Below, piece by piece: positions 1-64,000 of a DNA stretch of 64,000 nt. The stretch's first letter is position 1, and each line of letters opens with the position of its first letter. The notes under the pieces are model-generated. The model ran no database searches, was not told the origin of the DNA, and saw only the letters and a program-made list of their open reading frames with translations. A program made the position numbers and the translations under genes. The DNA is from Tabrizicola sp. TH137 (lineage in GTDB: Bacteria > Pseudomonadota > Alphaproteobacteria > Rhodobacterales > Rhodobacteraceae), in the NCBI RefSeq assembly GCF_002855575.1, contig NZ_PKRQ01000004.1, forward strand, positions 62,001-126,000. Reading direction: 5' to 3'.

Positions 1-1468
1 TCTGATAGCTCACCGGCCGCAGCCAGCGCCGGATCGCCATCGTCCCCACGCTCGTCGCCCCGAAATTGGTGGATGCCGGATAGGGCCCGCCATGCACCAT
101 CGCTTCGCAGACCTCCACCCCGGTCGGAAAGCCATTCGCCAGCACCCGCCCCGCCTTGCGCTCCAGGATCGGCAGCAGCCGCCGCGCCAGATCGGTATCG
201 CCCGCCTCCATCTGCAAGGTGCAGGTCAACTGCCCTTCCAGCGCCCGCGCCACCGCCAACATCTGATCGACATCCGCCACCCGGACGACCACGCCCAAAG
301 GCCCGAAGACCTCTTCGCCCAAGGCATGATTGGCCAGCCAATCCGCCCCCGACACCTCGAACAGATAGGGCGTCGCGTTGCGCCGGTCGCAGACGCTCGT
401 CAGCACCTCGCGCACGCCCGCCGTGGCCGCGATCCGCTCCCGCCCCGCCCGATAAGCCGCCGCGATCCCGTCGGTCAGCATGACCTGCGGCCCCACCGCG
501 CCCAGCGCCGCCTCCGCCGCCGCGACGAAGGCATCGCCCTCCGCCCCCGCCATCGCCACCACGATGCCCGGATTGGTGCAGAACTGCCCCGCCCCCATCG
601 TCAGCGACGCGGCCCAGCCCTTGGCAATCGCCTCCCCCCGCGCCGCCAGCGCAGCGGGCAGCAGGAAGACCGGATTCACCGACCCCAATTCGCCATAAAA
701 GGGGATCGGCACCGCCCGCCGCGCGCAAAGATCGAACAGCGCCCGCCCCCCGGCCAGCGATCCCGTGAATCCCACCGCCGTTACCAGCGGATGCTGCACC
801 AGGGCCGCGCCCAGCTCCGTCCCCACGCCCTGGATCAGGCTGAACACGCCGGGATGCAGACCGCAGGCCTTCACCGCCGCCTCCACCGCCTGCGCCACGA
901 TCTCGCCCGTCCCCGGATGCGCCGGATGCCCCTTCACCACCACCGAACAGCCCGCCGCCAGGGCCGAGGCCGTATCCCCCCCCGCGGTCGAGAAGGCGAG
1001 GGGAAAGTTCGACGCCCCGAACACCGCCACCGGCCCCAGCGCCCGCTGCATCATCCGGATGTCCGGGCGCGGCAAGGGCTGACGCTCCGGCAGCGCCGCG
1101 TCATGGCGCAGATCAAGGAAATCCGTGGAGAGGATATGCCGCGCGAACAGCCGCAACTGCCCCGTCGTCCGCCCGCGCTCCCCCTCCAGCCGCGCCGTGG
1201 GCAGGCCCGTCTCCGCCGCCCCCACCGCCGTCAGATCGGCGCCCCGCGCCTCGATCTCGTCGGCGATCCGCTCCAGAAACGCCGCCCGCGCCGCCCGGCT
1301 CAGGCCGGAGTAAGACCAGAACGCCTCCTCCGCCGCCCGCACCGCCCGGTCCACCTCCGCCGCGCCCCCGCTGGCAAAGACCGCCCCCTCGCCCGTCGCA
1401 GGGGCAGAGGTAAAGGTCTCCGCACTCCCCACCCAATCCCCGGCAATCAGATGTTTCCCGCTCAGCAT
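1..1468 (-). CDS. alpha-ketoglutarate semialdehyde (2,5-dioxovalerate) dehydrogenase, C-terminus cut by window edge
   Basis: The protein belongs to the aldehyde dehydrogenase superfamily. About 489 codons are visible, nearly the usual length of about 505. It opens MLSGKHLIAGDWVG, has the NAD-fold motif GFTGS, a general-base glutamate in GELGSVNP (about E260) and the catalytic cysteine in GQFCTNPG (C297). The GELGSVNP and GQFCTNPG context matches the 2,5-dioxovalerate dehydrogenase branch, which oxidises 2-ketoglutarate semialdehyde to 2-oxoglutarate at the end of pentose, hexarate or hydroxyproline breakdown. The ATG at 1468 is preceded by GAGGGG at good spacing. No neighbouring catabolic gene is visible, so the actual substrate is inferred from family alone. 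Confidence 0.88.
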   Translation of the reverse strand, partial: MLSGKHLIAGDWVGSAETFTSAPATGEGAVFASGGAAEVDRAVRAAEEAFWSYSGLSRAARAAFLERIADEIEARGADLTAVGAAETGLPTARLEGERGRTTGQLRLFARHILSTDFLDLRHDAALPERQPLPRPDIRMMQRALGPVAVFGASNFPLAFSTAGGDTASALAAGCSVVVKGHPAHPGTGEIVAQAVEAAVKACGLHPGVFSLIQGVGTELGAALVQHPLVTAVGFTGSLAGGRALFDLCARRAVPIPFYGELGSVNPVFLLPAALAARGEAIAKGWAASLTMGAGQFCTNPGIVVAMAGAEGDAFVAAAEAALGAVGPQVMLTDGIAAAYRAGRERIAATAGVREVLTSVCDRRNATPYLFEVSGADWLANHALGEEVFGPLGVVVRVADVDQMLAVARALEGQLTCTLQMEAGDTDLARRLLPILERKAGRVLANGFPTGVEVCEAMVHGGPYPASTNFGATSVGTMAIRRWLRPVSYQ

Positions 1469-1735
1469 GACAAATCCCCTCGCGCCCTCTCTTCGCCGCC
1501 GACATGCCAGTTTCCGCACCAAAGGTCGAGGCTGGCCGGAAACAGGGTCGGCGATGCCCGCCCTCGTCCCCGACCGATGGCAGACAGCCCTGGTTCGGCA
1601 CAGTCCGTCCGCCACCATGATCCGGACCCGTCCGATGGGGTCCGCGCCGAACCGCCCATGTCGGCCTATCGGCTGGCAGCGCAAAAGGTGGCATGCTAGC
1701 CTTAACCAACCTTAGCCCCCTGATTGTGACCGCCC

Positions 1736-2956
1736 TTGCCAAGTTCGGAAACCCTGCTGCTGCTGATCCAGGTTCCCCTGCGCAAGAACCCTGAAGGCAC
1801 CCTCCTTATTGAAGCGCAGGCCGCCAATGGCCTCCGCCTCTGGGCGCAGAGCTTCGCGCGCGTCATCGTCATTCTGCCATTCAGCCCGTCTGCGGATGAC
1901 ACCGGTCATGTCCCCGTCTCAGCTCTGGGCGCGGCCGCCGACAGGATCGAATTCGTTCTTCTGCCCCATGTTTCCCGGCCGGGCGCCTTCCTCCGTGCCC
2001 TGCCATCAGCCAGACGCCGCATTAGGGAAAAGATGGACGAGGCCCAATGGCTCTGCTTCGCGATTGGCGGGCTCTTCGGCGATTGGGGGGCCGTCGCCGC
2101 TCTCGAGGCTCATCGTGCAGGCCGCAGGTTCTCCGTCTGGACAGACCGGGTGGAGTCCGAAGTGACACGGGTCCGGCCAAGTCCGGGCTCTGTCTGGGCG
2201 GCCGGTCGCACGAGGCTCCTCTCCCGCCTGATGGCCCTCCAAGAGCGGTTCGTGATCCGACGCGCAGCCCTCGGCCTGTTTCACGGGCGCGAAACCTTCG
2301 ACGCCTATGCGCCCTTCTCCCGCCAGCCCGCACTCGTGCACAACATCCACCTCGGCAAGGCCGATCAGATCCCGGAAACAGAGCTGATCGAGAAAGAAAG
2401 GAAGGCCCTCACCGAACCGCTCCGCATCTTCTATGCGGGGCGCATGGAACCGATGAAAGGCCCGCAAGACTGGCTGCACGTCCTTAGATCGCTGTGTGAA
2501 AGGAACATCACCTTTCAGGCGGAATGGATCGGGGATGGGTCCCTGATGCCGGAATTCACCAGATGCCTGCGTGACTTCGGCCTCCAGAACTATGTCAGAG
2601 CACCCGGAAGCATCTTCGACCGGGTCAGCGTGCTCCGACGCTACCGAGAGGCGAACATCTTTCTCTTCTGCCACCTGACCCCAGAATCGCCGCGCTGCCT
2701 GATTGAGGCGCTCAAGTCTGGAACACCCATCATCGGCTACGACTCTTCCTTTCCTCGCGATCTCATTTCCACCAATGGCGGCGGACGCCTCACCCCGCGC
2801 GGCGACACGGACGCCCTCGCTGCATCGCTCATCGCCCTGCATGAAGATCGCAAACATCTGTCCCGCCTGGTGCGGGCGGCGGCGATGGATGGAGCCCCCT
2901 ATGATGACGAAACGGTCTTTGCGCATCGCGCGCATCTGATCAAGACCTACGCCTGA
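1736..2956 (+). CDS. family 4 glycosyltransferase
   Basis: This 406-aa protein has a C-terminal GT-B Rossmann half typical of GT4 enzymes. FYAGRMEPMKGPQDW is the nucleotide-sugar domain start, GDGS sits in the middle, and PESPRCLIEALKSG lies in the donor-binding acidic motif region. It should transfer a sugar from a nucleotide donor to a cell-surface or exopolysaccharide acceptor, but the substrate cannot be read. An in-frame stop at 1727 leaves TTG at 1736 as the first usable start. No strong ribosome-binding site precedes it, so the exact start is uncertain. It is the last chromosomal gene before the integrated element and has no glycan-cluster neighbours in view. Confidence 0.8.
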   Translation: MPSSETLLLLIQVPLRKNPEGTLLIEAQAANGLRLWAQSFARVIVILPFSPSADDTGHVPVSALGAAADRIEFVLLPHVSRPGAFLRALPSARRRIREKMDEAQWLCFAIGGLFGDWGAVAALEAHRAGRRFSVWTDRVESEVTRVRPSPGSVWAAGRTRLLSRLMALQERFVIRRAALGLFHGRETFDAYAPFSRQPALVHNIHLGKADQIPETELIEKERKALTEPLRIFYAGRMEPMKGPQDWLHVLRSLCERNITFQAEWIGDGSLMPEFTRCLRDFGLQNYVRAPGSIFDRVSVLRRYREANIFLFCHLTPESPRCLIEALKSGTPIIGYDSSFPRDLISTNGGGRLTPRGDTDALAASLIALHEDRKHLSRLVRAAAMDGAPYDDETVFAHRAHLIKTYA

Positions 2957-3069
2957 TCCGACCGGGCGCCCCCGGGCGCCTGCAACCCGACACCCCGCCA
3001 TGGCCGCCTACAGGCGATACAGCAAAACCAGCCGCAACACGGCGTTGTCTCAAACGATTTAAGAGGAAA

Positions 3070-3083
3070 TGGCGGACCCGGAG
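3070..3083. repeat. attL direct repeat
   Basis: The 14-bp sequence TGGCGGACCCGGAG is identical to 15626-15639. The match extends to 16 of 17 bases if the three preceding bases are included. It is a copy of the last 14 bases of the tRNA-Arg gene (reverse strand), CCA included, with no other tRNA sequence beside it. This is the expected attachment-site remnant at the integrase-side end of an element integrated in a tRNA 3' end. Confidence 0.88.
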
Positions 3084-3241
3084 GCCGCCATTGTGCCGCC
3101 GCATCCTGTCGCAACAAGACGCAGCATAATCCAATGTATCAAGGCATTTGTGGAAAGCCTCGTTTGCGCCTGTCCTTATCCGTTGCAAACCGTCGCATCC
3201 TATGATTCTATCTATGATGGGTAAGAAAAAGGATAGCCAAA

Positions 3242-4534
3242 GTGCCGAAGGTTGCCGCAGAACTTGGACCACTTGACGTGAAGCGCCTTTCCCATCCGGG
3301 CGGCAAGGGTAACGCCATGTTTGCCGTGGGCGGCGTGTCGGGCCTTTACATGCAGGTGACCCCCAACAACGGCAAGACATGGGTGTTGCGGGTTCTGGTG
3401 GGCAACAAGCGCCGAGATATCGGGCTGGGCGGTTTCCCGACCGTCACGCTGGCGCAGGCCCGCGACAAGGCCCGCGAAGCCCGCGACATGATTGCGCGCG
3501 GCGTTGACCCCGTGGAGGAACGGAAGGCCGCGAAAGCCCGCCTAATCCTCGCCCAGCGCAAGGGGCTGCTTTTCAAGGATGCCGTTGATAAGGCCCTTAC
3601 CGCCAAGCTGGACGGATTCAGGAACGAAAAGCACCGCGACCAATGGCGTAGCACCCTCGACGCCTATGCTATCCCTGCGCTGGGCGCGCTGCCCGTGCAA
3701 GAGATAGATACCGCCGCCGTCTTGCGGGTGTTGCAGCCGATCTGGGCAACCAAGACAGAAACAGCAACGCGCCTTCGCGGGCGGATTGAGTCGGTGCTTT
3801 CGTGGGCCACTGCGCAAGGGCATCGGACGGGCGAGAACCCCGCGCGCTGGGCTGGCAACCTCAAGGAACTTCTGCCCGCCCCTTCCAAGGTGGCGACCGA
3901 AAGCAACCATCCGGCCTTGCAACTGGACGACGCCGCGCGATGGATTGCCGATCTGCGGACCCGTGAAGGCTTCCCGGCGCGGGCGCTGGAATTCGCCGCC
4001 CTGACTGCGGCCCGTTCGGGCGAAGTGCGGGGCGCGCGGTGGGATGAGATAGACACGAAACAGGCCCTTTGGATCATCCCGGCCCGTCGGATGAAGATGC
4101 AACGGGAACACCGCGTTCCCCTCACGAAAGAGGCTGTGGCCCTGCTGGAAGCCCTGCCCAAGCTGGACGGCAATCCGCTGGTTTTTCCGGCTGTCCGGGG
4201 CGGGATGCTGTCGGACATGGCGCTTTCCATGACCATGCGCCGGATGCACGCGGCGGATATCGAAAGGGGTGGCGCGGGCTTCATTGACCGCGTGAGTAAG
4301 CGGCCAGCCGTGCCGCACGGGCTTCGCTCGACCTTCCGCGATTGGGTTGCAGAACGGACGACCTACCCCGGCGAAATGGCCGAGGTTGCGCTTGCCCACC
4401 GCATCAGTAATGCCGTGGAAGCCGCATATCGGCGCGGAGATATGGTGGAGAAGCGCCGTGCGATGATGGCGGCTTGGGCGGGCTTCCTGTCGAGGGCTGA
4501 GGTGAAGGGCAATGTCGTGAGGCTGGGTGCATGA
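3242..4534 (+). CDS. int: P4-type site-specific tyrosine integrase
   Basis: The 430-aa protein has an N-terminal DUF4102-like arm-binding domain (about residues 1-95, including GGVSGLYMQVTPNNGKTWVLR), a SAM-like core-binding domain and a C-terminal tyrosine recombinase domain. Catalytic residues can be picked out: R258 in TAARSGEVRGARW, H359 and R362 in HGLRSTFRDW, H386 in LAHRIS and the nucleophile Y396 in AAYRRGD. It starts at GTG 3242 after AAGGA. It lies 158 bp inside attL and reads inward, whereas the tRNA target is at the other end. It should catalyse integration into, and with a directionality factor excision from, the tRNA-Arg gene. Its stop overlaps the next start by 4 bp. Confidence 0.95.
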   Translation: MPKVAAELGPLDVKRLSHPGGKGNAMFAVGGVSGLYMQVTPNNGKTWVLRVLVGNKRRDIGLGGFPTVTLAQARDKAREARDMIARGVDPVEERKAAKARLILAQRKGLLFKDAVDKALTAKLDGFRNEKHRDQWRSTLDAYAIPALGALPVQEIDTAAVLRVLQPIWATKTETATRLRGRIESVLSWATAQGHRTGENPARWAGNLKELLPAPSKVATESNHPALQLDDAARWIADLRTREGFPARALEFAALTAARSGEVRGARWDEIDTKQALWIIPARRMKMQREHRVPLTKEAVALLEALPKLDGNPLVFPAVRGGMLSDMALSMTMRRMHAADIERGGAGFIDRVSKRPAVPHGLRSTFRDWVAERTTYPGEMAEVALAHRISNAVEAAYRRGDMVEKRRAMMAAWAGFLSRAEVKGNVVRLGA

Positions 4535-5151
4535 AGCCGGAAATCTTTGGCGACCAAAGCGAATTTTTCCATCGCGCGGCGCAGTCCATAGCACGACGCC
4601 TGAACTGCGATGTGCAGGTGGTTTATTCCTGCATGGTCGGGCTTGACGCCATATGGAACACGCCTGCCCACTTGGACGCGGTAAATGAAGTCACCACGCA
4701 TTTTAACGAAGCTGCGAGACATGCCAAGCACTTGCACCGCGCCTTGTCGTTAATGACAGAGGCGCAACGCCGGGAACTGACTGTCGCGGGCTGCGTCACT
4801 GTGTTTCAGGTGGAGCATTTAGCCGACGTGCTTGCGCAGGATGTGAGTGACCTTTCAAATTGGTCAAGGACGCGCATCCGCAAGGGCGGGCGCAACCCTG
4901 CCGCATACGACGTAGCCGAGTTGATACGCCGAATATTCCGACGCCAGCGCATCAAGATTACTTTGGGGACCGAGCCTAACTCCGACCAACCGTCAACAGA
5001 TTTTGGAAGGGCTGTGCTTCATTCGCTCGGCGACTTCGGGATAAAGGCAGGATGGCGAGGGCCAGCCCGTGAAGCCTTTGACAAACAACGCGAAATTGAA
5101 TGGAGGCTTTCTAGGATTTGCGAGGCACGGCGGCTTCGTTCTGCGCCATAG
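4531..5151 (+). CDS. hypothetical protein coupled to integrase
   Basis: The 206-aa product is not recognised. The gene begins in an ATGA overlap with the integrase stop, so the two are probably co-translated. The protein is soluble, has no signal peptide or membrane segment, is mostly helical in composition, and has a basic stretch SRTRIRKGGRNP near residue 110 followed by RRIFRRQRIK. These basic clusters would suit nucleic-acid binding, but this is inference. Its place directly after int suggests a role in mobility, immunity or regulation of the element. Confidence 0.7.
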   Translation: MKPEIFGDQSEFFHRAAQSIARRLNCDVQVVYSCMVGLDAIWNTPAHLDAVNEVTTHFNEAARHAKHLHRALSLMTEAQRRELTVAGCVTVFQVEHLADVLAQDVSDLSNWSRTRIRKGGRNPAAYDVAELIRRIFRRQRIKITLGTEPNSDQPSTDFGRAVLHSLGDFGIKAGWRGPAREAFDKQREIEWRLSRICEARRLRSAP

Positions 5152-5275
5152 CAGGCTAATGCAAACTCTGACCAAAGTTTTTCAGAGCCTGCATTTATGA
5201 ACGCGCCACGCATTCGGACAGATTGCTTCAAGAGGTGTTGCAAAGCGCCGCCCACCCTTGAAGCGAGGCCGAAAA

Positions 5276-5461
5276 ATGGAAGCGCAGTTTCTGACCGATT
5301 GGCAAGTTGCACAGCGTTACGGGGTCAACCGCAGCACCCCTTGGCGCTGGGTTAAGACTGACCCGACTTTTCCCAAACCTGTAAGCCTCACCCCCGGCTG
5401 CACCCGCTGGAAGCTGGCAGACATTGAGGCTTGGGAAGTGTCCAAGCTGCAAGCCGCCTAA
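5276..5461 (+). CDS. AlpA-family regulator / excisionase-like protein
   Basis: The 61-aa protein contains a winged-helix MerR/AlpA-type helix-turn-helix: LTDWQVAQRYGVNRST followed by PWRWVKTDPTFPKPV and the closing TRWKLADIEAWE. This is the canonical AlpA/Xis-like pattern, in which a small DNA-binding protein activates integrase or acts as directionality factor. The ATG at 5276 has GAGG at 5265-5268. A TTG at 5258 would add six residues but lacks such a site. Position after the integrase in a P4-type element fits control of excision. Confidence 0.85.
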   Translation: MEAQFLTDWQVAQRYGVNRSTPWRWVKTDPTFPKPVSLTPGCTRWKLADIEAWEVSKLQAA

Positions 5462-5569
5462 GCAAAGCCGCCACCCAGTTACGGGCGGCGGCGATGGGTT
5501 GGCTTGCGGAACAGGCCAAAGAATAGCCCATCCGGCCCGTGACCTCAAACACAATATGAGGCACAGGAC

Positions 5570-5896
5570 ATGAGCAAAGAACGCAAGATTTGGGGGCCTG
5601 CACGCTTCCGCATCACCCGCACCGATGGCACTTCGCACGATATCGTGGTGGCGGGCCGAGTGCATTGGGCGCTGTGGCACCTGATGCAAGAAGGGGCGAA
5701 AGGCTGCACCCCGATTGACCACCCCGGCCCCCGCTGGTCCGCCTACGTCCACACGCTGCGCCATGAGCATCGGGTGGAAATCGAAACCATCCACGAAAAG
5801 CACGGCGCACCCTTTGAAGGGACACACGCCCGATACGTAGCTAGGTCCACGATTGCCCCCAGCTTGGCAATTCCGGCGCATGGGGTGGCGGCATGA
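5570..5896 (+). CDS. hypothetical phage-like protein
   Basis: The 108-aa protein starts MSKERKIWGPARFRITRTDG. It has no signal peptide or membrane segment and no motif I can name. A phrase in the middle (HWALWHLMQEGAKGCTPIDHPGPRWSAYVHTLR) resembles small hypothetical proteins near replication genes of rhodobacterial prophages, but I cannot assign a role. It begins the tightly overlapping gene chain that leads to the primase and helicase (the next gene overlaps by 4 bp), so it is probably part of the replication operon. Confidence 0.7.
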   Translation: MSKERKIWGPARFRITRTDGTSHDIVVAGRVHWALWHLMQEGAKGCTPIDHPGPRWSAYVHTLRHEHRVEIETIHEKHGAPFEGTHARYVARSTIAPSLAIPAHGVAA

Positions 5897-6102
5897 TTGC
5901 ATCCATTCCCAAGAACGCCCGCGAGGAAATCCGGGTATCGGTTGACGACTTCCAAGGCCACCGCCTTTGCAATGTGCGGGTGTGGTATCGGGATGGCGAC
6001 GACTTCCGCCCCGGCAAGCAAGGCATCGCGCTTAGGCTGGACCTTCTGCCCCAGCTTGTGACCGCCCTAAAGGACGCGGCAAAGGAAGGGGGCGAAGCAT
6101 GA
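5893..6102 (+). CDS. small hypothetical protein
   Basis: The 69-aa protein (MIASIPKNAREEIRVSVDDF...) is not recognised. It lacks cysteines arranged for metal binding, transmembrane segments and a signal peptide. It starts in an ATGA overlap with the gene before and ends in an ATGA overlap with the gene after, so it is a member of the translationally coupled chain leading to the primase. Short beta-rich sequence and position suggest a phage/satellite early gene; no function can be stated. Confidence 0.68.
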   Translation: MIASIPKNAREEIRVSVDDFQGHRLCNVRVWYRDGDDFRPGKQGIALRLDLLPQLVTALKDAAKEGGEA

Positions 6103-6377
6103 GTGCAGAAACCCCAACCCATGCGCAGCTTCTAGGACATGTGGGCCTTACCGCCTTGCTGATCCGGGAAGCCGCACAAAAGGCCAAGGCAAGCGACCTT
6201 GCCACGGCAACGCAACTGCTCGACCAGATTAGCGCCGATGTGCTGACCATCGGTAACACGATTGCCGATCTGGCAGACGCCTTGGGGTGCGGCCCTGAGA
6301 CGGTAGAACAAATGCGCGACGGGCTTTCCCGGATCAACGGTTTCCGCGCCTGTCAGAGTTTGGGGGGCCGCGCATGA
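6099..6377 (+). CDS. small helical hypothetical protein
   Basis: The 92-aa protein is rich in Ala and Leu, with long amphipathic helices (AALLIREAAQ-like region and DVLTIGNTIADLADALG), no signal peptide and no membrane span. I do not recognise a family. It shares 4-bp ATGA overlaps with both flanking genes, so it should be translated from the same mRNA as the primase and helicase. Confidence 0.68.
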   Translation: MSAETPTHAQLLGHVGLTALLIREAAQKAKASDLATATQLLDQISADVLTIGNTIADLADALGCGPETVEQMRDGLSRINGFRACQSLGGRA

Positions 6378-6475
6378 TGGCCCTTCGCCTTGCCCGTATG
6401 CGCCGCCTGTGGGGCTTCTCTGGCCCTGTAGCGGGCATCCTTGCCCACCTTGCCTATGGGGAGGGCCGCGAATGA
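6374..6475 (+). CDS. 33-aa small ORF in coupled operon
   Basis: This is a 33-codon reading frame (MMALRLARMRRLWGFSGPVA...). Its ATG overlaps the stop of the preceding gene and its TGA overlaps the ATG of the primase gene, the same 4-bp ATGA junction used throughout this operon. The product would have a basic N-terminus (RLARMRRL) followed by a weakly hydrophobic stretch. The perfect junctions at both ends support translation. It could serve only as a coupling leader for the primase. Confidence 0.5.
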   Translation: MMALRLARMRRLWGFSGPVAGILAHLAYGEGRE

Positions 6476-7338
6476 CGGACGCCCGCACAATCGCCCATGC
6501 GCTGGGCGGGGAATGGCGCGGTAGCTACGGCACCGCCCCTTGCCCTGTCTGTCAGCCGGAACGCCGCGCCGATCAACGCGCGCTGTCCCTTCGGTCGGAA
6601 GGCGGGCGACTGCTGACCTTCTGCCACAAATCCGGGTGCGACTTCCGCGCCGTAACGCAGGCGGCGGGCCTTCCTGCGGATGGCGGCGCGATTGATCTAC
6701 AGGCCGCGCGGGAAGCCGATACCAAGCGCGCCGCATACGAGGCCGAGCAACGCGCCAAAGCCCGCAACCTGTGGGCCGCTGGCAAGCCGATCTGCGGCAC
6801 GAAAGGCGAGGCTTACTTGCGAGGCCGTGGCATCACTTGCCCGCTTCCCCCGTCCCTTCGCTGGGTGGCCGATACCTACCACGGGCCTAGCGCGCGGTGG
6901 GTTTCGGCTATGGTCGCGGATGTTTCGACCGGGGGAGTGCATCGCACCTTCTTTGAGAAGAACGGGGCGCGGCTCGACCGTAACGCCAAGATGATGCAGG
7001 GGCCTTGCGCCGGGGGCGCTGTGGCGCTGTCAGATGCCCAAGGGCCGCTTGTGGTGTGCGAGGGCATAGAGACGGGCCTAAGCCTTCTGAGCGGGCTTCT
7101 GACGGGGCCTGCGACGGTATGGGCGGCGCTTTCCACCTCTGGCATGAGGGCGCTTCACCTTCCCGCCGATCCGGGGGCGCTGATTGTCGCCGCCGATAGC
7201 GATGATGGAGGCGCGGGCCGTGAGGCCGCACAAGCCTTGGCCGAGCGGGCGCACCGCTTGGGGTGGCAAGTGTCGCTCTGGCCTGCCCCCGATGGGATGG
7301 ATTGGAATGACGTGTTGCGCGGGGGGATTGCCGCATGA
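6472..7338 (+). CDS. zinc-ribbon / Toprim-domain primase
   Basis: The 288-aa protein combines an N-terminal zinc-binding module (C24PVC27 ... C51 ... C56) with a C-terminal Toprim domain. The Toprim glutamate lies in LVVCEGIETGLS and the metal-binding acidic pair in LIVAADSDDGG. This is the architecture of small phage/plasmid primase proteins related to the primase half of P4 alpha or RepB-prime. Start at ATG 6472 was chosen over an upstream in-frame start because it forms the ATGA junction typical of this operon and begins the conserved MTDARTIAHALGG sequence. Paired with the next gene it should provide primer synthesis for autonomous replication of the excised element. Confidence 0.85.
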   Translation: MTDARTIAHALGGEWRGSYGTAPCPVCQPERRADQRALSLRSEGGRLLTFCHKSGCDFRAVTQAAGLPADGGAIDLQAAREADTKRAAYEAEQRAKARNLWAAGKPICGTKGEAYLRGRGITCPLPPSLRWVADTYHGPSARWVSAMVADVSTGGVHRTFFEKNGARLDRNAKMMQGPCAGGAVALSDAQGPLVVCEGIETGLSLLSGLLTGPATVWAALSTSGMRALHLPADPGALIVAADSDDGGAGREAAQALAERAHRLGWQVSLWPAPDGMDWNDVLRGGIAA

Positions 7339-8459
7339 ATATCATTCCCCAACCTGTCCCCTTCATTCCCGCCCAACGCACCGCGACCGAAGGCCCAGCG
7401 CCGGAGTTTTTCGCGGCTGCGACCCTTCACGGGCAAGCCGTGCCGGAAAGGCTCTGGCACGTTCAAGACCTTATCCCGGCAAAGACCGTCACCATCCTAA
7501 CGGGCGACGGCGGCACGGGGAAAAGCCTTGCCGCCATTCAACTGGCAACCGCAACCGCGCTGGGCCGCTCTTGGCTTGGACAGGCCACCACCTCCGGCCC
7601 TGCCTTGTTCATTTCCGCAGAGGACGACCGCGACGAACTGCACCGCCGCGTTGCATCACTGGCCCATGCCGAGGACTTCGCGCTTGCCGATCTGGACGCC
7701 CTGACCCTGTGCAGCCTTGCCGGGGATGATGCCCTTCTGTCCGTGCCTGAGGGGGCGGGAAAGACCATGAGGGAAACGCCCCTGTTTCAGAAGGTGGAGG
7801 CATGGGTTGCCGAGCATCGGCCCGCCTTGACGGTTCTAGACACGCTGGCCGATCTGTTCGGCGGCGATGAAATCAACCGGGGGCAGGCGCGGCAATTCAT
7901 CGGGCAATTGCGCGGGCTGGCCTTGAAGCATGAAACGACCGTGTTGCTTCTGGCCCATCCTTCGCTTTCCGGCATGGCGCGGGGCGATGGAAACTCAGGC
8001 TCGACCGCTTGGAATAACTCTGTCCGTTCCCGCCTGTATCTGCGGCGGCAACAGGCCGAGGACGGCGCGGCGGTTGATCCGAATGCCCGCACCCTTGAGG
8101 TGATGAAATCCAACTACGGACCGATAGGGGCAAGCCTTGCCCTTCGGTATCGGGAAGGCGCTTTCTTCTGCGAAGGGAACGGCACCGCCCTAGACGCTCT
8201 GGCCGCGACGGCGAAAGCTGACCGCGTGTTTGTGAAGCTCTTGCGCGAGTGCCACGCAAACGGGCGACGGGTGAACCATACGGGCGGGAATAGCTACGCC
8301 CCCAAGGTGTTTGCCGCCCATCCCGAAGCCGAGGGGGTGACCAAGAACGCCTTCCGCCGCGCGATGGAAACCGCCCTGGCATCGGGTTCCGCTCGGATCG
8401 AAACCGAAGGGCCGCAATCGCGCCGGGTTAGCTACCTTGTGCCGGGGGCTGCATCGTGA
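7335..8459 (+). CDS. RepA-like AAA_25 family replicative helicase
   Basis: The 374-aa RecA-fold ATPase has Walker A GDGGTGKS (residues 57-64), a Walker B-like strand LTVLDT (165-170), and SGSTAWNNSVRSRLYLRR (about 221-238) with the conserved asparagine and arginine seen in RepA of RSF1010 and related phage/plasmid helicases. The family forms hexamers that unwind DNA at an iteron origin. The C-terminal part resembles a winged-helix DNA-binding tail. Its start overlaps the primase stop by 4 bp. Directly downstream lies an array of 11-bp repeats that could be its origin. Confidence 0.85.
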   Translation: MNIIPQPVPFIPAQRTATEGPAPEFFAAATLHGQAVPERLWHVQDLIPAKTVTILTGDGGTGKSLAAIQLATATALGRSWLGQATTSGPALFISAEDDRDELHRRVASLAHAEDFALADLDALTLCSLAGDDALLSVPEGAGKTMRETPLFQKVEAWVAEHRPALTVLDTLADLFGGDEINRGQARQFIGQLRGLALKHETTVLLLAHPSLSGMARGDGNSGSTAWNNSVRSRLYLRRQQAEDGAAVDPNARTLEVMKSNYGPIGASLALRYREGAFFCEGNGTALDALAATAKADRVFVKLLRECHANGRRVNHTGGNSYAPKVFAAHPEAEGVTKNAFRRAMETALASGSARIETEGPQSRRVSYLVPGAAS

Positions 8460-8462
8460 CCC

Positions 8463-8600
8463 TTCAACCCCCCTTCAACCCCCCAAAATGGGCCTTCAAC
8501 CCCCCTTCATCCCTAGGGGTTCAAAGCCTTCAACCCCCCTTCAACCCCCCTTCAACCCCCCTAGCCACACACCCCCCCTTATACCCCCCTAGGGGTTGAA
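8463..8600. repeat. iteron-like array of 11-bp C6/G6 repeats, candidate origin
   Basis: Six exact copies of TTCAACCCCCC start at 8463, 8474, 8495, 8529, 8540 and 8551, with a degenerate copy at 8506. Starts are 11 bp apart or near multiples of it, so copies lie on the same DNA face. Two CCCTAGGGGTT elements (about 8510 and 8587) carry the motif in inverted form. On the minus strand the tract reads as G6 runs separated by TTGAA, a strong G-quadruplex pattern. It fills the gap between the helicase gene and the next gene, the usual position of oriV iterons beside a RepA-type helicase. Function as origin is inferred. Confidence 0.7.
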
Positions 8601-8676
8601 GCCCCCTTTTGGAGGGGCCTTCACCCTAAAAGCCCCGCCTGACCTCACAATTCTCACGACCCAAGGACACCCCAGA

Positions 8677-11016
8677 ATGACCCCCGCAGAACTCGCCGCC
8701 CTTCGCGCCCGCTTCCCCGAACTCGCCGGGATGGGTGCGCCTGCCGCTGCCGACTATCTGGCCCGCCGCTTCCCGGTCGGGCAGACGCCGGAGCAATTCG
8801 CCCCGACCGGGGGCGCAACCTTCACGCCGCAGCAACAGGGCGCAATTGACGCCGCCCGCGCCCGCCGATCTGCGGGGGAGTGGCAGGTGGCGGACGCCAC
8901 ACAAGGCCCTTGGACCAAGTATGCATCGCAGGCCACGGCATCGGGGAAGGCGGTTGAAGTCCAGTTGCCGGATGGAACGCTAGTTGAATTCCCGGCTGGC
9001 ACAGATGAAGCGACCATGCAGAGGGCAATCATGCAGCACCTTGCCGGCACTAAGCCGCCCGCATGGCAGGGTGCGCCAGAGGCGACGCAGCCCAGCGCCG
9101 AAGGGTCTAAAGTAGGCGAAAATACACCCCGCCCGGTCGCAGAAATCCGTTCAATGGTTTTGCGGGCGCTGGGCAAGGCGGAAGGCTCGACGCAGCCCGA
9201 CCAACGGTCGCAGGACATGGCCGCGCGCATCGCAGCCGCTAAGGCCGGGACGTTGACGGTAACGCCTGAGAACGCCGCCCGCGCTGCTGGGGCCGATGCT
9301 GCCGCCCTTACCAACATGCAGGGCGGGAATTCCGACCTCCAAGACGCAAACGGCTTCACGGTCGCAGATTATGCCGCTGCATCAGAACGGGCGCGGGCTG
9401 CTGGGGATACCGCAACGGCAGAGAGCCTTGCACGGCGCGCCGCAGATACCGCGAAGGCAAAGCCCGGCCCTTGGAGCAGGTTTGCCGATGCGATGGCTTC
9501 CGACATTCAAGGCCCGGACGGGATGACCGTGGCCCAACTTTTGGCGAAAGCAGAAGAACAAGACCGCCAAGGCTTTTCCGGCGCAGCAAATGCAACCCGC
9601 GAAAAAGCCGCCGAACTATCCAAGAGCGCGGCAGGCAACCGCACCCCCGGCCTCGTGGGCGGCACCTCCGGCGCAATAGCGGACGGCATCCTTTTCGGCT
9701 TCGGTGATGAATACATGGCGGGCCTTTCCGCCGTTCTGGGGGTGCAGCCTGACGGGCAAGGCGGGGCAAACTGGTTTGACTACTCCAAACCCATCGGGGA
9801 GCGATACAGCACAGCACTAGATGCCCTGCGGGTGGAACAAGAGGCATTCCGGCAGGCCGAACCTGTAGCAGCTATCGGGGGTGAGGTGCTGGGGTCGCTG
9901 CTGGGGCCTGTGAAGGGTGCAGGAGGCTTTATCAATGCGGGGGCCAGCACTGGGGCGCGGATTGGCCGTGGCGCGCTTGTGGGGGCTGCTGGGGCGGGCG
10001 CATATGGCTTCGGTGAGGGAGAGGGCGGGATTGCCAACCGTGCCGTTAGCGGCGCTATAGCCGCGCCTGTGGGCCTTGTCGCGGGCGGGGCGCTCACCGG
10101 GGCTGGGCAGGCCTTCAATGCCCTACGGAACGCGGCAAGCCGCAATCCGGCCCTTAGGGAAGCGATGCCCACCCTTGAGGGACTTCGGGAAACCGCATCG
10201 GGGCTTTATGCCAAGGCGCGGGAAATGGGCGGGGAACTGTCCGAGGGGCAGGTTTCGGCCATGACCAAGGGCATTTCCGCTCGCATCAACGAAGCCGGGT
10301 TTGACCGCCAGCTTCACCCACGCGTTGCCGCCGTTGTGGATCGTCTCACTTCCGAGACGGGGCCGAAGTCGCTTCAAGAAATGGAAATCCTGCGGCGGGT
10401 GGCAGGCAACGCAGCCGCAAGCCTGCAACCTGACGAGCGCCGGATTGCATCGCAGATTATCGACGCCATAGACGACGCGGTTGACGATATGGGCGGGGGT
10501 TCTGCGGCGCTGGGCGCGGCGCGGGAAACATGGTCGCGCCTTCGCCGGATGGAGACGATTGACGAAGCAATCACCAAGGCCGGATTGACCGACGACTTCG
10601 CGGCAGGGCTTCGCAACCAATTCAAAATCCTGTTGCGAAACCCGCGCCGCCTGCGGGGCTTTAGCGAGGCACAGAAGGCCGCTATCCGCGCCGTTGCGAT
10701 GGGTGGCCCCGTATCGAATGCCCTTCGGCACCTTGGCAAACTGCTGTCGCCCACGGGCATATCTGGGGCCGCATTGACGGGCGGTGCGGCTTTCTCTGGG
10801 GCGGGGTTGGGCAGTCTGGCAATTCCTGCCGCTGGGGCGGGCATGACTGCGATTGCAAACGCGCTGACCAAAAGCCGTGCCAATCGGGCCTTGGGTATCG
10901 CCGGAATGGATGATGCCACCCGACGGATTATTGAGGGTTTAGTCAGCCGCCCCAACATCGCAGCGAAGGCCCCCGGTATTCCCGGCCTGCTGGGCTATCA
11001 GGCAACGGCGCAATGA
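8677..11016 (+). CDS. large phage internal/ejection-like protein
   Basis: This 779-aa protein is the largest product of the element. The N-terminal third is Ala/Gln/Thr-rich with repeated modules such as GPWTKYASQAT and GPWSRFADAMAS. Around residue 324 it has GTSGAIADGILFGFGDEYMAG, a glycine-rich segment typical of phage virion proteins delivered with DNA. Long Gly/Ala hydrophobic stretches follow (about 404-475 and 684-745), with a charged helical region between them. The ATG at 8677 is preceded by AAGGA at 8663-8667; an upstream in-frame start would run into the repeat array. It resembles phage internal or DNA-ejection proteins by composition and layout, not by any catalytic motif. A membrane-associated island protein remains possible. 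Confidence 0.7.
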   Translation: MTPAELAALRARFPELAGMGAPAAADYLARRFPVGQTPEQFAPTGGATFTPQQQGAIDAARARRSAGEWQVADATQGPWTKYASQATASGKAVEVQLPDGTLVEFPAGTDEATMQRAIMQHLAGTKPPAWQGAPEATQPSAEGSKVGENTPRPVAEIRSMVLRALGKAEGSTQPDQRSQDMAARIAAAKAGTLTVTPENAARAAGADAAALTNMQGGNSDLQDANGFTVADYAAASERARAAGDTATAESLARRAADTAKAKPGPWSRFADAMASDIQGPDGMTVAQLLAKAEEQDRQGFSGAANATREKAAELSKSAAGNRTPGLVGGTSGAIADGILFGFGDEYMAGLSAVLGVQPDGQGGANWFDYSKPIGERYSTALDALRVEQEAFRQAEPVAAIGGEVLGSLLGPVKGAGGFINAGASTGARIGRGALVGAAGAGAYGFGEGEGGIANRAVSGAIAAPVGLVAGGALTGAGQAFNALRNAASRNPALREAMPTLEGLRETASGLYAKAREMGGELSEGQVSAMTKGISARINEAGFDRQLHPRVAAVVDRLTSETGPKSLQEMEILRRVAGNAAASLQPDERRIASQIIDAIDDAVDDMGGGSAALGAARETWSRLRRMETIDEAITKAGLTDDFAAGLRNQFKILLRNPRRLRGFSEAQKAAIRAVAMGGPVSNALRHLGKLLSPTGISGAALTGGAAFSGAGLGSLAIPAAGAGMTAIANALTKSRANRALGIAGMDDATRRIIEGLVSRPNIAAKAPGIPGLLGYQATAQ

Positions 11017-11159
11017 AGGTTAGGCGGCGCGGGGGGGGTAAATTCCCGCGCCTACCACAAATCAACGACTTAACCCGCCTCTGGCCCCAAGAATACGGAC
11101 ACACGCCAAGGCGCAAATCGCGGGATATCCAATGCCTGAACCTGACCCGCAAGCTATAG
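11013..11159 (+). CDS. 48-aa basic small ORF
   Basis: A 48-codon frame begins in an ATGA overlap with the stop of the 779-aa protein gene and runs into the start of the next zinc-protein gene (overlap 28 bp). The product is strongly basic (MKVRRRGGGKFPRLPQIN... and TPRRKSRD). The overlap at the start supports translation, but no family can be named and chance cannot be excluded. Confidence 0.4.
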   Translation: MKVRRRGGGKFPRLPQINDLTRLWPQEYGHTPRRKSRDIQCLNLTRKL

Positions 11160-11404
11160 CCCCCGGCACCTTTGGGCCGCTGTCGCTGGAAGTGTCCTAC
11201 TTCCTCTGCTGCAACAAGAAACACCGCACCGACCGCGCCAAGCGCATCCTGCACAATCTGCAATGGAAGCGGGAATGGTGCTGCCCGGAGTGCGGGGGAT
11301 ACGTCCCCTTCACCAGGCGGGCCGATGCCACCTATTGCCGTGAAAGCTGCCGGAAAAAGGCCGCTCGACGGCGGCGCGAATGTCGGAAGATTAAGGAGGT
11401 CTAA
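11132..11404 (+). CDS. small zinc-finger protein
   Basis: The 90-aa protein has a CCPECGG knuckle followed by YCRESCRKKAARRRRE. This CxxC ... CxxxC arrangement with a basic tail is common in short phage and plasmid proteins with a treble-clef or zinc-ribbon fold. A second CC pair lies near the N-terminus (FLCCNKKHR). It is likely to bind nucleic acid, but the role is unknown. It is the last gene of the rightward operon. Confidence 0.7.
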   Translation: MPEPDPQAIAPGTFGPLSLEVSYFLCCNKKHRTDRAKRILHNLQWKREWCCPECGGYVPFTRRADATYCRESCRKKAARRRRECRKIKEV

Positions 11405-11458
11405 CCTTTTGAAATCATGAGTAAGGTGCTGGAAAAAGATTAGATTTCTTTCCTCATT

Positions 11459-11800
11459 TTACTGGCACTCTATCCGGGCCAATCCAACCGAAGTCATCCC
11501 AACTGCTGTGTAATGTGTCACGATTATCATGAAGCCGGGATAGGAAAAATCTACATCTGTTCGGATGCCGTTTTTCTCACCTTCACAGGCATAAGCAGAG
11601 CGGGGGCAAATGAAGGTCTGCGTCCAAGTCCCGCTGTCATACTCCAAAATTACCGCTGTTGCGGTGCGGACAACAGTCCCGGTTGTGCGGTCACGGCCAG
11701 CAAGGTCTTCAACGCTCTCAAACCGACAGGTTAGGGACGATGCGAGGGCAGAGGTGGCGCTTACTGCCAATAGCAGGGCGCTTAAAAGGGGTATTCTCAA
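11459..11800 (-). CDS. putative secreted small protein
   Basis: From the TTG at 11800 the 113-aa product begins LRIPLLSALLLAVSATSALASS, a clear Sec signal peptide with an ALA-S cleavage site, followed by a short domain with cysteines in LTCRFESV, TFICPRSAYACEG and IECQ that could form disulfides. An alternative TTG start at 11869 overlaps the upstream stop by 4 bp and would add 23 residues ahead of the signal. I prefer 11800 because of the signal peptide and the AGAGAG upstream. Function unknown; possibly periplasmic. Confidence 0.65.
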   Translation of the reverse strand: MRIPLLSALLLAVSATSALASSLTCRFESVEDLAGRDRTTGTVVRTATAVILEYDSGTWTQTFICPRSAYACEGEKNGIRTDVDFSYPGFMIIVTHYTAVGMTSVGLARIECQ

Positions 11801-11865
11801 GGCGGCTCTCTCTTCGGCAAGCAGACCAAAACGCCCCTTGAGCCTTGCTGAGGTGGTCGATCCAA

Positions 11866-12147
11866 TCAATAGCGTTCTTTGTCCAACTCCATCGCCCGGA
11901 ATGCTTGATATAGCTGCGCCCGCTCTTTGCCGAGCGCATCAATCCGCACCCGCCGAACCTCTTGGAGAATGAGCGAACCGATAAGCAGCACGGCAACAAG
12001 GATAGCACTTTCGCCTTTGGTGATTTCCGGGATGAGCGCGCTGCCCCCCGCGCTGAGACCCAGCGCAACGGCCCAAGTAAGCGTGTTCTCACGCCGCAGG
12101 CTTCGGATTGCTTCAGTTGTTCCGTTGTCGAAGTCGTCAAACTTCAT
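11866..12147 (-). CDS. two-helix membrane protein
   Basis: The 93-aa protein has two hydrophobic segments (TWAVALGLSAGGSALIP and SAILVAVLLIGSLILQEV) joined by a short loop, and a charged C-terminal helix (RIDALGKERAQLYQAFRAMELDKE). It overlaps the HTH gene upstream by 4 bp and leads into the secreted-protein gene, forming a three-gene leftward operon. Small inner-membrane proteins beside a repressor can be superinfection-exclusion or holin-like products; neither is shown here. Confidence 0.68.
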   Translation of the reverse strand: MKFDDFDNGTTEAIRSLRRENTLTWAVALGLSAGGSALIPEITKGESAILVAVLLIGSLILQEVRRVRIDALGKERAQLYQAFRAMELDKERY

Positions 12148-12389
12148 GCTGCACCACCTCTAACGGCCACACCCGGCCCTGCCGAGACGCCCCCCGCCTC
12201 AAGAAACTGCACCCCCTTCGCCTCTAGGGCAATACGCAGGGCTTCTGCGGTTGAGTGCTGCAACCCGCTCTTGCCCGTTTCAAAGCGGTTGACCGTGGTG
12301 AAGGAAACCCCGGCCAATTCGGCCAATTCCCGCACTCCGAGGCCCAGCGCCGCCCGCGCCATCCGTAGCTGTTCCGGCTTCATCTGCAT
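12144..12389 (-). CDS. XRE-family HTH repressor
   Basis: The 81-aa protein is a single HTH_3 domain: LRMARAALGLGVRELAELAGVSFTTVNRFETGKSG, with recognition helix around SFTTVNRFE, followed by a helical EALRIALEAKGVQFLEAGG tail. This compact form is typical of phage Cro/CI-like or island regulators. It faces away from a rightward operon across about 100 bp that contains a palindromic operator pair, so it probably represses the divergent promoter and its own gene. Confidence 0.85.
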   Translation of the reverse strand: MQMKPEQLRMARAALGLGVRELAELAGVSFTTVNRFETGKSGLQHSTAEALRIALEAKGVQFLEAGGVSAGPGVAVRGGAA

Positions 12390-12401
12390 ACCTTGTTACA
12401 G

Positions 12402-12468
12402 TTTTCGCTTACAGGGTAATTGACATGAGCCAATCCCTGCCCCATATATGATACATGGTAAGCGAAAA
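12402..12468. promoter_or_regulatory. divergent promoter with paired 11-bp operators
   Basis: TTTTCGCTTAC at 12402-12412 and its exact reverse complement GTAAGCGAAAA at 12458-12468 flank a sigma70-like promoter reading right: TTGACA at 12420-12425 and TATATG at 12445-12450 (19-bp spacer, longer than ideal). One operator lies just upstream of the -35, the other just downstream of the -10. The arrangement suits looping or cooperative binding by the adjacent HTH protein. A related TTTTCGCTT occurs at 15553-15561. Binding is inferred. Confidence 0.65.
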
Positions 12469-12487
12469 TGCAAACGGAGTAGCAAGA

Positions 12488-12835
12488 ATGGGTATCGACC
12501 GCGCCGCCATCGTTCGCCGTGCTTGGGCTTGGACAAAGTCTGATGCTGCATTCCGTTGGGTCTACGATTGGACCCCCGGCAAGACCTACGGCAGCCGCCG
12601 TGCCACGACGGCAGCAGAGCGCCGCGCCATCTTCGCAAAGCACCTTCGTGCCGCATGGGCTGACTACAGGCTGACCGCCGCCCGTGCTGCCGTGCCTTCC
12701 ATCTTCTCGACCGTGCCGACCGCCGAACTGCGGGCCGAAGTCCTGACACTCGAAAACTGCGATGCTCGCCTTGGGTGGCAGCGTCAGGAACGGCTTTCCA
12801 CCCTGCGCCGGGAACTGGCCCAGCGCGCCGCTTAA
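12488..12835 (+). CDS. hypothetical phage-like protein
   Basis: The 115-aa protein starts MGIDRAAIVRRAWAWTKSD. It is rich in Arg, Ala and Trp with helical character, basic, and without signal peptide. The ATG at 12488 has GGAG eight bases upstream; an earlier in-frame ATG at 12455 would begin inside the promoter/operator. It is the first gene of the operon driven by the divergent promoter, the position of early or lytic-like genes in phages. No family assigned. Confidence 0.7.
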   Translation: MGIDRAAIVRRAWAWTKSDAAFRWVYDWTPGKTYGSRRATTAAERRAIFAKHLRAAWADYRLTAARAAVPSIFSTVPTAELRAEVLTLENCDARLGWQRQERLSTLRRELAQRAA

Positions 12836-12868
12836 CCGCCCGGAATGGGCATATCAGGAGGACCAAGA

Positions 12869-13216
12869 ATGAACCGCCGCGAAACCTTCACCGCACCGCT
12901 GGCACTGGCCGCGCTTGCTGCGCCCAGCTTCGCCGGGGCTTCGACCGAAAGCGAAATCCTGCGGCTCTATGCCGAGTGGAAGGCAACCGAAGCCTTCGCC
13001 AATTCGCACGGCATCACCGATGCGGAGTTTTCCGAAGCCGAAGCCCGGATGGCCGATCTGCAATCCCGCATCCTTGCGATGCCCGCCACGACCGCGCCGG
13101 AACTCGCCGCCAAGGTTGCGATGGTCGCGGACTACGGCGATATCAACGACCGTTCCGTCCCTTCGCTTGCCCTGTGGGCCGAACTGCGGACACTGGTGGG
13201 GGGCGTGACATGCTGA
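12869..13216 (+). CDS. hypothetical prophage-type protein
   Basis: The 115-aa protein begins MNRRETFTAPLALAALAAPSFA, which looks like a signal or Tat-like leader with twin arginines, then a helical domain (EILRLYAEWKATEAFANSHG... AEARMADLQSRILAMPATT). Similar short proteins accompany repressor genes in rhodobacterial prophages, though I cannot name a function. The start follows a perfect AGGAGG at 12856-12861; the in-frame ATG at 12845 lies upstream of that site and is less likely. Confidence 0.7.
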   Translation: MNRRETFTAPLALAALAAPSFAGASTESEILRLYAEWKATEAFANSHGITDAEFSEAEARMADLQSRILAMPATTAPELAAKVAMVADYGDINDRSVPSLALWAELRTLVGGVTC

Positions 13217-13437
13217 ACCGGGAAGCCTACGACGCTACGGAATGGCAGCTTATCCGCGCCGAAGGTATGGCGCTGGCGCTTCATGACCTCGCCCTCGCAT
13301 CGGACAAAGTCACCGATGGTTCGCCGGAAATGAGTGCGCTGCTGACCCTGATGGACGTCCTGCGTGAGGTGATACAGCAGGCGCGCGACTGCCATCAGGC
13401 CGAATGGGATGCGGCGAAGACACCGCAAGCCGCCTGA
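13210..13437 (+). CDS. small acidic helical protein
   Basis: The 75-aa acidic helical product (MLNREAYDATEWQLIRAEGM...) is not recognised. It overlaps the preceding gene by 7 bp and is followed at once by an intrinsic terminator, so it closes the three-gene operon that starts at the divergent promoter. Confidence 0.68.
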   Translation: MLNREAYDATEWQLIRAEGMALALHDLALASDKVTDGSPEMSALLTLMDVLREVIQQARDCHQAEWDAAKTPQAA

Positions 13438-13463
13438 CACTTTCCGACATGCCCAATACTCGG

Positions 13464-13489
13464 AGGCCTCGCCCGGTGCGGGGCCTTTT
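13464..13489 (+). terminator. intrinsic terminator of the small-gene operon
   Basis: A 9-bp stem (13464-13472 with 13478-13486, one G-T pair) with a 5-nt loop is followed by TTTT. It lies 26 bp after the stop of the preceding gene. Sequence from about 13445 to 13489 resembles the second terminator at 14302-14340. Confidence 0.75.
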
Positions 13490-13567
13490 CGTTTCGGGTT
13501 GGTCGAAACCGCTTGATTGCCGTGCGTGCCCTCAGCGACCATTCAAGCAGATTCGGGGGAGATTTTC

Positions 13568-14215
13568 ATGCAAAGGGTTTTGGGCCTTCTCGCTGTTATT
13601 TTCGCAGCTAACGCCGCCACATCAGCAGATGCCACCACCTTCCAGTTTCAAGGCAGCGGCCCGTTGACATTCTTCGGGGCGTTCCAGGCGTTCGATGCAA
13701 ATGATGATGGGCGGATATCCAGTGACGAGGTTTCATCCTACCAAGCCGCCGCTGGGAACTTTTCCGGCGGACCGGGACAATGGGGAGTGTCCGTGAACTC
13801 TAGTGCGTTTGGGGCAAGCGATGCCTTCTTCAGCATCGACTTCGACTACAGACGAAACGCCCTTTCCAGTCTGGCCTTCGGATATTCTCGCGAAGTCGAG
13901 TGCCGACTGTTCCCAAGCGGTGAGTTTGGCGAAACCCGGACTGTGAGTGGATCCGTCTCGGTGTCAGGCCCCAGCACAGTCATTTCCATTTTGCAGCCGG
14001 ATTACTTCAACCAGTTCTATCCGCCAGACTATTGCGAGGCGTTCAGTATCACTCCTTTTTCGTTTGCCTATAGACAGGTTGTGCAAGTGACGGGTGAAGG
14101 GGTGCCATCCGTTGTGCCGCTGCCTGCGGGCATGGTTCTGTTGGTTTCCGGGCTTGGATTGCTCACCCTGACTGGTGCTAAGAGACGCCAAGCACGACCG
14201 CAGGAGATGGCCTGA
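13568..14215 (+). CDS. VPLPA-CTERM sorting-domain protein with EF-hand-like loop
   Basis: The 215-aa exported protein has an N-terminal signal peptide (MQRVLGLLAVIFAANAATSADA), a calcium-loop-like FDANDDGRISSDEV near residue 50, a beta-rich body and the C-terminal sequence VVPLPAGMVLLVSGLGLLTL followed by GAKRR. VPLPA, a hydrophobic helix and a basic end form the VPLPA-CTERM class of PEP-CTERM-like sorting signal, processed by a cognate exosortase not seen in this window. ATG 13568 follows GGGGAG. The gene is flanked by two similar terminators, like a moron cassette, and is probably cargo acting at the cell surface. Confidence 0.85.
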   Translation: MQRVLGLLAVIFAANAATSADATTFQFQGSGPLTFFGAFQAFDANDDGRISSDEVSSYQAAAGNFSGGPGQWGVSVNSSAFGASDAFFSIDFDYRRNALSSLAFGYSREVECRLFPSGEFGETRTVSGSVSVSGPSTVISILQPDYFNQFYPPDYCEAFSITPFSFAYRQVVQVTGEGVPSVVPLPAGMVLLVSGLGLLTLTGAKRRQARPQEMA

Positions 14216-14317
14216 CCCAAAGGCCCTCCCGACACTGTCATAGACGGCCAAGATAAGCGGAACCCGGCAACGACGTGGGTTGCAGCATGGAGGTTTCCGT
14301 CATGCACAGTATCGGAG

Positions 14318-14340
14318 GCCCCGCCCAGCGCGGGGCTTTT
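14318..14340 (+). terminator. intrinsic terminator after VPLPA-CTERM gene
   Basis: A perfect 7-bp GC stem (GCCCCGC at 14318-14324 with GCGGGGC at 14330-14336) with a 5-nt loop is followed by TTTT. The segment from 14302 on resembles 13445-13489 (shared CATGC...TCGGAGGCC and GCGGGGC). Confidence 0.8.
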
Positions 14341-14399
14341 GCTTTTCCGGATGCAGGAAACACCGCCGATCTGCCCCCCCCCGGCTTTCCGTTATCAGG

Positions 14400-14710
14400 G
14401 AAAGGAACAAGGTAAGTTTGCGGTAAGGTGGCCGAACCTTCCGCCGCTGCGCGAGGGGGCGGGATACTGAGATTGCACTAAGGCGAGGGGGCGCGCCTTG
14501 GTTAAGCGATACGCGCGCGCGACAGGGCGCGAAGATTTTTCGGATATCACTTCGCGGGGCGATTGGCTGATCCGCTGGCCCCCAGCATCATCGCGGCGGC
14601 AATGGGCGCGCCCACTAAGGGCAGAGTGACCAATACGCGCGCGCGAGATAGGGGCGGCACCCTAAGATTACCCTGAGGCCGCAGGCCATAGCGCGCCGGG
14701 GTTTGCTCAA
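14400..14710. other. non-coding repeat-rich region
   Basis: No convincing gene lies between the terminator at 14340 and the gene ending at 14724. The stretch contains an exact 14-bp direct repeat ATACGCGCGCGCGA at 14509-14522 and 14633-14646 (124 bp apart), an exact 11-bp repeat GCGAGGGGGCG at 14451-14461 and 14483-14493, and several CTAAGG-like words. The purine-rich runs and alternating CG tracts are unlike the rest of the element. It could be a packaging, origin or partition site; nothing in the sequence decides between these. Confidence 0.5.
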
Positions 14711-14723
14711 TGCAGGAAGGCTT

Positions 14724-15164
14724 CTATGGCGAAGGTAGGTTATTGAGAGTCGCCACATGTGCGCCGACGTATCGGGCCATTTCATCGCTTAGCCTCCCTA
14801 GACGGGGAGAAGCTTTACCTCGCCACGGCTGGAAAAACCGTGGAAGCCACGGCATCAGAGCCATATGCTCCCCGCCGCTTATGACAAATCGAGTAGGCCG
14901 CTCTAGCCCAAGCTCATCGAGTGCGACGAGGTTGCCTATGGCAAGGTCCGTCGGATGGCCGTCGAACACTCTTTTAGTTGTTCCATACGCCACGCGACAA
15001 ACGCGAAGGCCCGTTTCTGTGTTCGCAAAAACGCCAAGGACCAAGAGGGGGCGGGGGTTTGTCTGCCACTTCTCAGAAGGTTGAGTTTCCGGAAAGAAGC
15101 CAGTTACAACATCATAAATCCTCGGTGGACTGTTCACCCACCAAGGCTGGTTACTTGCCACCAT
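14724..15164 (-). CDS. possible PemK/MazF-fold toxin-like protein
   Basis: From ATG 15164 the 146-aa product reads MVASNQPWWVNSPPRIYDVV, then PRPLLVLGVFAN, LRVCRVAYGTTK, DLAIGNLVALDELGL and ERPTRFVIS. The order RP-LVL, VAYGT, I..A..GL, PTRF matches short proteins related to the PemK/MazF toxin fold. The match is by eye and the catalytic arginine and threonine are not certain. It overlaps the preceding small gene by 14 bp, consistent with a coupled two-gene module next to attR. Base composition is lower in GC than in neighbours. A hypothetical protein unrelated to toxins remains possible. Confidence 0.6.
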   Translation of the reverse strand: MVASNQPWWVNSPPRIYDVVTGFFPETQPSEKWQTNPRPLLVLGVFANTETGLRVCRVAYGTTKRVFDGHPTDLAIGNLVALDELGLERPTRFVISGGEHMALMPWLPRFFQPWRGKASPRLGRLSDEMARYVGAHVATLNNLPSP

Positions 15165-15405
15165 CCAGAGCAACCCACTTGCCGTTGCCGAATCCGAACT
15201 CTTCGGCAAGGTTGCCCTGCCAAGCCTTAATGTCTTTGACCTTCACTTCGTCAAAGTCGCACGATGCTTCGGGCGGGAACGAAGTTGGCTTGCTGCCACG
15301 TCCGCCACCCGTGAAGGCTATCTTTTGGACTGCCATTGCTCGCTCCGACCGCAACACCCGAATCACCTTGACAGGTAAACCTGCGGCAAAATTGGATTTT
15401 TTCAT
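15151..15405 (-). CDS. small protein, possible antitoxin partner
   Basis: The 84-aa product is unrecognised. It may start at ATG 15405 (MKKSNFAAGLPVKV) or at ATG 15336 (MAVQKIAFTGGGRGSKP), the latter preceded by GGAG. The C-terminal part is acidic (CDFDEVKVKDIKAWQGNLAEEFGFG), a feature compatible with neutralising a basic partner. It lies immediately upstream of and overlaps the toxin-like gene by 14 bp, the order usual for antitoxin then toxin. The antitoxin role is inferred from context only. Confidence 0.55.
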   Translation of the reverse strand: MKKSNFAAGLPVKVIRVLRSERAMAVQKIAFTGGGRGSKPTSFPPEASCDFDEVKVKDIKAWQGNLAEEFGFGNGKWVALDGGK

Positions 15406-15625
15406 TCTGCGGACCCTTTCCGCTGTGTTGATCTACCCACAAACCAACGTTTCTGTCCACTTTACGTTTACAAGACGCATATGGGGCGTATCCCCAGTGC
15501 ATCAAACTGTAACGACGGAAATGTGAGAATGTTTCCCCCGACTGACCAAGCGTTTTCGCTTTGATGGGTTTTATGTTGGGTATCGGACAAGTCAGCCCGA
15601 AAAATCCAACAATATCAAGGGTAAG

Positions 15626-15639
15626 TGGCGGACCCGGAG
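15626..15639. repeat. attR direct repeat inside tRNA 3' end
   Basis: The 14-bp sequence matches 3070-3083 exactly and forms the terminal 14 bases of the tRNA-Arg gene, including the encoded CCA. The intact tRNA lies on the chromosomal side, so integration preserved the tRNA. Confidence 0.88.
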
Positions 15640-15702
15640 CGATTCGAACGCCCGACCCCCAGATTCGTAGTCTGGTGCTCTATCCAGCTGAGCTACGGGT
15701 CC
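15626..15702 (-). tRNA. tRNA-Arg (anticodon ACG), integration target
   Basis: The reverse strand folds into a complete cloverleaf of 77 nt including encoded CCA. The acceptor stem is GGACCCG/CGGGTCC, the D arm GCTC/GAGC, the anticodon arm CCAGA-CTACGAA-TCTGG with anticodon ACG, the variable loop 5 nt, and the T arm GGGCG-TTCGAAT-CGCTC with one G-U pair. The discriminator base is G. It decodes CGN arginine codons. Its 3' end carries the attR core of the element to the left. Confidence 0.96.
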
Positions 15703-15761
15703 GTCGTGGCGGTGCGTTTAGCCCCCGCCTTCGCGGGGCGCAAGGGGAAAATCATGCGACC

Positions 15762-17183
15762 CTATTCCTCTTCCGCCGCCCCCGGCCCCTTCGGCAGGCG
15801 GATCAGGAACTCCGTCCCCTCGGCATCGCTGCGCACCAGGTCCAGCCGCCCGCCATGGCCACGCACAAGCTCGGCCGCGATGGCAAGGCCCAGCCCCGTG
15901 CCGCCCTTCCGCGCCCCGCCCTGAAACGCCTCGAACAGATGCTCCCGCGCCCGCGGCGGCAGGCCCGGCCCGGTATCGCCCACCCGGATCCACCAGTCCC
16001 GCTCATCCTCGCCCCCCGAAATCTCGATCGTGCCCGGCTGCCCCGTCGCCTCGATGGCCTGCCGCGCGTTGCGGATCAGGTTCGACAGCACGCGGTGCAA
16101 CTGCTCGGCATCCGCCCGGATCACCAGCCCCGCCGGCACGTCGATCAGGCAGGCGACCGTCGCCACTTCCGCCCCCAGCCCCTCGCCCTCGGCCACCTCC
16201 TCGGCCAGCCGCCGCAGGGCAAAGCGCGTCAGTTGCGGCGGCGGCTCCTCCGCCTTGCCGAAGGCCAGGGTCGATTCGCACAAGGACACCGCCCGCGCGA
16301 TCGACCCCACCAGCTTCGGTGCCGCCCGCGTCACCGCAGGGTCCGCACTTGCCTCCAGCCGGTCGGCAAACAACTGCGCCGTCGTCAGGATGTTGCGCAG
16401 GTCATGGCTGATCTTCGCCACCGCACCCCCCAGTTGCGCCAGCCGCTCCTTCTGCCGCAGCGCGCCGGTCAGTTGCGTCTGCATCGCCGCCAGCGCCTCT
16501 TCGGCGACGCGCAACTCCTCCACCCCCGCCGAAGGCACGATCACCCGCCGCGCATCCTCGGGCGCCTCGGCATAGGCCGTCATGTGCCGCACCACCCGCC
16601 GGATCGGCCCGACCAGCAACCGCTGCACCGCAAGAAACAGAAGGAACGCCGTCACCACCGAAATCAGCGCCGACAGGAACAGGATGCGCAGCCCGTATTC
16701 CACCATCGCCGCGCGCAACGGCCCCGTCTCCATCGTGATCTCGATCAGCAACCCCGCATCCTGCACCGGGTTTCCGATCACCCGGATCACCCGGTTCTCC
16801 GGATCGGCCAGAACGGCCGAGGCATCGCGGATCAACTCCCACGGCCCCGCCAGCCGCAGGTCATAGGTGTCATGGATCGGCGCCGGAATGGGCGAAGACA
16901 GCACCAGTTGCCGCACCTCGTCGCGCCGCAGCACCACGTTGAACACCTCGGCATTCTTCAGAAGCTCGGTCTCGAGGTCCGCCCCCACCGTCGCATCCTC
17001 TGCCGCCAGCAGGGCCAGCGAGGCGATCTGTGCCTTCTCCAGCCGCAGCAGCAGGTAATCCGCCCGATAGCGCGCGATGGAGGGAACGAAGATCAGGATC
17101 TCCGCCAGCATGACGAAGGCGACGGTCAGCATGAGGAACCGCCCCGACAGCGTATTCAGGAACCGCCCCCGCCCGATCCGCAC
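15762..17183 (-). CDS. membrane sensor histidine kinase
   Basis: The 473-aa protein has a first transmembrane helix (about 16-36), a periplasmic sensor region to about 163, a second helix (about 166-190), a HAMP-like linker and a kinase core. The core shows the H-box ISHDLRNILT with phospho-acceptor H260, N-box NLIRNARQAIE, G1 DTGPGLP and G2 GTGLGLAIA. It would autophosphorylate and signal to a response regulator. No regulator gene is adjacent, so it is an orphan here. The start is GTG 17183 with AGGGGG upstream. The ligand is unknown. Confidence 0.9.
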   Translation of the reverse strand: MRIGRGRFLNTLSGRFLMLTVAFVMLAEILIFVPSIARYRADYLLLRLEKAQIASLALLAAEDATVGADLETELLKNAEVFNVVLRRDEVRQLVLSSPIPAPIHDTYDLRLAGPWELIRDASAVLADPENRVIRVIGNPVQDAGLLIEITMETGPLRAAMVEYGLRILFLSALISVVTAFLLFLAVQRLLVGPIRRVVRHMTAYAEAPEDARRVIVPSAGVEELRVAEEALAAMQTQLTGALRQKERLAQLGGAVAKISHDLRNILTTAQLFADRLEASADPAVTRAAPKLVGSIARAVSLCESTLAFGKAEEPPPQLTRFALRRLAEEVAEGEGLGAEVATVACLIDVPAGLVIRADAEQLHRVLSNLIRNARQAIEATGQPGTIEISGGEDERDWWIRVGDTGPGLPPRAREHLFEAFQGGARKGGTGLGLAIAAELVRGHGGRLDLVRSDAEGTEFLIRLPKGPGAAEEE

Positions 17184-17343
17184 GAAAAACCGCCCCCTGC
17201 GCTGCCCTGACTGAGATACGCATCCCCCCTCCCCGCCCGCAACCCCTCCGACAGGGAAAGACAGGCCGGTTCGGCATGGATCAGCGCAGGAGTATCAAAG
17301 CTCTGGCCGGAAAGACAGCCGCGCCGCCCGCTTGCCCCGCGCG

Positions 17344-17374
17344 TGCCCCTTCATCTTGGCCCAAATACTCACCT
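17344..17374. repeat. 31-bp intergenic repeat, copy 1
   Basis: A 31-bp sequence containing CATCTTGGCCCAAATACTC is identical to 41874-41904. Here it lies 29 bp beyond the stop of the oxidoreductase gene on the minus strand, in the non-coding gap before the kinase gene. It has no strong palindrome. The conserved part reads GAGTATTTGGGCCAAGATG on the minus strand. Confidence 0.75.
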
Positions 17375-17402
17375 TGCCGACGCCCGCCGCAGGCGCACCG
17401 CT

Positions 17403-18824
17403 TCAGGGCAGGAACCGCTGCACGAACCGCACAAAGGCCTTAAGCCGCGGGTTCTCGAACAGCGCCGGCGCGAAATGCGCCCCCGCCGCGCGCTTTCCGA
17501 TCTCGGCCAGCGTCGGATAGGGAAGCACCACCCCTGCCAGCGCCGAAACCTTCATCCGTGTCGCCACCGCCAGCGCAAGGGGCGCGATCACCTCCCCCGC
17601 CTCCGGCCCCACCACCGTCGCCCCGATCACCCGGCCCCGCCGGATCACCAGCTTGGCAAAACCTTCCGTCTCGCGCAGGGCCTGCGCCCGGTCATTGTGG
17701 TGAAACGCCGCCCGCGCCACCGAAACCGCATCGCCGAAAGCCGCCCGCGCCTCCGCCTCGATCGGCCCCACCTGCGCCAGCTCCGGCGTGGTAAAGGTCA
17801 CCCGCGGGATATGGTCACTCCGCACGCGCGCCCGCAGGCCCAGCACCGCCTGCCGGATCACCAGCCCCGCATGATATCCCGCCAGATGGGTGAACTGCGC
17901 GCCCCCTGCCGCATCCCCCACGGCAAAGACGCGGCGGTTGCCCTTGGCCCGCAGGTCCGGCCCCACCGTCACCCCCCGCTTGTCAAAGGCCACCCCCGCC
18001 GCCGCCAGATCCAGCCGGTCCAGCACCGGCACCCGCCCCGCGGCGACCAGAAGATGCGACCCGGTCACCACCGCGCCATCCGACAGCACCGCCTCCACCC
18101 CCTCGGTCACGACGCGCAGCCGCACCACGCCCGCGCCCTCCAGCAGCGCCACCCCTTCCTCCCGCAGCCGCGCTATCACCACCGCCGCCGCCTCCGGGTC
18201 CTCGCGCCCCAGCGCGCGGCCCGCCTCGATCACCGTCACCGCCGATCCCAGCCGCCGATGCGCCTGCGCCATCTCCATCCCGATCGGCCCGCCCCCCAGC
18301 ACCAGCAGATGCGACGGCCGCACGCGCAGGGAAAACACCGTCTCGTTCGTGAGATAGGGTATGCCCTCGATCCCCGGCACCGGCGGCACCGCCGCCTGCG
18401 ACCCCGTGGCGATCACGAAGCGCCGCGCCCGGATGCGCCGCCCGCCCGCCTCCACCTCGCGGGGCGACACGAACCGCCCCCAGTCGCGGATGACCAGACA
18501 ACCCAGCCCCTCGAACCGTTCCTGACTGTCCACCGGCGCAATCGCCGCGATCACATCGGCCACGTGATCCTTCACCGCCCCGAAATCCACCGCAGGCTCC
18601 ACCGCCCCGATCCCGAAAGCCACCGATCCCCGCTGCGCCTCGGCCCGCGCGGCAGCGGCAATCAGCGCCTTGGATGGAACACAGCCGAAATTCAGACAAT
18701 CCCCCCCCATCTCGGCCCCTTCGATCAGCACGACCCGCGCGCCCATCTGCACCGCGCCCGCCGCCACCGACAGCCCGCCCGACCCCGCGCCGATCACGCA
18801 GATATCCGTCTCGATCCGTTCCAT
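17403..18824 (-). CDS. mercuric reductase-like FAD/NAD(P) disulfide oxidoreductase
   Basis: The 473-aa flavoprotein of pyridine nucleotide-disulfide oxidoreductase class I has the FAD motif DICVIGAGSGGLSVA, the redox cysteines of GGDCLNFGCVPSK (C43 and C48), a second Rossmann motif LVLGGGPIGMEMA for NAD(P)H, and a C-terminal dimerisation domain. It lacks an N-terminal metal-binding domain, and the C-terminus lacks the CC pair of true mercuric reductase. ATG 18824 matches the conserved MERIETDICVIG start. It lies 5 bp after the TMEM64-like gene, a pairing known in many bacteria. The substrate is unknown; dihydrolipoyl dehydrogenase activity is less likely because no 2-oxoacid dehydrogenase genes are nearby. 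Confidence 0.85.
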   Translation of the reverse strand: MERIETDICVIGAGSGGLSVAAGAVQMGARVVLIEGAEMGGDCLNFGCVPSKALIAAAARAEAQRGSVAFGIGAVEPAVDFGAVKDHVADVIAAIAPVDSQERFEGLGCLVIRDWGRFVSPREVEAGGRRIRARRFVIATGSQAAVPPVPGIEGIPYLTNETVFSLRVRPSHLLVLGGGPIGMEMAQAHRRLGSAVTVIEAGRALGREDPEAAAVVIARLREEGVALLEGAGVVRLRVVTEGVEAVLSDGAVVTGSHLLVAAGRVPVLDRLDLAAAGVAFDKRGVTVGPDLRAKGNRRVFAVGDAAGGAQFTHLAGYHAGLVIRQAVLGLRARVRSDHIPRVTFTTPELAQVGPIEAEARAAFGDAVSVARAAFHHNDRAQALRETEGFAKLVIRRGRVIGATVVGPEAGEVIAPLALAVATRMKVSALAGVVLPYPTLAEIGKRAAGAHFAPALFENPRLKAFVRFVQRFLP

Positions 18825-18829
18825 CTCCC

Positions 18830-19585
18830 TCACACCTCCCGCCGCCCGGCCCGCGCGCGCACCGCCCGCACCACCATCGGCATCACACCCAGCGCCACCA
18901 GCCCGACGATGGGCCACAGCACATAGGGCTCCAGGAACACCCCGAAATCCGGACTGCCGCCCCGCGCAAAGACCTCACCCAGCCCCGCCCCGACGGAGGT
19001 CAGCACGAGCGCGCCGGGAACAATCCCCACCGCCGTCGTCACCACGAATTTCATCAACGAAATGTTCAGCAGCGCCGGAATCAGATTGGCCATGAAGAAG
19101 GGCACGATCGGCGTGACCCGCATCAGGAACAGCACCTCCCATTCATTCGCGGCCAGAGCCTCGCGCAGCCGCGCCACGCGCCCGCCCTGCATCTCGATCT
19201 TCGCGGCCAGCTTCGCCCCGAATCCCGCCCGCGCCGCAAGGAACAGCAGCACCGCCCCCACCGTCGCCCCCGCCAGATTGAACAGCACGCCGGGAAACAG
19301 CCCGAACAGGAACCCGCCCGTCAGCGTCGCCACCGTCGCCCCGGGCAGCGAAAAGGCCACGATCCCCACATAGGCCAGAACAAAGACCAGCACCGCCACC
19401 AGATAATGCGCATCCCGAAAGGCCAGCAGCGCCTCGCGATGCGTGGCCAGCGCATCGAAACTCAGGTGATCCCGCAGGAACACCGCTCCAAGCCCGGCCA
19501 CGGCCAGCAGGACAAGGACGGGAATCATCCGGCCCTTGCCTTGCGGCGGGGCCTCGGGGGCGGGGGGAAGCGGCGCATCTCTCAT
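18830..19585 (-). CDS. TVP38/TMEM64 (VTT-domain) membrane protein
   Basis: The 251-aa polytopic membrane protein carries the VTT/SNARE-associated signature: FSLPGATVATLTGGFLFG and RVTPIVPFFMANLIPALLNI, with hydrophobic segments near both ends (about 20-36 and 220-240). Proteins of this family (DedA/TMEM64 type) are linked to lipid scrambling or small-molecule flux. Here it is first in a two-gene operon with the disulfide oxidoreductase, suggesting a joint role in redox or metal homeostasis, which is inference. It diverges from rpmH. Confidence 0.88.
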   Translation of the reverse strand: MRDAPLPPAPEAPPQGKGRMIPVLVLLAVAGLGAVFLRDHLSFDALATHREALLAFRDAHYLVAVLVFVLAYVGIVAFSLPGATVATLTGGFLFGLFPGVLFNLAGATVGAVLLFLAARAGFGAKLAAKIEMQGGRVARLREALAANEWEVLFLMRVTPIVPFFMANLIPALLNISLMKFVVTTAVGIVPGALVLTSVGAGLGEVFARGGSPDFGVFLEPYVLWPIVGLVALGVMPMVVRAVRARAGRREV

Positions 19586-19656
19586 GCAGGAAAGATGATC
19601 CGAACCGCCCCGCCCGCGCCAGCCCTCTCACGCCGCATTGATCGCAAGGGCCTGTC

Positions 19657-19696
19657 CTGCAACATTCCCTCCCCCTGCGCGGTCGAAATGTTGCAG
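19657..19696. promoter_or_regulatory. 10-bp inverted repeat upstream of rpmH
   Basis: CTGCAACATT (19657-19666) and its exact reverse complement AATGTTGCAG (19687-19696) are separated by 20 bp. They sit between the start of the TMEM64-like gene and the rpmH -35 region. The spacing would place both arms on the same helix face, so a dimeric regulator site is plausible; which gene it controls is unclear. Confidence 0.5.
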
Positions 19697-19715
19697 AAAT
19701 TCCCCCATCCGCGCG

Positions 19716-19744
19716 TTGACTTGCCCGCCAACCGCCCGTAAAGG
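19716..19744 (+). promoter_or_regulatory. sigma70-type promoter of rpmH
   Basis: TTGACT at 19716-19721 and TAAAGG at 19739-19744 are separated by 17 bp. They lie 70 bp ahead of the rpmH start, leaving a short leader. Strong expression of ribosomal protein L34 and RNase P protein from this promoter is expected. Confidence 0.65.
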
Positions 19745-19814
19745 ACGGGCTTCGAATAGACGCGGCGCTCGAATCCGTCGGATTTGCGCTGCCTGAGTGA
19801 TACGGAGAGCCGCG

Positions 19815-19949
19815 ATGAAGCGCACTTACCAACCGTCGAACCTGGTCCGCAAGCGCCGCCACGGGTTCCGCGCCCGCATGGCCACCAAGGGCGGCCGTCT
19901 GGTCCTGTCCGCGCGCCGCGCCAAGGGCCGCAAGCGCCTGTCGGCCTGA
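19815..19949 (+). CDS. rpmH: 50S ribosomal protein L34
   Basis: The 44-aa basic protein [20 protein letters not shown]...[14 protein letters not shown] is the full conserved L34 sequence. GGAGAG precedes the ATG. It begins the conserved rpmH-rnpA-yidD order. L34 binds 23S rRNA in the large subunit. Confidence 0.98.
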
Positions 19950-19988
19950 TCCCTCCGGCCCCTTCGCGGGCCGATCACGGGTGACGCG

Positions 19989-20411
19989 ATGACACCGCCG
20001 ATGGACACGGGCACAGGCGACACCGCCGAAGCGCCCGCCGCGCCGTCGGCGGTTTCGCTTTGCGCGGGCGTGACCACCCTGCAAAAGCGCGCCGATTTCC
20101 TCCGCGCCGCCTCTGCCCGCCGTCAGGGCACGGCCGGCTTCCTGCTGCAAGGGCGCGACCGCGGCGATGACAGCCCCGCCATCCGCGTGGGCTTCACCGC
20201 CTCCAAGAAGATCGGCAATGCCGTGCTGCGCAACCGCGCCAAGCGCCGCCTGCGGGCGCTGGTGCGCGAAATCCTGCCTCCCCTCGCCCAACCCGGCTGG
20301 GACTATGTCCTCGTTGCCCGGCCCGAGGCGACGGTCACCCGCGACTTCGCCGCCCTGCGCGACGATCTTCGCATGGCCCTCGCCTCCGTCCATCAGGGCC
20401 GCGCGAAATGA
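19989..20411 (+). CDS. rnpA: ribonuclease P protein component
   Basis: The 140-aa basic protein contains the family core LQKRADFLRAASARRQ, GFTASKKIGNAVLRNRAKRRLRALVRE (the RNR motif that contacts P RNA) and DYVLVARPEATVTRDFAALRDDL. It assists the RNA subunit in 5' maturation of tRNA precursors. The N-terminal extension of about 27 residues (MTPPMDTGTGDTAEAPAAP...) is unusual and low in complexity; a later start is possible but no better site is seen. It overlaps yidD by 4 bp. Confidence 0.96.
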   Translation: MTPPMDTGTGDTAEAPAAPSAVSLCAGVTTLQKRADFLRAASARRQGTAGFLLQGRDRGDDSPAIRVGFTASKKIGNAVLRNRAKRRLRALVREILPPLAQPGWDYVLVARPEATVTRDFAALRDDLRMALASVHQGRAK

Positions 20412-20671
20412 CCCCCCTCGCGCGCCTCCTTGCCCTCCCGGTGCGCGCCTACCGCCTGATCCTCTCCCCCTGGGTCGGCCATGGCTGCCGCTTCCAGCCC
20501 ACCTGTTCCGCCTATGCGCTCGAGGCGCTGGAACGTCACGGCGGGCTCAAGGGCGGCTACCTGACAGCGCACCGCCTCTGCCGCTGCCATCCCTGGGGCG
20601 GCCATGGCTACGATCCCGTGCCGGGCTCTGATCCCGACCACGACCGCAGCCACGCCGCCCCGAAGGACTGA
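20408..20671 (+). CDS. yidD: membrane protein insertion efficiency factor YidD
   Basis: The 87-aa protein shows the complete YidD signature: LILSPWVGHGCRFQPTCSAY, HGGLKGGYLTAHRLCRCHPWG and GHGYDPVP, with conserved cysteines C31, C36 and two in LCRC. It attaches to the inner face of the membrane and aids Sec/YidC insertion. It overlaps rnpA by 4 bp. YidC itself lies 3.6 kb further on, after four inserted genes. Confidence 0.95.
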   Translation: MTPLARLLALPVRAYRLILSPWVGHGCRFQPTCSAYALEALERHGGLKGGYLTAHRLCRCHPWGGHGYDPVPGSDPDHDRSHAAPKD

Positions 20672-20676
20672 CCCCG

Positions 20677-21531
20677 TCACTTGTCCTTGATGAAGGCCCG
20701 GATCGCTGCCGCATATTCGGCAGGCGCCTGGAAACTGGCGAAATGGCTCACATCCGGCAGCACCTGCAAGGACGCACCAGGAATCCCCGCCGCGATCTCC
20801 TCGGCATGGGACATCAGGATCGCCTCGTCATACTGGCTCTGCACCACCAGCGTCGGTACCGTGATCCCAGGCAATGCCTCCATCCCGCCCGGCTTCGACG
20901 TGCCCCACATCGTGCTGATCGCCCCGAGAAAGGCCTCAAACCCGTCCGGCGTCGGCGACATCTTCGCGTAATCCGCCGCCATCATCCCGACATAGCTGCC
21001 AAAGACCGCATCCTCGTTCACCGACGGGTCGATCCCCTCCAGCGTCACATTCCCCGCATGGGCGAAATGGCTCGCCAAGCGTTCCGGCGCCGTCTGCGAG
21101 ATGACATAGCCGATATTCGCCCCGTCCGACCAGCCGACAAGATGCACCTTCTCCACCCCCATCGCATCCATCAGCGCAAGGTAGTCTTGCCCCAGCAGGT
21201 CATAGGTAAAGGCGCTGCCGTCATTGCTGGATCGGCCATGCCCGCGCGTATCGGCCACGATCACCCGATGATCCGCCATCAGATCGGTCACGATGGCCGA
21301 CCACAGGTCGGCATGCCCCAACCCGCCATGGATCAGAAGGACGGGCGTCCCGCCCTCCGGCCCATAGACAGCGCGATACATCTCGATCCCGTTAACCGGC
21401 AGGGTCCCGGCCTCCACCGCCGCGGGCATCGGCGGCACGGCGGGAATGCTCATCCAGCGATCCTCGGCCAAAGCGGGGGCCGCGAACAGCCCCCCCACCG
21501 TCAGGGCGATTGCAGCAAGGCTATGTCTCAT
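20677..21531 (-). CDS. secreted alpha/beta hydrolase
   Basis: The 284-aa protein has a signal peptide (MRHSLAAIALTVGGLFAAPALA) and an alpha/beta-hydrolase domain. VLLIHGGLGH forms the oxyanion loop, VIVADTRGHGRS follows, VGWSDGANIG is the nucleophile elbow with serine, and a histidine in LPDVSHFASFQAP completes the triad. It is a periplasmic esterase or lactonase-like enzyme with unknown substrate. It faces yidD convergently and is divergent from the AraC-type regulator, which may control it. Confidence 0.85.
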   Translation of the reverse strand: MRHSLAAIALTVGGLFAAPALAEDRWMSIPAVPPMPAAVEAGTLPVNGIEMYRAVYGPEGGTPVLLIHGGLGHADLWSAIVTDLMADHRVIVADTRGHGRSSNDGSAFTYDLLGQDYLALMDAMGVEKVHLVGWSDGANIGYVISQTAPERLASHFAHAGNVTLEGIDPSVNEDAVFGSYVGMMAADYAKMSPTPDGFEAFLGAISTMWGTSKPGGMEALPGITVPTLVVQSQYDEAILMSHAEEIAAGIPGASLQVLPDVSHFASFQAPAEYAAAIRAFIKDK

Positions 21532-21631
21532 GGTCTATTCCTCGTCAGAAGATGGCTCCTGCCGCCAGATTACCGCCCTGCCCGCCCGCCCGTTACTGCA
21601 CCCAACGCCTGCCCGAACTCCCGGACCTGCC

Positions 21632-22612
21632 ATGGAAAGCCAAGCGATATCATTGCCTTGCCTTCCGCCTTATGCGGTTTCCCGCCAGGCGCCGCTGCTG
21701 CTCGATGAAACCTTCGATGATTTCGACGCCCAGGCCGAACGCCTGATCGACCACGACCAGCGCTATCTGCAACTCACGCCCGGCGCCTTTCGCGGCCGTT
21801 TCCTCTCCGGCTTCTTCGGCCCCGACGTGGCCCTGCATGTCGAACTCGGCAACCAGTCGCTGCTTCAGGAAATCGTCGGGTCCGAAGACTGCTTCACCTT
21901 CGGCGTCACCCTTTCCTCCGGGCCGGATTTCGCCACCAACGGCCAGGCCTTCGCCGCGACCGATGTGCTCGTCCTCCCGCCGCGCGGGTCACTCCTGATG
22001 TGCAGCCCGGTCGGCGGCGGCGTCGCCGCCTTCGCCATCACCCGCACGGCCCTGCTGGCCCATCCCGCCGTCACCCCGGCCCTCGCCGACTGGCTCGCCG
22101 CGCTGGACGGCGCCAATGCCTGCCTCCTGCGCGCGCCCGACCTCGCCACCCGCCTGCGCCGCGACTGCCGCGACGCGCTCGACCTCGCCACCGCCACCCG
22201 GCCCGGCGATGGCACCGCCGCCCGCATCGGCCAGGCCCTGCTCGCCTCGCTCGCCGCCGGCCTCTCGCTCGGCTGGCGTGGCGAGGCCGCCACCTCGCCC
22301 CTCCCCCGCCGCCTCCTGCAATTCCAGGCCTGGCGGGCCGCCGCTGCCGACAGCGATCTCTCCCCCCGTCAGGTGGAAAAGGCGCTCGCCGCCGTCACCG
22401 GCCTCGGCCCCATGTCCTACCTGCGCCTCGAACGACTGCACGAGGCCCGCCGCGCCCTGCACTCCGCCCCGCCGCAGCAGTCCATCGGCGACATCGCCGC
22501 CAGCTTCGGCTTCTGGGACTGGAGCCGCTTCACCGCCGCCTACCGGCAGCATTTCGGCGAACGCCCCTCCGACACCCGCCGCCGCGCCGCTAGTCCAGCT
22601 TCTCGAAGCTGA
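21632..22612 (+). CDS. AraC-family transcriptional regulator
   Basis: The 326-aa protein has an N-terminal sensing domain (LPPRGSLLMCSP) and a C-terminal AraC double HTH, with MSYLRLERLHEARRAL and IGDIAASFGFWDWSRFTAAYRQHFGERPSDTRRR. The latter is the classic second HTH with F..AYRQHFGE.P. ATG 21632 was chosen as the start of the conserved MESQAISLP. It diverges from the alpha/beta hydrolase with a 100-bp gap and may regulate it. Its end overlaps the convergent DUF3833 gene by 23 bp. Confidence 0.88.
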   Translation: MESQAISLPCLPPYAVSRQAPLLLDETFDDFDAQAERLIDHDQRYLQLTPGAFRGRFLSGFFGPDVALHVELGNQSLLQEIVGSEDCFTFGVTLSSGPDFATNGQAFAATDVLVLPPRGSLLMCSPVGGGVAAFAITRTALLAHPAVTPALADWLAALDGANACLLRAPDLATRLRRDCRDALDLATATRPGDGTAARIGQALLASLAAGLSLGWRGEAATSPLPRRLLQFQAWRAAAADSDLSPRQVEKALAAVTGLGPMSYLRLERLHEARRALHSAPPQQSIGDIAASFGFWDWSRFTAAYRQHFGERPSDTRRRAASPASRS

Positions 22613-23141
22613 TCGACACATCCCCCACATCCACGCCAAAGCGCTTCATATAGGCCCGGTTGAACAGCCGATCCTCGCTCAGAAGCCACATCCAGTCGTC
22701 AAAGGTCACCCGCACCGTGTCTGCCGTCCCATCCGCCGCGGGCACCGGCAGGTCGATCGTATAGCGCCAGTTGAACCGGTCGCCCTTCTCCACCCCCGTC
22801 GCCACGCCGATCACGCCGGGCGCGGTCCCTTCCCAGGTCTCCTCGCCGGTCTTGACCAGCGTCCAGACCCGCTGCTCCGTCGATCCATCCTCATAGGTGA
22901 AATCCTCCACCAGCCGCAGCCGCTGCCCGTCCCAATCCCCCCGGATATCCGCCACGAACTGCCGCCGCACCGTGCCAAAGACATCCTGAAACTGCCCATA
23001 GGCCACCAGGCGCCCGTCAAAGAACTCCTCCAGCTCCAGCTCGCGCGTGGACAGCGACGCATCCGTCAACGCAGGCTTCCCCGTGCAGGCCGCCAGCAGG
23101 GGCAGCAGCGCAAGCGCCGCCACGATCTTCACCACTCGCAT
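22590..23141 (-). CDS. DUF3833-type lipoprotein
   Basis: The 183-aa protein begins with the lipobox leader MRVVKIVAALALLPLLAAC, with lipidation cysteine C19, and continues with a DUF3833-like domain (LEEFFDGRLVAYGQFQDVFG, VADIRGDWDG, RLVEDFTYEDG, FDDWMWLLSEDRLFNRAYMKRFGV). ATG 23141 has GGAGGAG upstream. The family is of unknown function. It overlaps the convergent regulator gene by 23 bp. Confidence 0.88.
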   Translation of the reverse strand: MRVVKIVAALALLPLLAACTGKPALTDASLSTRELELEEFFDGRLVAYGQFQDVFGTVRRQFVADIRGDWDGQRLRLVEDFTYEDGSTEQRVWTLVKTGEETWEGTAPGVIGVATGVEKGDRFNWRYTIDLPVPAADGTADTVRVTFDDWMWLLSEDRLFNRAYMKRFGVDVGDVSISFEKLD

Positions 23142-23260
23142 CGCATCTCCTCCGGTCTTTTCATTGATACGCAGCCCGCCCCCGCCCGGATTGCCCAAAC
23201 CCCGCCCTTCTGGCATATGCAGCCTTCACGTTCCCGACACCCCGCGCGAAGGGCCGCCCG

Positions 23261-24130
23261 ATGCTGGACGATCTCGACGACATCCACCCCCTCTTCCACG
23301 GCGCCCCCACCTCGACCGAGTTCAAGAAACTCCGCAAACGCATCGTCCGCGAAACCCGCGAGGCGATCGAAACCTATGGCATGGTCAATCGCGGCGACCG
23401 CTGGCTTGTCTGCCTCTCGGGCGGCAAGGACAGCTACACCCTCCTCGCCGTCCTGCACGAACTCCAGTGGCGCGGCCTGCTGCCCGTGGACCTTCTCGCC
23501 TGCAACCTCGATCAGGGCCAGCCGGGTTTCCCGGCCACCGTCCTGCCGGAATTCCTCACGAAGATGGGCGTCCCCCACCGCATCGAATATCAGGACACCT
23601 ATTCCATCGTGGTGGACAAGGTCCCGCAGGGCCGCACCTATTGCTCGCTCTGCTCCCGCCTGCGCCGGGGCAACCTCTACCGCATCGCGCGGGAAGAAGG
23701 CTGTTCCGCCGTCGTCCTCGGCCATCACCGCGACGACATCCTTGAAACCTTCTTCATGAACCTCTTCCACGGCGGCCGCCTCGCCTCCATGCCGCCGAAA
23801 CTGGTGAACGAAGACGGCGATCTCATGGTCCTGCGCCCCCTCGCCTTCGTGGCCGAGGCGGATTGCGAAAAATTCGCCCGCGCCATGAACTACCCCATCA
23901 TCCCCTGCGATCTCTGCGGCTCGCAGGAAGGTCTGCAACGCGCGCAGGTCAAGAAACTGCTGGATGACTGGGAAGCCCGCACCCCCGGCCGCCGCAACGT
24001 CATGTTCCGCGCGCTCCAGAACGTGCGCCCCTCCCACCTCGCCGATCCGGCCATCTTCGATTTCCTCAACCTCGCCCCCGGCATGGCCCAACCCGCGCAG
24101 GATGACGGCCTCCCCCCGGCCCTGCGCTGA
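23261..24130 (+). CDS. ttcA: tRNA 2-thiocytidine biosynthesis protein TtcA
   Basis: The 289-aa PP-loop ATPase has SGGKDS (53-58) for [12 protein letters not shown] and CDLCGSQEG, the two CxxC motifs that hold the 4Fe-4S cluster, and [19 protein letters not shown] of the PP-loop family. It thiolates cytidine 32 of certain tRNAs. It is transcribed with yidC downstream (112 bp gap). All catalytic motifs are present. Confidence 0.96.
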
Positions 24131-24242
24131 TCACATTCGCCCCCCGCGCCCGGGCCGCAGGGGCGAAAGGCCTTGACCTTTCGCCCCCCCTTCTGTTGAA
24201 GCAGCGCTGACCCAATTCCACCAACGGCGGCAGTCTCCTCCC

Positions 24243-26069
24243 ATGGAAGATCAGAACAAGAACCTCCTGCTCGCAACCGTGCTGAGCTTCCTCGTGATCC
24301 TCGTCTGGTTCGTGCTCTTCCCGCCGCCCGAGGCGCCGCCCGCCGATCCCAACGCCCCCGCCGCCGTCACCCAGACCGAAGGGGCCACCACGCCGCCCGC
24401 CGCCGCCGATGGCGCGGCCACCACGGCCGAAGCCGAACCCCTGCCCGAGGCGCCCCGCCTCACGGTGGACACGCCCGCCCTCATCGGCTCCATCTCGCTC
24501 TTGGGCGGCCGGATCGACGACCTCTCGCTCAAGGGCTACAAGGAAACCCTCGCCGAGGATTCCCCCATCGTCCGCCTCCTCTCGCCGGTGGGTCAGGAAC
24601 ACCCCTATTACGCCGTCTTCGGCTGGGGTCCCGGCACCGGCCTGGCGGCCGAAGACGTCCCCGGCGCGCGCACCGAATGGCGTCTGGTGCAGGGCGGCAC
24701 GCTCGCCCCCGACGCGCCCGTCACCCTGCAATGGCAGAACGCCAAGGGCATGACCTTCACGCGCGAAATCAGCGTCGATGACCGCTACATGTTCACCGTC
24801 ACGGACACCGTCCAGAACGGCAGCGGCGCGGCCGTCTCGCTCTTCCCCTATGGCATCGTCGCCCGCCACGGCCAGCCTGCCGGACTCCAGAACTTCTTCG
24901 TCCTGCACGAAGGCATGGTCAGCCGCACCGACGGCACCCTGACCGAACAGAAATACGACGACCTGATGGAACTGCCGGTGGTCGAACGCGAAGGCGCGCA
25001 GGCCGAGGTGGTGGATGCCGGCGCCGATGGCTGGATCGGCTTCACCGACAAATACTGGATGACGACCCTGATCCCCGAACAGGGCGTCCCCTTCACCGCC
25101 GTCACCAAATACGTCCCCTCCGCCGACATCTTCCAGACCGAAACCCGCAAGCCTGTGCAGGAACTGGCCGCCGGCGCGACGGTCTCGTCCACCACCCGCC
25201 TCTTCGCAGGCGCCAAGGAATGGGCCACGATCCGCGCCTATGAACGCGATCAGGGCATCCCCGGCTTCATCGATTCCATCGACTGGGGCTGGTTCTTCTT
25301 CCTGACGAAGCCGATCTTCGCCGTCCTGCACTGGCTCAACGCCGTGATCGGCAACATGGGCCTCGCCATCATCGCGCTGACCTTCTTCCTGAAATTCCTC
25401 GTCCTGCCGCTGGCCTACAAGTCCTATGTCAGCATGGCCAAGATGAAGGAACTCCAGCCGGAGCTTGAGGCGATCAAGGAACGCGCGGGCGAAGACAAGC
25501 AGAAGCTGCAAAAGGAGATGATGCAGCTCTACAAGGACAAGAAGGTCAATCCGGCGGCGGGCTGCCTGCCCATCCTGATCCAGATCCCGATCTTCTTCGC
25601 GCTCTACAAGGTGATCTTCGTCACCATCGAACTGCGCCATGCGCCCTTCTTCGGCTGGCTGACCGACCTGTCGGCGCCCGATCCGTCCTCGATCTTCAAC
25701 CTCTTCGGCCTCCTGCCTTGGGATGCACCCGTGCCGGGCAGCTTCATGGCGCTGATCTTCATCGGCATCCTGCCCATCCTTCTGGGCATCACCATGTGGC
25801 TCCAGCAGAAGCTGAACCCCCAGCCCACCGATCCCGTGCAGCAGCAGGTCTTCGCCTGGATGCCCTGGATCTTCATGTTCATGCTGGGCGGCTTCGCCTC
25901 GGGCCTCGTGGTCTACTGGATCACCAACAACATCATCACCTTCGCGCAGCAATACCTCATCATGCGCAGCCACGGCCACAAGCCGGACATCTTCGGCAAC
26001 ATCAAGTCGGGCTTCAAGAAGAAGGAACCCGTCCCGGTGGCCGACAAATCCAAGAAGGCCAAGAAATGA
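24243..26069 (+). CDS. yidC: membrane protein insertase YidC
   Basis: The 608-aa Oxa1/YidC protein has an N-terminal membrane anchor (LLLATVLSFLVILVWFVLF), a Pro/Ala-rich linker, a large periplasmic beta domain (about 75-340) and a C-terminal conserved region with KSYVSMAKMKELQPE, the coiled loop, and NPAAGCLPILIQIPIFFALYKV. The tail KKKEPVPVADKSKKAKK is basic, as in YidC of this group. It inserts membrane proteins with or without SecYEG. Overlaps the MOSC gene by 4 bp. Confidence 0.98.
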   Translation: MEDQNKNLLLATVLSFLVILVWFVLFPPPEAPPADPNAPAAVTQTEGATTPPAAADGAATTAEAEPLPEAPRLTVDTPALIGSISLLGGRIDDLSLKGYKETLAEDSPIVRLLSPVGQEHPYYAVFGWGPGTGLAAEDVPGARTEWRLVQGGTLAPDAPVTLQWQNAKGMTFTREISVDDRYMFTVTDTVQNGSGAAVSLFPYGIVARHGQPAGLQNFFVLHEGMVSRTDGTLTEQKYDDLMELPVVEREGAQAEVVDAGADGWIGFTDKYWMTTLIPEQGVPFTAVTKYVPSADIFQTETRKPVQELAAGATVSSTTRLFAGAKEWATIRAYERDQGIPGFIDSIDWGWFFFLTKPIFAVLHWLNAVIGNMGLAIIALTFFLKFLVLPLAYKSYVSMAKMKELQPELEAIKERAGEDKQKLQKEMMQLYKDKKVNPAAGCLPILIQIPIFFALYKVIFVTIELRHAPFFGWLTDLSAPDPSSIFNLFGLLPWDAPVPGSFMALIFIGILPILLGITMWLQQKLNPQPTDPVQQQVFAWMPWIFMFMLGGFASGLVVYWITNNIITFAQQYLIMRSHGHKPDIFGNIKSGFKKKEPVPVADKSKKAKK

Positions 26070-26815
26070 CGGGCGGGCGGCTGGCCCATATCTGCCGCCA
26101 CCCGATCAAGGGACACGGACGCGAGATGCTCGCGTCCGTTCGTCTTTCGGCGGGCGAATGCCTGCCCTGGGACAGGCACTGGGCCGTCGCGCATGAGGCG
26201 GCAAAGCTGACCGAAGGCTGGAACCCCTGCATGAACTTCGCGCGCGGCGCCAAGGCCTATGACCTCATGGCCATCGAAAGCGATCTGGACGAGGCAACCG
26301 CCACAGTCACCCTCCGCCATCCGGCGCGCGGGCAGATCACCTTCCGCCCCGACGACCCCGCCGACACGCCCCGCTTCCTCGACTGGGTCCGCCCCCTGAA
26401 CCCCGCCAACCGCGCTCAGCCCGCCCGCATCGTCACCGCAGGCCGCGGCATGACCGACAGCGATTTCCCCTCCGTTGCGATCCTCAACCTCGCCAGCCTC
26501 GCCGACCTCTCCGCCCGCATGGGCCATGACCTCTCGATCCACCGCTGGCGCGGCAATCTCTGGCTCGACGGGGCCGAGGCATGGGCCGAATGGGGCTGGA
26601 TCGGCCAGCGCATCCGCATCGGCAGCGCCGTGCTGGAGGTGAAGGAACGCATCACCCGCTGCATGGCCACCACCGTCGAACCCGCCACCGGCCAGTCGAA
26701 CGCCCATACGCTGAACGCGCTGGAACGGGAATTCGGGCATCAGGATTTCGGCCTCTACGCCGTGGTGGTCGAAGGCGGCGATATCGCCACCGGCGATGCA
26801 TGGTCCCTGCAATGA
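26066..26815 (+). CDS. MOSC domain-containing protein
   Basis: The 249-aa protein has an N-terminal MOSC-N-type beta domain (ICRHPIKGHGREML, CLPWDRHWAV) and a C-terminal MOSC domain (HRWRGNLWLDGAEAWAEWGWIG, RITRCMATTVEP). The cysteine in TRCMATT is the expected active or cofactor-binding residue of the family, which moves sulfur or binds molybdenum cofactor. It sits between yidC and engB with 4-bp overlaps on both sides, as in other Rhodobacterales. Confidence 0.88.
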   Translation: MTGGRLAHICRHPIKGHGREMLASVRLSAGECLPWDRHWAVAHEAAKLTEGWNPCMNFARGAKAYDLMAIESDLDEATATVTLRHPARGQITFRPDDPADTPRFLDWVRPLNPANRAQPARIVTAGRGMTDSDFPSVAILNLASLADLSARMGHDLSIHRWRGNLWLDGAEAWAEWGWIGQRIRIGSAVLEVKERITRCMATTVEPATGQSNAHTLNALEREFGHQDFGLYAVVVEGGDIATGDAWSLQ

Positions 26816-27465
26816 CCGGGCTTCAATTCACCCTCGCCCCCGATCCGTCGGATGAGGCGCGCGAAACCGGCCGCCTGATGTTCGCAGGCCCCGTGACCTT
26901 CGTCAAAGGCGTGGTCGCCATGTCGGGCCTTCCCCCCGCCGACCGGCTGGAGGTTTGTTTCGCCGGCCGCTCCAACGTCGGAAAATCAAGCCTCATCAAC
27001 GCGCTGACCGGCCGCAAGACCCTGGCCCGCGCCTCCAACACGCCCGGCCGCACGCAGGAAATCAACTACTTCGCCCTCGGCGAAACCCGCTACATAACCG
27101 ACTTGCCCGGTTACGGCTATGCCGAGGCGCCCGTCGCCATCGTCCGCAAATGGCAGGAACTGCTCAAATCCTACCTCTCCGGCCGCCAGACGCTCCGCCG
27201 CGCCTTCGTCCTGATCGACGCCCGCCACGGCATCAAGGCGGTGGATGAAGAGATCCTGAAACTCCTCGACCGCTCTGCCGTCACCTTCCAGACCGTGCTG
27301 ACCAAGGTGGACAAGATCAACCGCGCCGAACGCGACGCCGTCATCGCACAGGTCAAGGGCGCGCTGGCCAAGCACCCCGCCGCATACCCCGAGATCGTGG
27401 TCACCTCCTCGGAAAAGGGCGAAGGCATCGAAACCCTCCGCGCCATCATCGCCACGCTGGAGTGA
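26812..27465 (+). CDS. engB: ribosome biogenesis GTP-binding protein EngB/YsxC
   Basis: The 217-aa GTPase has G1 GRSNVGKSS, G2 around TPGRTQEINYF, G3 DLPGYGYA, G4 TKVDKI (NKxD variant TKVD) and G5 SSEKGEG. The YsxC family assists 50S subunit assembly. Start ATG 26812 overlaps the MOSC stop and gives the expected N-terminus. Convergent with the serralysin-like gene, 6 bp apart. Confidence 0.97.
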   Translation: MTGLQFTLAPDPSDEARETGRLMFAGPVTFVKGVVAMSGLPPADRLEVCFAGRSNVGKSSLINALTGRKTLARASNTPGRTQEINYFALGETRYITDLPGYGYAEAPVAIVRKWQELLKSYLSGRQTLRRAFVLIDARHGIKAVDEEILKLLDRSAVTFQTVLTKVDKINRAERDAVIAQVKGALAKHPAAYPEIVVTSSEKGEGIETLRAIIATLE

Positions 27466-27471
27466 CCTGCC

Positions 27472-29538
27472 TCAGACGAAGGTGAAATCATCGGCAAGAC
27501 GGTCCAGCGCCGTCACGCCGAAAACGGTCAGCACATCGCCCGTCGCAAAGCGGAACTCCACCCGGTCGCCAAAGGCGGTGCCAAGCGATCGCAGCCCCGC
27601 CCAGTTGGCCGCACCTGCCCCCATCAGATCGGCCTCCACCTGAAGACTGTCCAGATCATCGACGAAATCCGTGATCCGGTCCTGCCCGGCCACGAAGATG
27701 AAGATATCCGCCTGCGCCCCACCGGTCAGGACATCGTTCCCTGCCCCACCCGCCAGAACATCTCTCCCGTCGCTGCCGCTCAGCGTGTCATTCCCCGCAT
27801 CCCCCGCCAGACGGTCATTCCCGGCCTCGCCCACCAGCACGTCATTCCCCGCCCCGCCCGACAGCGAATCCCGCCCCTCGCCCCCCGACAGACGGTCATT
27901 GCCATCATCACCGCTCAGCGTGTCATTCCCCGCCTCGCCTGCCAAACGGTCATTCCCCGTCCCGCCTGACAGCACATCATTCCCCGCCCCGCCCGTCAGC
28001 GAATCCAGACCGTCGCCCCCCGACAGACGGTCATTCCCGTCGCTCCCGCTCAGGGTGTCATTCCCCGCATCCCCCTCAAGACGGTCATTCCCGGCCTCGC
28101 CCGCCAGCAGGTCATTCCCCGTCCCGCCCGTCAGCGAATCCGCCCCATCCCCGCCGGACAGCCGGTCATTCCCCGCGCTCCCGCTCAGCGTGTCATTCCC
28201 GGCGTCACCGGCCAGACGGTCCTCCCCCTTCTCGCCCACCAATACGTCATTCCCCTCCCCGCCCGTCAGCGAATCCGCCCCCTCGCCTCCCGACAGGCGG
28301 TCATTCCCCGCGCTCCCGCTCAAGCTGTCATCGCCCGCCTCGCCCGCCAGACGGTCATTCCCCGCCTCGCCCACCAGCACATCGTTCCCCGTGCCGCCCA
28401 GCAGGGAATCCTCCCCGCTTCCTCCGGACAGACGGTCATTCCCCTCCCCGCCGCTCAGCGTGTCATTCCCCGCATCCCCCGCCAGACGGTCCTGCCCCGC
28501 CTCGCCCGACAGCAGGTCATGCCCGCCATTGCCGGAAATCCGGTTGCTGGCGGCATTTCCGGCCACCCGGTCATTGCCTGCACCCGCCACATAGTCCTCG
28601 ATCACCGTCCCCTGCGCGATGGCCACGGTCCCGGACTGGCCAAAGACGTCCCAGCGCGACCCGCCCGCCAGATTCACCCGCTGGTCGGTCACATCGGTCG
28701 AGAACACGACCCGGTCCAGCCCATCGGAATCAAAGATGGTCAGCGCCACGCCCATCATCGGTGCGATCCCCCCGCCGAACTCGGCCCGGAAGAAGTCGCC
28801 AAGGTAATTCGCCAGAGTGCTCCCCTCGCCCCAGATCGTGTCGCCCGACGTCACCCCCCCGACCGGCGCACCGTAAAGGCTCTGGATCGCCACGATATCG
28901 GCGATCATCGTCGTCAGAAGGCTGGCATAGCTGCCCGGATCGTTGGGATTGGTGTCCTGATCGAAATAGGACATGACCGACAGGCCCCAGCTGTCATTCC
29001 CGAACAGGGCATCCGAAGCGAAATCCGCCCACGCATTGTAGGGGCCCTGATGCCCCAGCCCCAAAGCATGGCCGATCTCATGCACATAGGTCTGGAAGGA
29101 ATAGCTCCACAGCTCCGTCCCATAGGTCGCCAGCCACCCGGTCGAGATGTTGACAAAGGACGAAAGCGTCACCCCGCCGCTGGCGGTATAGCTTGCATAG
29201 GCTCCGGGATACACGTCATCAAAGGTGATGTCCGCCCCGCCAGCCACCACCTGGAAATCGACATCGGCCACCATCTCCCAGGCCTCCAGCGCCTTCAGCG
29301 CAAGGGTCCGCCCCTCCGCCGTCAGCCCGGCGATATCGACCGTGATCACATTGCTGGCCCGCGTGTCGAAGGCATGGCGCGACTGGCCCGCCCACTCCCA
29401 GTAACCGTCGGTCAGAAACTCCGCCAGTTCCTCCGGCGTGGCATCGGGCAGGGGCTCCGTCACCGCCGCCACCGGCCCGACCGGCTCAAACCCGCAGTCT
29501 CCGGTCTTCACGACCACCGCACACATCTGACACATCAA
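27472..29538 (-). CDS. serralysin-like (M10) zinc metalloprotease with RTX repeats
   Basis: The 688-aa protein has catalytic motif HEIGHALGLGH (H153, E154, H157, H163) and the Met-turn methionine in LSVMSYFD (M189). The C-terminal half (about 320-613) consists of RTX nonapeptides GGxGxDxLx that bind calcium, organised in about six 45-residue super-repeats. It ends in an acidic ITDFVDDLDSLQV region like the type I secretion signal domain. The N-terminus carries MMCQMC and a further C15 before the catalytic domain. Type I secretion genes are not in the window. Expected to be an extracellular protease. Confidence 0.93.
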   Translation of the reverse strand: MMCQMCAVVVKTGDCGFEPVGPVAAVTEPLPDATPEELAEFLTDGYWEWAGQSRHAFDTRASNVITVDIAGLTAEGRTLALKALEAWEMVADVDFQVVAGGADITFDDVYPGAYASYTASGGVTLSSFVNISTGWLATYGTELWSYSFQTYVHEIGHALGLGHQGPYNAWADFASDALFGNDSWGLSVMSYFDQDTNPNDPGSYASLLTTMIADIVAIQSLYGAPVGGVTSGDTIWGEGSTLANYLGDFFRAEFGGGIAPMMGVALTIFDSDGLDRVVFSTDVTDQRVNLAGGSRWDVFGQSGTVAIAQGTVIEDYVAGAGNDRVAGNAASNRISGNGGHDLLSGEAGQDRLAGDAGNDTLSGGEGNDRLSGGSGEDSLLGGTGNDVLVGEAGNDRLAGEAGDDSLSGSAGNDRLSGGEGADSLTGGEGNDVLVGEKGEDRLAGDAGNDTLSGSAGNDRLSGGDGADSLTGGTGNDLLAGEAGNDRLEGDAGNDTLSGSDGNDRLSGGDGLDSLTGGAGNDVLSGGTGNDRLAGEAGNDTLSGDDGNDRLSGGEGRDSLSGGAGNDVLVGEAGNDRLAGDAGNDTLSGSDGRDVLAGGAGNDVLTGGAQADIFIFVAGQDRITDFVDDLDSLQVEADLMGAGAANWAGLRSLGTAFGDRVEFRFATGDVLTVFGVTALDRLADDFTFV
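27700..28497. repeat. 135-bp tandem coding repeat in serralysin gene
   Basis: The RTX region is built from about six copies of a 135-bp unit (45 codons), beginning at residues 348, 393, 438, 483, 528 and 573. Each has the order GNDRLAG, AGNDTLSG, GNDRLSGG, DSLTGG, GNDVLVGE. The last copy is shortened. Near-identity between copies suggests recent duplication. Confidence 0.75.
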
Positions 29539-29580
29539 CGCACCCGATCACCTGTTACCGCAGATCCACCACGCCCCGCC

Positions 29581-29967
29581 TCAGGGCGGCGGCGACACTT
29601 TCAGAAGGCCGGCCGCCAGCATCCCGTAGGATCGCCCGTCCGGTCCCGCATCCACAACGCCCAGCTCCACCTCCGGCCCCGGCGCCGCGCCCGGCCAATG
29701 CAGCCGCGCCACCACCAGCTTCTCATCCAGGCGGATCACCTCAAGCGCCACATCCGCCGCGCCCTCCACCACCCGCACCTCGCGCCCCAACGCCGCGCCC
29801 ATCCCGGCCCCCACCGACAGGCACAGATGCGACAGCCGCGCGCCGTCGATCCAGGTCGGCGCAAGACAGTTCAGCCGCAGCGCCCCAGCCTCGGGCCCCG
29901 CCATCCCTTCCCCCGCACTCGACATGAAGAACAGCCCCGCAACCGCCAGACACCAGACACCACGCAC
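29581..29967 (-). CDS. hypothetical periplasmic protein
   Basis: The 128-aa protein begins with a signal peptide (MRGVWCLAVAGLFFMSSAGEGMA) and then a compact domain with two cysteines (LRLNCLAP, LSHLCLSVGAG). No known family is recognised. It lies 42 bp upstream of the protease gene in the same direction and could be transcribed with it. A periplasmic protease inhibitor of the type found beside serralysins is conceivable, but the sequence does not show that family. Confidence 0.6.
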   Translation of the reverse strand: MRGVWCLAVAGLFFMSSAGEGMAGPEAGALRLNCLAPTWIDGARLSHLCLSVGAGMGAALGREVRVVEGAADVALEVIRLDEKLVVARLHWPGAAPGPEVELGVVDAGPDGRSYGMLAAGLLKVSPPP

Positions 29968-30049
29968 CCATCACACCCCGGTCAGCAAAACCCGTCCTCA
30001 AAACCATAGCGGGGCGACCGCCACAGAACAACCGGGCAGGCCGCGGCCC

Positions 30050-30781
30050 TCACACATGCTGCGCGCCGTTCACCTGCACCTCCGTGCCGGTGATATAGGA
30101 GGCCTGCTCCGAACACAGGAACCAGATCGCATCGGCCACCTCCTTCGGCTGGCCCAACCGCCGGAGCGGCAGCGTCTCCACGATCTTCTCCGTCCCCGGT
30201 GACAGGATCGCCGTCTCGATCTCGCCCGGCGCAATCGCGTTCACCCGCACCCCCAGCGGCCCGAAATCATGCGCCATCTCCCGCGTCAGCGCCGCCAGCG
30301 CCGCCTTCGACGTGGCATAGGCCGCTCCCGCGAAAGGATGCACCCGGCTTCCGGCGATGGAGGTGACATTCACCACCGACCCTTTCGCCGCCGACAATTC
30401 ATCCTTCAACCCCCGCGCCAGCACGATGGAGGCGAAGAAATTCACATGGAACACCTGCCCCCAGGTCCGCAGGTCGGTCTCCAGCGTGTTCAGACGGCTT
30501 CCCCCCGGTCCCTTCGGGCTGATCCCCGCATTGTTCACCAGCGCATCCAGCCGCCCGTTGATCTTCGCCTTGATCCCCTCGATGGCCGCAATCGTCTTGT
30601 CGGGCGAGGCAAGGTCGATCTGGATATGGTCCTCTTCCCCACCGGGCCAGGGACAGCGCGGGTCAAAGGGCTGGCGCGAACAGGTCAGCACCCGCCACCC
30701 CTCGGCCGAGAACCGCTTCACCGTGGCATGGCCGATCCCCCGCGAAGCCCCTGTCAGAACAAGTGTTTTCCGCGCGTCCAT
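30050..30781 (-). CDS. SDR-family oxidoreductase
   Basis: The 243-aa protein has the Rossmann motif [19 protein letters not shown], and the catalytic tetrad with serine in [10 protein letters not shown] in AAYATSK and K (YxxxK). The C-terminus [18 protein letters not shown] is typical. ATG 30781 with GGAGAG upstream begins at the conserved [13 protein letters not shown]. Cofactor choice (NADPH is suggested by the arginine after GASRGIG) and substrate are not determined. It is divergent from argB. Confidence 0.88.
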
Positions 30782-30901
30782 CTCACTCTCTCCACCAATT
30801 GCACCCGTCATCTTCGCCGCTTTCGGGGGGAAAGGCCATTGCCGCTTGGCAGCCGCGCCCGCAGGCATTACCAAGGCGCGCAACTGCCACGGGGGGTCCC
30901 C

Positions 30902-31801
30902 ATGAAACCGCAGACAAGCACCATGTCCGACGCCGCCAACACCGCCAAGATGCTTTCCGAAGCCCTCCCCTACCTCCAGCGCTATTCCGGCGCGGTGGTG
31001 GTGGTGAAATTCGGCGGCAATGCCATGGGCGACGATGCCGCCATGGCCGAATTCGCCCGCGACATCGTGCTCATGCGGCAGGTCGGCGTGAATCCCGTCG
31101 TCGTCCATGGCGGCGGCCCGATGATCAACGAGATGCTGGAAAAGCTGGGCATCAAGTCCGATTTCGTCCGCGGCAAGCGCGTCACCGACAAGGCCACCGT
31201 GCAGGTGGTGGAAATGATCCTCTCCGGCCTCGTCAACAAGCGCATCGTTCAGGCGATCATGGATGCAGGCGGCCGCGCCGTCGGCATTTCCGGCAAGGAT
31301 GACGATCTCATGGTCTGCGAGGCCGACGATCCCGAACTGGGCTTCGTCGGCCGCCCGGTCGAGATGAACGTGCAGGTCCTGCGCGATCTCTACAATGCAG
31401 GCATCATCCCCGTCGTGGCCCCCGTCGCCACCGGCATAGCCGATAACGAAACCTTCAACGTCAACGGCGACACCGCCGCCGGGGCCATCGCCGGCGCGCT
31501 CAAGGCCGACCGCCTGCTCCTCCTGACCGATGTCGCCGGCGTCAAGAACGCCGAAGGCCAGGTCATGACCCAGATCACGCCCGAAGAAGTCCGCCAGATG
31601 ACCGCCGCAGGCGTCATCGCGGGCGGCATGATCCCCAAGACCGAAACCGCGCTCAAGGCGCTGGAGGAAGGCGTCCGCGCCGTCACCATCCTCGATGGCC
31701 GCGTCCCCAATGCCTGCCTGATGGAGCTGTTCACCGATCACGGCGCAGGCTCGCAGATCCGCTCCACCGAACCGCGCGTCAAACCGCGCGTCAAGCGGTG
31801 A
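30902..31801 (+). CDS. argB: acetylglutamate kinase
   Basis: The 299-aa amino-acid kinase has [11 protein letters not shown] (ATP site), [14 protein letters not shown] and [15 protein letters not shown] with [14 protein letters not shown] (acetylglutamate and regulatory parts). It phosphorylates N-acetylglutamate, the second step of arginine synthesis. ATG 30902 follows a G-rich site. A further ATG at 30923 would remove seven residues. Downstream gene overlaps by 4 bp. Confidence 0.97.
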
Positions 31802-32442
31802 CGCTGGCCGCAACCCTGGCCGCCCACCACCTTGCCGTTCTGGGCGGCTTCCACCCCACGGACGATGACGCCGTGCCGCGCGGCACGCAAACCCTTCTCC
31901 TCCTCGGCCCGGCCGAGCCGGGCTTCTGGGCGCATGTCACGGCACAGCCCGAATGGCGGGACGGCCAGCCCGATCCCATCGACCGCTGGTCGCGCCGCAC
32001 CATCGGGCGCATCGCCTGCGATCTGGGGGCCAAGGCGCTTTTCCCCTTCGGCGGCCCGCCCTATCACCCCTTCTACACATGGGCGCTCCGAACCGGCCGC
32101 ATCTGGGACAGCCCCGTCCGCCTGCTCGTCAGCGCCGATCAGGGCCTGATGGTCAGCTTCCGGGGCGCGCTTGCCCTGAAAGACCGTATTGAACTCCCCG
32201 CCCCCGCCCCACGCCCCTGCGACGGCTGCCCGGCACCCTGCCTGACGGCCTGCCCTGCCGCGGCCCTCACCGGCGCGGGCTATGACGTCGCCGCCTGCCA
32301 CGCCTTCCTCGATACGGCCGAGGGCATCCCCTGCCTGACCACCGGCTGCGAAACGCGCCGCGCTTGCCCGGTGTCACAGGCCTATGCAAGACTTCCCGAA
32401 CAGTCGGCCTATCACATGCGCCGATTCCACGGGGTGGACTGA
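31798..32442 (+). CDS. 4Fe-4S ferredoxin-like protein
   Basis: The 214-aa protein begins at GTG in overlap with argB. Its C-terminal part holds cysteine-rich motifs [13 protein letters not shown] and [13 protein letters not shown], which resemble the 4Fe-4S region of QueG-like proteins but are preceded by a different N-terminal domain ([18 protein letters not shown]). Probably an electron-transfer or epoxyqueuosine reductase-related protein; reaction unknown. The gene's tight link to argB is likely only operon structure. Confidence 0.78.
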
Positions 32443-32464
32443 ACCACCCCATTAGGGGGGTTCC

Positions 32465-32968
32465 ATGAAGCGGCTGATCCTGACACGCCACGCCAAGTCA
32501 AGCTGGGACGACCCCCTCACCCCCGATCATGACCGCCCGCTGAACGACCGCGGCAAGGCCGCCGCCGCCGATCTGGGCCAATGGCTCGCCTCGCGCGGCT
32601 ATGTCCCGGATGAGGTGCTCTGCTCCGATGCCCTCCGCACCCGCAAGACCTGGAGCGGGATCGCCCCCGCCCTGCCCGGCACGCCCGTCCTCGAACTGAA
32701 ACCCGCGCTCTACCATGCCGGACCGGATGTGATGCTGGCCGTCCTGCGCCATGCCAAGGGCAACACGGTGATGATGATCGGCCACAATCCCGGCATCGCC
32801 GAATTCGCCGCCCGCCTCGTGGCCCATGCGCCCCAGAACCCAGAATTCAACCGCTACCCGACAGGCGCGACGCTGGTCGCCGACTTCAATGTCGAAAGTT
32901 GGGAGGCCGTCACCTTCGGCAGCGGGGTGGTGGACGATTTCATCGTCCCGCGTGAAATCATGGCCTGA
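32465..32968 (+). CDS. SixA-like histidine phosphatase
   Basis: The 167-aa protein has the RHG-type N-terminal motif LTRHAKSSW, the conserved arginine in DALRTRKTW and the second histidine in MIGHNPGIAEFA. The SixA family removes phosphate from phosphohistidine in phosphotransfer proteins; other substrates are possible. A GC-rich hairpin (AACCACCCC with AGGGGGGTT) overlaps its ribosome-binding region, which may limit translation. Convergent with the chemoreceptor-like gene. Confidence 0.86.
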   Translation: MKRLILTRHAKSSWDDPLTPDHDRPLNDRGKAAAADLGQWLASRGYVPDEVLCSDALRTRKTWSGIAPALPGTPVLELKPALYHAGPDVMLAVLRHAKGNTVMMIGHNPGIAEFAARLVAHAPQNPEFNRYPTGATLVADFNVESWEAVTFGSGVVDDFIVPREIMA

Positions 32969-32987
32969 CGGCGCGGCCTGACCCGGC

Positions 32988-34277
32988 TCAGGCCGCCAAC
33001 CGATCCGGCCCCGCCACTGCCACGGCCTCCGGCTCCGGCCTGCGCGCAGGCATGGCCGCCCGTCCGGTCGGCGCCTCATGCGCCTCGGTAATCAGGTCGA
33101 TCCGCCCGATCGTCATCTTCACCGCGTCAAGGCTGGTGGATTGCTCGCCCGCCGTGGTCGAGATGTCGCGCATCCGCTCTTCCAACTGGCCGATGGTCCG
33201 CGTGATCCGCTCCAGCGCCACACCGGCCTCTTCCACCAGCCGCGCCCCATCCTTCACCTGCTGCGCCGATGTCCCCACCAGCGACCGGATCTGCAAGGCC
33301 GCATCCGTCGATTGCTGCGACAGTTTCCGCACCTCGTGCGCCACCACGGCAAAGCCGCGCCCGGCCTCGCCCGCCCGCGCCGATTCCACCGCCGCATTCA
33401 GCGCCAGCAGGTCGGTCCGCCGCGCAATCTCGTCGATCAGATCCACGATCTGCCCGATCCGCTCCGACGACTCGCGCAGTTTGCGCATCGCCTCCACCGT
33501 CTGGGCATAGGTCTGGCTGGACAGGTCCGCATCCTGCCGCGCCCCGGCAAAGAGACCGCGCGACCCCTCCGCCTGCGCCACCGCCGCCCGCGCCGCCCCG
33601 GCGATCCCATCCACCGCCACCGCCGCCCGGCGTCCCTCTTCCCGCGTCCGCTCGGAAACGGTCTGCGCGCGCTCCCGCGCCGCTTCCGCCATCGCCCGCG
33701 CCCGCTCGGCCTCCTCCGCGATCTGCGCCAGCCGCGCCCGTCCCGCCTCAATCTCCGCCGCGCTGCGCTTCCGCGCCAGCATCGCCAGCAGCAGCACCGC
33801 CGCCTCCGCCAGCACGATCACCGCATGCATCACCGTCCGCGCCAGGTTCCCCAGCAGATCGACCGACGGATAGACCAGCGCCGGCAACAAAAGCCCCAGC
33901 GACAGGTGATGCACCGCGATCACCCCCACCGCAAAGATCAGCGCCGGGATACTGCCCATCGTCGCGATCATCGCAAGCACCGCGAAAAAGGCCATATGCG
34001 TGTCCAACTGCCAGGCATGGCCCGCAAAGGCCGCCGTGAACAGCACGCAATGCCCCACCAGCGCCAGCGTCACCAGCAGCGCAGGCCCGGCCCCCTGCCC
34101 CCGCCGCCCCGCCAGCGCCAGCACGCAAAGGACCAGCGTCCCCACCAGCACCGGCCAGAACGGCCCCCCGGTGAAATAGGCCGATACCGGCGCGACGGGC
34201 GCCGCCAGAAGGGCGGCATTGCGCGCCAGCCGATACTCGTCGGCCTGCGGCTTCGGGGCGATGGTCTCGGTCATCAT
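32988..34277 (-). CDS. methyl-accepting chemotaxis-type membrane protein
   Basis: The 429-aa protein has an N-terminal hydrophobic multi-helix region (about 20-165, five or six spans such as [18 protein letters not shown] and [11 protein letters not shown]), a coiled-coil region and the MCP signalling tip [20 protein letters not shown] followed by [10 protein letters not shown]. It lacks a periplasmic ligand domain and the C-terminal tail has no clear NWETF tether. It therefore resembles non-classical receptors that signal from the membrane. The start is ATG 34277 or 34274. It follows the small membrane protein gene closely. Confidence 0.85.
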
Positions 34278-34282
34278 GCGGA

Positions 34283-34582
34283 TCAGCTTTCGCAAAGAAG
34301 GGCCAGGGTCGAGGCAGGCAGCACGGCAAAGGCACCCGAAGACTTGAACGCGGCAACCGTCGCCCCCGAGGCCAGCACCGCCAGCGGCGCGGCCAGCGGC
34401 CCGATGGCCTGCCCCCCGGCCCGCGCCACCACCTCGGCCGGATCCTCCCCCCAGGGCAGGGTCACCACCAGCACCGGATCATCCGCCCCCGGCGCATCCC
34501 CCGAGGTCAGGCCCAGCACGACGGTGGCCGCCAGCGTGGCCAGCCCGACCGTCATCAGAAGCCAGGTCATCAGGTTCGACAT
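34283..34582 (-). CDS. small membrane-anchored hypothetical protein
   Basis: The 99-aa protein starts [25 protein letters not shown], an N-terminal membrane segment or uncleaved signal, then a short globular part ([21 protein letters not shown]). GGAAGG upstream supports ATG 34582. It is upstream of and in tandem with the chemoreceptor-like gene (5-bp gap), so a shared mRNA is likely. Family unknown. Confidence 0.65.
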
Positions 34583-34705
34583 CGCCTTCCGCACATCCTG
34601 CCATCCGGGGCATCCACTGCCCCATCACGCAGAAGATCGGCAAAAGCCCGGAAAGATTTAGCCGCGCCCCCGGCCTTTCCCGCGACCCGGCCCCTGGAAT
34701 CGAAA

Positions 34706-34723
34706 GGGGGCCGTCCGGCCCCC
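34706..34723 (-). terminator. intrinsic terminator of the bzt operon
   Basis: An 8-bp GC stem (GGGGGCCG with CGGCCCCC) followed on the minus strand by TTTC lies 27 bp past the bztD stop. The T tract is short, but the stem is strong and position is right. Confidence 0.65.
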
Positions 34724-34749
34724 CTCCCCGTCCCGCAAAACGGACAGTC

Positions 34750-35529
34750 TCAGTGACCGAGGATCTGGCTCAGGAACAGCTTCGTCCGCTCGCTCTTCGG
34801 ATTGTTGAAGAACTCCTTCGGCTCGTTCTGCTCCACGATCTGCCCCTGATCCATGAAGATCACCCGGTTCGCCACCGCCTGCGCAAACCCCATCTCATGG
34901 GTCACGCAGAGCATGGTCATCCCCTCTTCCGCCAGCTCGATCATCGTATCCAGCACTTCCTTGATCATCTCGGGGTCAAGGGCGGAGGTCGGCTCGTCGA
35001 ACAGCATGATCCGCGGCCGCATGCACAGGGACCGCGCAATCGCCACCCGCTGCTGCTGCCCGCCCGAAAGCTGGCCGGGATACTTGTTCGCCTGCTCGGG
35101 GATCTTCACCTTCCGCAGGAAATGCATCGCCGTCTCTTCGGCTTCCTTCTTCGGCACCTTCCGCACCCAGATCGGCGCCAGCGTGCAATTCTCCAGAATC
35201 GTCAGATGCGGGAACAGGTTGAAGTGCTGGAACACCATCCCCACCTCCGACCGCACCTTGTCGATGTTCTTCAGGTCGTTGGTCAGTTCCGTCCCGTCCA
35301 CCACGATCTGCCCCTGCTGGTGTTCCTCCAGCCGGTTGATGCAACGGATCAGCGTCGATTTCCCCGAACCCGACGGTCCGCAGATCACGATCCGCTCCCC
35401 CCGCTGCACGGTCATGTTGATGTCGCGAAGCACGTGGAACGTCCCGTACCACTTGTTCATGGCGCTGATCTGGATGGCAACCTCATCCGAGACCTTCATC
35501 TTCGAACGGTCGATGGCATGTTCAGACAT
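34750..35529 (-). CDS. bztD: glutamate/glutamine/aspartate/asparagine ABC transporter ATP-binding protein
   Basis: The 259-aa ATPase has Walker [10 protein letters not shown]-loop [10 protein letters not shown], signature LSGGQQQR, Walker [14 protein letters not shown] and the H-loop histidine in VTHEMGFA. It powers the BztABC importer for acidic amino acids and their amides. Last gene of the bztABCD operon, 9 bp after bztC; the terminator follows. Confidence 0.95.
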
Positions 35530-35538
35530 GATGGTTCC

Positions 35539-36981
35539 TTACCGATGATCGGTCTTCAGCTTGCGCTCCAGATACATGGAATAGCGCGACATGCCGAAGC
35601 AGATGACAAAGAAGATGGCGCCGACAAAGATGTAGGGCTCCCAGTAGATGCCCTTCCAGTCGATATCCGCGCGCACGATTTGCGTGACGCCCTTAAGCGG
35701 GTCCATCAGGCCGACAAAGGCCACCAGCGTCGTATCCTTGAAAAGGCCGATGAAGGTGGAAACGATGGCCGGAATGGAAATCTTCAAGGCCTGCGGCAGG
35801 ATGATCAACCGCTGCGCCCGCCAGTAATCCAGGCCCAGCGCATCCGCCGCCTCGTATTGGCCCCTCGGCAGCGCCGCGAGGCCCCCGCGGATCACCTCGG
35901 CCAGATAGGCCGCGGCGAACAGCGTCACAAGGATGATCACCCGCAGGATGATGTCGAAATTCGTCCCCGGTGGCAGGAAATACTGCAACAGCAGCGATGC
36001 CGTGAACAGCAGCGTGATCAGCGGCACACCCCGGATGAACTCGATGAACCCCACGCACAGCGTCTTCACGATGAGCATGTCCGACTGCCGCCCCAGCGCC
36101 AGCAGGATACCGATGGGCAGCGAGAAGGTGATCGCCGTCACCCCGATGGTGATGGCCAGAAGGAACCCGCCGAACTGGTCGGAATCCACCTGATCCAGCC
36201 CGCCCCCGATCATCGAAGCCAGCGCCGTCGTGATCGGGATATCGAGGAACAGCCACCAGAAGACAGCCAGAAACACCCCGATCAGCGCCGATGCCGTCGG
36301 CCCCAGCCGCCCCACCAGCGCCAGATAGGCCCCGCCCATCACGACAAAGCCCAGCATCGCCACGATCGGCGTCCAGACCGACCCGCCCCAGAGCAGCCAG
36401 AAGCACAGCGCCGGATAGATGGCCGTGAACCACAACAGGCGACCCGGCATCACCTGCACCAGCGCGATCAGCCCCCCGACCAGCACCAGCGAGGCGATCC
36501 AACCGCCCATCGGCGCCCCCGCCAGCCCCAGCGTCACCAAGAGGAACAGCCCCACCGCGCCAAGGATCAGCGTCAGGTTCTTCTTCTGCCCGGCAAACAG
36601 GACCGGCGCCATCGCGGCGAACAGCAGGCCAAAGGCCATCACCGGCCGCCACCACAGCTCGGGCGGATAGAAGCCGAAGATGAACTGATGCCAGCGCTCG
36701 CGGATCATCGCCCAGCAGGCCCCGGTCGCGCCTTCCCCCGCCGTCGCCGCAACGATCTCGCGGCACTGGCTCAGGCTTTCGGCATTCCATACGGAATTCA
36801 GCCACCAGGGCAGGGCCGACACGACCAGCCAATAGATGACCACCACCCCCACCAGCGTCAGGATCGTGTTGAACCAGCCGGAAAACAGGTTCTCGCGCAG
36901 CCACTTCACCACGCCCGCCTCGCTCACCGGCGGGGCCTGCGGGGGCAGCATCTGGTCACGGACATAGGATGCGTTTGCCAT
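35539..36981 (-). CDS. bztC: amino acid ABC transporter permease
   Basis: The 480-aa HisM-type permease has an extended N-terminal membrane region with multiple segments (LTLVGVVVIYWLVVSALPWW, FGLLFAAMAPVLFAG, and more) and a C-terminal permease domain with the EAA loop (EVIRGGLAALPRGQYEAADALGLDYW). ATG 36981 begins the conserved MANASYVRDQMLP. It forms a heterodimer with BztB. Two bp separate it from bztB. Confidence 0.95.
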   Translation of the reverse strand: MANASYVRDQMLPPQAPPVSEAGVVKWLRENLFSGWFNTILTLVGVVVIYWLVVSALPWWLNSVWNAESLSQCREIVAATAGEGATGACWAMIRERWHQFIFGFYPPELWWRPVMAFGLLFAAMAPVLFAGQKKNLTLILGAVGLFLLVTLGLAGAPMGGWIASLVLVGGLIALVQVMPGRLLWFTAIYPALCFWLLWGGSVWTPIVAMLGFVVMGGAYLALVGRLGPTASALIGVFLAVFWWLFLDIPITTALASMIGGGLDQVDSDQFGGFLLAITIGVTAITFSLPIGILLALGRQSDMLIVKTLCVGFIEFIRGVPLITLLFTASLLLQYFLPPGTNFDIILRVIILVTLFAAAYLAEVIRGGLAALPRGQYEAADALGLDYWRAQRLIILPQALKISIPAIVSTFIGLFKDTTLVAFVGLMDPLKGVTQIVRADIDWKGIYWEPYIFVGAIFFVICFGMSRYSMYLERKLKTDHR

Positions 36982-36983
36982 GG

Positions 36984-38261
36984 TCAGCGCACCTTGATCT
37001 GGACGGATGTGTTGTAAAGGTTCATCAGCGCGCTGATGATCAGGCTGATCGTCAGATAGATCAGCATCATCAGCAACATGCACTCAAGCTCCCGCCCCGT
37101 CTGGTTCAGCGTGATCCCCCCCAGCGTGCCGCGCAGGTCCAGATAGGACACGGCGATCCCCAGCGAGGTGTTCTTCGTCAGGTTCAGATACTGGCTGATC
37201 AGCGGCGGGATGATCACCCGCAGCGCCTGCGGCAGGATGATCAGGTTCATCGTCCGCCCCGGCCGCAGGCCAAGGGCAAAAGCCGCCTCCGACTGGCCCT
37301 TGCTGATGGCAAGGATACCCGCCCGCACGATCTCGGCAATGAAGGCCGCCGTGTACAGCGTCAGCGCGATCAAGAGCGCGGTAAAGGAATGCGCGACAAG
37401 GATGCCGCCCTGGAAGTTGAAGCCGCGCAGTTCCGGCACCTCCAGATGCAGGCCCAGCGCCAGGCTCAGCGCGATCACCGGCCCGAACAGCACGAGGATC
37501 GACTTCCACCATGTCACGGGCCTGTCGCCCGTCGCCTCCTGCTGCGCCCGCGCACCCGCAAGGATAAGGCGGTTGATCCAGACCGACCCCGCGATCACCG
37601 CGATATAGGCCAGGATCGTCAGGTTCAGCGTGATGCCCAACAGGTTCACCGACCCGAGGCTCACGTCAAACAGCGGCGCCGGGACATTCGTCCCCCGGTT
37701 CGTCACCGCCACCGTGTCGAACAGCATCATGGAGGCCGCAGGCGCCTCGCCCGCCGCCGCCATCTCGTCCGTCACCCGGAAATCGCGCGGCTGCGGCGTC
37801 GCCTCCGACAGGATCACATAGGACAACAGGATCCACAGCAGAAGCGGCACATTGCGGAACACCTCGACATAGACGGTCATCAACCGCCCCACGAGCCAGT
37901 TCTTCGACAGCCGCAGGACCCCGATGATCACGCCCAGGATCGTCGCCAGGATGCAGCCCAGGATCGCCACGACCAGCGTATTGACCAGACCCACCAGCAG
38001 CGCGCGGAAATGGCTGCTGTCATTCGTATAGGGAATGATCGCCTGCCCGATGTCATAACCGGCCCGCTGCCACAGGAAGCCGAAGTTGAACTCCTTCCCC
38101 CGCGTGGCCAGGTTCACGGCCGTATTGTTCAGAAGCCAGGCCAGAAACAGTCCGAACAGGATCAGGACAAAGATCTGGATCGTGATGGAACGATACCGCG
38201 TATCGTAGATAAGCATCGAGAGCCGAAAGGACTCCTTCGGCACGTCACTGGCCACGGCCAT
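36984..38261 (-). CDS. bztB: amino acid ABC transporter permease
   Basis: The 425-aa permease has an N-terminal transmembrane span (about 30-48), a long periplasmic loop and a C-terminal permease domain, with EAA loop EIVRAGILAISKGQSEAAFALGL. Partner of BztC. It lies 141 bp downstream of bztA; the gap contains a strong hairpin. Confidence 0.95.
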   Translation of the reverse strand: MAVASDVPKESFRLSMLIYDTRYRSITIQIFVLILFGLFLAWLLNNTAVNLATRGKEFNFGFLWQRAGYDIGQAIIPYTNDSSHFRALLVGLVNTLVVAILGCILATILGVIIGVLRLSKNWLVGRLMTVYVEVFRNVPLLLWILLSYVILSEATPQPRDFRVTDEMAAAGEAPAASMMLFDTVAVTNRGTNVPAPLFDVSLGSVNLLGITLNLTILAYIAVIAGSVWINRLILAGARAQQEATGDRPVTWWKSILVLFGPVIALSLALGLHLEVPELRGFNFQGGILVAHSFTALLIALTLYTAAFIAEIVRAGILAISKGQSEAAFALGLRPGRTMNLIILPQALRVIIPPLISQYLNLTKNTSLGIAVSYLDLRGTLGGITLNQTGRELECMLLMMLIYLTISLIISALMNLYNTSVQIKVR

Positions 38262-38367
38262 GCGTCTTTCCCCTGTAGCTGTGCGTTTCTGGCGACGCGA
38301 ACCCCGGTTTTCCGGGTGTTCATCCAGGGCCGCCGCGCCTCATCGCGCTGTCGGCCCGAAGGCGGAT

Positions 38368-38395
38368 AGGGGCGCCCGGAACCCGGGCGCCCCCT
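38368..38395 (-). promoter_or_regulatory. intercistronic hairpin between bztA and bztB
   Basis: A near-perfect inverted repeat with about 12-bp arms (GGGGCGCCCGG on the plus strand against CCGGGCGCCCC) and a 3-4-nt loop lies just past the bztA stop. It is not followed by a T tract, so it more likely stabilises or partly terminates the upstream message. This would raise binding-protein over permease levels, a common pattern in such transporters. Confidence 0.65.
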
Positions 38396-38402
38396 CTTCA
38401 GA

Positions 38403-39428
38403 TCAACGGAAGGGCGGGGCGTATTGCAGGCCGCCCTGCGTCCACAGCGCGTTCAGACCGCGCGCCAGGTTGATCGAGGTGCCTTCGCCGATATTGGCGG
38501 CAAAGATTTCGCCATAGTTGCCCACGGCGGCAATGGCGTTCTTGAAGGCGTCATTCGACAGGCCGAACTTCGTCGGCAGGTCGCCCGCACCTTCCACGCC
38601 CAGCAGGCGCTTCACTTCCTCATCCGCGGTCGAGGTGGCAACCTCGGCCACATTGGCCTTGGTGATGCCCTTCTCTTCGGCGATCAGCAGCGCGTAATAG
38701 GTCCAGCGCACCACGTCGCCCCAGTTGTTGTCGCCATGACGGACGACCGGGCCCAGCGGTTCCTTCGAGATGATCTCGGGCAGGATCACGTGGTTCTCGG
38801 CATCCGGCATCGTCGCGCGCGACGCGGCCAGGCCCGAGGCATCCGTGGTATAGGCGTCGCAGGCGCCGGCCAGATACTGGCGCTGCGCTTCCGAATCGTC
38901 GGCCACGGTGACCGGCTGATAGCTGATGTTGTTCTGCTTGAAGAAGTCGGCGAGGTTCAGTTCGGTGGTCGTCCCGGTCTGGATGCAGACCGTCGCGCCA
39001 TCCAGTTCCTTGGCCGAAGACACGCCCAGGTCCTTCTTCACCATGAAGCCCTGGCCGTCATAGTAGTTCACCGCCACGAAATCGAGCGCCAGTTCCGAAT
39101 CGCGCGTCGCCGTCCAGGTGGAGTTGCGGACCAGCAGGTCCACTTCGCCCGACTGGAGCGCGGTGAAACGGGTTTCGCCCGTGGTCGGCACGAACTTCAC
39201 CTTGGTCGCATCGCCAAAGATCGCCGCGGCCAGAGCGCGGCACAGGTCCACGTCAAAGCCGGTCCAGTTGCCGCTCGCATCCGGCGCGCCGAACCCGGTC
39301 AGACCGGTGTTCGAACCGCAGATCAACTCTCCACGCGCCTTCACGGCTTCCAGAGTGGCCTGCGCCGAAGCCGCGCCCGCGACCGTCATGGTCGCCGCGA
39401 CAACGCCGAGGAATACGGATTTTTTCAT
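38403..39428 (-). CDS. bztA: glutamate/aspartate-type periplasmic binding protein
   Basis: The 341-aa SBP_bac_3 family protein has a signal peptide (MKKSVFLGVVAATMTVAGAASA) and the core LEAVKARGELICGSNTGLTG, NWTGFDVDLCRALAAAIFG, and LLVRNSTWTATRDSELALDF. It binds acidic amino acids and amides and delivers them to BztBC. ATG 39428 follows GAGGTAAGA. First gene of the operon, with an inverted repeat in its upstream region. Confidence 0.96.
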   Translation of the reverse strand: MKKSVFLGVVAATMTVAGAASAQATLEAVKARGELICGSNTGLTGFGAPDASGNWTGFDVDLCRALAAAIFGDATKVKFVPTTGETRFTALQSGEVDLLVRNSTWTATRDSELALDFVAVNYYDGQGFMVKKDLGVSSAKELDGATVCIQTGTTTELNLADFFKQNNISYQPVTVADDSEAQRQYLAGACDAYTTDASGLAASRATMPDAENHVILPEIISKEPLGPVVRHGDNNWGDVVRWTYYALLIAEEKGITKANVAEVATSTADEEVKRLLGVEGAGDLPTKFGLSNDAFKNAIAAVGNYGEIFAANIGEGTSINLARGLNALWTQGGLQYAPPFR

Positions 39429-39555
39429 TCTTACCTCTTCCTGAGTATGCCATTCCCTTCCGGAATGGCGGTTATTGGTCCCCGAAGGCGCACCAAGGCG
39501 CCGCGAGGGCGGAACCTGTTGGAGGTGAGCCTCTCCCAGTACCGCGCAGTTTCTT

Positions 39556-39610
39556 CCGAAGCGGTTTGAAAGGTCAAGCACAACCCGCGCGTTTGGCAAA
39601 ACCGCTTCGG
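39556..39610. promoter_or_regulatory. 12-bp inverted repeat upstream of bztA
   Basis: CCGAAGCGGTTT (39556-39567) and AAACCGCTTCGG (39599-39610) are exact reverse complements separated by 31 bp. A TTGACC on the minus strand lies between the arms. Alternatives are a regulator site for the transporter or a hairpin in an upstream transcript. A smaller 8-bp stem, GCCATTCC/GGAATGGC at 39449-39469, lies in the bztA leader. Confidence 0.5.
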
Positions 39611-39676
39611 TATCAATGATTTGGCAACAGATGACTGCAATTCAAGCGGGCCTTGCACAGAAATTCGGCAGGATTG

Positions 39677-40384
39677 TCACCCGCACAATGCATAGAATCG
39701 ACTCGCCGCCTCGAAAGCGACACGCCGCACCGCCTCGGCCGCCGCCGCCTCCTCGTCCTCGCCCCATTGCTCCACCTGCCAGGTCTCGTCGATCCGCGAC
39801 AGCGCCCAGGCCTCCGCAACCCCCAGCCGCCCATGGATCACCGCCAGCGCCAGCACCAGCGACCCGCCGATCGCCACAAGGTCATGGAACCCCGCCAGTT
39901 CAAAGACCGACAGCCGCGCCACCTCCGCCTCCAGCCGCGCCACCGCCTGCGCGTCCTGCGCCACGGGCATCACCCCCCGCGTCACCGCCAGCCGCGCGCC
40001 AAAACTCTCTGCCGCCCAGTCCAGCACCGGGTCCCACCCCGCTGCCTGCCGCTCGGCCAGGGCTTCCGGCCCCGCCGCGCGATAGCACAGCAGGTCCGAT
40101 GCCCCATAGGCCGCCAGCAGCGCCACCACCTCGGCCCGCTGCGGCGTCACCTTGTCCAGCGCCGAATTGGCCGCCCGCGTCACCGGCATCGTCTCGGGCT
40201 TCACCACGCCCTGCTGCGCATCCCATTCCGCCGCAATCGCCTGCGCCATCGCCAGCGTCGGCACCACCAGCGGCACCTTGGCGGGCGTCTTCACCCCCCG
40301 CCCGTCCAGCCGCACGGTAAAGCCCCCCTCGCAAGGCTCAGGCACCGCCGCCTGCCAGAACCGCTTCGCCGTCCAGCCGCTCAT
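39677..40384 (-). CDS. ATP12-family F1-ATPase assembly chaperone
   Basis: The 235-aa protein has FTVRLDGRGVKTPAKVPLVVP, MPVTRAANSALDKV, DLLCYRA and WDPVLDWA with the glutamate/tryptophan residues conserved in ATP12. It helps assemble the F1 alpha subunit. Overlaps the pseudouridine synthase gene upstream by 4 bp. This neighbourhood (rluC-type gene then ATP12 then bztA) is typical of Rhodobacterales. Confidence 0.9.
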   Translation of the reverse strand: MSGWTAKRFWQAAVPEPCEGGFTVRLDGRGVKTPAKVPLVVPTLAMAQAIAAEWDAQQGVVKPETMPVTRAANSALDKVTPQRAEVVALLAAYGASDLLCYRAAGPEALAERQAAGWDPVLDWAAESFGARLAVTRGVMPVAQDAQAVARLEAEVARLSVFELAGFHDLVAIGGSLVLALAVIHGRLGVAEAWALSRIDETWQVEQWGEDEEAAAAEAVRRVAFEAASRFYALCG

Positions 40385-41424
40385 CGGAACACCGTGAAGG
40401 GATCGGCGGGCACGTCATCTTCCCTCCAGTCCAGCGCCTTCCAGGTCCGCGCCATATGCTCGGGCAAGGGCGCGGTGAAGGTCATCTCCACCTTGGTCAC
40501 CGGATGCTCCACCATCAGCATCCGCGCATGAAGATGCAGCTTGCGGGAAATGTCGCCCCCCACCGCCGCGCCCCAGCCATCGCCCTGATTATCGGCCTCC
40601 GACCCGCCATATTTCCCGTCCCCGATGATCGGATGCCCCAGCTCCGCCATATGCGCGCGCAGCTGATGCGTCCGCCCCGTGACAGGCTCCAGCGCCATCC
40701 AGGACAGCCGCGATCCAAGGAACCACAGCACGAAGTAATCCGTATGCGCCCGCTTTGCGTCCGGATAGTCGCCCATCTTCGCGGGATGGACGCAGACCAT
40801 CTTCTCCCCCTCGCCGCGCTTGCCATGGCCAGGGGCCTTCATCAGCCCATACTTGATGGATCCCTTCTTCGGGTTCGGCACGCCCGCCACCACCGCCCAG
40901 TAAATCTTGCGCGTGTTCCGGTGCCGCAGCGCCTCCGACAGGTTCCGCGCCACCCGATCCGTCCGCGCCAGCATCAGAAGGCCCGACGTATCCTTGTCCA
41001 GCCGATGCACCAGCTTGGGCCGCTCCTTGTAGCCAAACTTCAAGGCCTCGGTCAGCCCATCCACATGCCGCTCGCCCTGCCCGCTGCCCCCCTGCGACGG
41101 CAGGCCCGCGGGCTTGTTCAGAACGATCATATGCTCGTCCATCCACAGCACGCAGTCCTGGATCATCTTCGCATCGGCGGGCGAAATCCCCTCGATCCGC
41201 GGCCGCTCTGCATTCGGGTCAGGCAGCGGCGGCACGCGGATCGCCTGGCCGGGAACCACCCGATCCGATGCCTTGGCCCGCGCCCCGTCCACCCGCACTT
41301 GGCCCGTGCGGCACATCTTCTCCACCGCGCCTTGGGTCACATGCGGGAACCGCCGCTTGAACCAGCGGTCCAGCCGCTGCTCCCCCTCATCTTCCGAAAC
41401 GGTCAGGGTCTTCACGCCGCTCAT
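40381..41424 (-). CDS. rluC: RluC/RluD-family 23S rRNA pseudouridine synthase
   Basis: The 347-aa protein has an N-terminal S4 RNA-binding domain (EQRLDRWFKRRFPHVTQGAV) and the catalytic motif HRLDKDTSGLLML with catalytic aspartate. The C-terminal part has EPVTGRTHQLRAHM and GHPIIGDGKYGG. It isomerises uridines in 23S rRNA; length and S4 domain fit RluC more than RluD. ATG 41424 overlaps the crcB stop by 4 bp. Confidence 0.9.
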   Translation of the reverse strand: MSGVKTLTVSEDEGEQRLDRWFKRRFPHVTQGAVEKMCRTGQVRVDGARAKASDRVVPGQAIRVPPLPDPNAERPRIEGISPADAKMIQDCVLWMDEHMIVLNKPAGLPSQGGSGQGERHVDGLTEALKFGYKERPKLVHRLDKDTSGLLMLARTDRVARNLSEALRHRNTRKIYWAVVAGVPNPKKGSIKYGLMKAPGHGKRGEGEKMVCVHPAKMGDYPDAKRAHTDYFVLWFLGSRLSWMALEPVTGRTHQLRAHMAELGHPIIGDGKYGGSEADNQGDGWGAAVGGDISRKLHLHARMLMVEHPVTKVEMTFTAPLPEHMARTWKALDWREDDVPADPFTVFR

Positions 41425-41789
41425 GCGGGGATACTCCGGGCAAGGGCCGCGCCAAGCGCCACGGCAGCAAGGGACAGGATGACCGAAGCCGCGACATAGG
41501 CGATGGCCTGCACCGCCTGCCCGCCCTCCCACAGCTTCATCGCATCCAGGGAAAAGGCGGAAAAGGTGGTGAAGCCACCCAGAAAGCCCGCCATGACCAG
41601 AGGCGCCACCTGCACCCGCTGCGTCAGCAGGACATAGGCCACGCCTATGGCCAGCGATCCGGCCACATTCACAACCAATGTGCCAAGCGGCCAGCCGGGC
41701 ATCACCCGCCCCGCCGCCGTGACGACAAGAAAGCGCGCGACGGAACCCGCAGCCCCGCCCAAGGCAACAAGAAGGATGCTCTGGATCAT
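41421..41789 (-). CDS. crcB: fluoride efflux channel CrcB/Fluc
   Basis: The 122-aa protein has four transmembrane helices, an N-terminal GGAAGSVARFL, a central LVVNVAGSLAIG and the signature GFLGGFTTFSAFSLD whose phenylalanines line the fluoride pore. It exports fluoride. ATG 41789 is the start that fits the family. No fluoride riboswitch is seen upstream. Confidence 0.93.
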   Translation of the reverse strand: MIQSILLVALGGAAGSVARFLVVTAAGRVMPGWPLGTLVVNVAGSLAIGVAYVLLTQRVQVAPLVMAGFLGGFTTFSAFSLDAMKLWEGGQAVQAIAYVAASVILSLAAVALGAALARSIPA

Positions 41790-42128
41790 CAGGTTTCCAT
41801 TGCGCCAAGGGGCCGGAATGTCAACCAGCGAAGGCCAGCCACCCCCTTCGCCCCGGTCTCGGCCGCGCCGACCTGCCCCTTCATCTTGGCCCAAATACTC
41901 ACCTGCACCCGCTCCGCCGGGCACTCGGCCCTCCGGCATGTCCCCAATTCCGCTCCACCACGGACAAGGGAAAAGGCGCAGCCTGTGCAAGCGCGCACCC
42001 TTAACCAAAAATGCCCAAGTCTCCCTGCCGAAATTTGTATGTACACTTTGCTGCACAAAATGCGGCACAGGATGCGGCACAGCCAATATCGGCCAAACCC
42101 TTGCAGGATATGGGAAAATCCGCGGGCG
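41790..42128. other. intergenic region between crcB and rarA
   Basis: About 340 bp contain no convincing gene. They hold copy 2 of the 31-bp repeat (41874-41904) and a tandem pair of ATGCGGCACAG at 42060-42070 and 42072-42082 near the rarA end. Nothing else stands out. Confidence 0.5.
41874..41904. repeat. 31-bp intergenic repeat, copy 2
   Basis: Identical over 31 bp to 17344-17374, including CATCTTGGCCCAAATACTC. It lies in the non-coding gap beyond the rarA stop and upstream of crcB, in the same orientation relative to the minus-strand genes as copy 1. Confidence 0.75.
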
Positions 42129-43442
42129 TTAACGCTCGCCCTGCCGTTTCGCCCGCAGCCTGGCGAAATACTCCACCCGCTTCTTCAACTCGCGCTCGAA
42201 CCCCCGCTCGGGCGGCGCATAGAAGACCGGGCGCTTCATGCCTTCGGGGAAATAGTCCTGCCCCGAAAACCCGTCCTCGGCCTCATGGTCATAGGCATAG
42301 CCCGCCCCATAGCCGATCTCCTTCATAAGCTTCGTCGGCGCGTTCAGGATATGCCTCGGCGGCATCAGGGACCCCGTCTCCCGCGCACTCGCCCGCGCCG
42401 CCTTATAGGCCACGTAAACCCCGTTCGATTTCGGCGCAAGTGCCAGATAAACCACGGCATTTGCCAGCGCCAACTCGCCCTCCGGCGACCCCAGCCGCTC
42501 ATAGGTCTGCCAGCTATCTATGCAAATCCCCTGCGCCTGCGGGTCGGCCAGACCGATATCCTCCACCGCCATCCGGACCAGCCGCCGCGCCAGAAACCTC
42601 GGGTCCTCCCCGCCTTCGAGCATCCGCGCGAACCAATACAGCGCCCCGTCCGGGTCCGACCCCCGGATGGATTTGTGCAGCGCCGAGATCAGGTTGTAAT
42701 GCTCCTCCCCCGACTTGTCGTATTTCGCCGCCCGCCGCATCAACCTCTGGGAAAGCTGGGCGCGGTCCAATGGCCGCTCCACCTTCCAGGCCGCCACCTG
42801 CTCGATGAGGTTGAGCAACGCCCGCCCATCCCCATCCGCCATCTCCAGCATCGCCTCCCGCGCCTCCCCCGTCAGCGGCAGGCTGCGGCCCAGCTCCTTC
42901 TCCGCCCGCTGCGCCAGCCGCTCCAGATCGGCCAGCGAAAGCCGTTCCAAAACAATAACTTGCGCGCGCGACAGCAGCGCCGCGTTCAACTCAAAGCTCG
43001 GATTTTCGGTCGTGGCGCCGACCAGAAGGATCGTCCCATCCTCCATATGCGGCAGGAATCCGTCCTGCTGCGCCTTGTTGAACCGGTGAATCTCATCGAC
43101 GAAAAGCAGCGTCCCCTGCCCGTTCCCGCGCCGGATCTTCGCCTGCTCGAACACCTTCTTCAGGTCCGGCACCCCGGTAAAGATCGCGGAAATCTGCACG
43201 AAGGCCAGATCCGTCTCATCCGCCAGCAGCCGCGCGATGGTGGTCTTCCCCACCCCCGGCGGCCCCCAAAGGATCAGCGAACTCAAGGATTTCGCCGCCA
43301 GCATCGCGCCCAGCGGCCCCTCCGGCGAAAGCACATGCCCCTGCCCGATCACCTCCGACAACCGCTTCGGCCGCAGCCGATCGGCCAACGGGCGCGGGCC
43401 CTCGGCGGCGGGTCGGGGGGCAGAGTCGAAGAGATCAGCCAT
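42129..43442 (-). CDS. rarA: replication-associated recombination protein RarA/MgsA
   Basis: The 437-aa AAA+ ATPase has Walker A GPPGVGKTT, Walker B LLFVDEIHRFNK, sensor 1 GATTENPSFEL and the C-terminal MgsA tetramerisation domain (GSPEGELALANAVVYLALAPKSNGVY, GYKYPHDE-like end). It acts at stalled replication forks. It is followed by 38 bp and the Do-like protease gene upstream in the same direction. Confidence 0.96.
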   Translation of the reverse strand: MADLFDSAPRPAAEGPRPLADRLRPKRLSEVIGQGHVLSPEGPLGAMLAAKSLSSLILWGPPGVGKTTIARLLADETDLAFVQISAIFTGVPDLKKVFEQAKIRRGNGQGTLLFVDEIHRFNKAQQDGFLPHMEDGTILLVGATTENPSFELNAALLSRAQVIVLERLSLADLERLAQRAEKELGRSLPLTGEAREAMLEMADGDGRALLNLIEQVAAWKVERPLDRAQLSQRLMRRAAKYDKSGEEHYNLISALHKSIRGSDPDGALYWFARMLEGGEDPRFLARRLVRMAVEDIGLADPQAQGICIDSWQTYERLGSPEGELALANAVVYLALAPKSNGVYVAYKAARASARETGSLMPPRHILNAPTKLMKEIGYGAGYAYDHEAEDGFSGQDYFPEGMKRPVFYAPPERGFERELKKRVEYFARLRAKRQGER

Positions 43443-43480
43443 GCCCCCAACCTACCCCGCCAAAGGCCCCGGCGAAAGCA

Positions 43481-44866
43481 TCAGAAACGGAACCGCAGCC
43501 GCAACGGCCGCCCCTCGCGGATCAGGTCCAGCACCCAGACCCGCGCCCCCATCTCGGCCAGCGCCAGCACATCCGCAGGCGCCGTCACCGCCGCGCCATT
43601 GATGCCAAGCAGGATATCCCCCCGCTGCACCCCGGCCCGCGCCGACAGGTCCTCCGCCTGCCACACCGCCACGCCCTCGGCCTGCATCGGCAGACCCAGT
43701 TCCTCGATCACCGCCGGATTGATCCGCACCACGGTCAAGCCGCGCAGCCCCACATCCGCGATGACCGTCATCTGTTCGCGCGGCGGATCGTCCGGCGCCG
43801 GGGCCAGCACCATCATGGCCTGCTTCGCCTCTCCGTCCCGCAGCCAGACAATCTCGGCCTCGGTCCCCACCCCCAGCGCCGCCATGCGAAAGATCACCTC
43901 CTGCGGCGTGTTCGTCGGCTCCCCTCCGAGGGACAGGATCACATCCCCCGGCCGCAACCCCGCAGCCGCAAAGGGACTTTTCGGATGAACCTCGGAAATC
44001 ACCACGCCATCCGGCCGCGCCAGACCAAGGCTCTCGGCCAGCGCCGCATCCATCGCCTGCCCCGTCACCCCCGCCCAGGGCCGGGCAAAGCGCGTGGCTC
44101 CCGCCTCGGCCTGCGCCACGATGCTCTGCACCAAATTGGCGGGTATCGCAAAGCCGATCCCGTTCGACCCGCCCCCCCGCGTCAGGATCGCCGTGTTGAT
44201 CCCCACCAGCCGCCCCTGCACATCCACCAGCGCCCCGCCCGAATTGCCCGGGTTGATCGCCGCATCGGTCTGGATGAAATATCCCCGCCCATCCCCCACC
44301 TGCAAGGCAGACCGCGCCAGCCCCGACACGATGCCCGACGAAACCGTCTGCCCCACCCCGAACGGGTTGCCGATTGCCAGCACCAGATCGCCCACCTCCA
44401 GCTCGTCGGAATTCCGCATCTCAAGGAATGGCAGCGCCTCCGCCTGACGCAACCGCAGCACCGCCAGATCGCTCTCCTCATCGCCCAGGATCACATCCGC
44501 CGCGAATTCCCGCCGGTCGTTCAGCACGACACGAATCTCCGTCGCCTGCCCCACCACGTGATAGTTCGACACCACGATCCCGTCCGCGCTCACGATCACA
44601 CCCGACCCCAGCGAATTCTGAATGCGCGGCTGGGCGGGCCCCAGCGCCTCGAAGAACTGGTTGAAGAAGGGATCATCGGCAAAGGGCGACCGCCGCTCCT
44701 GCACGATGCGCGTGGCATAGATGTTCACAACTGCCGGCGCCGCCGCCTTCACGACAGGCGCGAAAGACAAGGAAATCTCGGCCTCGCTGGCGGGAACGGC
44801 AGTTTGCGCCAGGCCAGCGACAGGCAAAAGCGACAGGACAGCAGCAAGACAAAGGTTGCGAAACAT
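43481..44866 (-). CDS. Do/DegQ-type periplasmic serine protease
   Basis: The 461-aa protein has a signal peptide (MFRNLCLAAVLSLLPVAGLA) and a trypsin-like domain with the catalytic triad: H in VSNYHVVG, D in ESDLAVLR and S in NPGNSGGALV. Two PDZ domains follow (about 260-340 and 370-455). It degrades or refolds damaged envelope proteins. GAGGGAAAG precedes ATG 44866. It lies downstream of rplQ after a terminator-like hairpin. Confidence 0.92.
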   Translation of the reverse strand: MFRNLCLAAVLSLLPVAGLAQTAVPASEAEISLSFAPVVKAAAPAVVNIYATRIVQERRSPFADDPFFNQFFEALGPAQPRIQNSLGSGVIVSADGIVVSNYHVVGQATEIRVVLNDRREFAADVILGDEESDLAVLRLRQAEALPFLEMRNSDELEVGDLVLAIGNPFGVGQTVSSGIVSGLARSALQVGDGRGYFIQTDAAINPGNSGGALVDVQGRLVGINTAILTRGGGSNGIGFAIPANLVQSIVAQAEAGATRFARPWAGVTGQAMDAALAESLGLARPDGVVISEVHPKSPFAAAGLRPGDVILSLGGEPTNTPQEVIFRMAALGVGTEAEIVWLRDGEAKQAMMVLAPAPDDPPREQMTVIADVGLRGLTVVRINPAVIEELGLPMQAEGVAVWQAEDLSARAGVQRGDILLGINGAAVTAPADVLALAEMGARVWVLDLIREGRPLRLRFRF

Positions 44867-44930
44867 AGGCTTTCCCTCGGATGGTCCGGCCCCCGATATG
44901 CGCCTGCAATCCACCCGCATCAATGGGAAA

Positions 44931-44951
44931 GGCCCGCCACAGGGGCGGGCC
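44931..44951 (-). terminator. intrinsic terminator after rplQ
   Basis: An 8-bp stem GGCCCGCC/GGCGGGCC with a 5-nt loop is followed on the minus strand by TTTCCC. It lies 26 bp past the rplQ stop and probably ends the ribosomal transcript. Confidence 0.68.
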
Positions 44952-44976
44952 TTCCGATCCTGTCAGCGCCGAAGGA

Positions 44977-45396
44977 TCAATCCTCGGCGGCTTCCTCGGC
45001 CTCGACGCGGGCGCGATCCGCGGCGCCCTTGGCGCTGGTGTCGCGGTCAACGAATTCGATGATCGCCATCGGGGCCATGTCGCCAAAGCGGAACCCGGCT
45101 TTCAACACGCGCAGGTAACCACCATTGCGGGTCTTGTAGCGGGGGCCCAGGATGGCAAACAGCCGCTCCACATGGCGGTCTTCCTTCAACTGCGCTGCGG
45201 CCTGACGGCGCGCATGCAGATCGCCGCGCTTGGCCAGCGTGATCAGCTTCTCGACGATCGGACGCAGTTCCTTGGCCTTCGGCAGGGTCGTCTTGATCTG
45301 CTCATGCTCGATCAGCGAGCCGGCCATGTTGGCGAACAGCGCCTTGCGGTGTTCGTGGGTACGGTTCAGGCGGCGGTAGCCGCGGGCGTGACGCAT
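44977..45396 (-). CDS. rplQ: 50S ribosomal protein L17
   Basis: The 139-aa protein begins [20 protein letters not shown] and contains the core [20 protein letters not shown]. The C-terminal acidic extension is usual in alphaproteobacteria. L17 binds 23S rRNA in the large subunit. Last gene of the cluster. Confidence 0.98.
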
Positions 45397-45499
45397 GGGT
45401 ATCTCCTATCGCGTTTTGCTTTGTGTTGCCCCCCGTGCGTTGCGGGGGGCGTCGTTGGGGCGGATTTGCCCATGTTTTCCCCGGCATCCCGGGCATTCC

Positions 45500-45523
45500 G
45501 TAGGGCGGGGTTCACCCCGCCCC
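45500..45523. repeat. GTAG-type REP-like palindrome
   Basis: A 24-bp sequence begins GTAGGGCGGGG and closes with CACCCCGCCCC, a palindrome with a GTAG head as in REP elements. It lies between rplQ and rpoA, 3 bp before the rpoA end. Confidence 0.7.
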
Positions 45524-45526
45524 GCG

Positions 45527-46543
45527 TCAGAACTGGTCCTCGAAGCGCTTGGCCAGATCCTCGATGTTCTCCGGCGGCCAATCCTCGACTTCCATGCCAA
45601 GGTGCAGGCCCATGCCCGAAAGCACTTCCTTGATCTCGTTCAGCGACTTGCGGCCAAAGTTCGGCGTCCGCAGCATCTCGGCTTCGGTCTTCTGGATCAG
45701 ATCGCCGATATAGACGATGTTGTCGTTCTTCAGACAGTTGGCCGAACGGACCGAAAGCTCCAGCTCGTCCACCTTCTTCAGAAGCAGCGGGTTGAACTCC
45801 AGCCCCGCATCCACTTCGCCCGCCTTCGCCGACTCGGGTTCGTCGAAATTCACGAATATCGAAAGCTGGTCCTGAAGGATACGCGCAGCATAGGCCACGG
45901 CGTCATCCGGGGTCAGCGATCCATCCGTCTCGATCTTCATGGTCAGCTTGTCATAGTCCAGCACCTGCCCCTCGCGGGTGGGCTGCACTTCGTAAGACAC
46001 CTTCTTGACCGGCGAATAGATCGCGTCGATCGGGATCAGACCGATGGGCGCATCCTCGGGGCGGTTCTTGTCAGCCGAGACATAGCCCTTGCCGGTATTC
46101 ACCGTCAGTTCCATGAACACGTCTGCGCCGTCATCCAGGTGGCAGATCACGTGGTCCTTGTTCAGAACCTCGATCCCGTTGCTCTCCGAAATGTCGCCCG
46201 CCGTCACCACGCCCGGCCCCTTGGCCGAGATCGACAGGCGCTTCGGCCCCTCGACTTCCATCTTCAGGCTCACGCCCTTCAGGTTCAGCACGATGTCGGT
46301 GACATCCTCGCGCACGCCCGCCACGCTGGAAAACTCGTGCAGCACGTTGTCGATCTGCACCGAGGTAATGGCCGCGCCCTGAAGCGACGACAGCAGCACG
46401 CGCCGCAGCGCATTGCCCAGCGTCAGGCCGAAGCCCCGCTCCAGCGGCTCGGCGATCACCGTCGCCACGCGCGCGGGGTCAGCACCGGGCTTGACCACGA
46501 GTTGCGTCGGCTTGATGAGTTCCTGCCAGTTCTTGTGGATCAT
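45527..46543 (-). CDS. rpoA: DNA-directed RNA polymerase subunit alpha
   Basis: The 338-aa protein has the N-terminal assembly domain ([20 protein letters not shown] followed by [12 protein letters not shown]) and the C-terminal domain with helix-hairpin-helix residues [20 protein letters not shown] that contact UP elements and activators. ATG 46543 gives the conserved [12 protein letters not shown]. It follows rpsK by 116 bp with a hairpin in between. Confidence 0.99.
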
Positions 46544-46617
46544 GCTTTCGCCTCCATACCAGTCCGCAGCCCATGTCCAGATAGCGGCGGACGCCCGAGG
46601 ATCAGAAATAGCTGAAA

Positions 46618-46643
46618 CGGGCCGCACCATCCGGCACGGCCCG
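46618..46643 (-). terminator. intercistronic hairpin between rpsK and rpoA
   Basis: CGGGCCG (46618-46624) and CGGCCCG (46637-46643) form a 7-bp stem with a 12-nt loop, followed on the minus strand by TTTC. It may attenuate rather than stop transcription into rpoA. Confidence 0.5.
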
Positions 46644-46659
46644 CCTTATTCAAAACGGC

Positions 46660-47058
46660 TTAGACGCGGCGGCGCTTCGGCGGGCGGCAGCCATTATGCG
46701 CCAGCGGGGTCACGTCACGGATCGAGGTGATGTTGAACCCAACGGCGGCCAGCGCGCGCAGCGCCGACTCGCGGCCCGAACCCGGGCCCTGCACTTCGAC
46801 TTCCAGCGTCTTCACGCCATGTTCCTGCGCCTTGCGGCCCGCATCCTCGGCGGCCATCTGGGCGGCATAGGGCGTGGACTTCCGCGACCCTTTGAAGCCC
46901 ATCGTGCCTGCCGACGACCACGAGATCGCATTGCCCTGCACGTCGGAAATCAGGATCTTGGTGTTGTTGAAGGACGAATTCACATGCGCCACGCCAGCGG
47001 CGATGTTCTTGCGTTCCTTGCGCTTGGTGCGCGCTGCGGATTTGGTATCACGTGCCAT
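46660..47058 (-). CDS. rpsK: 30S ribosomal protein S11
   Basis: The 132-aa S11 protein has [33 protein letters not shown] and the end [18 protein letters not shown], which is the family signature. It sits in the platform of the small subunit near the E site. Upstream rpsM ends 15 bp away. Confidence 0.99.
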
Positions 47059-47073
47059 ATCTGAACGCTCCCC

Positions 47074-47442
47074 TTACTTCTTCTTGCCGGCGATGGGCTT
47101 CGCCGGGCCCTTGCGGGTGCGGGCGTTGGTGTGGGTGCGCTGGCCGCGAACCGGCAGGTTCTTGCGGTGACGCAGGCCGCGATAGCAACCCAGGTCCATC
47201 AGACGCTTGATGTTCATCGAAACTTCGCGGCGCAGGTCGCCCTCGACGGTGAAGTTCGCGTCGATGAATTCGCGGATGGCCAGCACTTCGGCATCCGAAA
47301 GCTGGTTGACGCGGCGCGCGCGGTCGATGTTCAGCGAGTTGCAGATGATTTCCGCATTATGCGGGCCGATCCCGGTGATATAGGTCAGGGCAATCGGCAC
47401 CCGCTTCTGGGTGGGGATGTTGACGCCAGCAATACGTGCCAC
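47074..47442 (-). CDS. rpsM: 30S ribosomal protein S13
   Basis: The 122-aa S13 protein starts at GTG (reads [20 protein letters not shown]) with AAGGA upstream and ends [15 protein letters not shown]. Length and motif [20 protein letters not shown] fit. It contacts tRNA and forms a subunit bridge. Confidence 0.98.
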
Positions 47443-47630
47443 GCGTATGTTCCTTTTCGTTGCGGTTCCGTGATGCCAGAACCTTTTTTCACAACTCCGG
47501 CGGCGCAGGTCTCCCCATTCCACCGATTCGATCTGACCGGCCAAGCATCAATATGGCCGGACGATTCCCTTGCGGGACGCCGTGCTGTATGGGCTTTTCC
47601 CCCGCCCGTCAAGGGCGCGGGACGGCATTC

Positions 47631-48281
47631 TCAGGCTTTGTCAAGCAGGGATGCGATGGCTTCCGAAACCGCGTCCATTTCCGCCAGCCCGTCCACGGCG
47701 GAAAGCTGGTTCTTGGCGTAGTAATAGCCGATCAGGGGCGAGGTCTTCTTGTAGTACTCCATCAGCCGCTGCTTCAGCGCGTCCTCGTTGTCATCCGCCC
47801 GCTTGCGCATGTCGGTCGATCCGCAGACATCGCAGACTCCCGCCACCTTCGGGGGCCGCGTGACCTCGTGATAGACCTCGCCGCAATTGCCGCAGGTGAA
47901 ACGCCCGGTGATCCGCGCGACCAGCGCCGCATCGTCCACCTGCATCTCGATCACGGCATCCAGCGTCTGCCCGGTGCGGTTCATCAACTCGGCAAGCGCA
48001 TCCGCCTGTTTGAGCGTGCGGGGAAACCCGTCGAAGATGAAACCGCCGCCCGCATGGCCGGTGATCTTCTCCTCGATCAGGCCGATGACGATCTCATCCG
48101 TCACGAGCTCGCCCCGCGCCATGACTTCCGCCACGCGGTTGCCCATCTCGGTGCCGCTGGTCTTGGCCTCTCGCAGCATGTCGCCGGTCGAAAGCTGGAC
48201 CATCCCGCGCTCTTCCACCAGACGCTTGGCCTGAGTGCCCTTCCCCGCCCCCGGCGGGCCCAGAAGAATGATGTTCACCAT
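47631..48281 (-). CDS. adk: adenylate kinase (zinc-lid type)
   Basis: The 216-aa enzyme has P-loop [13 protein letters not shown], the AMP-binding region STGDMLREA and the lid domain with a zinc-binding tetracysteine CGNCG...CDVCG. It interconverts AMP, ADP and ATP. ATG 48281 is the conserved start. It lies 10 bp after secY and is transcribed with it, as in many bacteria. Confidence 0.97.
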
Positions 48282-48291
48282 GGGACCGACC

Positions 48292-49650
48292 TCAGCGCCG
48301 CGCCGGCGCCTTGGGCGCAGTCCGCTTCTTCCCGCGCAGGTTCGACTTCTCGATAAGCCCCTCATACTGATGCGCCAGAAGATGCGATTGCACCTGGTTG
48401 ATCGTGTCCATCGTCACCGACACCACGATCAGGACCGACGTCCCGCCGAAATAGAAGGGCAGCCCCACCTGTGCGATCAGAACCTCGGGCAGCAGACAGA
48501 CCGCCGTCAGATAGGCCGACCCCAGCACAAGGATGCGGGTCACCACATAATCCAGGTATTCCTCGGTCTTCTTGCCGGGGCGGATGCCGGGAATGAACCC
48601 GTTCTGGCTCTTCAGGTTCTCGGCCACATCCTCCACCTTGAACGACACGTTCGACGTGTAGAAATAGGTGAAGAAGACAATCATCGCCGCCATCGCCAAC
48701 AGGTGCAGCGGCTGCCCATAGCCCAGATAGGCCATCAAAGTGGACAGGACCGGGTTCGTATCCTGGCCCGAGAAGGTGCCGATGGTCGTCGGCAGCAGCA
48801 GGAGCGACGACGCAAAGATCGCTGGGATCACCCCCGCCGGGTTCACCTTCACCGGCAGGTGCGACGACCCGCCATCATAGATCTTCATCCCCACCTGACG
48901 GCGCGGATACTGGATATGGATCTTGCGAAGGGCGCGTTCCATGAACACCACGAAGGCGATGACCGCGATCACCATCACGATGATCCCAAGGATGAGCGGC
49001 GTCGAAATCGCACCCGACCGGCCCTGTTCGAAGAACTGCACCAGCGCGGCCGGAATCTCCGCCACGATCCCCACGAAGATGATCAGCGAAATGCCGTTCC
49101 CGATGCCGCGCGCGGTGATCTGCTCGCCCAGCCACATCAGGAACATCGTGCCGCCGACAAGGGTGATCACGCAGGCCAGCTTGAAGAACAGCCCCGGCTC
49201 ATGCGCCAGGCCGCCCGCCTCGATCGACACGGCGATCCCCCAGGCCTGGAAGATGGCCAGCCCCACCGTGCCATAGCGCGTGTACTGGTTCAGCTTCTTC
49301 CGCCCCTGCTCGCCTTCCTTCTTGAGCTGCTCCAGCGACGGCACCATGGCCGCCAGAAGCTGCACGATGATGGAGGCGCTGATATAGGGCATGATCCCCA
49401 GCGCAAAGATGCCCATCCGGCTGATCGCACCGCCGGTGAACAGGTTCAGCATGCCGCCGATGCCCTGCGTCGCCTGCGTCATGAACTCGCGCAGCGCCGT
49501 GCCGTCGATGCCGGGCACGGGGATATAGGTCCCCAGCCGATAGACGATCAGCAGCCCGAGGGTGAAGAAGATGCGCTGACGAAGATCGGTCGCCTTGCCT
49601 AGGGCGGACCAGCTCAGGTTCGCCGCCATTTGCTCTGCAGCAGATGCCAT
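48292..49650 (-). CDS. secY: preprotein translocase subunit SecY
   Basis: The 452-aa protein has about ten transmembrane segments, an N-terminal [19 protein letters not shown], the plug region and [21 protein letters not shown] of the family. It forms the Sec channel with SecE and SecG. The start is taken as ATG 49650 ([11 protein letters not shown]), the conserved N-terminus; ATG 49668 would add six residues. Confidence 0.97.
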
Positions 49651-49751
49651 GCCGAGGACTCTTTTCATGGAGGCGCCGCCGAACCGTTTTCCGGTCGGCG
49701 GCGCGGGAAAACTAGGGGTTATGTAAGCGGTCTGCCGACCGCTCACAACCG

Positions 49752-50231
49752 TTATTCAGCCGCAGCAGCCGCCGATGCCTTCACGGTGATCGAACCGCCC
49801 GCCTTCTGCACCGCCTCGATGGCCGAGGCAGAAGCGCCGGTGACCACCAGCGTGACCTTGGACTTGATCTCGCCCTTGGCCAGAACGCGGATGCCGTCCC
49901 GCTTGTTCGAGGTCACACCCGCCGCAACCAGCGCGTCCTCGGTGATCTCGGATTTCGCGTCCAGCTTGCCCAGGCCGATGAACTTCTCGATCATGCCAAG
50001 GTTGACCACCGCATATTCCAGGCGGTTCGGCTTGTTGAAGCCGCGCTTGGGCAGGCGGCGGTACAGCGGCATCTGGCCGCCTTCATAGCCACCGATGGCC
50101 ACGCCCGAACGGGACTTCTGGCCCTTGATCCCGCGCCCGGCGGTCTTGCCCTTGCCCGAACCCGGGCCGCGCGCCACGCGCTTCTGCTTGCGGGCGGCGC
50201 CGTCATTGTCACGCAGTTCATTCAGTTTCAT
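49752..50231 (-). CDS. rplO: 50S ribosomal protein L15
   Basis: The 159-aa protein has the N-terminal [20 protein letters not shown] and the conserved [18 protein letters not shown] followed by RRLPKRGF. L15 is assembled late in the large subunit. It is followed by secY after 101 bp. Confidence 0.98.
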
Positions 50232-50339
50232 GTCGCATACTCCTTGGCCGGAAGGGCCCCGCCTGCGACGGATGGGGCCAACACGGCATTTCTTGCTTGT
50301 TTCAGGTCGGGCCTCGCGGCCCCCCTACTTAATGGCAAA

Positions 50340-50365
50340 GGGCGCGCAGGTTTCCCCGCGCGCCC
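50340..50365. terminator. GC-rich hairpin between rpmD and rplO
   Basis: GGGCGCGC (50340-50347) pairs with GCGCGCCC (50358-50365) across a 10-nt loop. There is no T tract, so it may be a pause or stability element rather than a terminator. A REP-like palindrome follows at 50374. Confidence 0.4.
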
Positions 50366-50373
50366 CCGAAACC

Positions 50374-50397
50374 GTAGGGTGCGTGCTCGCACGCACC
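50374..50397. repeat. GTAG-type REP-like palindrome
   Basis: A 24-bp palindrome with head GTAGGGTGCGTGC and closing GCACGCACC lies 7 bp before the rpmD end, in the spacer toward rplO. Same family as copies at 57136, 63265 and 63297. Confidence 0.75.
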
Positions 50398-50404
50398 GTC
50401 CCGA

Positions 50405-50599
50405 TCACCCACGCTCTTCGATGATCTTCACGAGGTGCGAGATCGAATTCACCATGCCGCGCACCGAAGGGGTGTCCTCCAGCTCGCGGGTGCGGTGCAT
50501 CTTGTTCAGGCCCAGACCCTTCAGGGTCGCGGTCTGGATGGCCGGGCGGCGGGCGGCCGAAGCCACCTGCTTCACGACGATGGTCTTCTTAGCGGTCAT
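50405..50599 (-). CDS. rpmD: 50S ribosomal protein L30
   Basis: The 64-aa protein has the L30 core ([40 protein letters not shown]) and typical end. It is separated from rpsE by only 3 bp. Confidence 0.97.
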
Positions 50600-50602
50600 C
50601 TA

Positions 50603-51175
50603 TCAGCCCTCCACAGCTTCGGCTTCGGGCTTCTTCAGGATGTCCGCCACCTTCTTGCCACGGCGGCTGGCGACGTGACGGGGCGAGGATTCCTGCTTCA
50701 GACCGTCGATCGTGGCACGGATCATGTTGTAGGGGTTCTGCGACCCGATGGATTTCGCCACCACGTCCTGCACGCCCAGCATCTCGAACACGGCGCGCAT
50801 CGGACCACCGGCGATGATCCCGGTCCCGGCGACGGCCGTCCGCATCACCACCTTGCCCGCGCCATGACGCCCTTCGATGTCATGGTGCAGCGTACGGCTG
50901 TCCTTCAGCGGCACGCGGATGAGCGAGCGCTTGGCCTGTTCCGTCGCCTTGCGGATCGCTTCCGGCACTTCCTTGGCCTTGCCCTTGCCAAAGCCGACAC
51001 GGCCGCGCTGGTCGCCCACGACAACCAGAGCCGCAAAGCCAAAGCGCTTGCCGCCCTTCACGGTTTTCGAGACGCGGTTGATCGCGACCAGACGGTCGGC
51101 GAATTCCGGGTTTTCTTCCGGGCGGTTGTCGCGACGGTCGTCACGGCGCTCCCGGCGGTTTTCACGTTCTGCCAT
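50603..51175 (-). CDS. rpsE: 30S ribosomal protein S5
   Basis: The 190-aa protein has a charged N-terminal extension ([20 protein letters not shown]) and the S5 double-stranded RNA-binding region ([20 protein letters not shown]) followed by the fidelity-related loop [18 protein letters not shown] 51175 (MAEREN) chosen because AGGA precedes it. Helps accuracy and subunit assembly. Confidence 0.98.
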
Positions 51176-51286
51176 ATGGCATTCCTTCATGTTGGCGCGG
51201 CAGCGCCGTTATGGGCCAATCCTGGTGGACCCTGCATGGCAGGCATCCCCGGATCATCGGGGCGGCGTCACCGCCGCCCACCGTCA

Positions 51287-51646
51287 TCAGAACTTCAGGC
51301 CGCCTTCACGGGCAGCATCGGCAAGCGCCTTGATCTTCCCGTGGAAGATGAACCCGCCGCGGTCGAAATAGCATTCTTCCACGCCGGCCTTCTTCGCCCG
51401 CTCGGCAATCGCAGCACCGATCTTGGCCGCAGCCTCGATGTTGTTCTTGCCCACGACGCCCAGTTCCTTTTCGAGCGACGAGGCGGCGGCCACGGTGACC
51501 CCCTTCACGTCGTCGATCAACTGGACGCTGATGTTCTTGTTGGACCGATGGACCGAAAGGCGCAGGCGCCCATTGGCCATCGACTTGATCTTGTTCCGGA
51601 CGCGCAGGCGGCGCTTGAGGAACAGCTCTCTCTTGTTGTTCGCCAT
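51287..51646 (-). CDS. rplR: 50S ribosomal protein L18
   Basis: The 119-aa protein has the family core [18 protein letters not shown] and [20 protein letters not shown] followed by REGGLKF. It binds 5S rRNA. Upstream rplF is 11 bp away. Confidence 0.98.
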
Positions 51647-51657
51647 TTTTGCGCCCC

Positions 51658-52191
51658 TTACTTCTTCTTGCCTTCCTTGCGGAAGATGTACTCATCCTTG
51701 TAGCGGATGCCCTTGCCCTTGTAGGGCTCGGGGCGCTTCCACTCGCGGATGTTCGCGGCCACCTGACCGACCTGCTGCTGGTCAATGCCTTCCACGGTGA
51801 TCTCGGTCTGCTTCGGAGAGGTGACGGTCACCCCCTTCGGCACTTCGAAATTCACTTCGTGGCTATAGCCCAGCGACAGCTTCAGAACGTTTCCGGCCAT
51901 CGCGGCGCGGTAACCCACGCCCTGGATTTCCAGATCCTTCTTGAAGCCTTCGGTCACCCCGGTAACGAGGTTCGCCACCATGGACCGCACCATCCCCCAT
52001 TGCTGGCGGGCGCGCTTGGACGTGCCACGCGGCGTCACCTTGACGGTGGTGCCGTCGATGGTGATCGTCACGTCGTCGCCAGCGGTGAAGGTCCGGGTGC
52101 CTTTCGGCCCCTTCACTTCGATGGTCTGGCCAGAGATCGAAGCCGAAACGCCCTTGGGGAGTTCGACGGGTTTCTTGCCGATACGAGACAT
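51658..52191 (-). CDS. rplF: 50S ribosomal protein L6
   Basis: The 177-aa protein has the duplicated L6 fold with [19 protein letters not shown] at the start and GVDQQQ-like/[20 protein letters not shown] near the C-terminus. It lies near the GTPase-associated centre. ATG 52191 is the conserved start. Confidence 0.98.
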
Positions 52192-52201
52192 GCCATCCTC
52201 C

Positions 52202-52600
52202 TCAGAACACGGTGCAGAGGACTTCGCCGCCAACATTGGCAGAGCGAGCCGCTGCGTCCGACATCACGCCCTTCGGCGTGGAGACGATGGAAACGCCCAG
52301 ACCGTTGCGCACCGACGGGATGTCCTTGACACCCATGTAGACGCGACGGCCCGGCTTGGACACGCGCTTGAGTTCGCGGATCACGGGGGCGCCTTCGAAG
52401 TATTTCAGCGAGATCACCAGTTCGCCCTGGCCATTCTCGGTCGTCTTCTTCTCATAGCCGCGGATGTAGCCTTCCGCGGTCAGCACATCCAGCACCCAGA
52501 CGCGCAGCTTCGAGGCCGGCGACGAGACGGTGGATTTGCCGCGCATCTGCGCATTGCGGATGCGGGTCAGCATATCGCCGAGAGGATCGTTCATGGACAT
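52202..52600 (-). CDS. rpsH: 30S ribosomal protein S8
   Basis: The 132-aa protein has [20 protein letters not shown] and the C-terminal [21 protein letters not shown] of S8. It is a primary 16S rRNA-binding protein and the likely autoregulator of the spc half of the cluster, as known in other bacteria. Confidence 0.99.
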
Positions 52601-52613
52601 CTGTGCTCCTCCC

Positions 52614-52919
52614 TTACCAGCTCGACTTCACCATGCCGGGGATCTGGCCGAAGGAGGCCAGTTCGCGCAGCATGATCCGCGAGAGTTTCAGCTTACGATA
52701 GTAAGCATGGGGACGGCCCGTCAGCTGGCAGCGGTTGTGCAGCCGGGTGGCGGACGAGTTGCGGGGCAGTTCGGCCAGTTTCAGAGTCGCCTTGAAGCGC
52801 TCTTCCATCGGCTTGGACTGGTCGTTGATCACCGCCTTCAGTGCCGCGCGCTTCGAAGCATGCTGCTTCACAAGCTTGGCGCGCTTCACTTCGCGGTTCA
52901 CCATGGATTTCTTTGCCAT
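52614..52919 (-). CDS. rpsN: 30S ribosomal protein S14
   Basis: The 101-aa form of S14 ([20 protein letters not shown] ... SSWMAR-like end replaced by IPGMVKSSW) lacks the zinc CxxC pairs of the short form, so it is the zinc-independent type. It sits in the small-subunit head. Confidence 0.98.
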
Positions 52920-52937
52920 ATCTCAGGTTCCTCGCGC

Positions 52938-53498
52938 TTACGACGTGAAGGGCATGTTGAAATGCTTCAACAGCGCCTTGGCTTCCGCGTCGGTCTTGGC
53001 GGTGGTGCAGATGATGATGTCCATACCGAGCACTTCATCGACCTTGTCGAAGTTGATCTCGGGGAACACGATGTGCTCTTTCAGGCCCATGGCATAGTTG
53101 CCACGGCCGTCAAAGCTGTTGCCCTTCACGCCGCGGAAGTCGCGGACGCGCGGCAGCGCGATCGTGATCAGACGGTCGAGGAATTCATACATCCGGTCGC
53201 CGCGCAGGGTGACCTTGCACCCGAGAGGCATTTCTTCCCGCACACGGAAACCGGCGATGGATTTCTTCGCCTTGGTGATGACGGCCTTCTGGCCAGCGAT
53301 CAGAGACAGCTCTTCAGCGGCCTGCTTGACCTTCTTGCTGTCCTTCACCGCTTCGCCGACACCCATGTTCAGCACGATCTTCTCGAGCTTGGGGATCTGC
53401 ATGTCGTTCTTGTATCCGAACTCTTCCTTGATGGCAGGACGGATCTTCGAAGCGTATTCCGCCTTCAGGCGCGGGGTATAGGTGGCTGCGTCAAGCAT
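52938..53498 (-). CDS. rplE: 50S ribosomal protein L5
   Basis: The 186-aa protein has [20 protein letters not shown], and the end [20 protein letters not shown] typical of L5. It binds 5S rRNA and contacts P-site tRNA. The ATG overlaps the rplX stop by one base. Confidence 0.98.
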
Positions 53499-53803
53499 CA
53501 GATCGCCTCCCCGGTGGTCTTGGCGTAACGGATCTTCTTGTCGCCTTCCATGCGGAAGCCGACGCGGGTCGGTTTGCCGTTCTTGTCCACGATGGCCAGG
53601 TTCGACAGGTCGATCGGCAGCGCCACCGGCAGACGCCCGCCCTGCGAGGCGGCAGACTGCTTGGTGTGACGGATGGCGACATTCACGCCATCGACGATCG
53701 CCTTGTTGTCCTTCGGCATGACGGCGGAAATCTCGCCCTTCTTGCCCTTGTCCTTGCCGGTCAACACGATGACCGTGTCACCCTTCTTGAGCTTCGCAGC
53801 CAT
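53498..53803 (-). CDS. rplX: 50S ribosomal protein L24
   Basis: The 101-aa protein has the KOW motif [20 protein letters not shown]. Start ATG 53803 has GGAGG seven bases upstream and overlaps rplN by one base. L24 starts large-subunit assembly. Confidence 0.98.
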
Positions 53804-54171
53804 CACAGCACCTCCGGTGCCAGCGAGATGATCTTCATGAAGTTCTTCGCACGCAGCTCGCGCACGACCGGCCCGAAGATACGGGTGCCGACCGGTTCGC
53901 CCTGGTTGTTCAGGATGACGGCGGCATTGCGGTCGAAACGGATGGACGTGCCGTCTTCACGGCGGACTTCCTTGGCGGTGCGGACGACAACGGCCTTGCG
54001 GACGTCGCCCTTCTTCACGCGGCCCTTCGGAATTGCTTCCTTCACCGACACCACGATGATGTCGCCGACGGACGCATAGCGGCGGTGCGAACCGCCCAGA
54101 ACCTTGATGCACTGAACCCGGCGCGCGCCGGAGTTGTCAGCAACATCCAGATTGGTCTGCATCTGGATCAT
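53803..54171 (-). CDS. rplN: 50S ribosomal protein L14
   Basis: The 122-aa protein has [20 protein letters not shown] and the conserved core [18 protein letters not shown]14 contacts L19 and the 30S subunit. Confidence 0.99.
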
Positions 54172-54252
54172 TGGGTTACTCCCGACCTTTGGGAACGGTC
54201 ATGATCTGCAACCGTCCCAGGGTTTCGTTCGTGTCGAACGGAGGTCCGAGGC

Positions 54253-54486
54253 TTACGCCTCGACGACCACCGTCCAACGTTTCGTCTTCGAGATGGGCGC
54301 GCACTCTTCGATGCGAACAGTGTCACCGACCTTGAACTTGTTGTGCTCGTCGTGGGCCCGGTACTTCTTGGACTTGCGGACGGTCTTTTGCAGCAGCGGG
54401 TGCTTGAAACGGCGCTCGACCAGAACGGTGATCGTCTGGGCGTTCTTGTCCGAGGTCACGACACCTTGCAGGATACGCTTGGGCAT
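54253..54486 (-). CDS. rpsQ: 30S ribosomal protein S17
   Basis: The 77-aa OB-fold protein starts [20 protein letters not shown] and includes the S17 motif [20 protein letters not shown]. It binds 16S rRNA early in assembly. 81 bp separate it from rplN. Confidence 0.98.
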
Positions 54487-54498
54487 TTCGTGGTCCTC

Positions 54499-54699
54499 TT
54501 ACTTCGCGGCTTCAGCGGCTTTTTGGTTCAGCACCGTCTTGATGCGCGCCACGTCCTTGCGGATGGCGTTGAACCGGGCGGTGTTCTCAAGCTGGCCGGT
54601 GGCCTGCTGGAAGCGCAGGTTGAAGGCTTCCTTCTTCAGTGCAACCAGGCTGTCACGCAGCTGGTCAGGGGTCTTGCCCCGCAGTTCGTCGGCTTTCAC
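54499..54699 (-). CDS. rpmC: 50S ribosomal protein L29
   Basis: From GTG 54699 the 66-aa protein reads [20 protein letters not shown] and continues with [20 protein letters not shown]. This has the usual L29 length, and AAAGG-type sequence lies upstream. An upstream start would need a non-standard codon. It is the first gene downstream of the inserted RTX and oxygenase genes, so it probably needs its own promoter. Confidence 0.97.
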
Positions 54700-54816
54700 G
54701 GCCTTTGTCCTTTTCTCAATCACCAGAGGGCCCCTTACTCGGAAGGGTAACCCTGAACCCGGTGGATCAATGATGAACCAACGATTCCGAGTCGCCCCGG
54801 AACCGCAGGATGCGTC

Positions 54817-54845
54817 CCTCTACAGAAGCGATGTCCGAAGGGCAA
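54817..54845 (-). promoter_or_regulatory. candidate promoter for rpmC and the downstream spc genes
   Basis: On the minus strand TTGCCC (54845-54840) and TAGAGG (54822-54817) are separated by 17 bp, about 120 bp upstream of rpmC. A short palindrome CCTAG-TTT-CTAGG follows upstream at 54848-54860. The match to consensus is only fair. Confidence 0.35.
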
Positions 54846-54952
54846 GTCCTAGTTTCTAGGGACCTCCACGCACGGCGGCACCGGGGAATCGGTTGACGCC
54901 ATGCATTTTTGCCAATCAGACTACCTTTGCGTGTTTATGGGGTTGTTTGGTC

Positions 54953-56431
54953 ATGGAACTCCTGCTTCTCGGTCTGGTGGGACTTGGTGCCTTCTCTTAC
55001 TTCATGGACGATGACGATCCATCCACACCCGACGCTCCACCTCGTGGAACTCTTCCCCCGCAGGACAATGACCTGCCTGAAGGGCAGTCGTTCGAACTCG
55101 TTAGCGGTGAGCCCAATCCTGCAGGCACCGCCGGCAACGACACGTTCTCCGGCACCGTAGAAGGCGACGTGTTGGGAGGCGACGGCGATGATCTGTTCGA
55201 TCTCGACGACGGCTATGCTGCCGAAGTCTTCGGCGGTGCCGGGAACGACACGATTGGAGACGCAGGGGACGCCTACATACTGCACGGAGACGCGGGCGAT
55301 GACCTGATCTCCTTTCCCACCAACGACTTCGAGTCCGCCGCTGCCTATGGTGGCACAGGGGATGACCGCTTCGAAATTGGCGTCATGGACAGCGACTATA
55401 CCGTGGGGCCAACCCTGTCGGGCGGCAGCGGTGCAGACGTCTTCGATCTCGATGTCCAGCCTGGCCTGTCCGGTTTCGTCGAACAGGCAGGCGTCGGGAA
55501 GATCATCACGATCGCCGATTTCACCCCGAACGAAGACAGCCTCTCCATCGACTTCCCCGATCTGGCGCGTGCGGAACTCGTCGAAGACCCCGATGGGGCT
55601 TATTCAGACCTCAACCTTTTTTATCAGGTCGATGACGGCAAGGGCGGCACCTTCGACCGCTATGTCACGGTTCGACTTCAGGGGATCACCAACACCACGC
55701 TCGACGACCTTGGCATCACCTTGCCTGACACTGATCCCGATCAGGGCCGCCTTTACGAAATCGCCTCGGGCGGTCTGTCCAGGGTCGAGGGCGGCGAGGG
55801 CAACGATACGATCCGGGGCATTGCCGATGGCAGCTTTCTCGGCGGCGGGGGCAACGACCTGTTCGACATCGAGACTGGTGCCGACTCCACTCTGGACGGT
55901 GGCCTCGGCAATGACGTGATGACGATCGGCGAAGGCGTGAACTTCACGATTCTCGGCGGCGCAGGAAATGACACGATCAATGCGGACAGCACGTCGAACA
56001 CACAGGAAAGCTCGACCATCAACGGAGGGGACGGCGATGATCGACTGAACATCGACATCTCCCTCGCCGACCCTTCCGGTCAGCGGGTCGACACCGTTTC
56101 CGGCGGCGCTGGCGCGGATAGCGTAACCCTCCATCTTGCCAGCGTGAGTTATGGCTCCGACTTCACGACAGACCGGATGCTTGTCATCGCTGACCTGAAA
56201 CCCTCCGAAGACGAACTTGTGATCAACATCCGCCCCGAGGACGCGCCCTTCTACAAGGGCGCAACCCTCGTATCAAACCCGCAGGACGGTTCCACCGACC
56301 TCGTCCTTACCTTCGAACGGACCGATACATCGGGCGTTCTGCGGTCATGGACAGGTGTCGTGAAACTCCTCGGGACAGAGGATTTCATCATCGCTGACGA
56401 CGGACCGATCCAGATCCGCACCGCCGCCTGA
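54953..56431 (+). CDS. RTX-like calcium-binding protein
   Basis: The 492-aa protein starts with a hydrophobic MELLLLGLVGLGAFSYFMDDDD, a membrane or signal segment followed by an acidic linker. It then has RTX-like nonapeptides (AGNDTFSGTVEGDVLGGDGD, GGAGNDTIGDAGDAYILHG and more). The pattern is that of Rhodobacter-type calcium-binding proteins that begin with a short LLLLGL helix. It is transcribed against the ribosomal operon that surrounds it. No secretion genes are adjacent. Function is unknown. ATG 54953 was chosen over TTG upstream because GGGG precedes it and the family starts there. Confidence 0.8.
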   Translation: MELLLLGLVGLGAFSYFMDDDDPSTPDAPPRGTLPPQDNDLPEGQSFELVSGEPNPAGTAGNDTFSGTVEGDVLGGDGDDLFDLDDGYAAEVFGGAGNDTIGDAGDAYILHGDAGDDLISFPTNDFESAAAYGGTGDDRFEIGVMDSDYTVGPTLSGGSGADVFDLDVQPGLSGFVEQAGVGKIITIADFTPNEDSLSIDFPDLARAELVEDPDGAYSDLNLFYQVDDGKGGTFDRYVTVRLQGITNTTLDDLGITLPDTDPDQGRLYEIASGGLSRVEGGEGNDTIRGIADGSFLGGGGNDLFDIETGADSTLDGGLGNDVMTIGEGVNFTILGGAGNDTINADSTSNTQESSTINGGDGDDRLNIDISLADPSGQRVDTVSGGAGADSVTLHLASVSYGSDFTTDRMLVIADLKPSEDELVINIRPEDAPFYKGATLVSNPQDGSTDLVLTFERTDTSGVLRSWTGVVKLLGTEDFIIADDGPIQIRTAA

Positions 56432-56433
56432 CC

Positions 56434-57057
56434 TCACGCCCAACCATAGTTGAAGCTGACGCTGATCCGCTCGTCCTCGGCCATGTTCATCGGCACCTCG
56501 TGGCGCAGCCAGCTTTCCCATAGCAGCACCTCGCCCACCTTCGGCTTCACATAGACGAAGCGTTGCAGCGCCTGCGCCGCCTCCTTCTTCACCAGGGGCG
56601 CCATCATCATCATCGGCAGACGCGGGTCTTCCAGCTTCAGGGCACTCGTCCCCTCGGGCATCGCCACATAGGTCGTGCCGGAAATCACCGAATGCGGGTG
56701 GATATGGCTCGCATGGGTCCCGCCTTCCGGCAGGATGTTGATCCACAGCGAATTGCACTTCAGCTTCTTGTCGCCCAGATCGAACCCCAGCGCGGCGCAG
56801 AAGGCCGCCACATGCTTGTCCAGCGCCTTTTCCAGGTCGCCGAAGATCGGCATCCGCCAGGGCAGATCGTCCAGCGACGCGTAGGACGTATAGCCCGGAT
56901 AGCCATTCGCCTCGCACCATTCCTGCCCGGCCTCGTCATCCTCGGCCACCGCATCGCAGGTCGCGTGCAGCTCGGCGTAATCCACCTTCTTCTTGGCAAG
57001 GCTGTTCAACTCCGCCCGATACAGATGGGTGACGAACAGCGGCGTGATCTCGGTCAT
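56434..57057 (-). CDS. 2OG-Fe(II) oxygenase family protein
   Basis: The 207-aa protein has the TIGR02466-like signature SHIHPHSVISGTTYVAMPEG and the final histidine in LWESWLRHEVPMNM, plus RISVSFNYGWA at the end. These provide the expected iron-binding histidines and the arginine that would hold 2-oxoglutarate. Substrate and reaction are unknown. The gene lies downstream of rplP, across a strong terminator, and ends 2 bp from the convergent RTX gene. Confidence 0.82.
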   Translation of the reverse strand: MTEITPLFVTHLYRAELNSLAKKKVDYAELHATCDAVAEDDEAGQEWCEANGYPGYTSYASLDDLPWRMPIFGDLEKALDKHVAAFCAALGFDLGDKKLKCNSLWINILPEGGTHASHIHPHSVISGTTYVAMPEGTSALKLEDPRLPMMMMAPLVKKEAAQALQRFVYVKPKVGEVLLWESWLRHEVPMNMAEDERISVSFNYGWA

Positions 57058-57097
57058 GTCTCAGGCTCCAGAGGCAGGGTCATCCCGACCCGTCGAA

Positions 57098-57130
57098 AGA
57101 AAAAGGCCCCCGGCGCAAGCGTCGGGGGCC
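57098..57130 (-). terminator. intrinsic terminator after rplP
   Basis: A 12-bp GC stem (57105-57116 with 57119-57130, one G-T pair) is followed on the minus strand by CTTTTTCTTT. It lies between the rplP stop and the oxygenase start and should end the first part of the ribosomal transcript. The terminal loop as drawn is two bases, so the top pairs probably open. Confidence 0.85.
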
Positions 57131-57135
57131 AAACC

Positions 57136-57159
57136 GTAGGGTGCGTGCTTGCACGCACC
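57136..57159. repeat. GTAG-type REP-like palindrome
   Basis: A 24-bp copy (GTAGGGTGCGTGC ... GCACGCACC) lies between the terminator and the rplP stop. It differs by one loop base from the copy at 50374. Confidence 0.75.
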
Positions 57160-57164
57160 GCGCC

Positions 57165-57578
57165 TTACCAGTCCTCGCGCGCCACGACGCGGGTGGTGAC
57201 CGGCAGCTTCATCGCGCCAAGGCGCAGGGCTTCCCGAGCGATGGTGTCGCTCACCCCGTCGATCTCGAACATGATGCGGCCGGGCTTGACCTTGGCGACC
57301 CAGCGGTCAACCGAGCCCTTGCCCTTACCCATACGCACTTCGATCGGCTTGGCCGAGACCGGCAGGTCCGGGAAAATCCGGATCCAGACGCGGCCCTGAC
57401 GCTTCATGTGGCGGGTGATCGCGCGGCGGGCCGCTTCGATCTGGCGCGCCGTCACACGCTCGGGTTCCGTGGCCTTCAGCGCATAGGAGCCGAAGTTCAA
57501 CAGGAAACCGCCCTTGGCTTCGCCATGGATGCGGCCCTTGTGCTGTTTGCGGAACTTGGTCCGTTTCGGTTGCAGCAT
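57165..57578 (-). CDS. rplP: 50S ribosomal protein L16
   Basis: The 137-aa protein has [20 protein letters not shown] and [20 protein letters not shown] of L16. It organises the A-site region. It is the last S10-operon gene before the inserted genes. Confidence 0.98.
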
Positions 57579-57592
57579 TTCCTTCTACTCCC

Positions 57593-58309
57593 TTACGCGC
57601 GTTCGCGGTCGCGACGCGGCGCACGCGGCGCAGCGCCGTCCTGCGCTTCCGCCGCACGGCGGTCGCGGGCCTGCGGATCATGCTCAAGGATCTCGCCCTT
57701 GAAGATCCACACCTTCACGCCGATGATCCCATAGGGCGTCTCGGCTTCCGACAGCGCATAGTCGATGTCGGCGCGCAGCGTATGCAGCGGCACGCGGCCC
57801 TCGCGGTACCATTCGGTCCGCGCGATTTCCGCACCACCCAGACGACCCGCGACGTTCACCCGGATACCCAGGGCGCCCATGCGCATCGCATTCTGCACGC
57901 CGCGCTTCATCGCACGGCGGAACGAAACCCGGCGCTCCATCTGCTGGGCGATCGACTCGGCCACCAGCTGGGCGTCCAGTTCCGGCTTGCGGACCTCGAC
58001 GATGTTCAGGTGCAGTTCGGATGCGGTGAAAGCCGACAGCTTCTTCCGCAGCCCTTCGATATCCGCACCCTTCTTGCCGATGATCACGCCCGGACGCGCG
58101 GTGTGAATGGTCACACGGCACTTCTTGTGCGGACGCTCGATGATCACGCGGCTGACGCCGGCCTGCTTGCATTCCTCGTGGATGAACTCGCGCATCTTGA
58201 GGTCTTCCAGCAGCAGATTGCCATAGTCCTTCGACTCGGCAAACCAGCGGCTGTCCCAGGTCCGGTTGACCTGGAGGCGCATCCCGATGGGGTTAACCTT
58301 CTGTCCCAT
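57593..58309 (-). CDS. rpsC: 30S ribosomal protein S3
   Basis: The 238-aa protein starts [20 protein letters not shown] at ATG 58309, overlapping the rplV stop. It has the KH domain ([20 protein letters not shown]) and the C-terminal domain with [20 protein letters not shown]3 helps form the mRNA entry channel. Confidence 0.99.
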
Positions 58310-58689
58310 TATGCCGACTCCCCGGTCTGACGCACCTTGATGGTGATTTCGCTGAACGGCTTCATGATCTTGCCGAACCGGCCACGGGCCCGCGGACGGC
58401 CCCGCTTCATCACCAGGTTCTTGCCAACCCAGGCTTCCGCGACAACCAGGTTGTCCACGTCCAGCCCATGGTTGTTCTCGGCATTGGCGATGGCCGATTG
58501 CAGGCACTTCTTCACGTCACCCGCGATGCGGCGCTTCGAGAAGGTCAGATCGGCCAGGGCCTTTTCCACCTTCTTGCCGCGGATCATCCCGGCGACGAGG
58601 TTCAGTTTCTGCGGCGAGGTACGCAGCATCCGGGCAATCGCCATCGCTTCGTTGTCCGCCACGCGGCGCGGATTCTTTTCCTTACCCAT
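58309..58689 (-). CDS. rplV: 50S ribosomal protein L22
   Basis: The 126-aa protein has [20 protein letters not shown] and the C-terminal loop [20 protein letters not shown] of L22, which lines the exit tunnel. Confidence 0.98.
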
Positions 58690-58692
58690 GGC

Positions 58693-58971
58693 TTACTTCC
58701 TCTTGGCTTTCTTGTCGGCGGCGTGACCGTAATAGGTCCGCGTCGGCGAATATTCCCCGAACTTCTGTCCGATCATCTCTTCGGTGACGTTGACGGGGAT
58801 GTGCTTGTGTCCGTTGTAGACCGCAAAGGTCAGACCAACGAATTGCGGCAGGATCGTCGAACGGCGCGACCAGATCTTGATCACTTCGTTCTTGCCCGAT
58901 TCCCGCGCCTTCTCTGCCTTCTTCAGGACATAGGCGTCGACGAACGGGCCCTTCCAGATAGAACGTGCCAT
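58693..58971 (-). CDS. rpsS: 30S ribosomal protein S19
   Basis: The 92-aa protein has [20 protein letters not shown] and the end [20 protein letters not shown] of S19. It works with S13 in the small-subunit head. Spacers to both neighbours are 3 bp. Confidence 0.98.
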
Positions 58972-58974
58972 GGA

Positions 58975-59811
58975 TTAGCGCCCTTTCTTCGCGTGACGCG
59001 AACGGACGATGTACTTGTCCGTCTTCTTGTTCGACCGGGTCCGGTTGCCCTTGGTGCCCTTGCCCCAGGGGGTAACCGGGTGACGGCCACCCGAGGTGCG
59101 GCCTTCACCACCACCATGCGGGTGGTCGATCGGGTTCATCGCAACGCCGCGCACCGTCGGACGCACGCCCATGTGGCGCTTGCGCCCGGCCTTGCCGAGG
59201 TTCTGGTTCGAATTGTCGGGGTTCGACACGGCACCGATGGTCGCCATGCATTCCTGACGCACCATCCGCAGCTCGCCCGAAGACAGGCGGATCTGCGCAT
59301 AGCCGCCATCACGGCCGACGAACTGGGCATAGGTGCCCGCGGCACGCGCCAACTGGCCGCCCTTGCCGGGCTTCAGCTCCACGTTATGCACGATCGTCCC
59401 GATCGGCATGCCGCTGAACGGCATCGCATTGCCGGGCTTCACGTCGGTCTTGGCGCCGGCGATCACCTGATCGCCCACTGCCAGACGCTGCGGCGCCAGG
59501 ATGTACGACAGTTCACCATCCGCATACTTCACCAGCGCGATGAAGGCGGTGCGGTTCGGATCGTATTCGATCCGCTCCACGGTCGCCGCAATGTCGAACT
59601 TGCGGCGCTTGAAATCCACAACGCGGTACAGGCGCTTCGCGCCGCCGCCCTTGTGCCACATCGTGACACGTCCGGTGTTGTTCCGGCCGCCCGTCTTGAT
59701 CAGACCCTCGGTGAGGGCCTTGACAGGGCGTCCTTTCCACAGCTCCGAACGGTCGATCAGAACCAGCCCACGCTGGCCAGGCGTCGTCGGTTTATACGAC
59801 TTGAGTGCCAT
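58975..59811 (-). CDS. rplB: 50S ribosomal protein L2
   Basis: The 278-aa protein has the L2 core ([20 protein letters not shown]), the conserved [20 protein letters not shown] with the histidine near the peptidyl transferase centre, and [20 protein letters not shown] near the end. It follows rplW after a 164-bp gap with a strong hairpin. Confidence 0.99.
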
Positions 59812-59924
59812 GCTCTCTGTCTTCCGTCAGCTAGGGGATCGCACCTGCGATCCCGTTGGTTGTAGGGCTCCGAAGATCCCCGGCAGTCGGCCCCTATCCC
59901 ATGGGAAAAGAACCGGATTCTTCA

Positions 59925-59956
59925 AAAAATCCGCGGCCCCGGAAAACCGGGGCCGC
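59925..59956 (-). terminator. strong hairpin with T tract between rplW and rplB
   Basis: A perfect 10-bp stem GCGGCCCCGG/CCGGGGCCGC (59933-59942 with 59947-59956) with loop AAAA is followed on the minus strand, after GGA, by TTTTTT. It has all features of an intrinsic terminator although it lies inside the S10 operon. Possible uses are attenuation, or an internal promoter downstream for rplB. Confidence 0.7.
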
Positions 59957-59975
59957 AAGATTCGTGCGGCTTCTA

Positions 59976-60272
59976 TCAGAGGCCCGTGGCCACGTCGATA
60001 GTGTTCCCCTGCTCCAGGGTCACATAGGCCTTCTTCTTGTCGCTCCGCTCGCCGGCACGGCCGCGGAACTTCTTCGCCTTGCCCTTGGTCACCACGGTAT
60101 TCACCGCCTTGACCTTCACGCCGAAGACCGCTTCCACGGCTTCCTTGATCGCGGGCTTGGTGGCGTCCATCGCCACCTGGAAGACGACCGCACCGTTTTC
60201 GCTGGCCATGGTGGCCTTCTCGGTGATGATCGGCTTCTTGATCAGGTCGTAATGTTCGGGTTTCGCGCTCAT
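59976..60272 (-). CDS. rplW: 50S ribosomal protein L23
   Basis: The 98-aa protein ([20 protein letters not shown] ... [20 protein letters not shown]) is L23, which lines the exit tunnel and binds trigger factor and SRP. Overlaps rplD by 4 bp. Confidence 0.98.
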
Positions 60273-60889
60273 TTCAGGCGTGCCTCCAGGGCTTCGACAC
60301 CCGCCTTCGTGATCACCAGGGTGTCACGCTTCAGGATGTCATAGACATTCGCGCCGATGGTCGGCAGCACGTCGATCCCCTCGATGTTGCGGGCCGCCAG
60401 CGCGAAATTCGCGTCAACATCCGCACCGTCGATGATCAGCACGCGCTTCCAGCCACGCTCCTTGACCGTCTTGGCCAGCATCGCCGTCTTGGCTTCCGCC
60501 ATGGCGAGGCTGTCCACGATCACCAGTTCACCCGCCTTCAGCTTGGCCGAAAGCGCATGACGCAGGCCGAGGGCCCGGAACTTCTTCGGCAGGTCATGGG
60601 CGTGGCTACGCGGGGTCGGGCCCTTGTAGACGCCACCGTGACGGAAGATCGGCGCCTTACGGGAGCCGTGGCGTGCGCCGCCGGTGCCCTTCTGGCGATA
60701 GATCTTCTTGGTCGAGTAGGACACGTCCGACTTGCCAAGAACCGAGTGGGTGCCAGCCTGTGCCTTCGCACGCTGCCAGCGCACCACGCGATGCAGGATG
60801 TCCGCGCGCGGCTCAAGGCCGAACAGCGCTTCGTCCAGATCGATGGAACCGGCCTTGCCGCCGTCCAGCTTGATCACATCGAGTTTCAT
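60269..60889 (-). CDS. rplD: 50S ribosomal protein L4
   Basis: The 206-aa protein has the extended loop ([39 protein letters not shown]) reaching into the exit tunnel. In some bacteria L4 represses its own operon by attenuation; the hairpin at 59925-59956 downstream is not the known L4 target. Overlaps rplC by 4 bp. Confidence 0.98.
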
Positions 60890-61605
60890 GCTTCACCCCC
60901 TTCGACCGCAACTTCGGCAGCCGGAGCAGCAGCGGTGCGGATCGCCGCCGGACGCGGCGCGTCCTTGTGGGCGGGCTTCTTCACCGCATCCTTGATCGTG
61001 ACCCAGCCGCCCTTGGAACCGGGGACCGCGCCCTTCACCATGATCAGGCCACGCTCGCTGTCCGTGCGCACGACCTGAAGGTTTTGCGTGGTCACGCGGA
61101 CGGCACCAAGATGACCGGCCATCTTCTTGCCCTTGAACACCTTGCCGGGGTCCTGGCACTGGCCCGTGGACCCGTGCGAGCGGTGGCTGATCGACACGCC
61201 GTGCGAGGCGCGCAGACCGCCGAAATTGTGCCGCTTCATCGCACCGGCAAAGCCTTTACCGATCGAGGTACCGGCGATGTCCACGAACTGACCGGCGAGG
61301 TAATGGTCGGCGGTGATCTCCGCGCCCACGTCGATCAGGTTGTCCGGGGTCACGCGGAATTCCGCGATCTTGCGCTTGGGCTCCACATTCGCCTTGGCGA
61401 AATGGCCCCGCTGCGCGGCAGTGGTCCGCTTGGCCTTGGCCGCACCGGCGCCGAGCTGGACGGCCGTATAGCCATCCTTGTCGGCGGTGCGCTGCGCCAC
61501 GACCTGAAGATTGTCGAGTTGAAGAACGGTCACGGGAACCTGTGCCCCATTCTCCAGGAACAGCCGGGTCATGCCCAGCTTCTTTGCGATAACGCCAGAG
61601 CGCAT
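60886..61605 (-). CDS. rplC: 50S ribosomal protein L3
   Basis: The 239-aa protein has [20 protein letters not shown] and the core [20 protein letters not shown]. The C-terminal Ala-rich extension ([20 protein letters not shown]) is longer than in E. coli. Start ATG 61605, eight bases from GGAGG, was chosen over ATG 61611. Confidence 0.98.
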
Positions 61606-61618
61606 GGTCATGCCCTCC

Positions 61619-61927
61619 TCAGACCTTGATCTCGACATCCACGCCGGCCGCGAGGTCGAGCTTCATCAGCGCGTCCACGGTCTGCGGGGTCGGATCGACG
61701 ATGTCGAGAAGACGCTTATGCGTCCGGATTTCCCACTGGTCGCGCGACTTCTTGTCGATGTGCGGACCACGGAGAACCGTGAACTTCTCGATCTTGTTGG
61801 GCAGCGGGATCGGGCCGCGCACCTGCGCGCCGGTCCGCTTGGCCGTGCTCACGATTTCCTGCGTGCTGGCATCCAGAACGCGGTAATCGAAGGCTTTCAG
61901 CCGGATGCGGATGGTTTGACCTTGCAT
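61619..61927 (-). CDS. rpsJ: 30S ribosomal protein S10
   Basis: The 102-aa protein ([20 protein letters not shown] ... [20 protein letters not shown]) is S10, which is also NusE in antitermination. First gene of the S10 group; tuf lies upstream. Confidence 0.99.
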
Positions 61928-61991
61928 CTTCTTTTCCTTCGGAACGTAGGCCGGATCCTCCGGCCCATAGGTTCACATTGCGATTGCGTTT

Positions 61992-62021
61992 CGCCGGAGG
62001 GGCTTTTCCGCCCCCCCGGCG
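61992..62021. terminator. GC-rich hairpin between tuf and rpsJ
   Basis: CGCCGGAGGGGC (61992-62003) can pair with GCCCCCCCGGCG (62010-62021) with one mismatch across a 6-nt loop. There is no T tract on the minus strand, so efficiency is doubtful. A REP-like palindrome lies beside it. Confidence 0.45.
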
Positions 62022-62032
62022 GTCTTTCTCTC

Positions 62033-62056
62033 GTAGGGCGGGGGTCTCCCCGCCCC
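62033..62056. repeat. GTAG-type REP-like palindrome
   Basis: A 24-bp copy with head GTAGGGCGGGGG and closing CCCCGCCCC, closest to that at 45500, lies in the tuf-rpsJ spacer. Confidence 0.7.
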
Positions 62057-62066
62057 ACCGATCACA

Positions 62067-63242
<1,176 letters not shown>

Positions 63243-63264
63243 GATGGCCTCCTGTTTCGGTGAC

Positions 63265-63322
63265 GGTGCGTGCCAGCACGCACCCTACGGGGGGTGGTAG
63301 GGTGCGTGCTTTCGCACGCACC
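63265..63322. repeat. inverted pair of GTAG-type REP-like palindromes
   Basis: Two copies lie back to back between fusA and tuf: a reverse-oriented copy at 63265-63288 (ends CACCCTAC) and a forward copy at 63297-63322 (GTAGGGTGCGTGC, two-base longer loop). The head-to-head pair resembles a bacterial interspersed mosaic element. Confidence 0.75.
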
Positions 63323-63326
63323 GCCC

Positions 63327-64000
<674 letters not shown>

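Follow-up and report, generated by a model that had tools for sequence, protein, structure and literature searches.

An island of Tabrizicola sp. TH137 carries an integrase and replication genes together with one large gene resembling those of phage ejection proteins, which raises the question of whether it is a phage satellite and what such a gene would do in it. The stretch of DNA analysed, referred to below as the window, comprises 64,000 nucleotides of contig NZ_PKRQ01000004.1. The original prediction placed a possible undescribed satellite at positions 5276–14215. Our analysis supported the satellite interpretation; mobilisation by a helper is putative, as judged from the genes.

Borders and gene content of the island

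The predicted interval proved too short, as the integrase and both att sites lie outside it. The element spans positions 3070–15639 (12.6 kb) and is bounded by 14-bp att repeats. The attL core TGGCGGACCCGGAG (3070..3083) is repeated exactly and directly as the attR core (15626..15639), which lies inside the 3' end of the integration target, a tRNA-Arg(acg) gene (15626..15702, minus strand; ARAGORN). The distance from att start to att start is 12,556 bp, within the ~12–15 kb typical of PICIs according to the criteria set out in PMC6092414. In G104, a relative of the same genus, both flanks are joined and the element is absent; tRNA-Arg(acg) is present at this empty site too, and positions 3056–3083 also align to it. 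The left flank beside attL (1736–3060) gave no match in three relatives. What occupies the tRNA-Arg gene is a discrete element that encodes an integrase, AlpA, replication proteins and a repressor of its own. The same gene order in other genomes, purifying selection and the empty site in the relative place this beyond chance.

All the components named in the prediction (integrase, AlpA, primase, RepA-like helicase, repressor, repeat array and 779-aa ORF) were recovered by Pfam, TRF and ORF analysis. The 430-aa tyrosine integrase (3242..4534, plus strand; PF22022 9e-29, PF13356 4e-20, PF00589 1e-13) is followed on the same strand by orf206 (4531..5151), which has no Pfam or PHROG family and has relatives of 38–44% identity behind the integrase in the elements L007 and L008. 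Then come, also on the plus strand, the AlpA-like regulator/excisionase (5276..5461; PF05930 3e-6, phrog_66 excisionase 2e-7), the winged-helix HTH_91 protein used as the backbone marker of the family (5570..5896; PF22324 4e-33), a 69-aa PC4-like (p15) protein (5893..6102; PF02229 2e-12) and orf92 (6099..6377), which is 95% identical in L006 and has no significant Pfam or PHROG family. The dN/dS of the PC4 gene (2.3 at a dS of 0.02) comes from too few changes to be interpreted. The replication module on the plus strand consists of the DNA primase (6472..7338; Toprim_3 3e-21, DUF7146 4e-21; phrog_510) and the RepA-type AAA_25 helicase/ATPase (7335..8459; PF13481 2e-33, phrog_906 2e-30), the latter with a dN/dS of 0.073. 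Behind it lie C-rich CCCTTCAA-type repeats with hairpin arms (8460..8616), a putative replication origin. TRF gave the array (8460–8562) a period of 11, 9.4 copies and a score of 74, and inverted arms lie at 8479–8503 and 8592–8616. Read by eye, the array is nearly identical in L006, and in L007 and L072 repA is followed by different C-rich repeats, again with a hairpin.

To the right of the 779-aa gene (8677..11016, plus strand) lies the gene of a 90-aa Cys-rich putative zinc-finger protein (11132..11404, plus strand), which has related ORFs in L006, L072, L074, L076 and L081. Three minus-strand genes encode a secreted-type protein with a signal-peptide-like start (11459..11869; ORF and hydropathy, no family found), a 93-aa protein with hydrophobic segments (11866..12147; no significant family) and an HTH repressor (12144..12389; PF13560 (HTH_31) 2e-8; cluster F2). 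Relatives of the repressor occur in 13 of the first 14 elements; the contig of L006 stops before its position. The divergent promoter region contains an operator-like inverted repeat, TTTTCGCTTAC ... GTAAGCGAAAA (12402..12468), with exact arms at 12402 and 12458. At one mismatch or less, the window holds three such matches versus 0.32 expected, and the third (one mismatch) falls within the 779-aa gene. The first gene right of the switch (12455..12835, plus strand) groups in cluster F6 with the family's longer WYL_2-type proteins, whose WYL_2 matches in L007–L009 are under the Pfam cut-off. It is followed on the same strand by the genes of a 115-aa protein with a signal-like start (12869..13216; cluster F16 with L074 and L081), a 75-aa protein (13210..13437; weak match to phrog_22497, 0.0075) and a secreted-type cargo protein with an EF-hand-like motif and a VPLPAG C-terminal anchor (13568..14215; read from the sequence, EF-hand matches being under the cut-off). 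The ORF list adds two minus-strand ORFs without a Pfam or PHROG family (14724..15209 and 15151..15405). A PADLOC scan of ten window ORFs detected no defence cargo.

Of the predicted window genes, 19 were compared with PHROGs and 18 of those, all but the 75-aa ORF at 13210, with Pfam; a 33-aa ORF (6377–6475) stood outside both scans. Among the genes scanned, none was recognisable as a capsid, portal, terminase, tail, lysis or relaxase gene. The only significant head, tail or packaging match among the 19 genes was that of the 779-aa protein, and no virion operon was recognised, in line with the prediction. A conjugative or mobilisable element was rejected, since the Pfam-scanned window genes include no relaxase or conjugation family. 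No plasmid relatives of the 779-aa protein were found; the whole element matched nine plasmid records, and the eight listed match at the tRNA end only.

The 779-aa protein and its relatives in phages and islands

The 779-aa protein matched phrog_21712 (5e-21) and phrog_5880 (2e-18), as computed on an 806-aa frame starting at 8596. Named phages supported its predicted ejection-like nature: the homologues found in them belong to P22-like virion operons and lie at the end that holds the ejection genes. The homologue gp17 of Vibrio phage 1.275.O stands directly before the tailspike, SUFP_018 of Sulfitobacter phage NYA-2014a next but one to a tail fibre gene, gp29 of EBPR podovirus 2 at the operon end, and that of ctXG6705 after a stabilization protein, an acetyltransferase and three genes. 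The phage homologues occupy the slot of P22-type gp16, which is last in the ejection set and near the tail spike or fibre. The first three of these phages are P22-like podophages that have terminase, portal, head and tail genes, unlike the element.

It should be noted that PHROGs labels the best family, phrog_21712, 'major head protein', a label also borne by SUFP_018. A capsid identity was set aside because the genome of SUFP_018 has a second gene with this label, SUFP_028, which lies among the head genes. Similarity to P22 gp16 did not extend over the full length: residues 5–34 of gp16 align weakly to a 30-residue N-terminal stretch (E 0.013, probability 3%), and with a 19-row alignment only 13 columns align. 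An AlphaFold2 model of the whole protein had a mean pLDDT of 50.6, too low to inform, and Foldseek matched it to no solved structure. A second model of residues 307–779, built with 22 sequences (pLDDT 68.8), matched no solved fold either; in BFVD (E<=0.001) it matched seven proteins, four of them uncharacterised proteins of Caudovirales and three without a name. The gene is kept under purifying selection (dN/dS 0.154 versus L006, and 0.071 in the C-terminal part), and the C-terminal half, the part common to phages, is under strong constraint.

The backbone together with an ejection-type gene was found in 21 elements, 14 from protein searches and 7 from a backbone search. Gene order is the same in L006–L009, and other cargo varies between elements. 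Att pairs at a tRNA were found for 8 of the 24 loci tested, and the five att-bounded elements with an ejection gene measure 12.6, 12.2, 13.9, 16.5 and 13.1 kb. Behind the replication genes, the slot is occupied by four protein types that are alike at most over short stretches: phrog_21712/5880 in most elements, the KLEP18-1 gp21 type in L122, L125 and L131, phrog_684 in L140, and phrog_26400 ('DNA ejection protein') in L081. The slot protein of L081 has a single phage relative, and this does not lie directly before a tail gene. The slot protein of L072 aligns with those of L131 over 30 residues (60%), L125 over 88 (28%) and L081 over 30 (43%); the L081 protein aligns with the window protein over 30 residues (50%), and that of L140 matched no other slot type compared. 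Three ejection-type genes each are present in L074, L076 and L119, two in some elements, and several carry the last ejection protein only.

One genome search behind these counts gave matches in 5 of 295 genomes of the family. In a larger search, 24 of 390 genomes matched, comprising 13 of satellite type, 4 of prophage type (G351, G222, G413, G467) and 4 of unclear class (L070, L077, L078, L080), with G311, G504 and G577 left out. A further search matched 7 of 385, and the three new places fetched (L083–L085) were not satellite-type by markers. The same family also has P22-like prophages that carry a homologue of the 779-aa protein (L010, L069, L073, L075, L079). The backbone search returned 74 rows in 64 genomes. 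Among the best 51 of the 74, labelled by hand, an ejection-type gene was found in 18 loci (17 among the 24 top-scoring loci and 1 among the remaining 27), a share biased because the profile was built from ejection-bearing elements; it was present in 6 of the 13 best-24 loci first reached without an ejection protein. In the other 33 loci, 5 of them shorter than 13 kb, tblastn recognised no ejection gene, most large ORFs lying outside the PHROG scan.

A capsid or terminase gene in a close homologue of the island had been named beforehand as evidence that would refute a satellite. A tblastn search with proteins of three podophages (terminase, portal, scaffold, head and gp10-like), markers that would miss unrelated head genes, gave no hit in these homologues. 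In a PHROG scan of 82 proteins from the five att-bounded elements, ejection genes excepted, no virion family was among the 25 listed of 65 matched families. DUF5681, a domain of some of the elements that is possibly packaging-related, had one phage-record match, unannotated. The TerL family had one match in the element's own genome (E 4e-12). The gp10-like podophage marker, used as a sign of candidate helpers, was found in 0 of 18 element-bearing genomes, G000 included (18 of the 20 bearing genomes were covered, without G388 and that of L006); in the control, 4 of 6 genomes of prophage type had it, and three of these four had supplied query rows.

In IMG/VR, the 779-aa protein found no relative. 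A search there with its profile gave 15 contigs, of which 11 had phage virion markers and 4 lacked them, so this collection showed no such element complete with its ejection gene. The primase found 6 loci in viral contigs and RepA 76; among the 20 of 82 inspected, L165 has an integrase, AlpA and primase, and L162 an integrase, primase and RepA, although neither locus is proof of a virion.

Comparison with known satellites

The closest comparison is EcCIMP1, described in PMC11773190 as a PICI of E. coli MP1 that is transduced by the P22-like phage Kapi1, its excision and transduction being shown there experimentally. According to the account of the island in that paper, its authors identified no capsid or terminase genes and named the ejection-type genes as guessed packaging candidates. 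We found that behind its primase EcCIMP1 has gp14-, gp7-, gp20- and gp16-slot genes, i.e. a full P22-type ejection set. Compared with Kapi1, its gp14 is 83% identical, and its last two ejection proteins are 24–26% identical over the aligned parts. Like the window element, EcCIMP1 has an integrase, AlpA, primase and then podophage ejection-type genes, and integrates at a tRNA; unlike it, EcCIMP1 is gammaproteobacterial, 19,963 bp long and has four ejection-set genes versus one. By blastp, the overlap between EcCIMP1 and the Rhodobacterales elements was limited to the integrase and a portion of the primase. Full-text searches of an open-access library gave no description of the window element, and in this respect the prediction of an undescribed satellite stood; since EcCIMP1 is a mobilised PICI with a module of this kind, we regard the element as a variant rather than as a kind of its own.

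Gram-negative PICIs such as EcCICFT073, as presented in PMC6092414, likewise have an integrase, AlpA, a replication module, a size of ~12–15 kb and att sites. The order given among the criteria of that paper (integrase, AlpA master regulator, replication module) is that of the element and its relatives. Those criteria also include the absence of phage structural genes, an att site never occupied by prophages, and helper-induced excision and transfer; because one virion-type ejection gene is present, we class the element as PICI-like and not as a PICI. P4-like satellites share the integrase, AlpA-like genes and primase, as characterised in PMC8628076. Of the P4 components compared from that source, the integrase and AlpA families were matched, whereas Psu, delta, epsilon and alpha had no Pfam match in the 18 window genes; sid, a custom profile in PMC8628076, stood outside this comparison. 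PICMIs, as outlined in PMC10803314, are likewise small, with an integrase, AlpA and primase and no capsid remodelling gene; they lie beside fis, have a DUF3987/DUF5906 primase and a type element of 6,110 bp, in contrast to the tRNA-Arg site and Toprim_3/DUF7146 primase of the window element.

Capsid-forming PICIs have capsid and packaging genes of their own, and such genes were not recognised in the window element.

Explanations for the ejection gene

The island is probably a PICI-like satellite of P22-like (podoviral) phages that supplies its own ejection protein. After infection by a helper, the repressor switch would open, AlpA and the integrase would excise the island, and the primase and RepA would replicate it from the repeat array. 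Helper proteins would build and fill the particle, into which the 779-aa protein may be loaded, replacing the helper's last ejection protein or beside it. At the next infection, this protein would help to carry the satellite DNA across the cell envelope.

An unlikely alternative is that the island is a satellite and the ejection-type protein a weapon or shield against helper or rival phages, acting by dominant-negative ejection or entry exclusion and unneeded for the island's own delivery. The divergence of the last two EcCIMP1 ejection proteins from those of Kapi1, next to the well-conserved gp14, is what a competitor might show, and the elements with the last ejection protein only fit as well; however, the three-gene sets and the four genes of EcCIMP1 resemble working modules, and the constraint on the phage-shared C-terminal half speaks against such a role. 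It is quite improbable that the gene is passenger cargo of an integrative element moved by generalised transduction, a GTA or conjugation in trans. The helper is not known, the other cargo differs among elements, and 33 of the 51 backbone loci have no recognised ejection gene, but the position behind the replication genes recurs and is taken by phage ejection or late virion proteins of different types, and relaxase and conjugation families are missing from the Pfam-scanned genes. A decayed prophage retaining one late gene is very improbable and is disfavoured, even with a late-type gene beside an integrase, repressor and replication genes and with P22-like prophages carrying a homologue in the same family: the same reduced order recurs in 21 elements without a match to the head and terminase markers used, the late gene is under purifying selection, and the five att-bounded cases measure 12.2–16.5 kb.

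Returning to the satellite that supplies its own ejection protein, we tentatively propose a wider reading, for which the case is somewhat short of even. Podophage satellites of Alpha- and Gammaproteobacteria may seize the entry step via their own ejection proteins in particles built and packaged by the helper, so that in the infection that follows the particle would act as their own. Ejection genes of different podophages would be swapped in and out at the position behind the replication genes. For the satellites known so far, the hijacked step is described as capsid size, packaging or late transcription. If this family keeps only ejection genes, its control point would be a different one, namely DNA entry, and this could explain how EcCIMP1 is a working PICI without a recognised packaging module. 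An integrase–AlpA–primase island with a lone podophage ejection gene gives a search handle for more such elements, and the entry idea can be tested now in EcCIMP1 and Kapi1.

Borders and gene content of the element

The original prediction of an undescribed phage satellite covered window positions 5276-14215. All the parts named in it (integrase, AlpA, primase, RepA, repressor, iteron-like repeats and the large ejection-like protein) are present, but the integrase gene and both 14-bp repeats fall outside that interval, and the borders of the element are wider. The repeats are located at 3070-3083 and 15626-15639, the right one within the 3' end of a tRNA-Arg(acg) gene and the left one adjoining the integrase gene (3242-4534). 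In a genome of the same genus (G104), both flanks of the element are adjacent at a tRNA-Arg(acg), which represents the empty site; the right flank there is 90% identical to window 15617-17285 and the left flank 87% identical to window 1-1530. Compared with this site, the window genome (4.66 Mb, 38 contigs) contains 14.1 kb of extra DNA, namely the element and 1.5 kb on its left. This 1.5-kb stretch (1531-3069) lies just outside attL, is also absent from the empty site and carries an ORF that we read as glycosyltransferase-type (1736-2956); it may be the remnant of another insertion.

An array of C-rich repeats, which has hairpin arms, is located behind repA and is nearly identical in the closest named relative of the island, that of Rhodobacter sp. 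CACIA14H1 (L006). Other C-rich repeats with a hairpin were found by eye in the corresponding place of the elements L007 and L072, and we infer that the array is a putative replication origin. The divergent promoter region of the repressor and of the rightward genes contains an exact 11-bp inverted repeat, TTTTCGCTTAC/GTAAGCGAAAA, which is likely to be an operator and is regarded here as a candidate.

The element also contains a gene for a secreted-type protein with an EF-hand-like motif and a VPLPAG C-terminal anchor (13568-14215). In the element L009, the interval between the ejection gene and the repressor (11942-15393) encodes a BCCT transporter and a protein that combines LuxR-type with alpha/beta-hydrolase domains. 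Genes for staphylococcal-nuclease-like proteins occur repeatedly within or close to the elements (L007, 16295-16801; L008, 15954-16517), with more matches at L072, L119-L121, L126-L128, L140 and L149. Elsewhere in the window, a tandem array of 27-bp units in a 135-bp period spans 27765-28524 (TRF score 938).

The 779-aa protein and its phage homologues

The large ejection-like protein that had been predicted is indeed encoded in the element (8677-11016, plus strand), and its phage homologues occupy the ejection-gene end of virion operons. The protein had no Pfam match and matched phrog_21712 (5e-21) and phrog_5880 (2e-18) among the PHROGs, while tblastn against 50,697 phage records matched five, with one phage represented twice. 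In Vibrio phage 1.275.O, the homologue directly precedes a P22-like tailspike gene. In Sulfitobacter phage NYA-2014a, it stands at the end of the virion operon after a gene named endolysin, and a tail fibre gene is next but one. It is the last gene of the operon, after a peptidoglycan hydrolase, in EBPR podovirus 2, and podovirus ctXG6705 has the order stabilization protein, acetyltransferase, three other genes and then the homologue. As the order in P22 is 14, 7, 20, 16, other genes and tail spike, these positions putatively assign the 779-aa protein to the slot of gp16, the last of the ejection genes. The sequence itself resembles P22 gp16 in no more than a weak N-terminal match of 30 residues, and little was gained from predicted structure models and fold searches.

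The 779-aa protein is 92% identical to its L006 counterpart along its length. The dN/dS value between the two genes is 0.154, and 0.071 for the C-terminal 458 codons, while the corresponding values for integrase, primase and RepA are 0.147, 0.127 and 0.073; therefore, we take it as a working gene. It should be noted that SUFP_018 of NYA-2014a (L086, 12005-13552) is labelled "major head protein" like SUFP_028, yet its place in the operon is at the ejection end. This label is probably a mis-annotation and may have given phrog_21712 its name.

A family of elements with a variable ejection slot

Matches were found in five of 295 genomes of the family, in 24 of 390 when five aligned proteins were used across the order and in seven of 385 class-wide, the window genome being included each time. 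The same backbone with an ejection-type gene is shared by 14 elements defined by marker proteins and ORF clustering (13 of the 24 order-wide genomes and L006; L006 and L076 are known in part only). Their common order is integrase, AlpA, the winged helix HTH_91 (PF22324) or a substitute, replication genes (primase and/or RepA, or another replication gene), the ejection-type gene and a repressor on the opposite strand. A tRNA-borne att pair was found in eight of 24 loci tested, and the five of these eight with an ejection gene measure 12.6 kb (window), 12.2 kb (L007), 13.9 kb (L066), 16.5 kb (L068) and 13.1 kb (L072).

In none of the 14 elements was there a match to the podophage markers used (terminase, portal, scaffold, major head and gp10-like proteins, from three phages). 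Prophages bearing the homologous ejection gene (L069, L073, L075 and L079) did match these markers, some of which were taken from another such prophage, L010. HTH_91 itself was found in 64 of 390 genomes; seven of 40 further HTH_91 loci (L119, L120, L122, L125, L127, L131 and L140) have ejection-type genes, and none of the 40 showed a head or terminase marker match. The wider integrase-AlpA-HTH_91 backbone commonly lacks a recognised ejection gene, in 33 of 51 loci (the best 51 of 74); these loci may parasitise phages of other types, or their virion genes may have escaped recognition.

The most telling result is the variation of the slot behind the replication genes. In L074 and L119, a phrog_5880 protein is accompanied by a gp7-type phrog_598 "DNA ejection" protein and by another protein of ejection type. 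L076 combines phrog_5880 with an acetyltransferase, a virion protein of phrog_6121 and an internal virion protein of transglycosylase type. The type in L131, L125 and L122 has its phage relative in Paracoccus phage KLEP18-1, whose gp21 is structural and is encoded ahead of the tail fibres. The L140 protein matches phrog_684 (3e-130); its Uetakevirus homologue, SPN1S_0019, is encoded upstream of the tail spike at a distance of two small genes. L081 encodes a phrog_26400 "DNA ejection protein" with one phage relative, in Bradyrhizobium phage ppBeUSDA76-2, where a small gene, a lysozyme gene and a gene for a tail fibre come next; because of these intervening genes, its slot assignment rests on the PHROG name. 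BLAST among the four slot types aligned no more than 88 residues, and L140 matched none of the others. Judged by these alignments, the full-length types do not form a single protein family, and they may have short motifs or remote ancestry in common.

The EcCIMP1 precedent and a proposed life cycle

In searches of open-access full text, outside which most subscription papers lie, no description of satellites with ejection genes was found other than a remark on EcCIMP1. One paper there mentions "phage satellite" and "ejection protein" together, the second term only through a cited title on 80alpha gp44; in PMC6893505, that term is likewise confined to the reference list, and phage satellite with DNA transfer protein was found only in the EcCIMP1 work (PMC11773190). 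That work describes a 19,963-bp PICI of E. coli MP1 that is transduced by phage Kapi1, was seen in circular form only in its presence and, according to the authors, has no structural genes (PMC11773190). In the MP1 genome (L160, 5481-10649), we found a P22-type ejection gene set behind the EcCIMP1 primase. Its members include phrog_651 (a DUF2824 protein), phrog_598 (DNA ejection), phrog_917 (gp20-like) and phrog_770, a transglycosylase named "DNA transfer protein". Kapi1 is a Lederbergvirus whose gene order matches that of this set; between satellite and helper proteins, identity over the aligned parts falls from 83% for gp14 and 57% for gp7 to 26% and 24%. Of 5,426 E. coli genomes, 65 contain 80% or more of the 8.8-kb segment from the primase to the ejection genes. 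The case of EcCIMP1 demonstrates that P22-type ejection genes can be part of a mobile satellite whose helper is a P22-like phage.

In 18 element-bearing genomes, a search for resident podoprophages of the gp10 type gave none; therefore, lytic phages or phages of other types may act as helpers. The only match to phrog_2 (TerL family) in the window genome, at G000:C22:325777-326445 (E 4e-12), may be part of a gene transfer agent. No terminase small subunit was recognised in the window element, and a DUF5681 protein is present in part of the family.

The integration, gene content, constraint and recurrence of the element are shown by the data, and for its life cycle we propose the following. A helper would induce the element, which would then excise and replicate, and its DNA would be packaged in helper heads, with the satellite's own ejection protein loaded into the particles. 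The 80alpha ejection protein gp44 reportedly binds and protects genome ends, as the title of a paper has it. By analogy, protection of linear DNA is a possible second role of the ejection-type protein.
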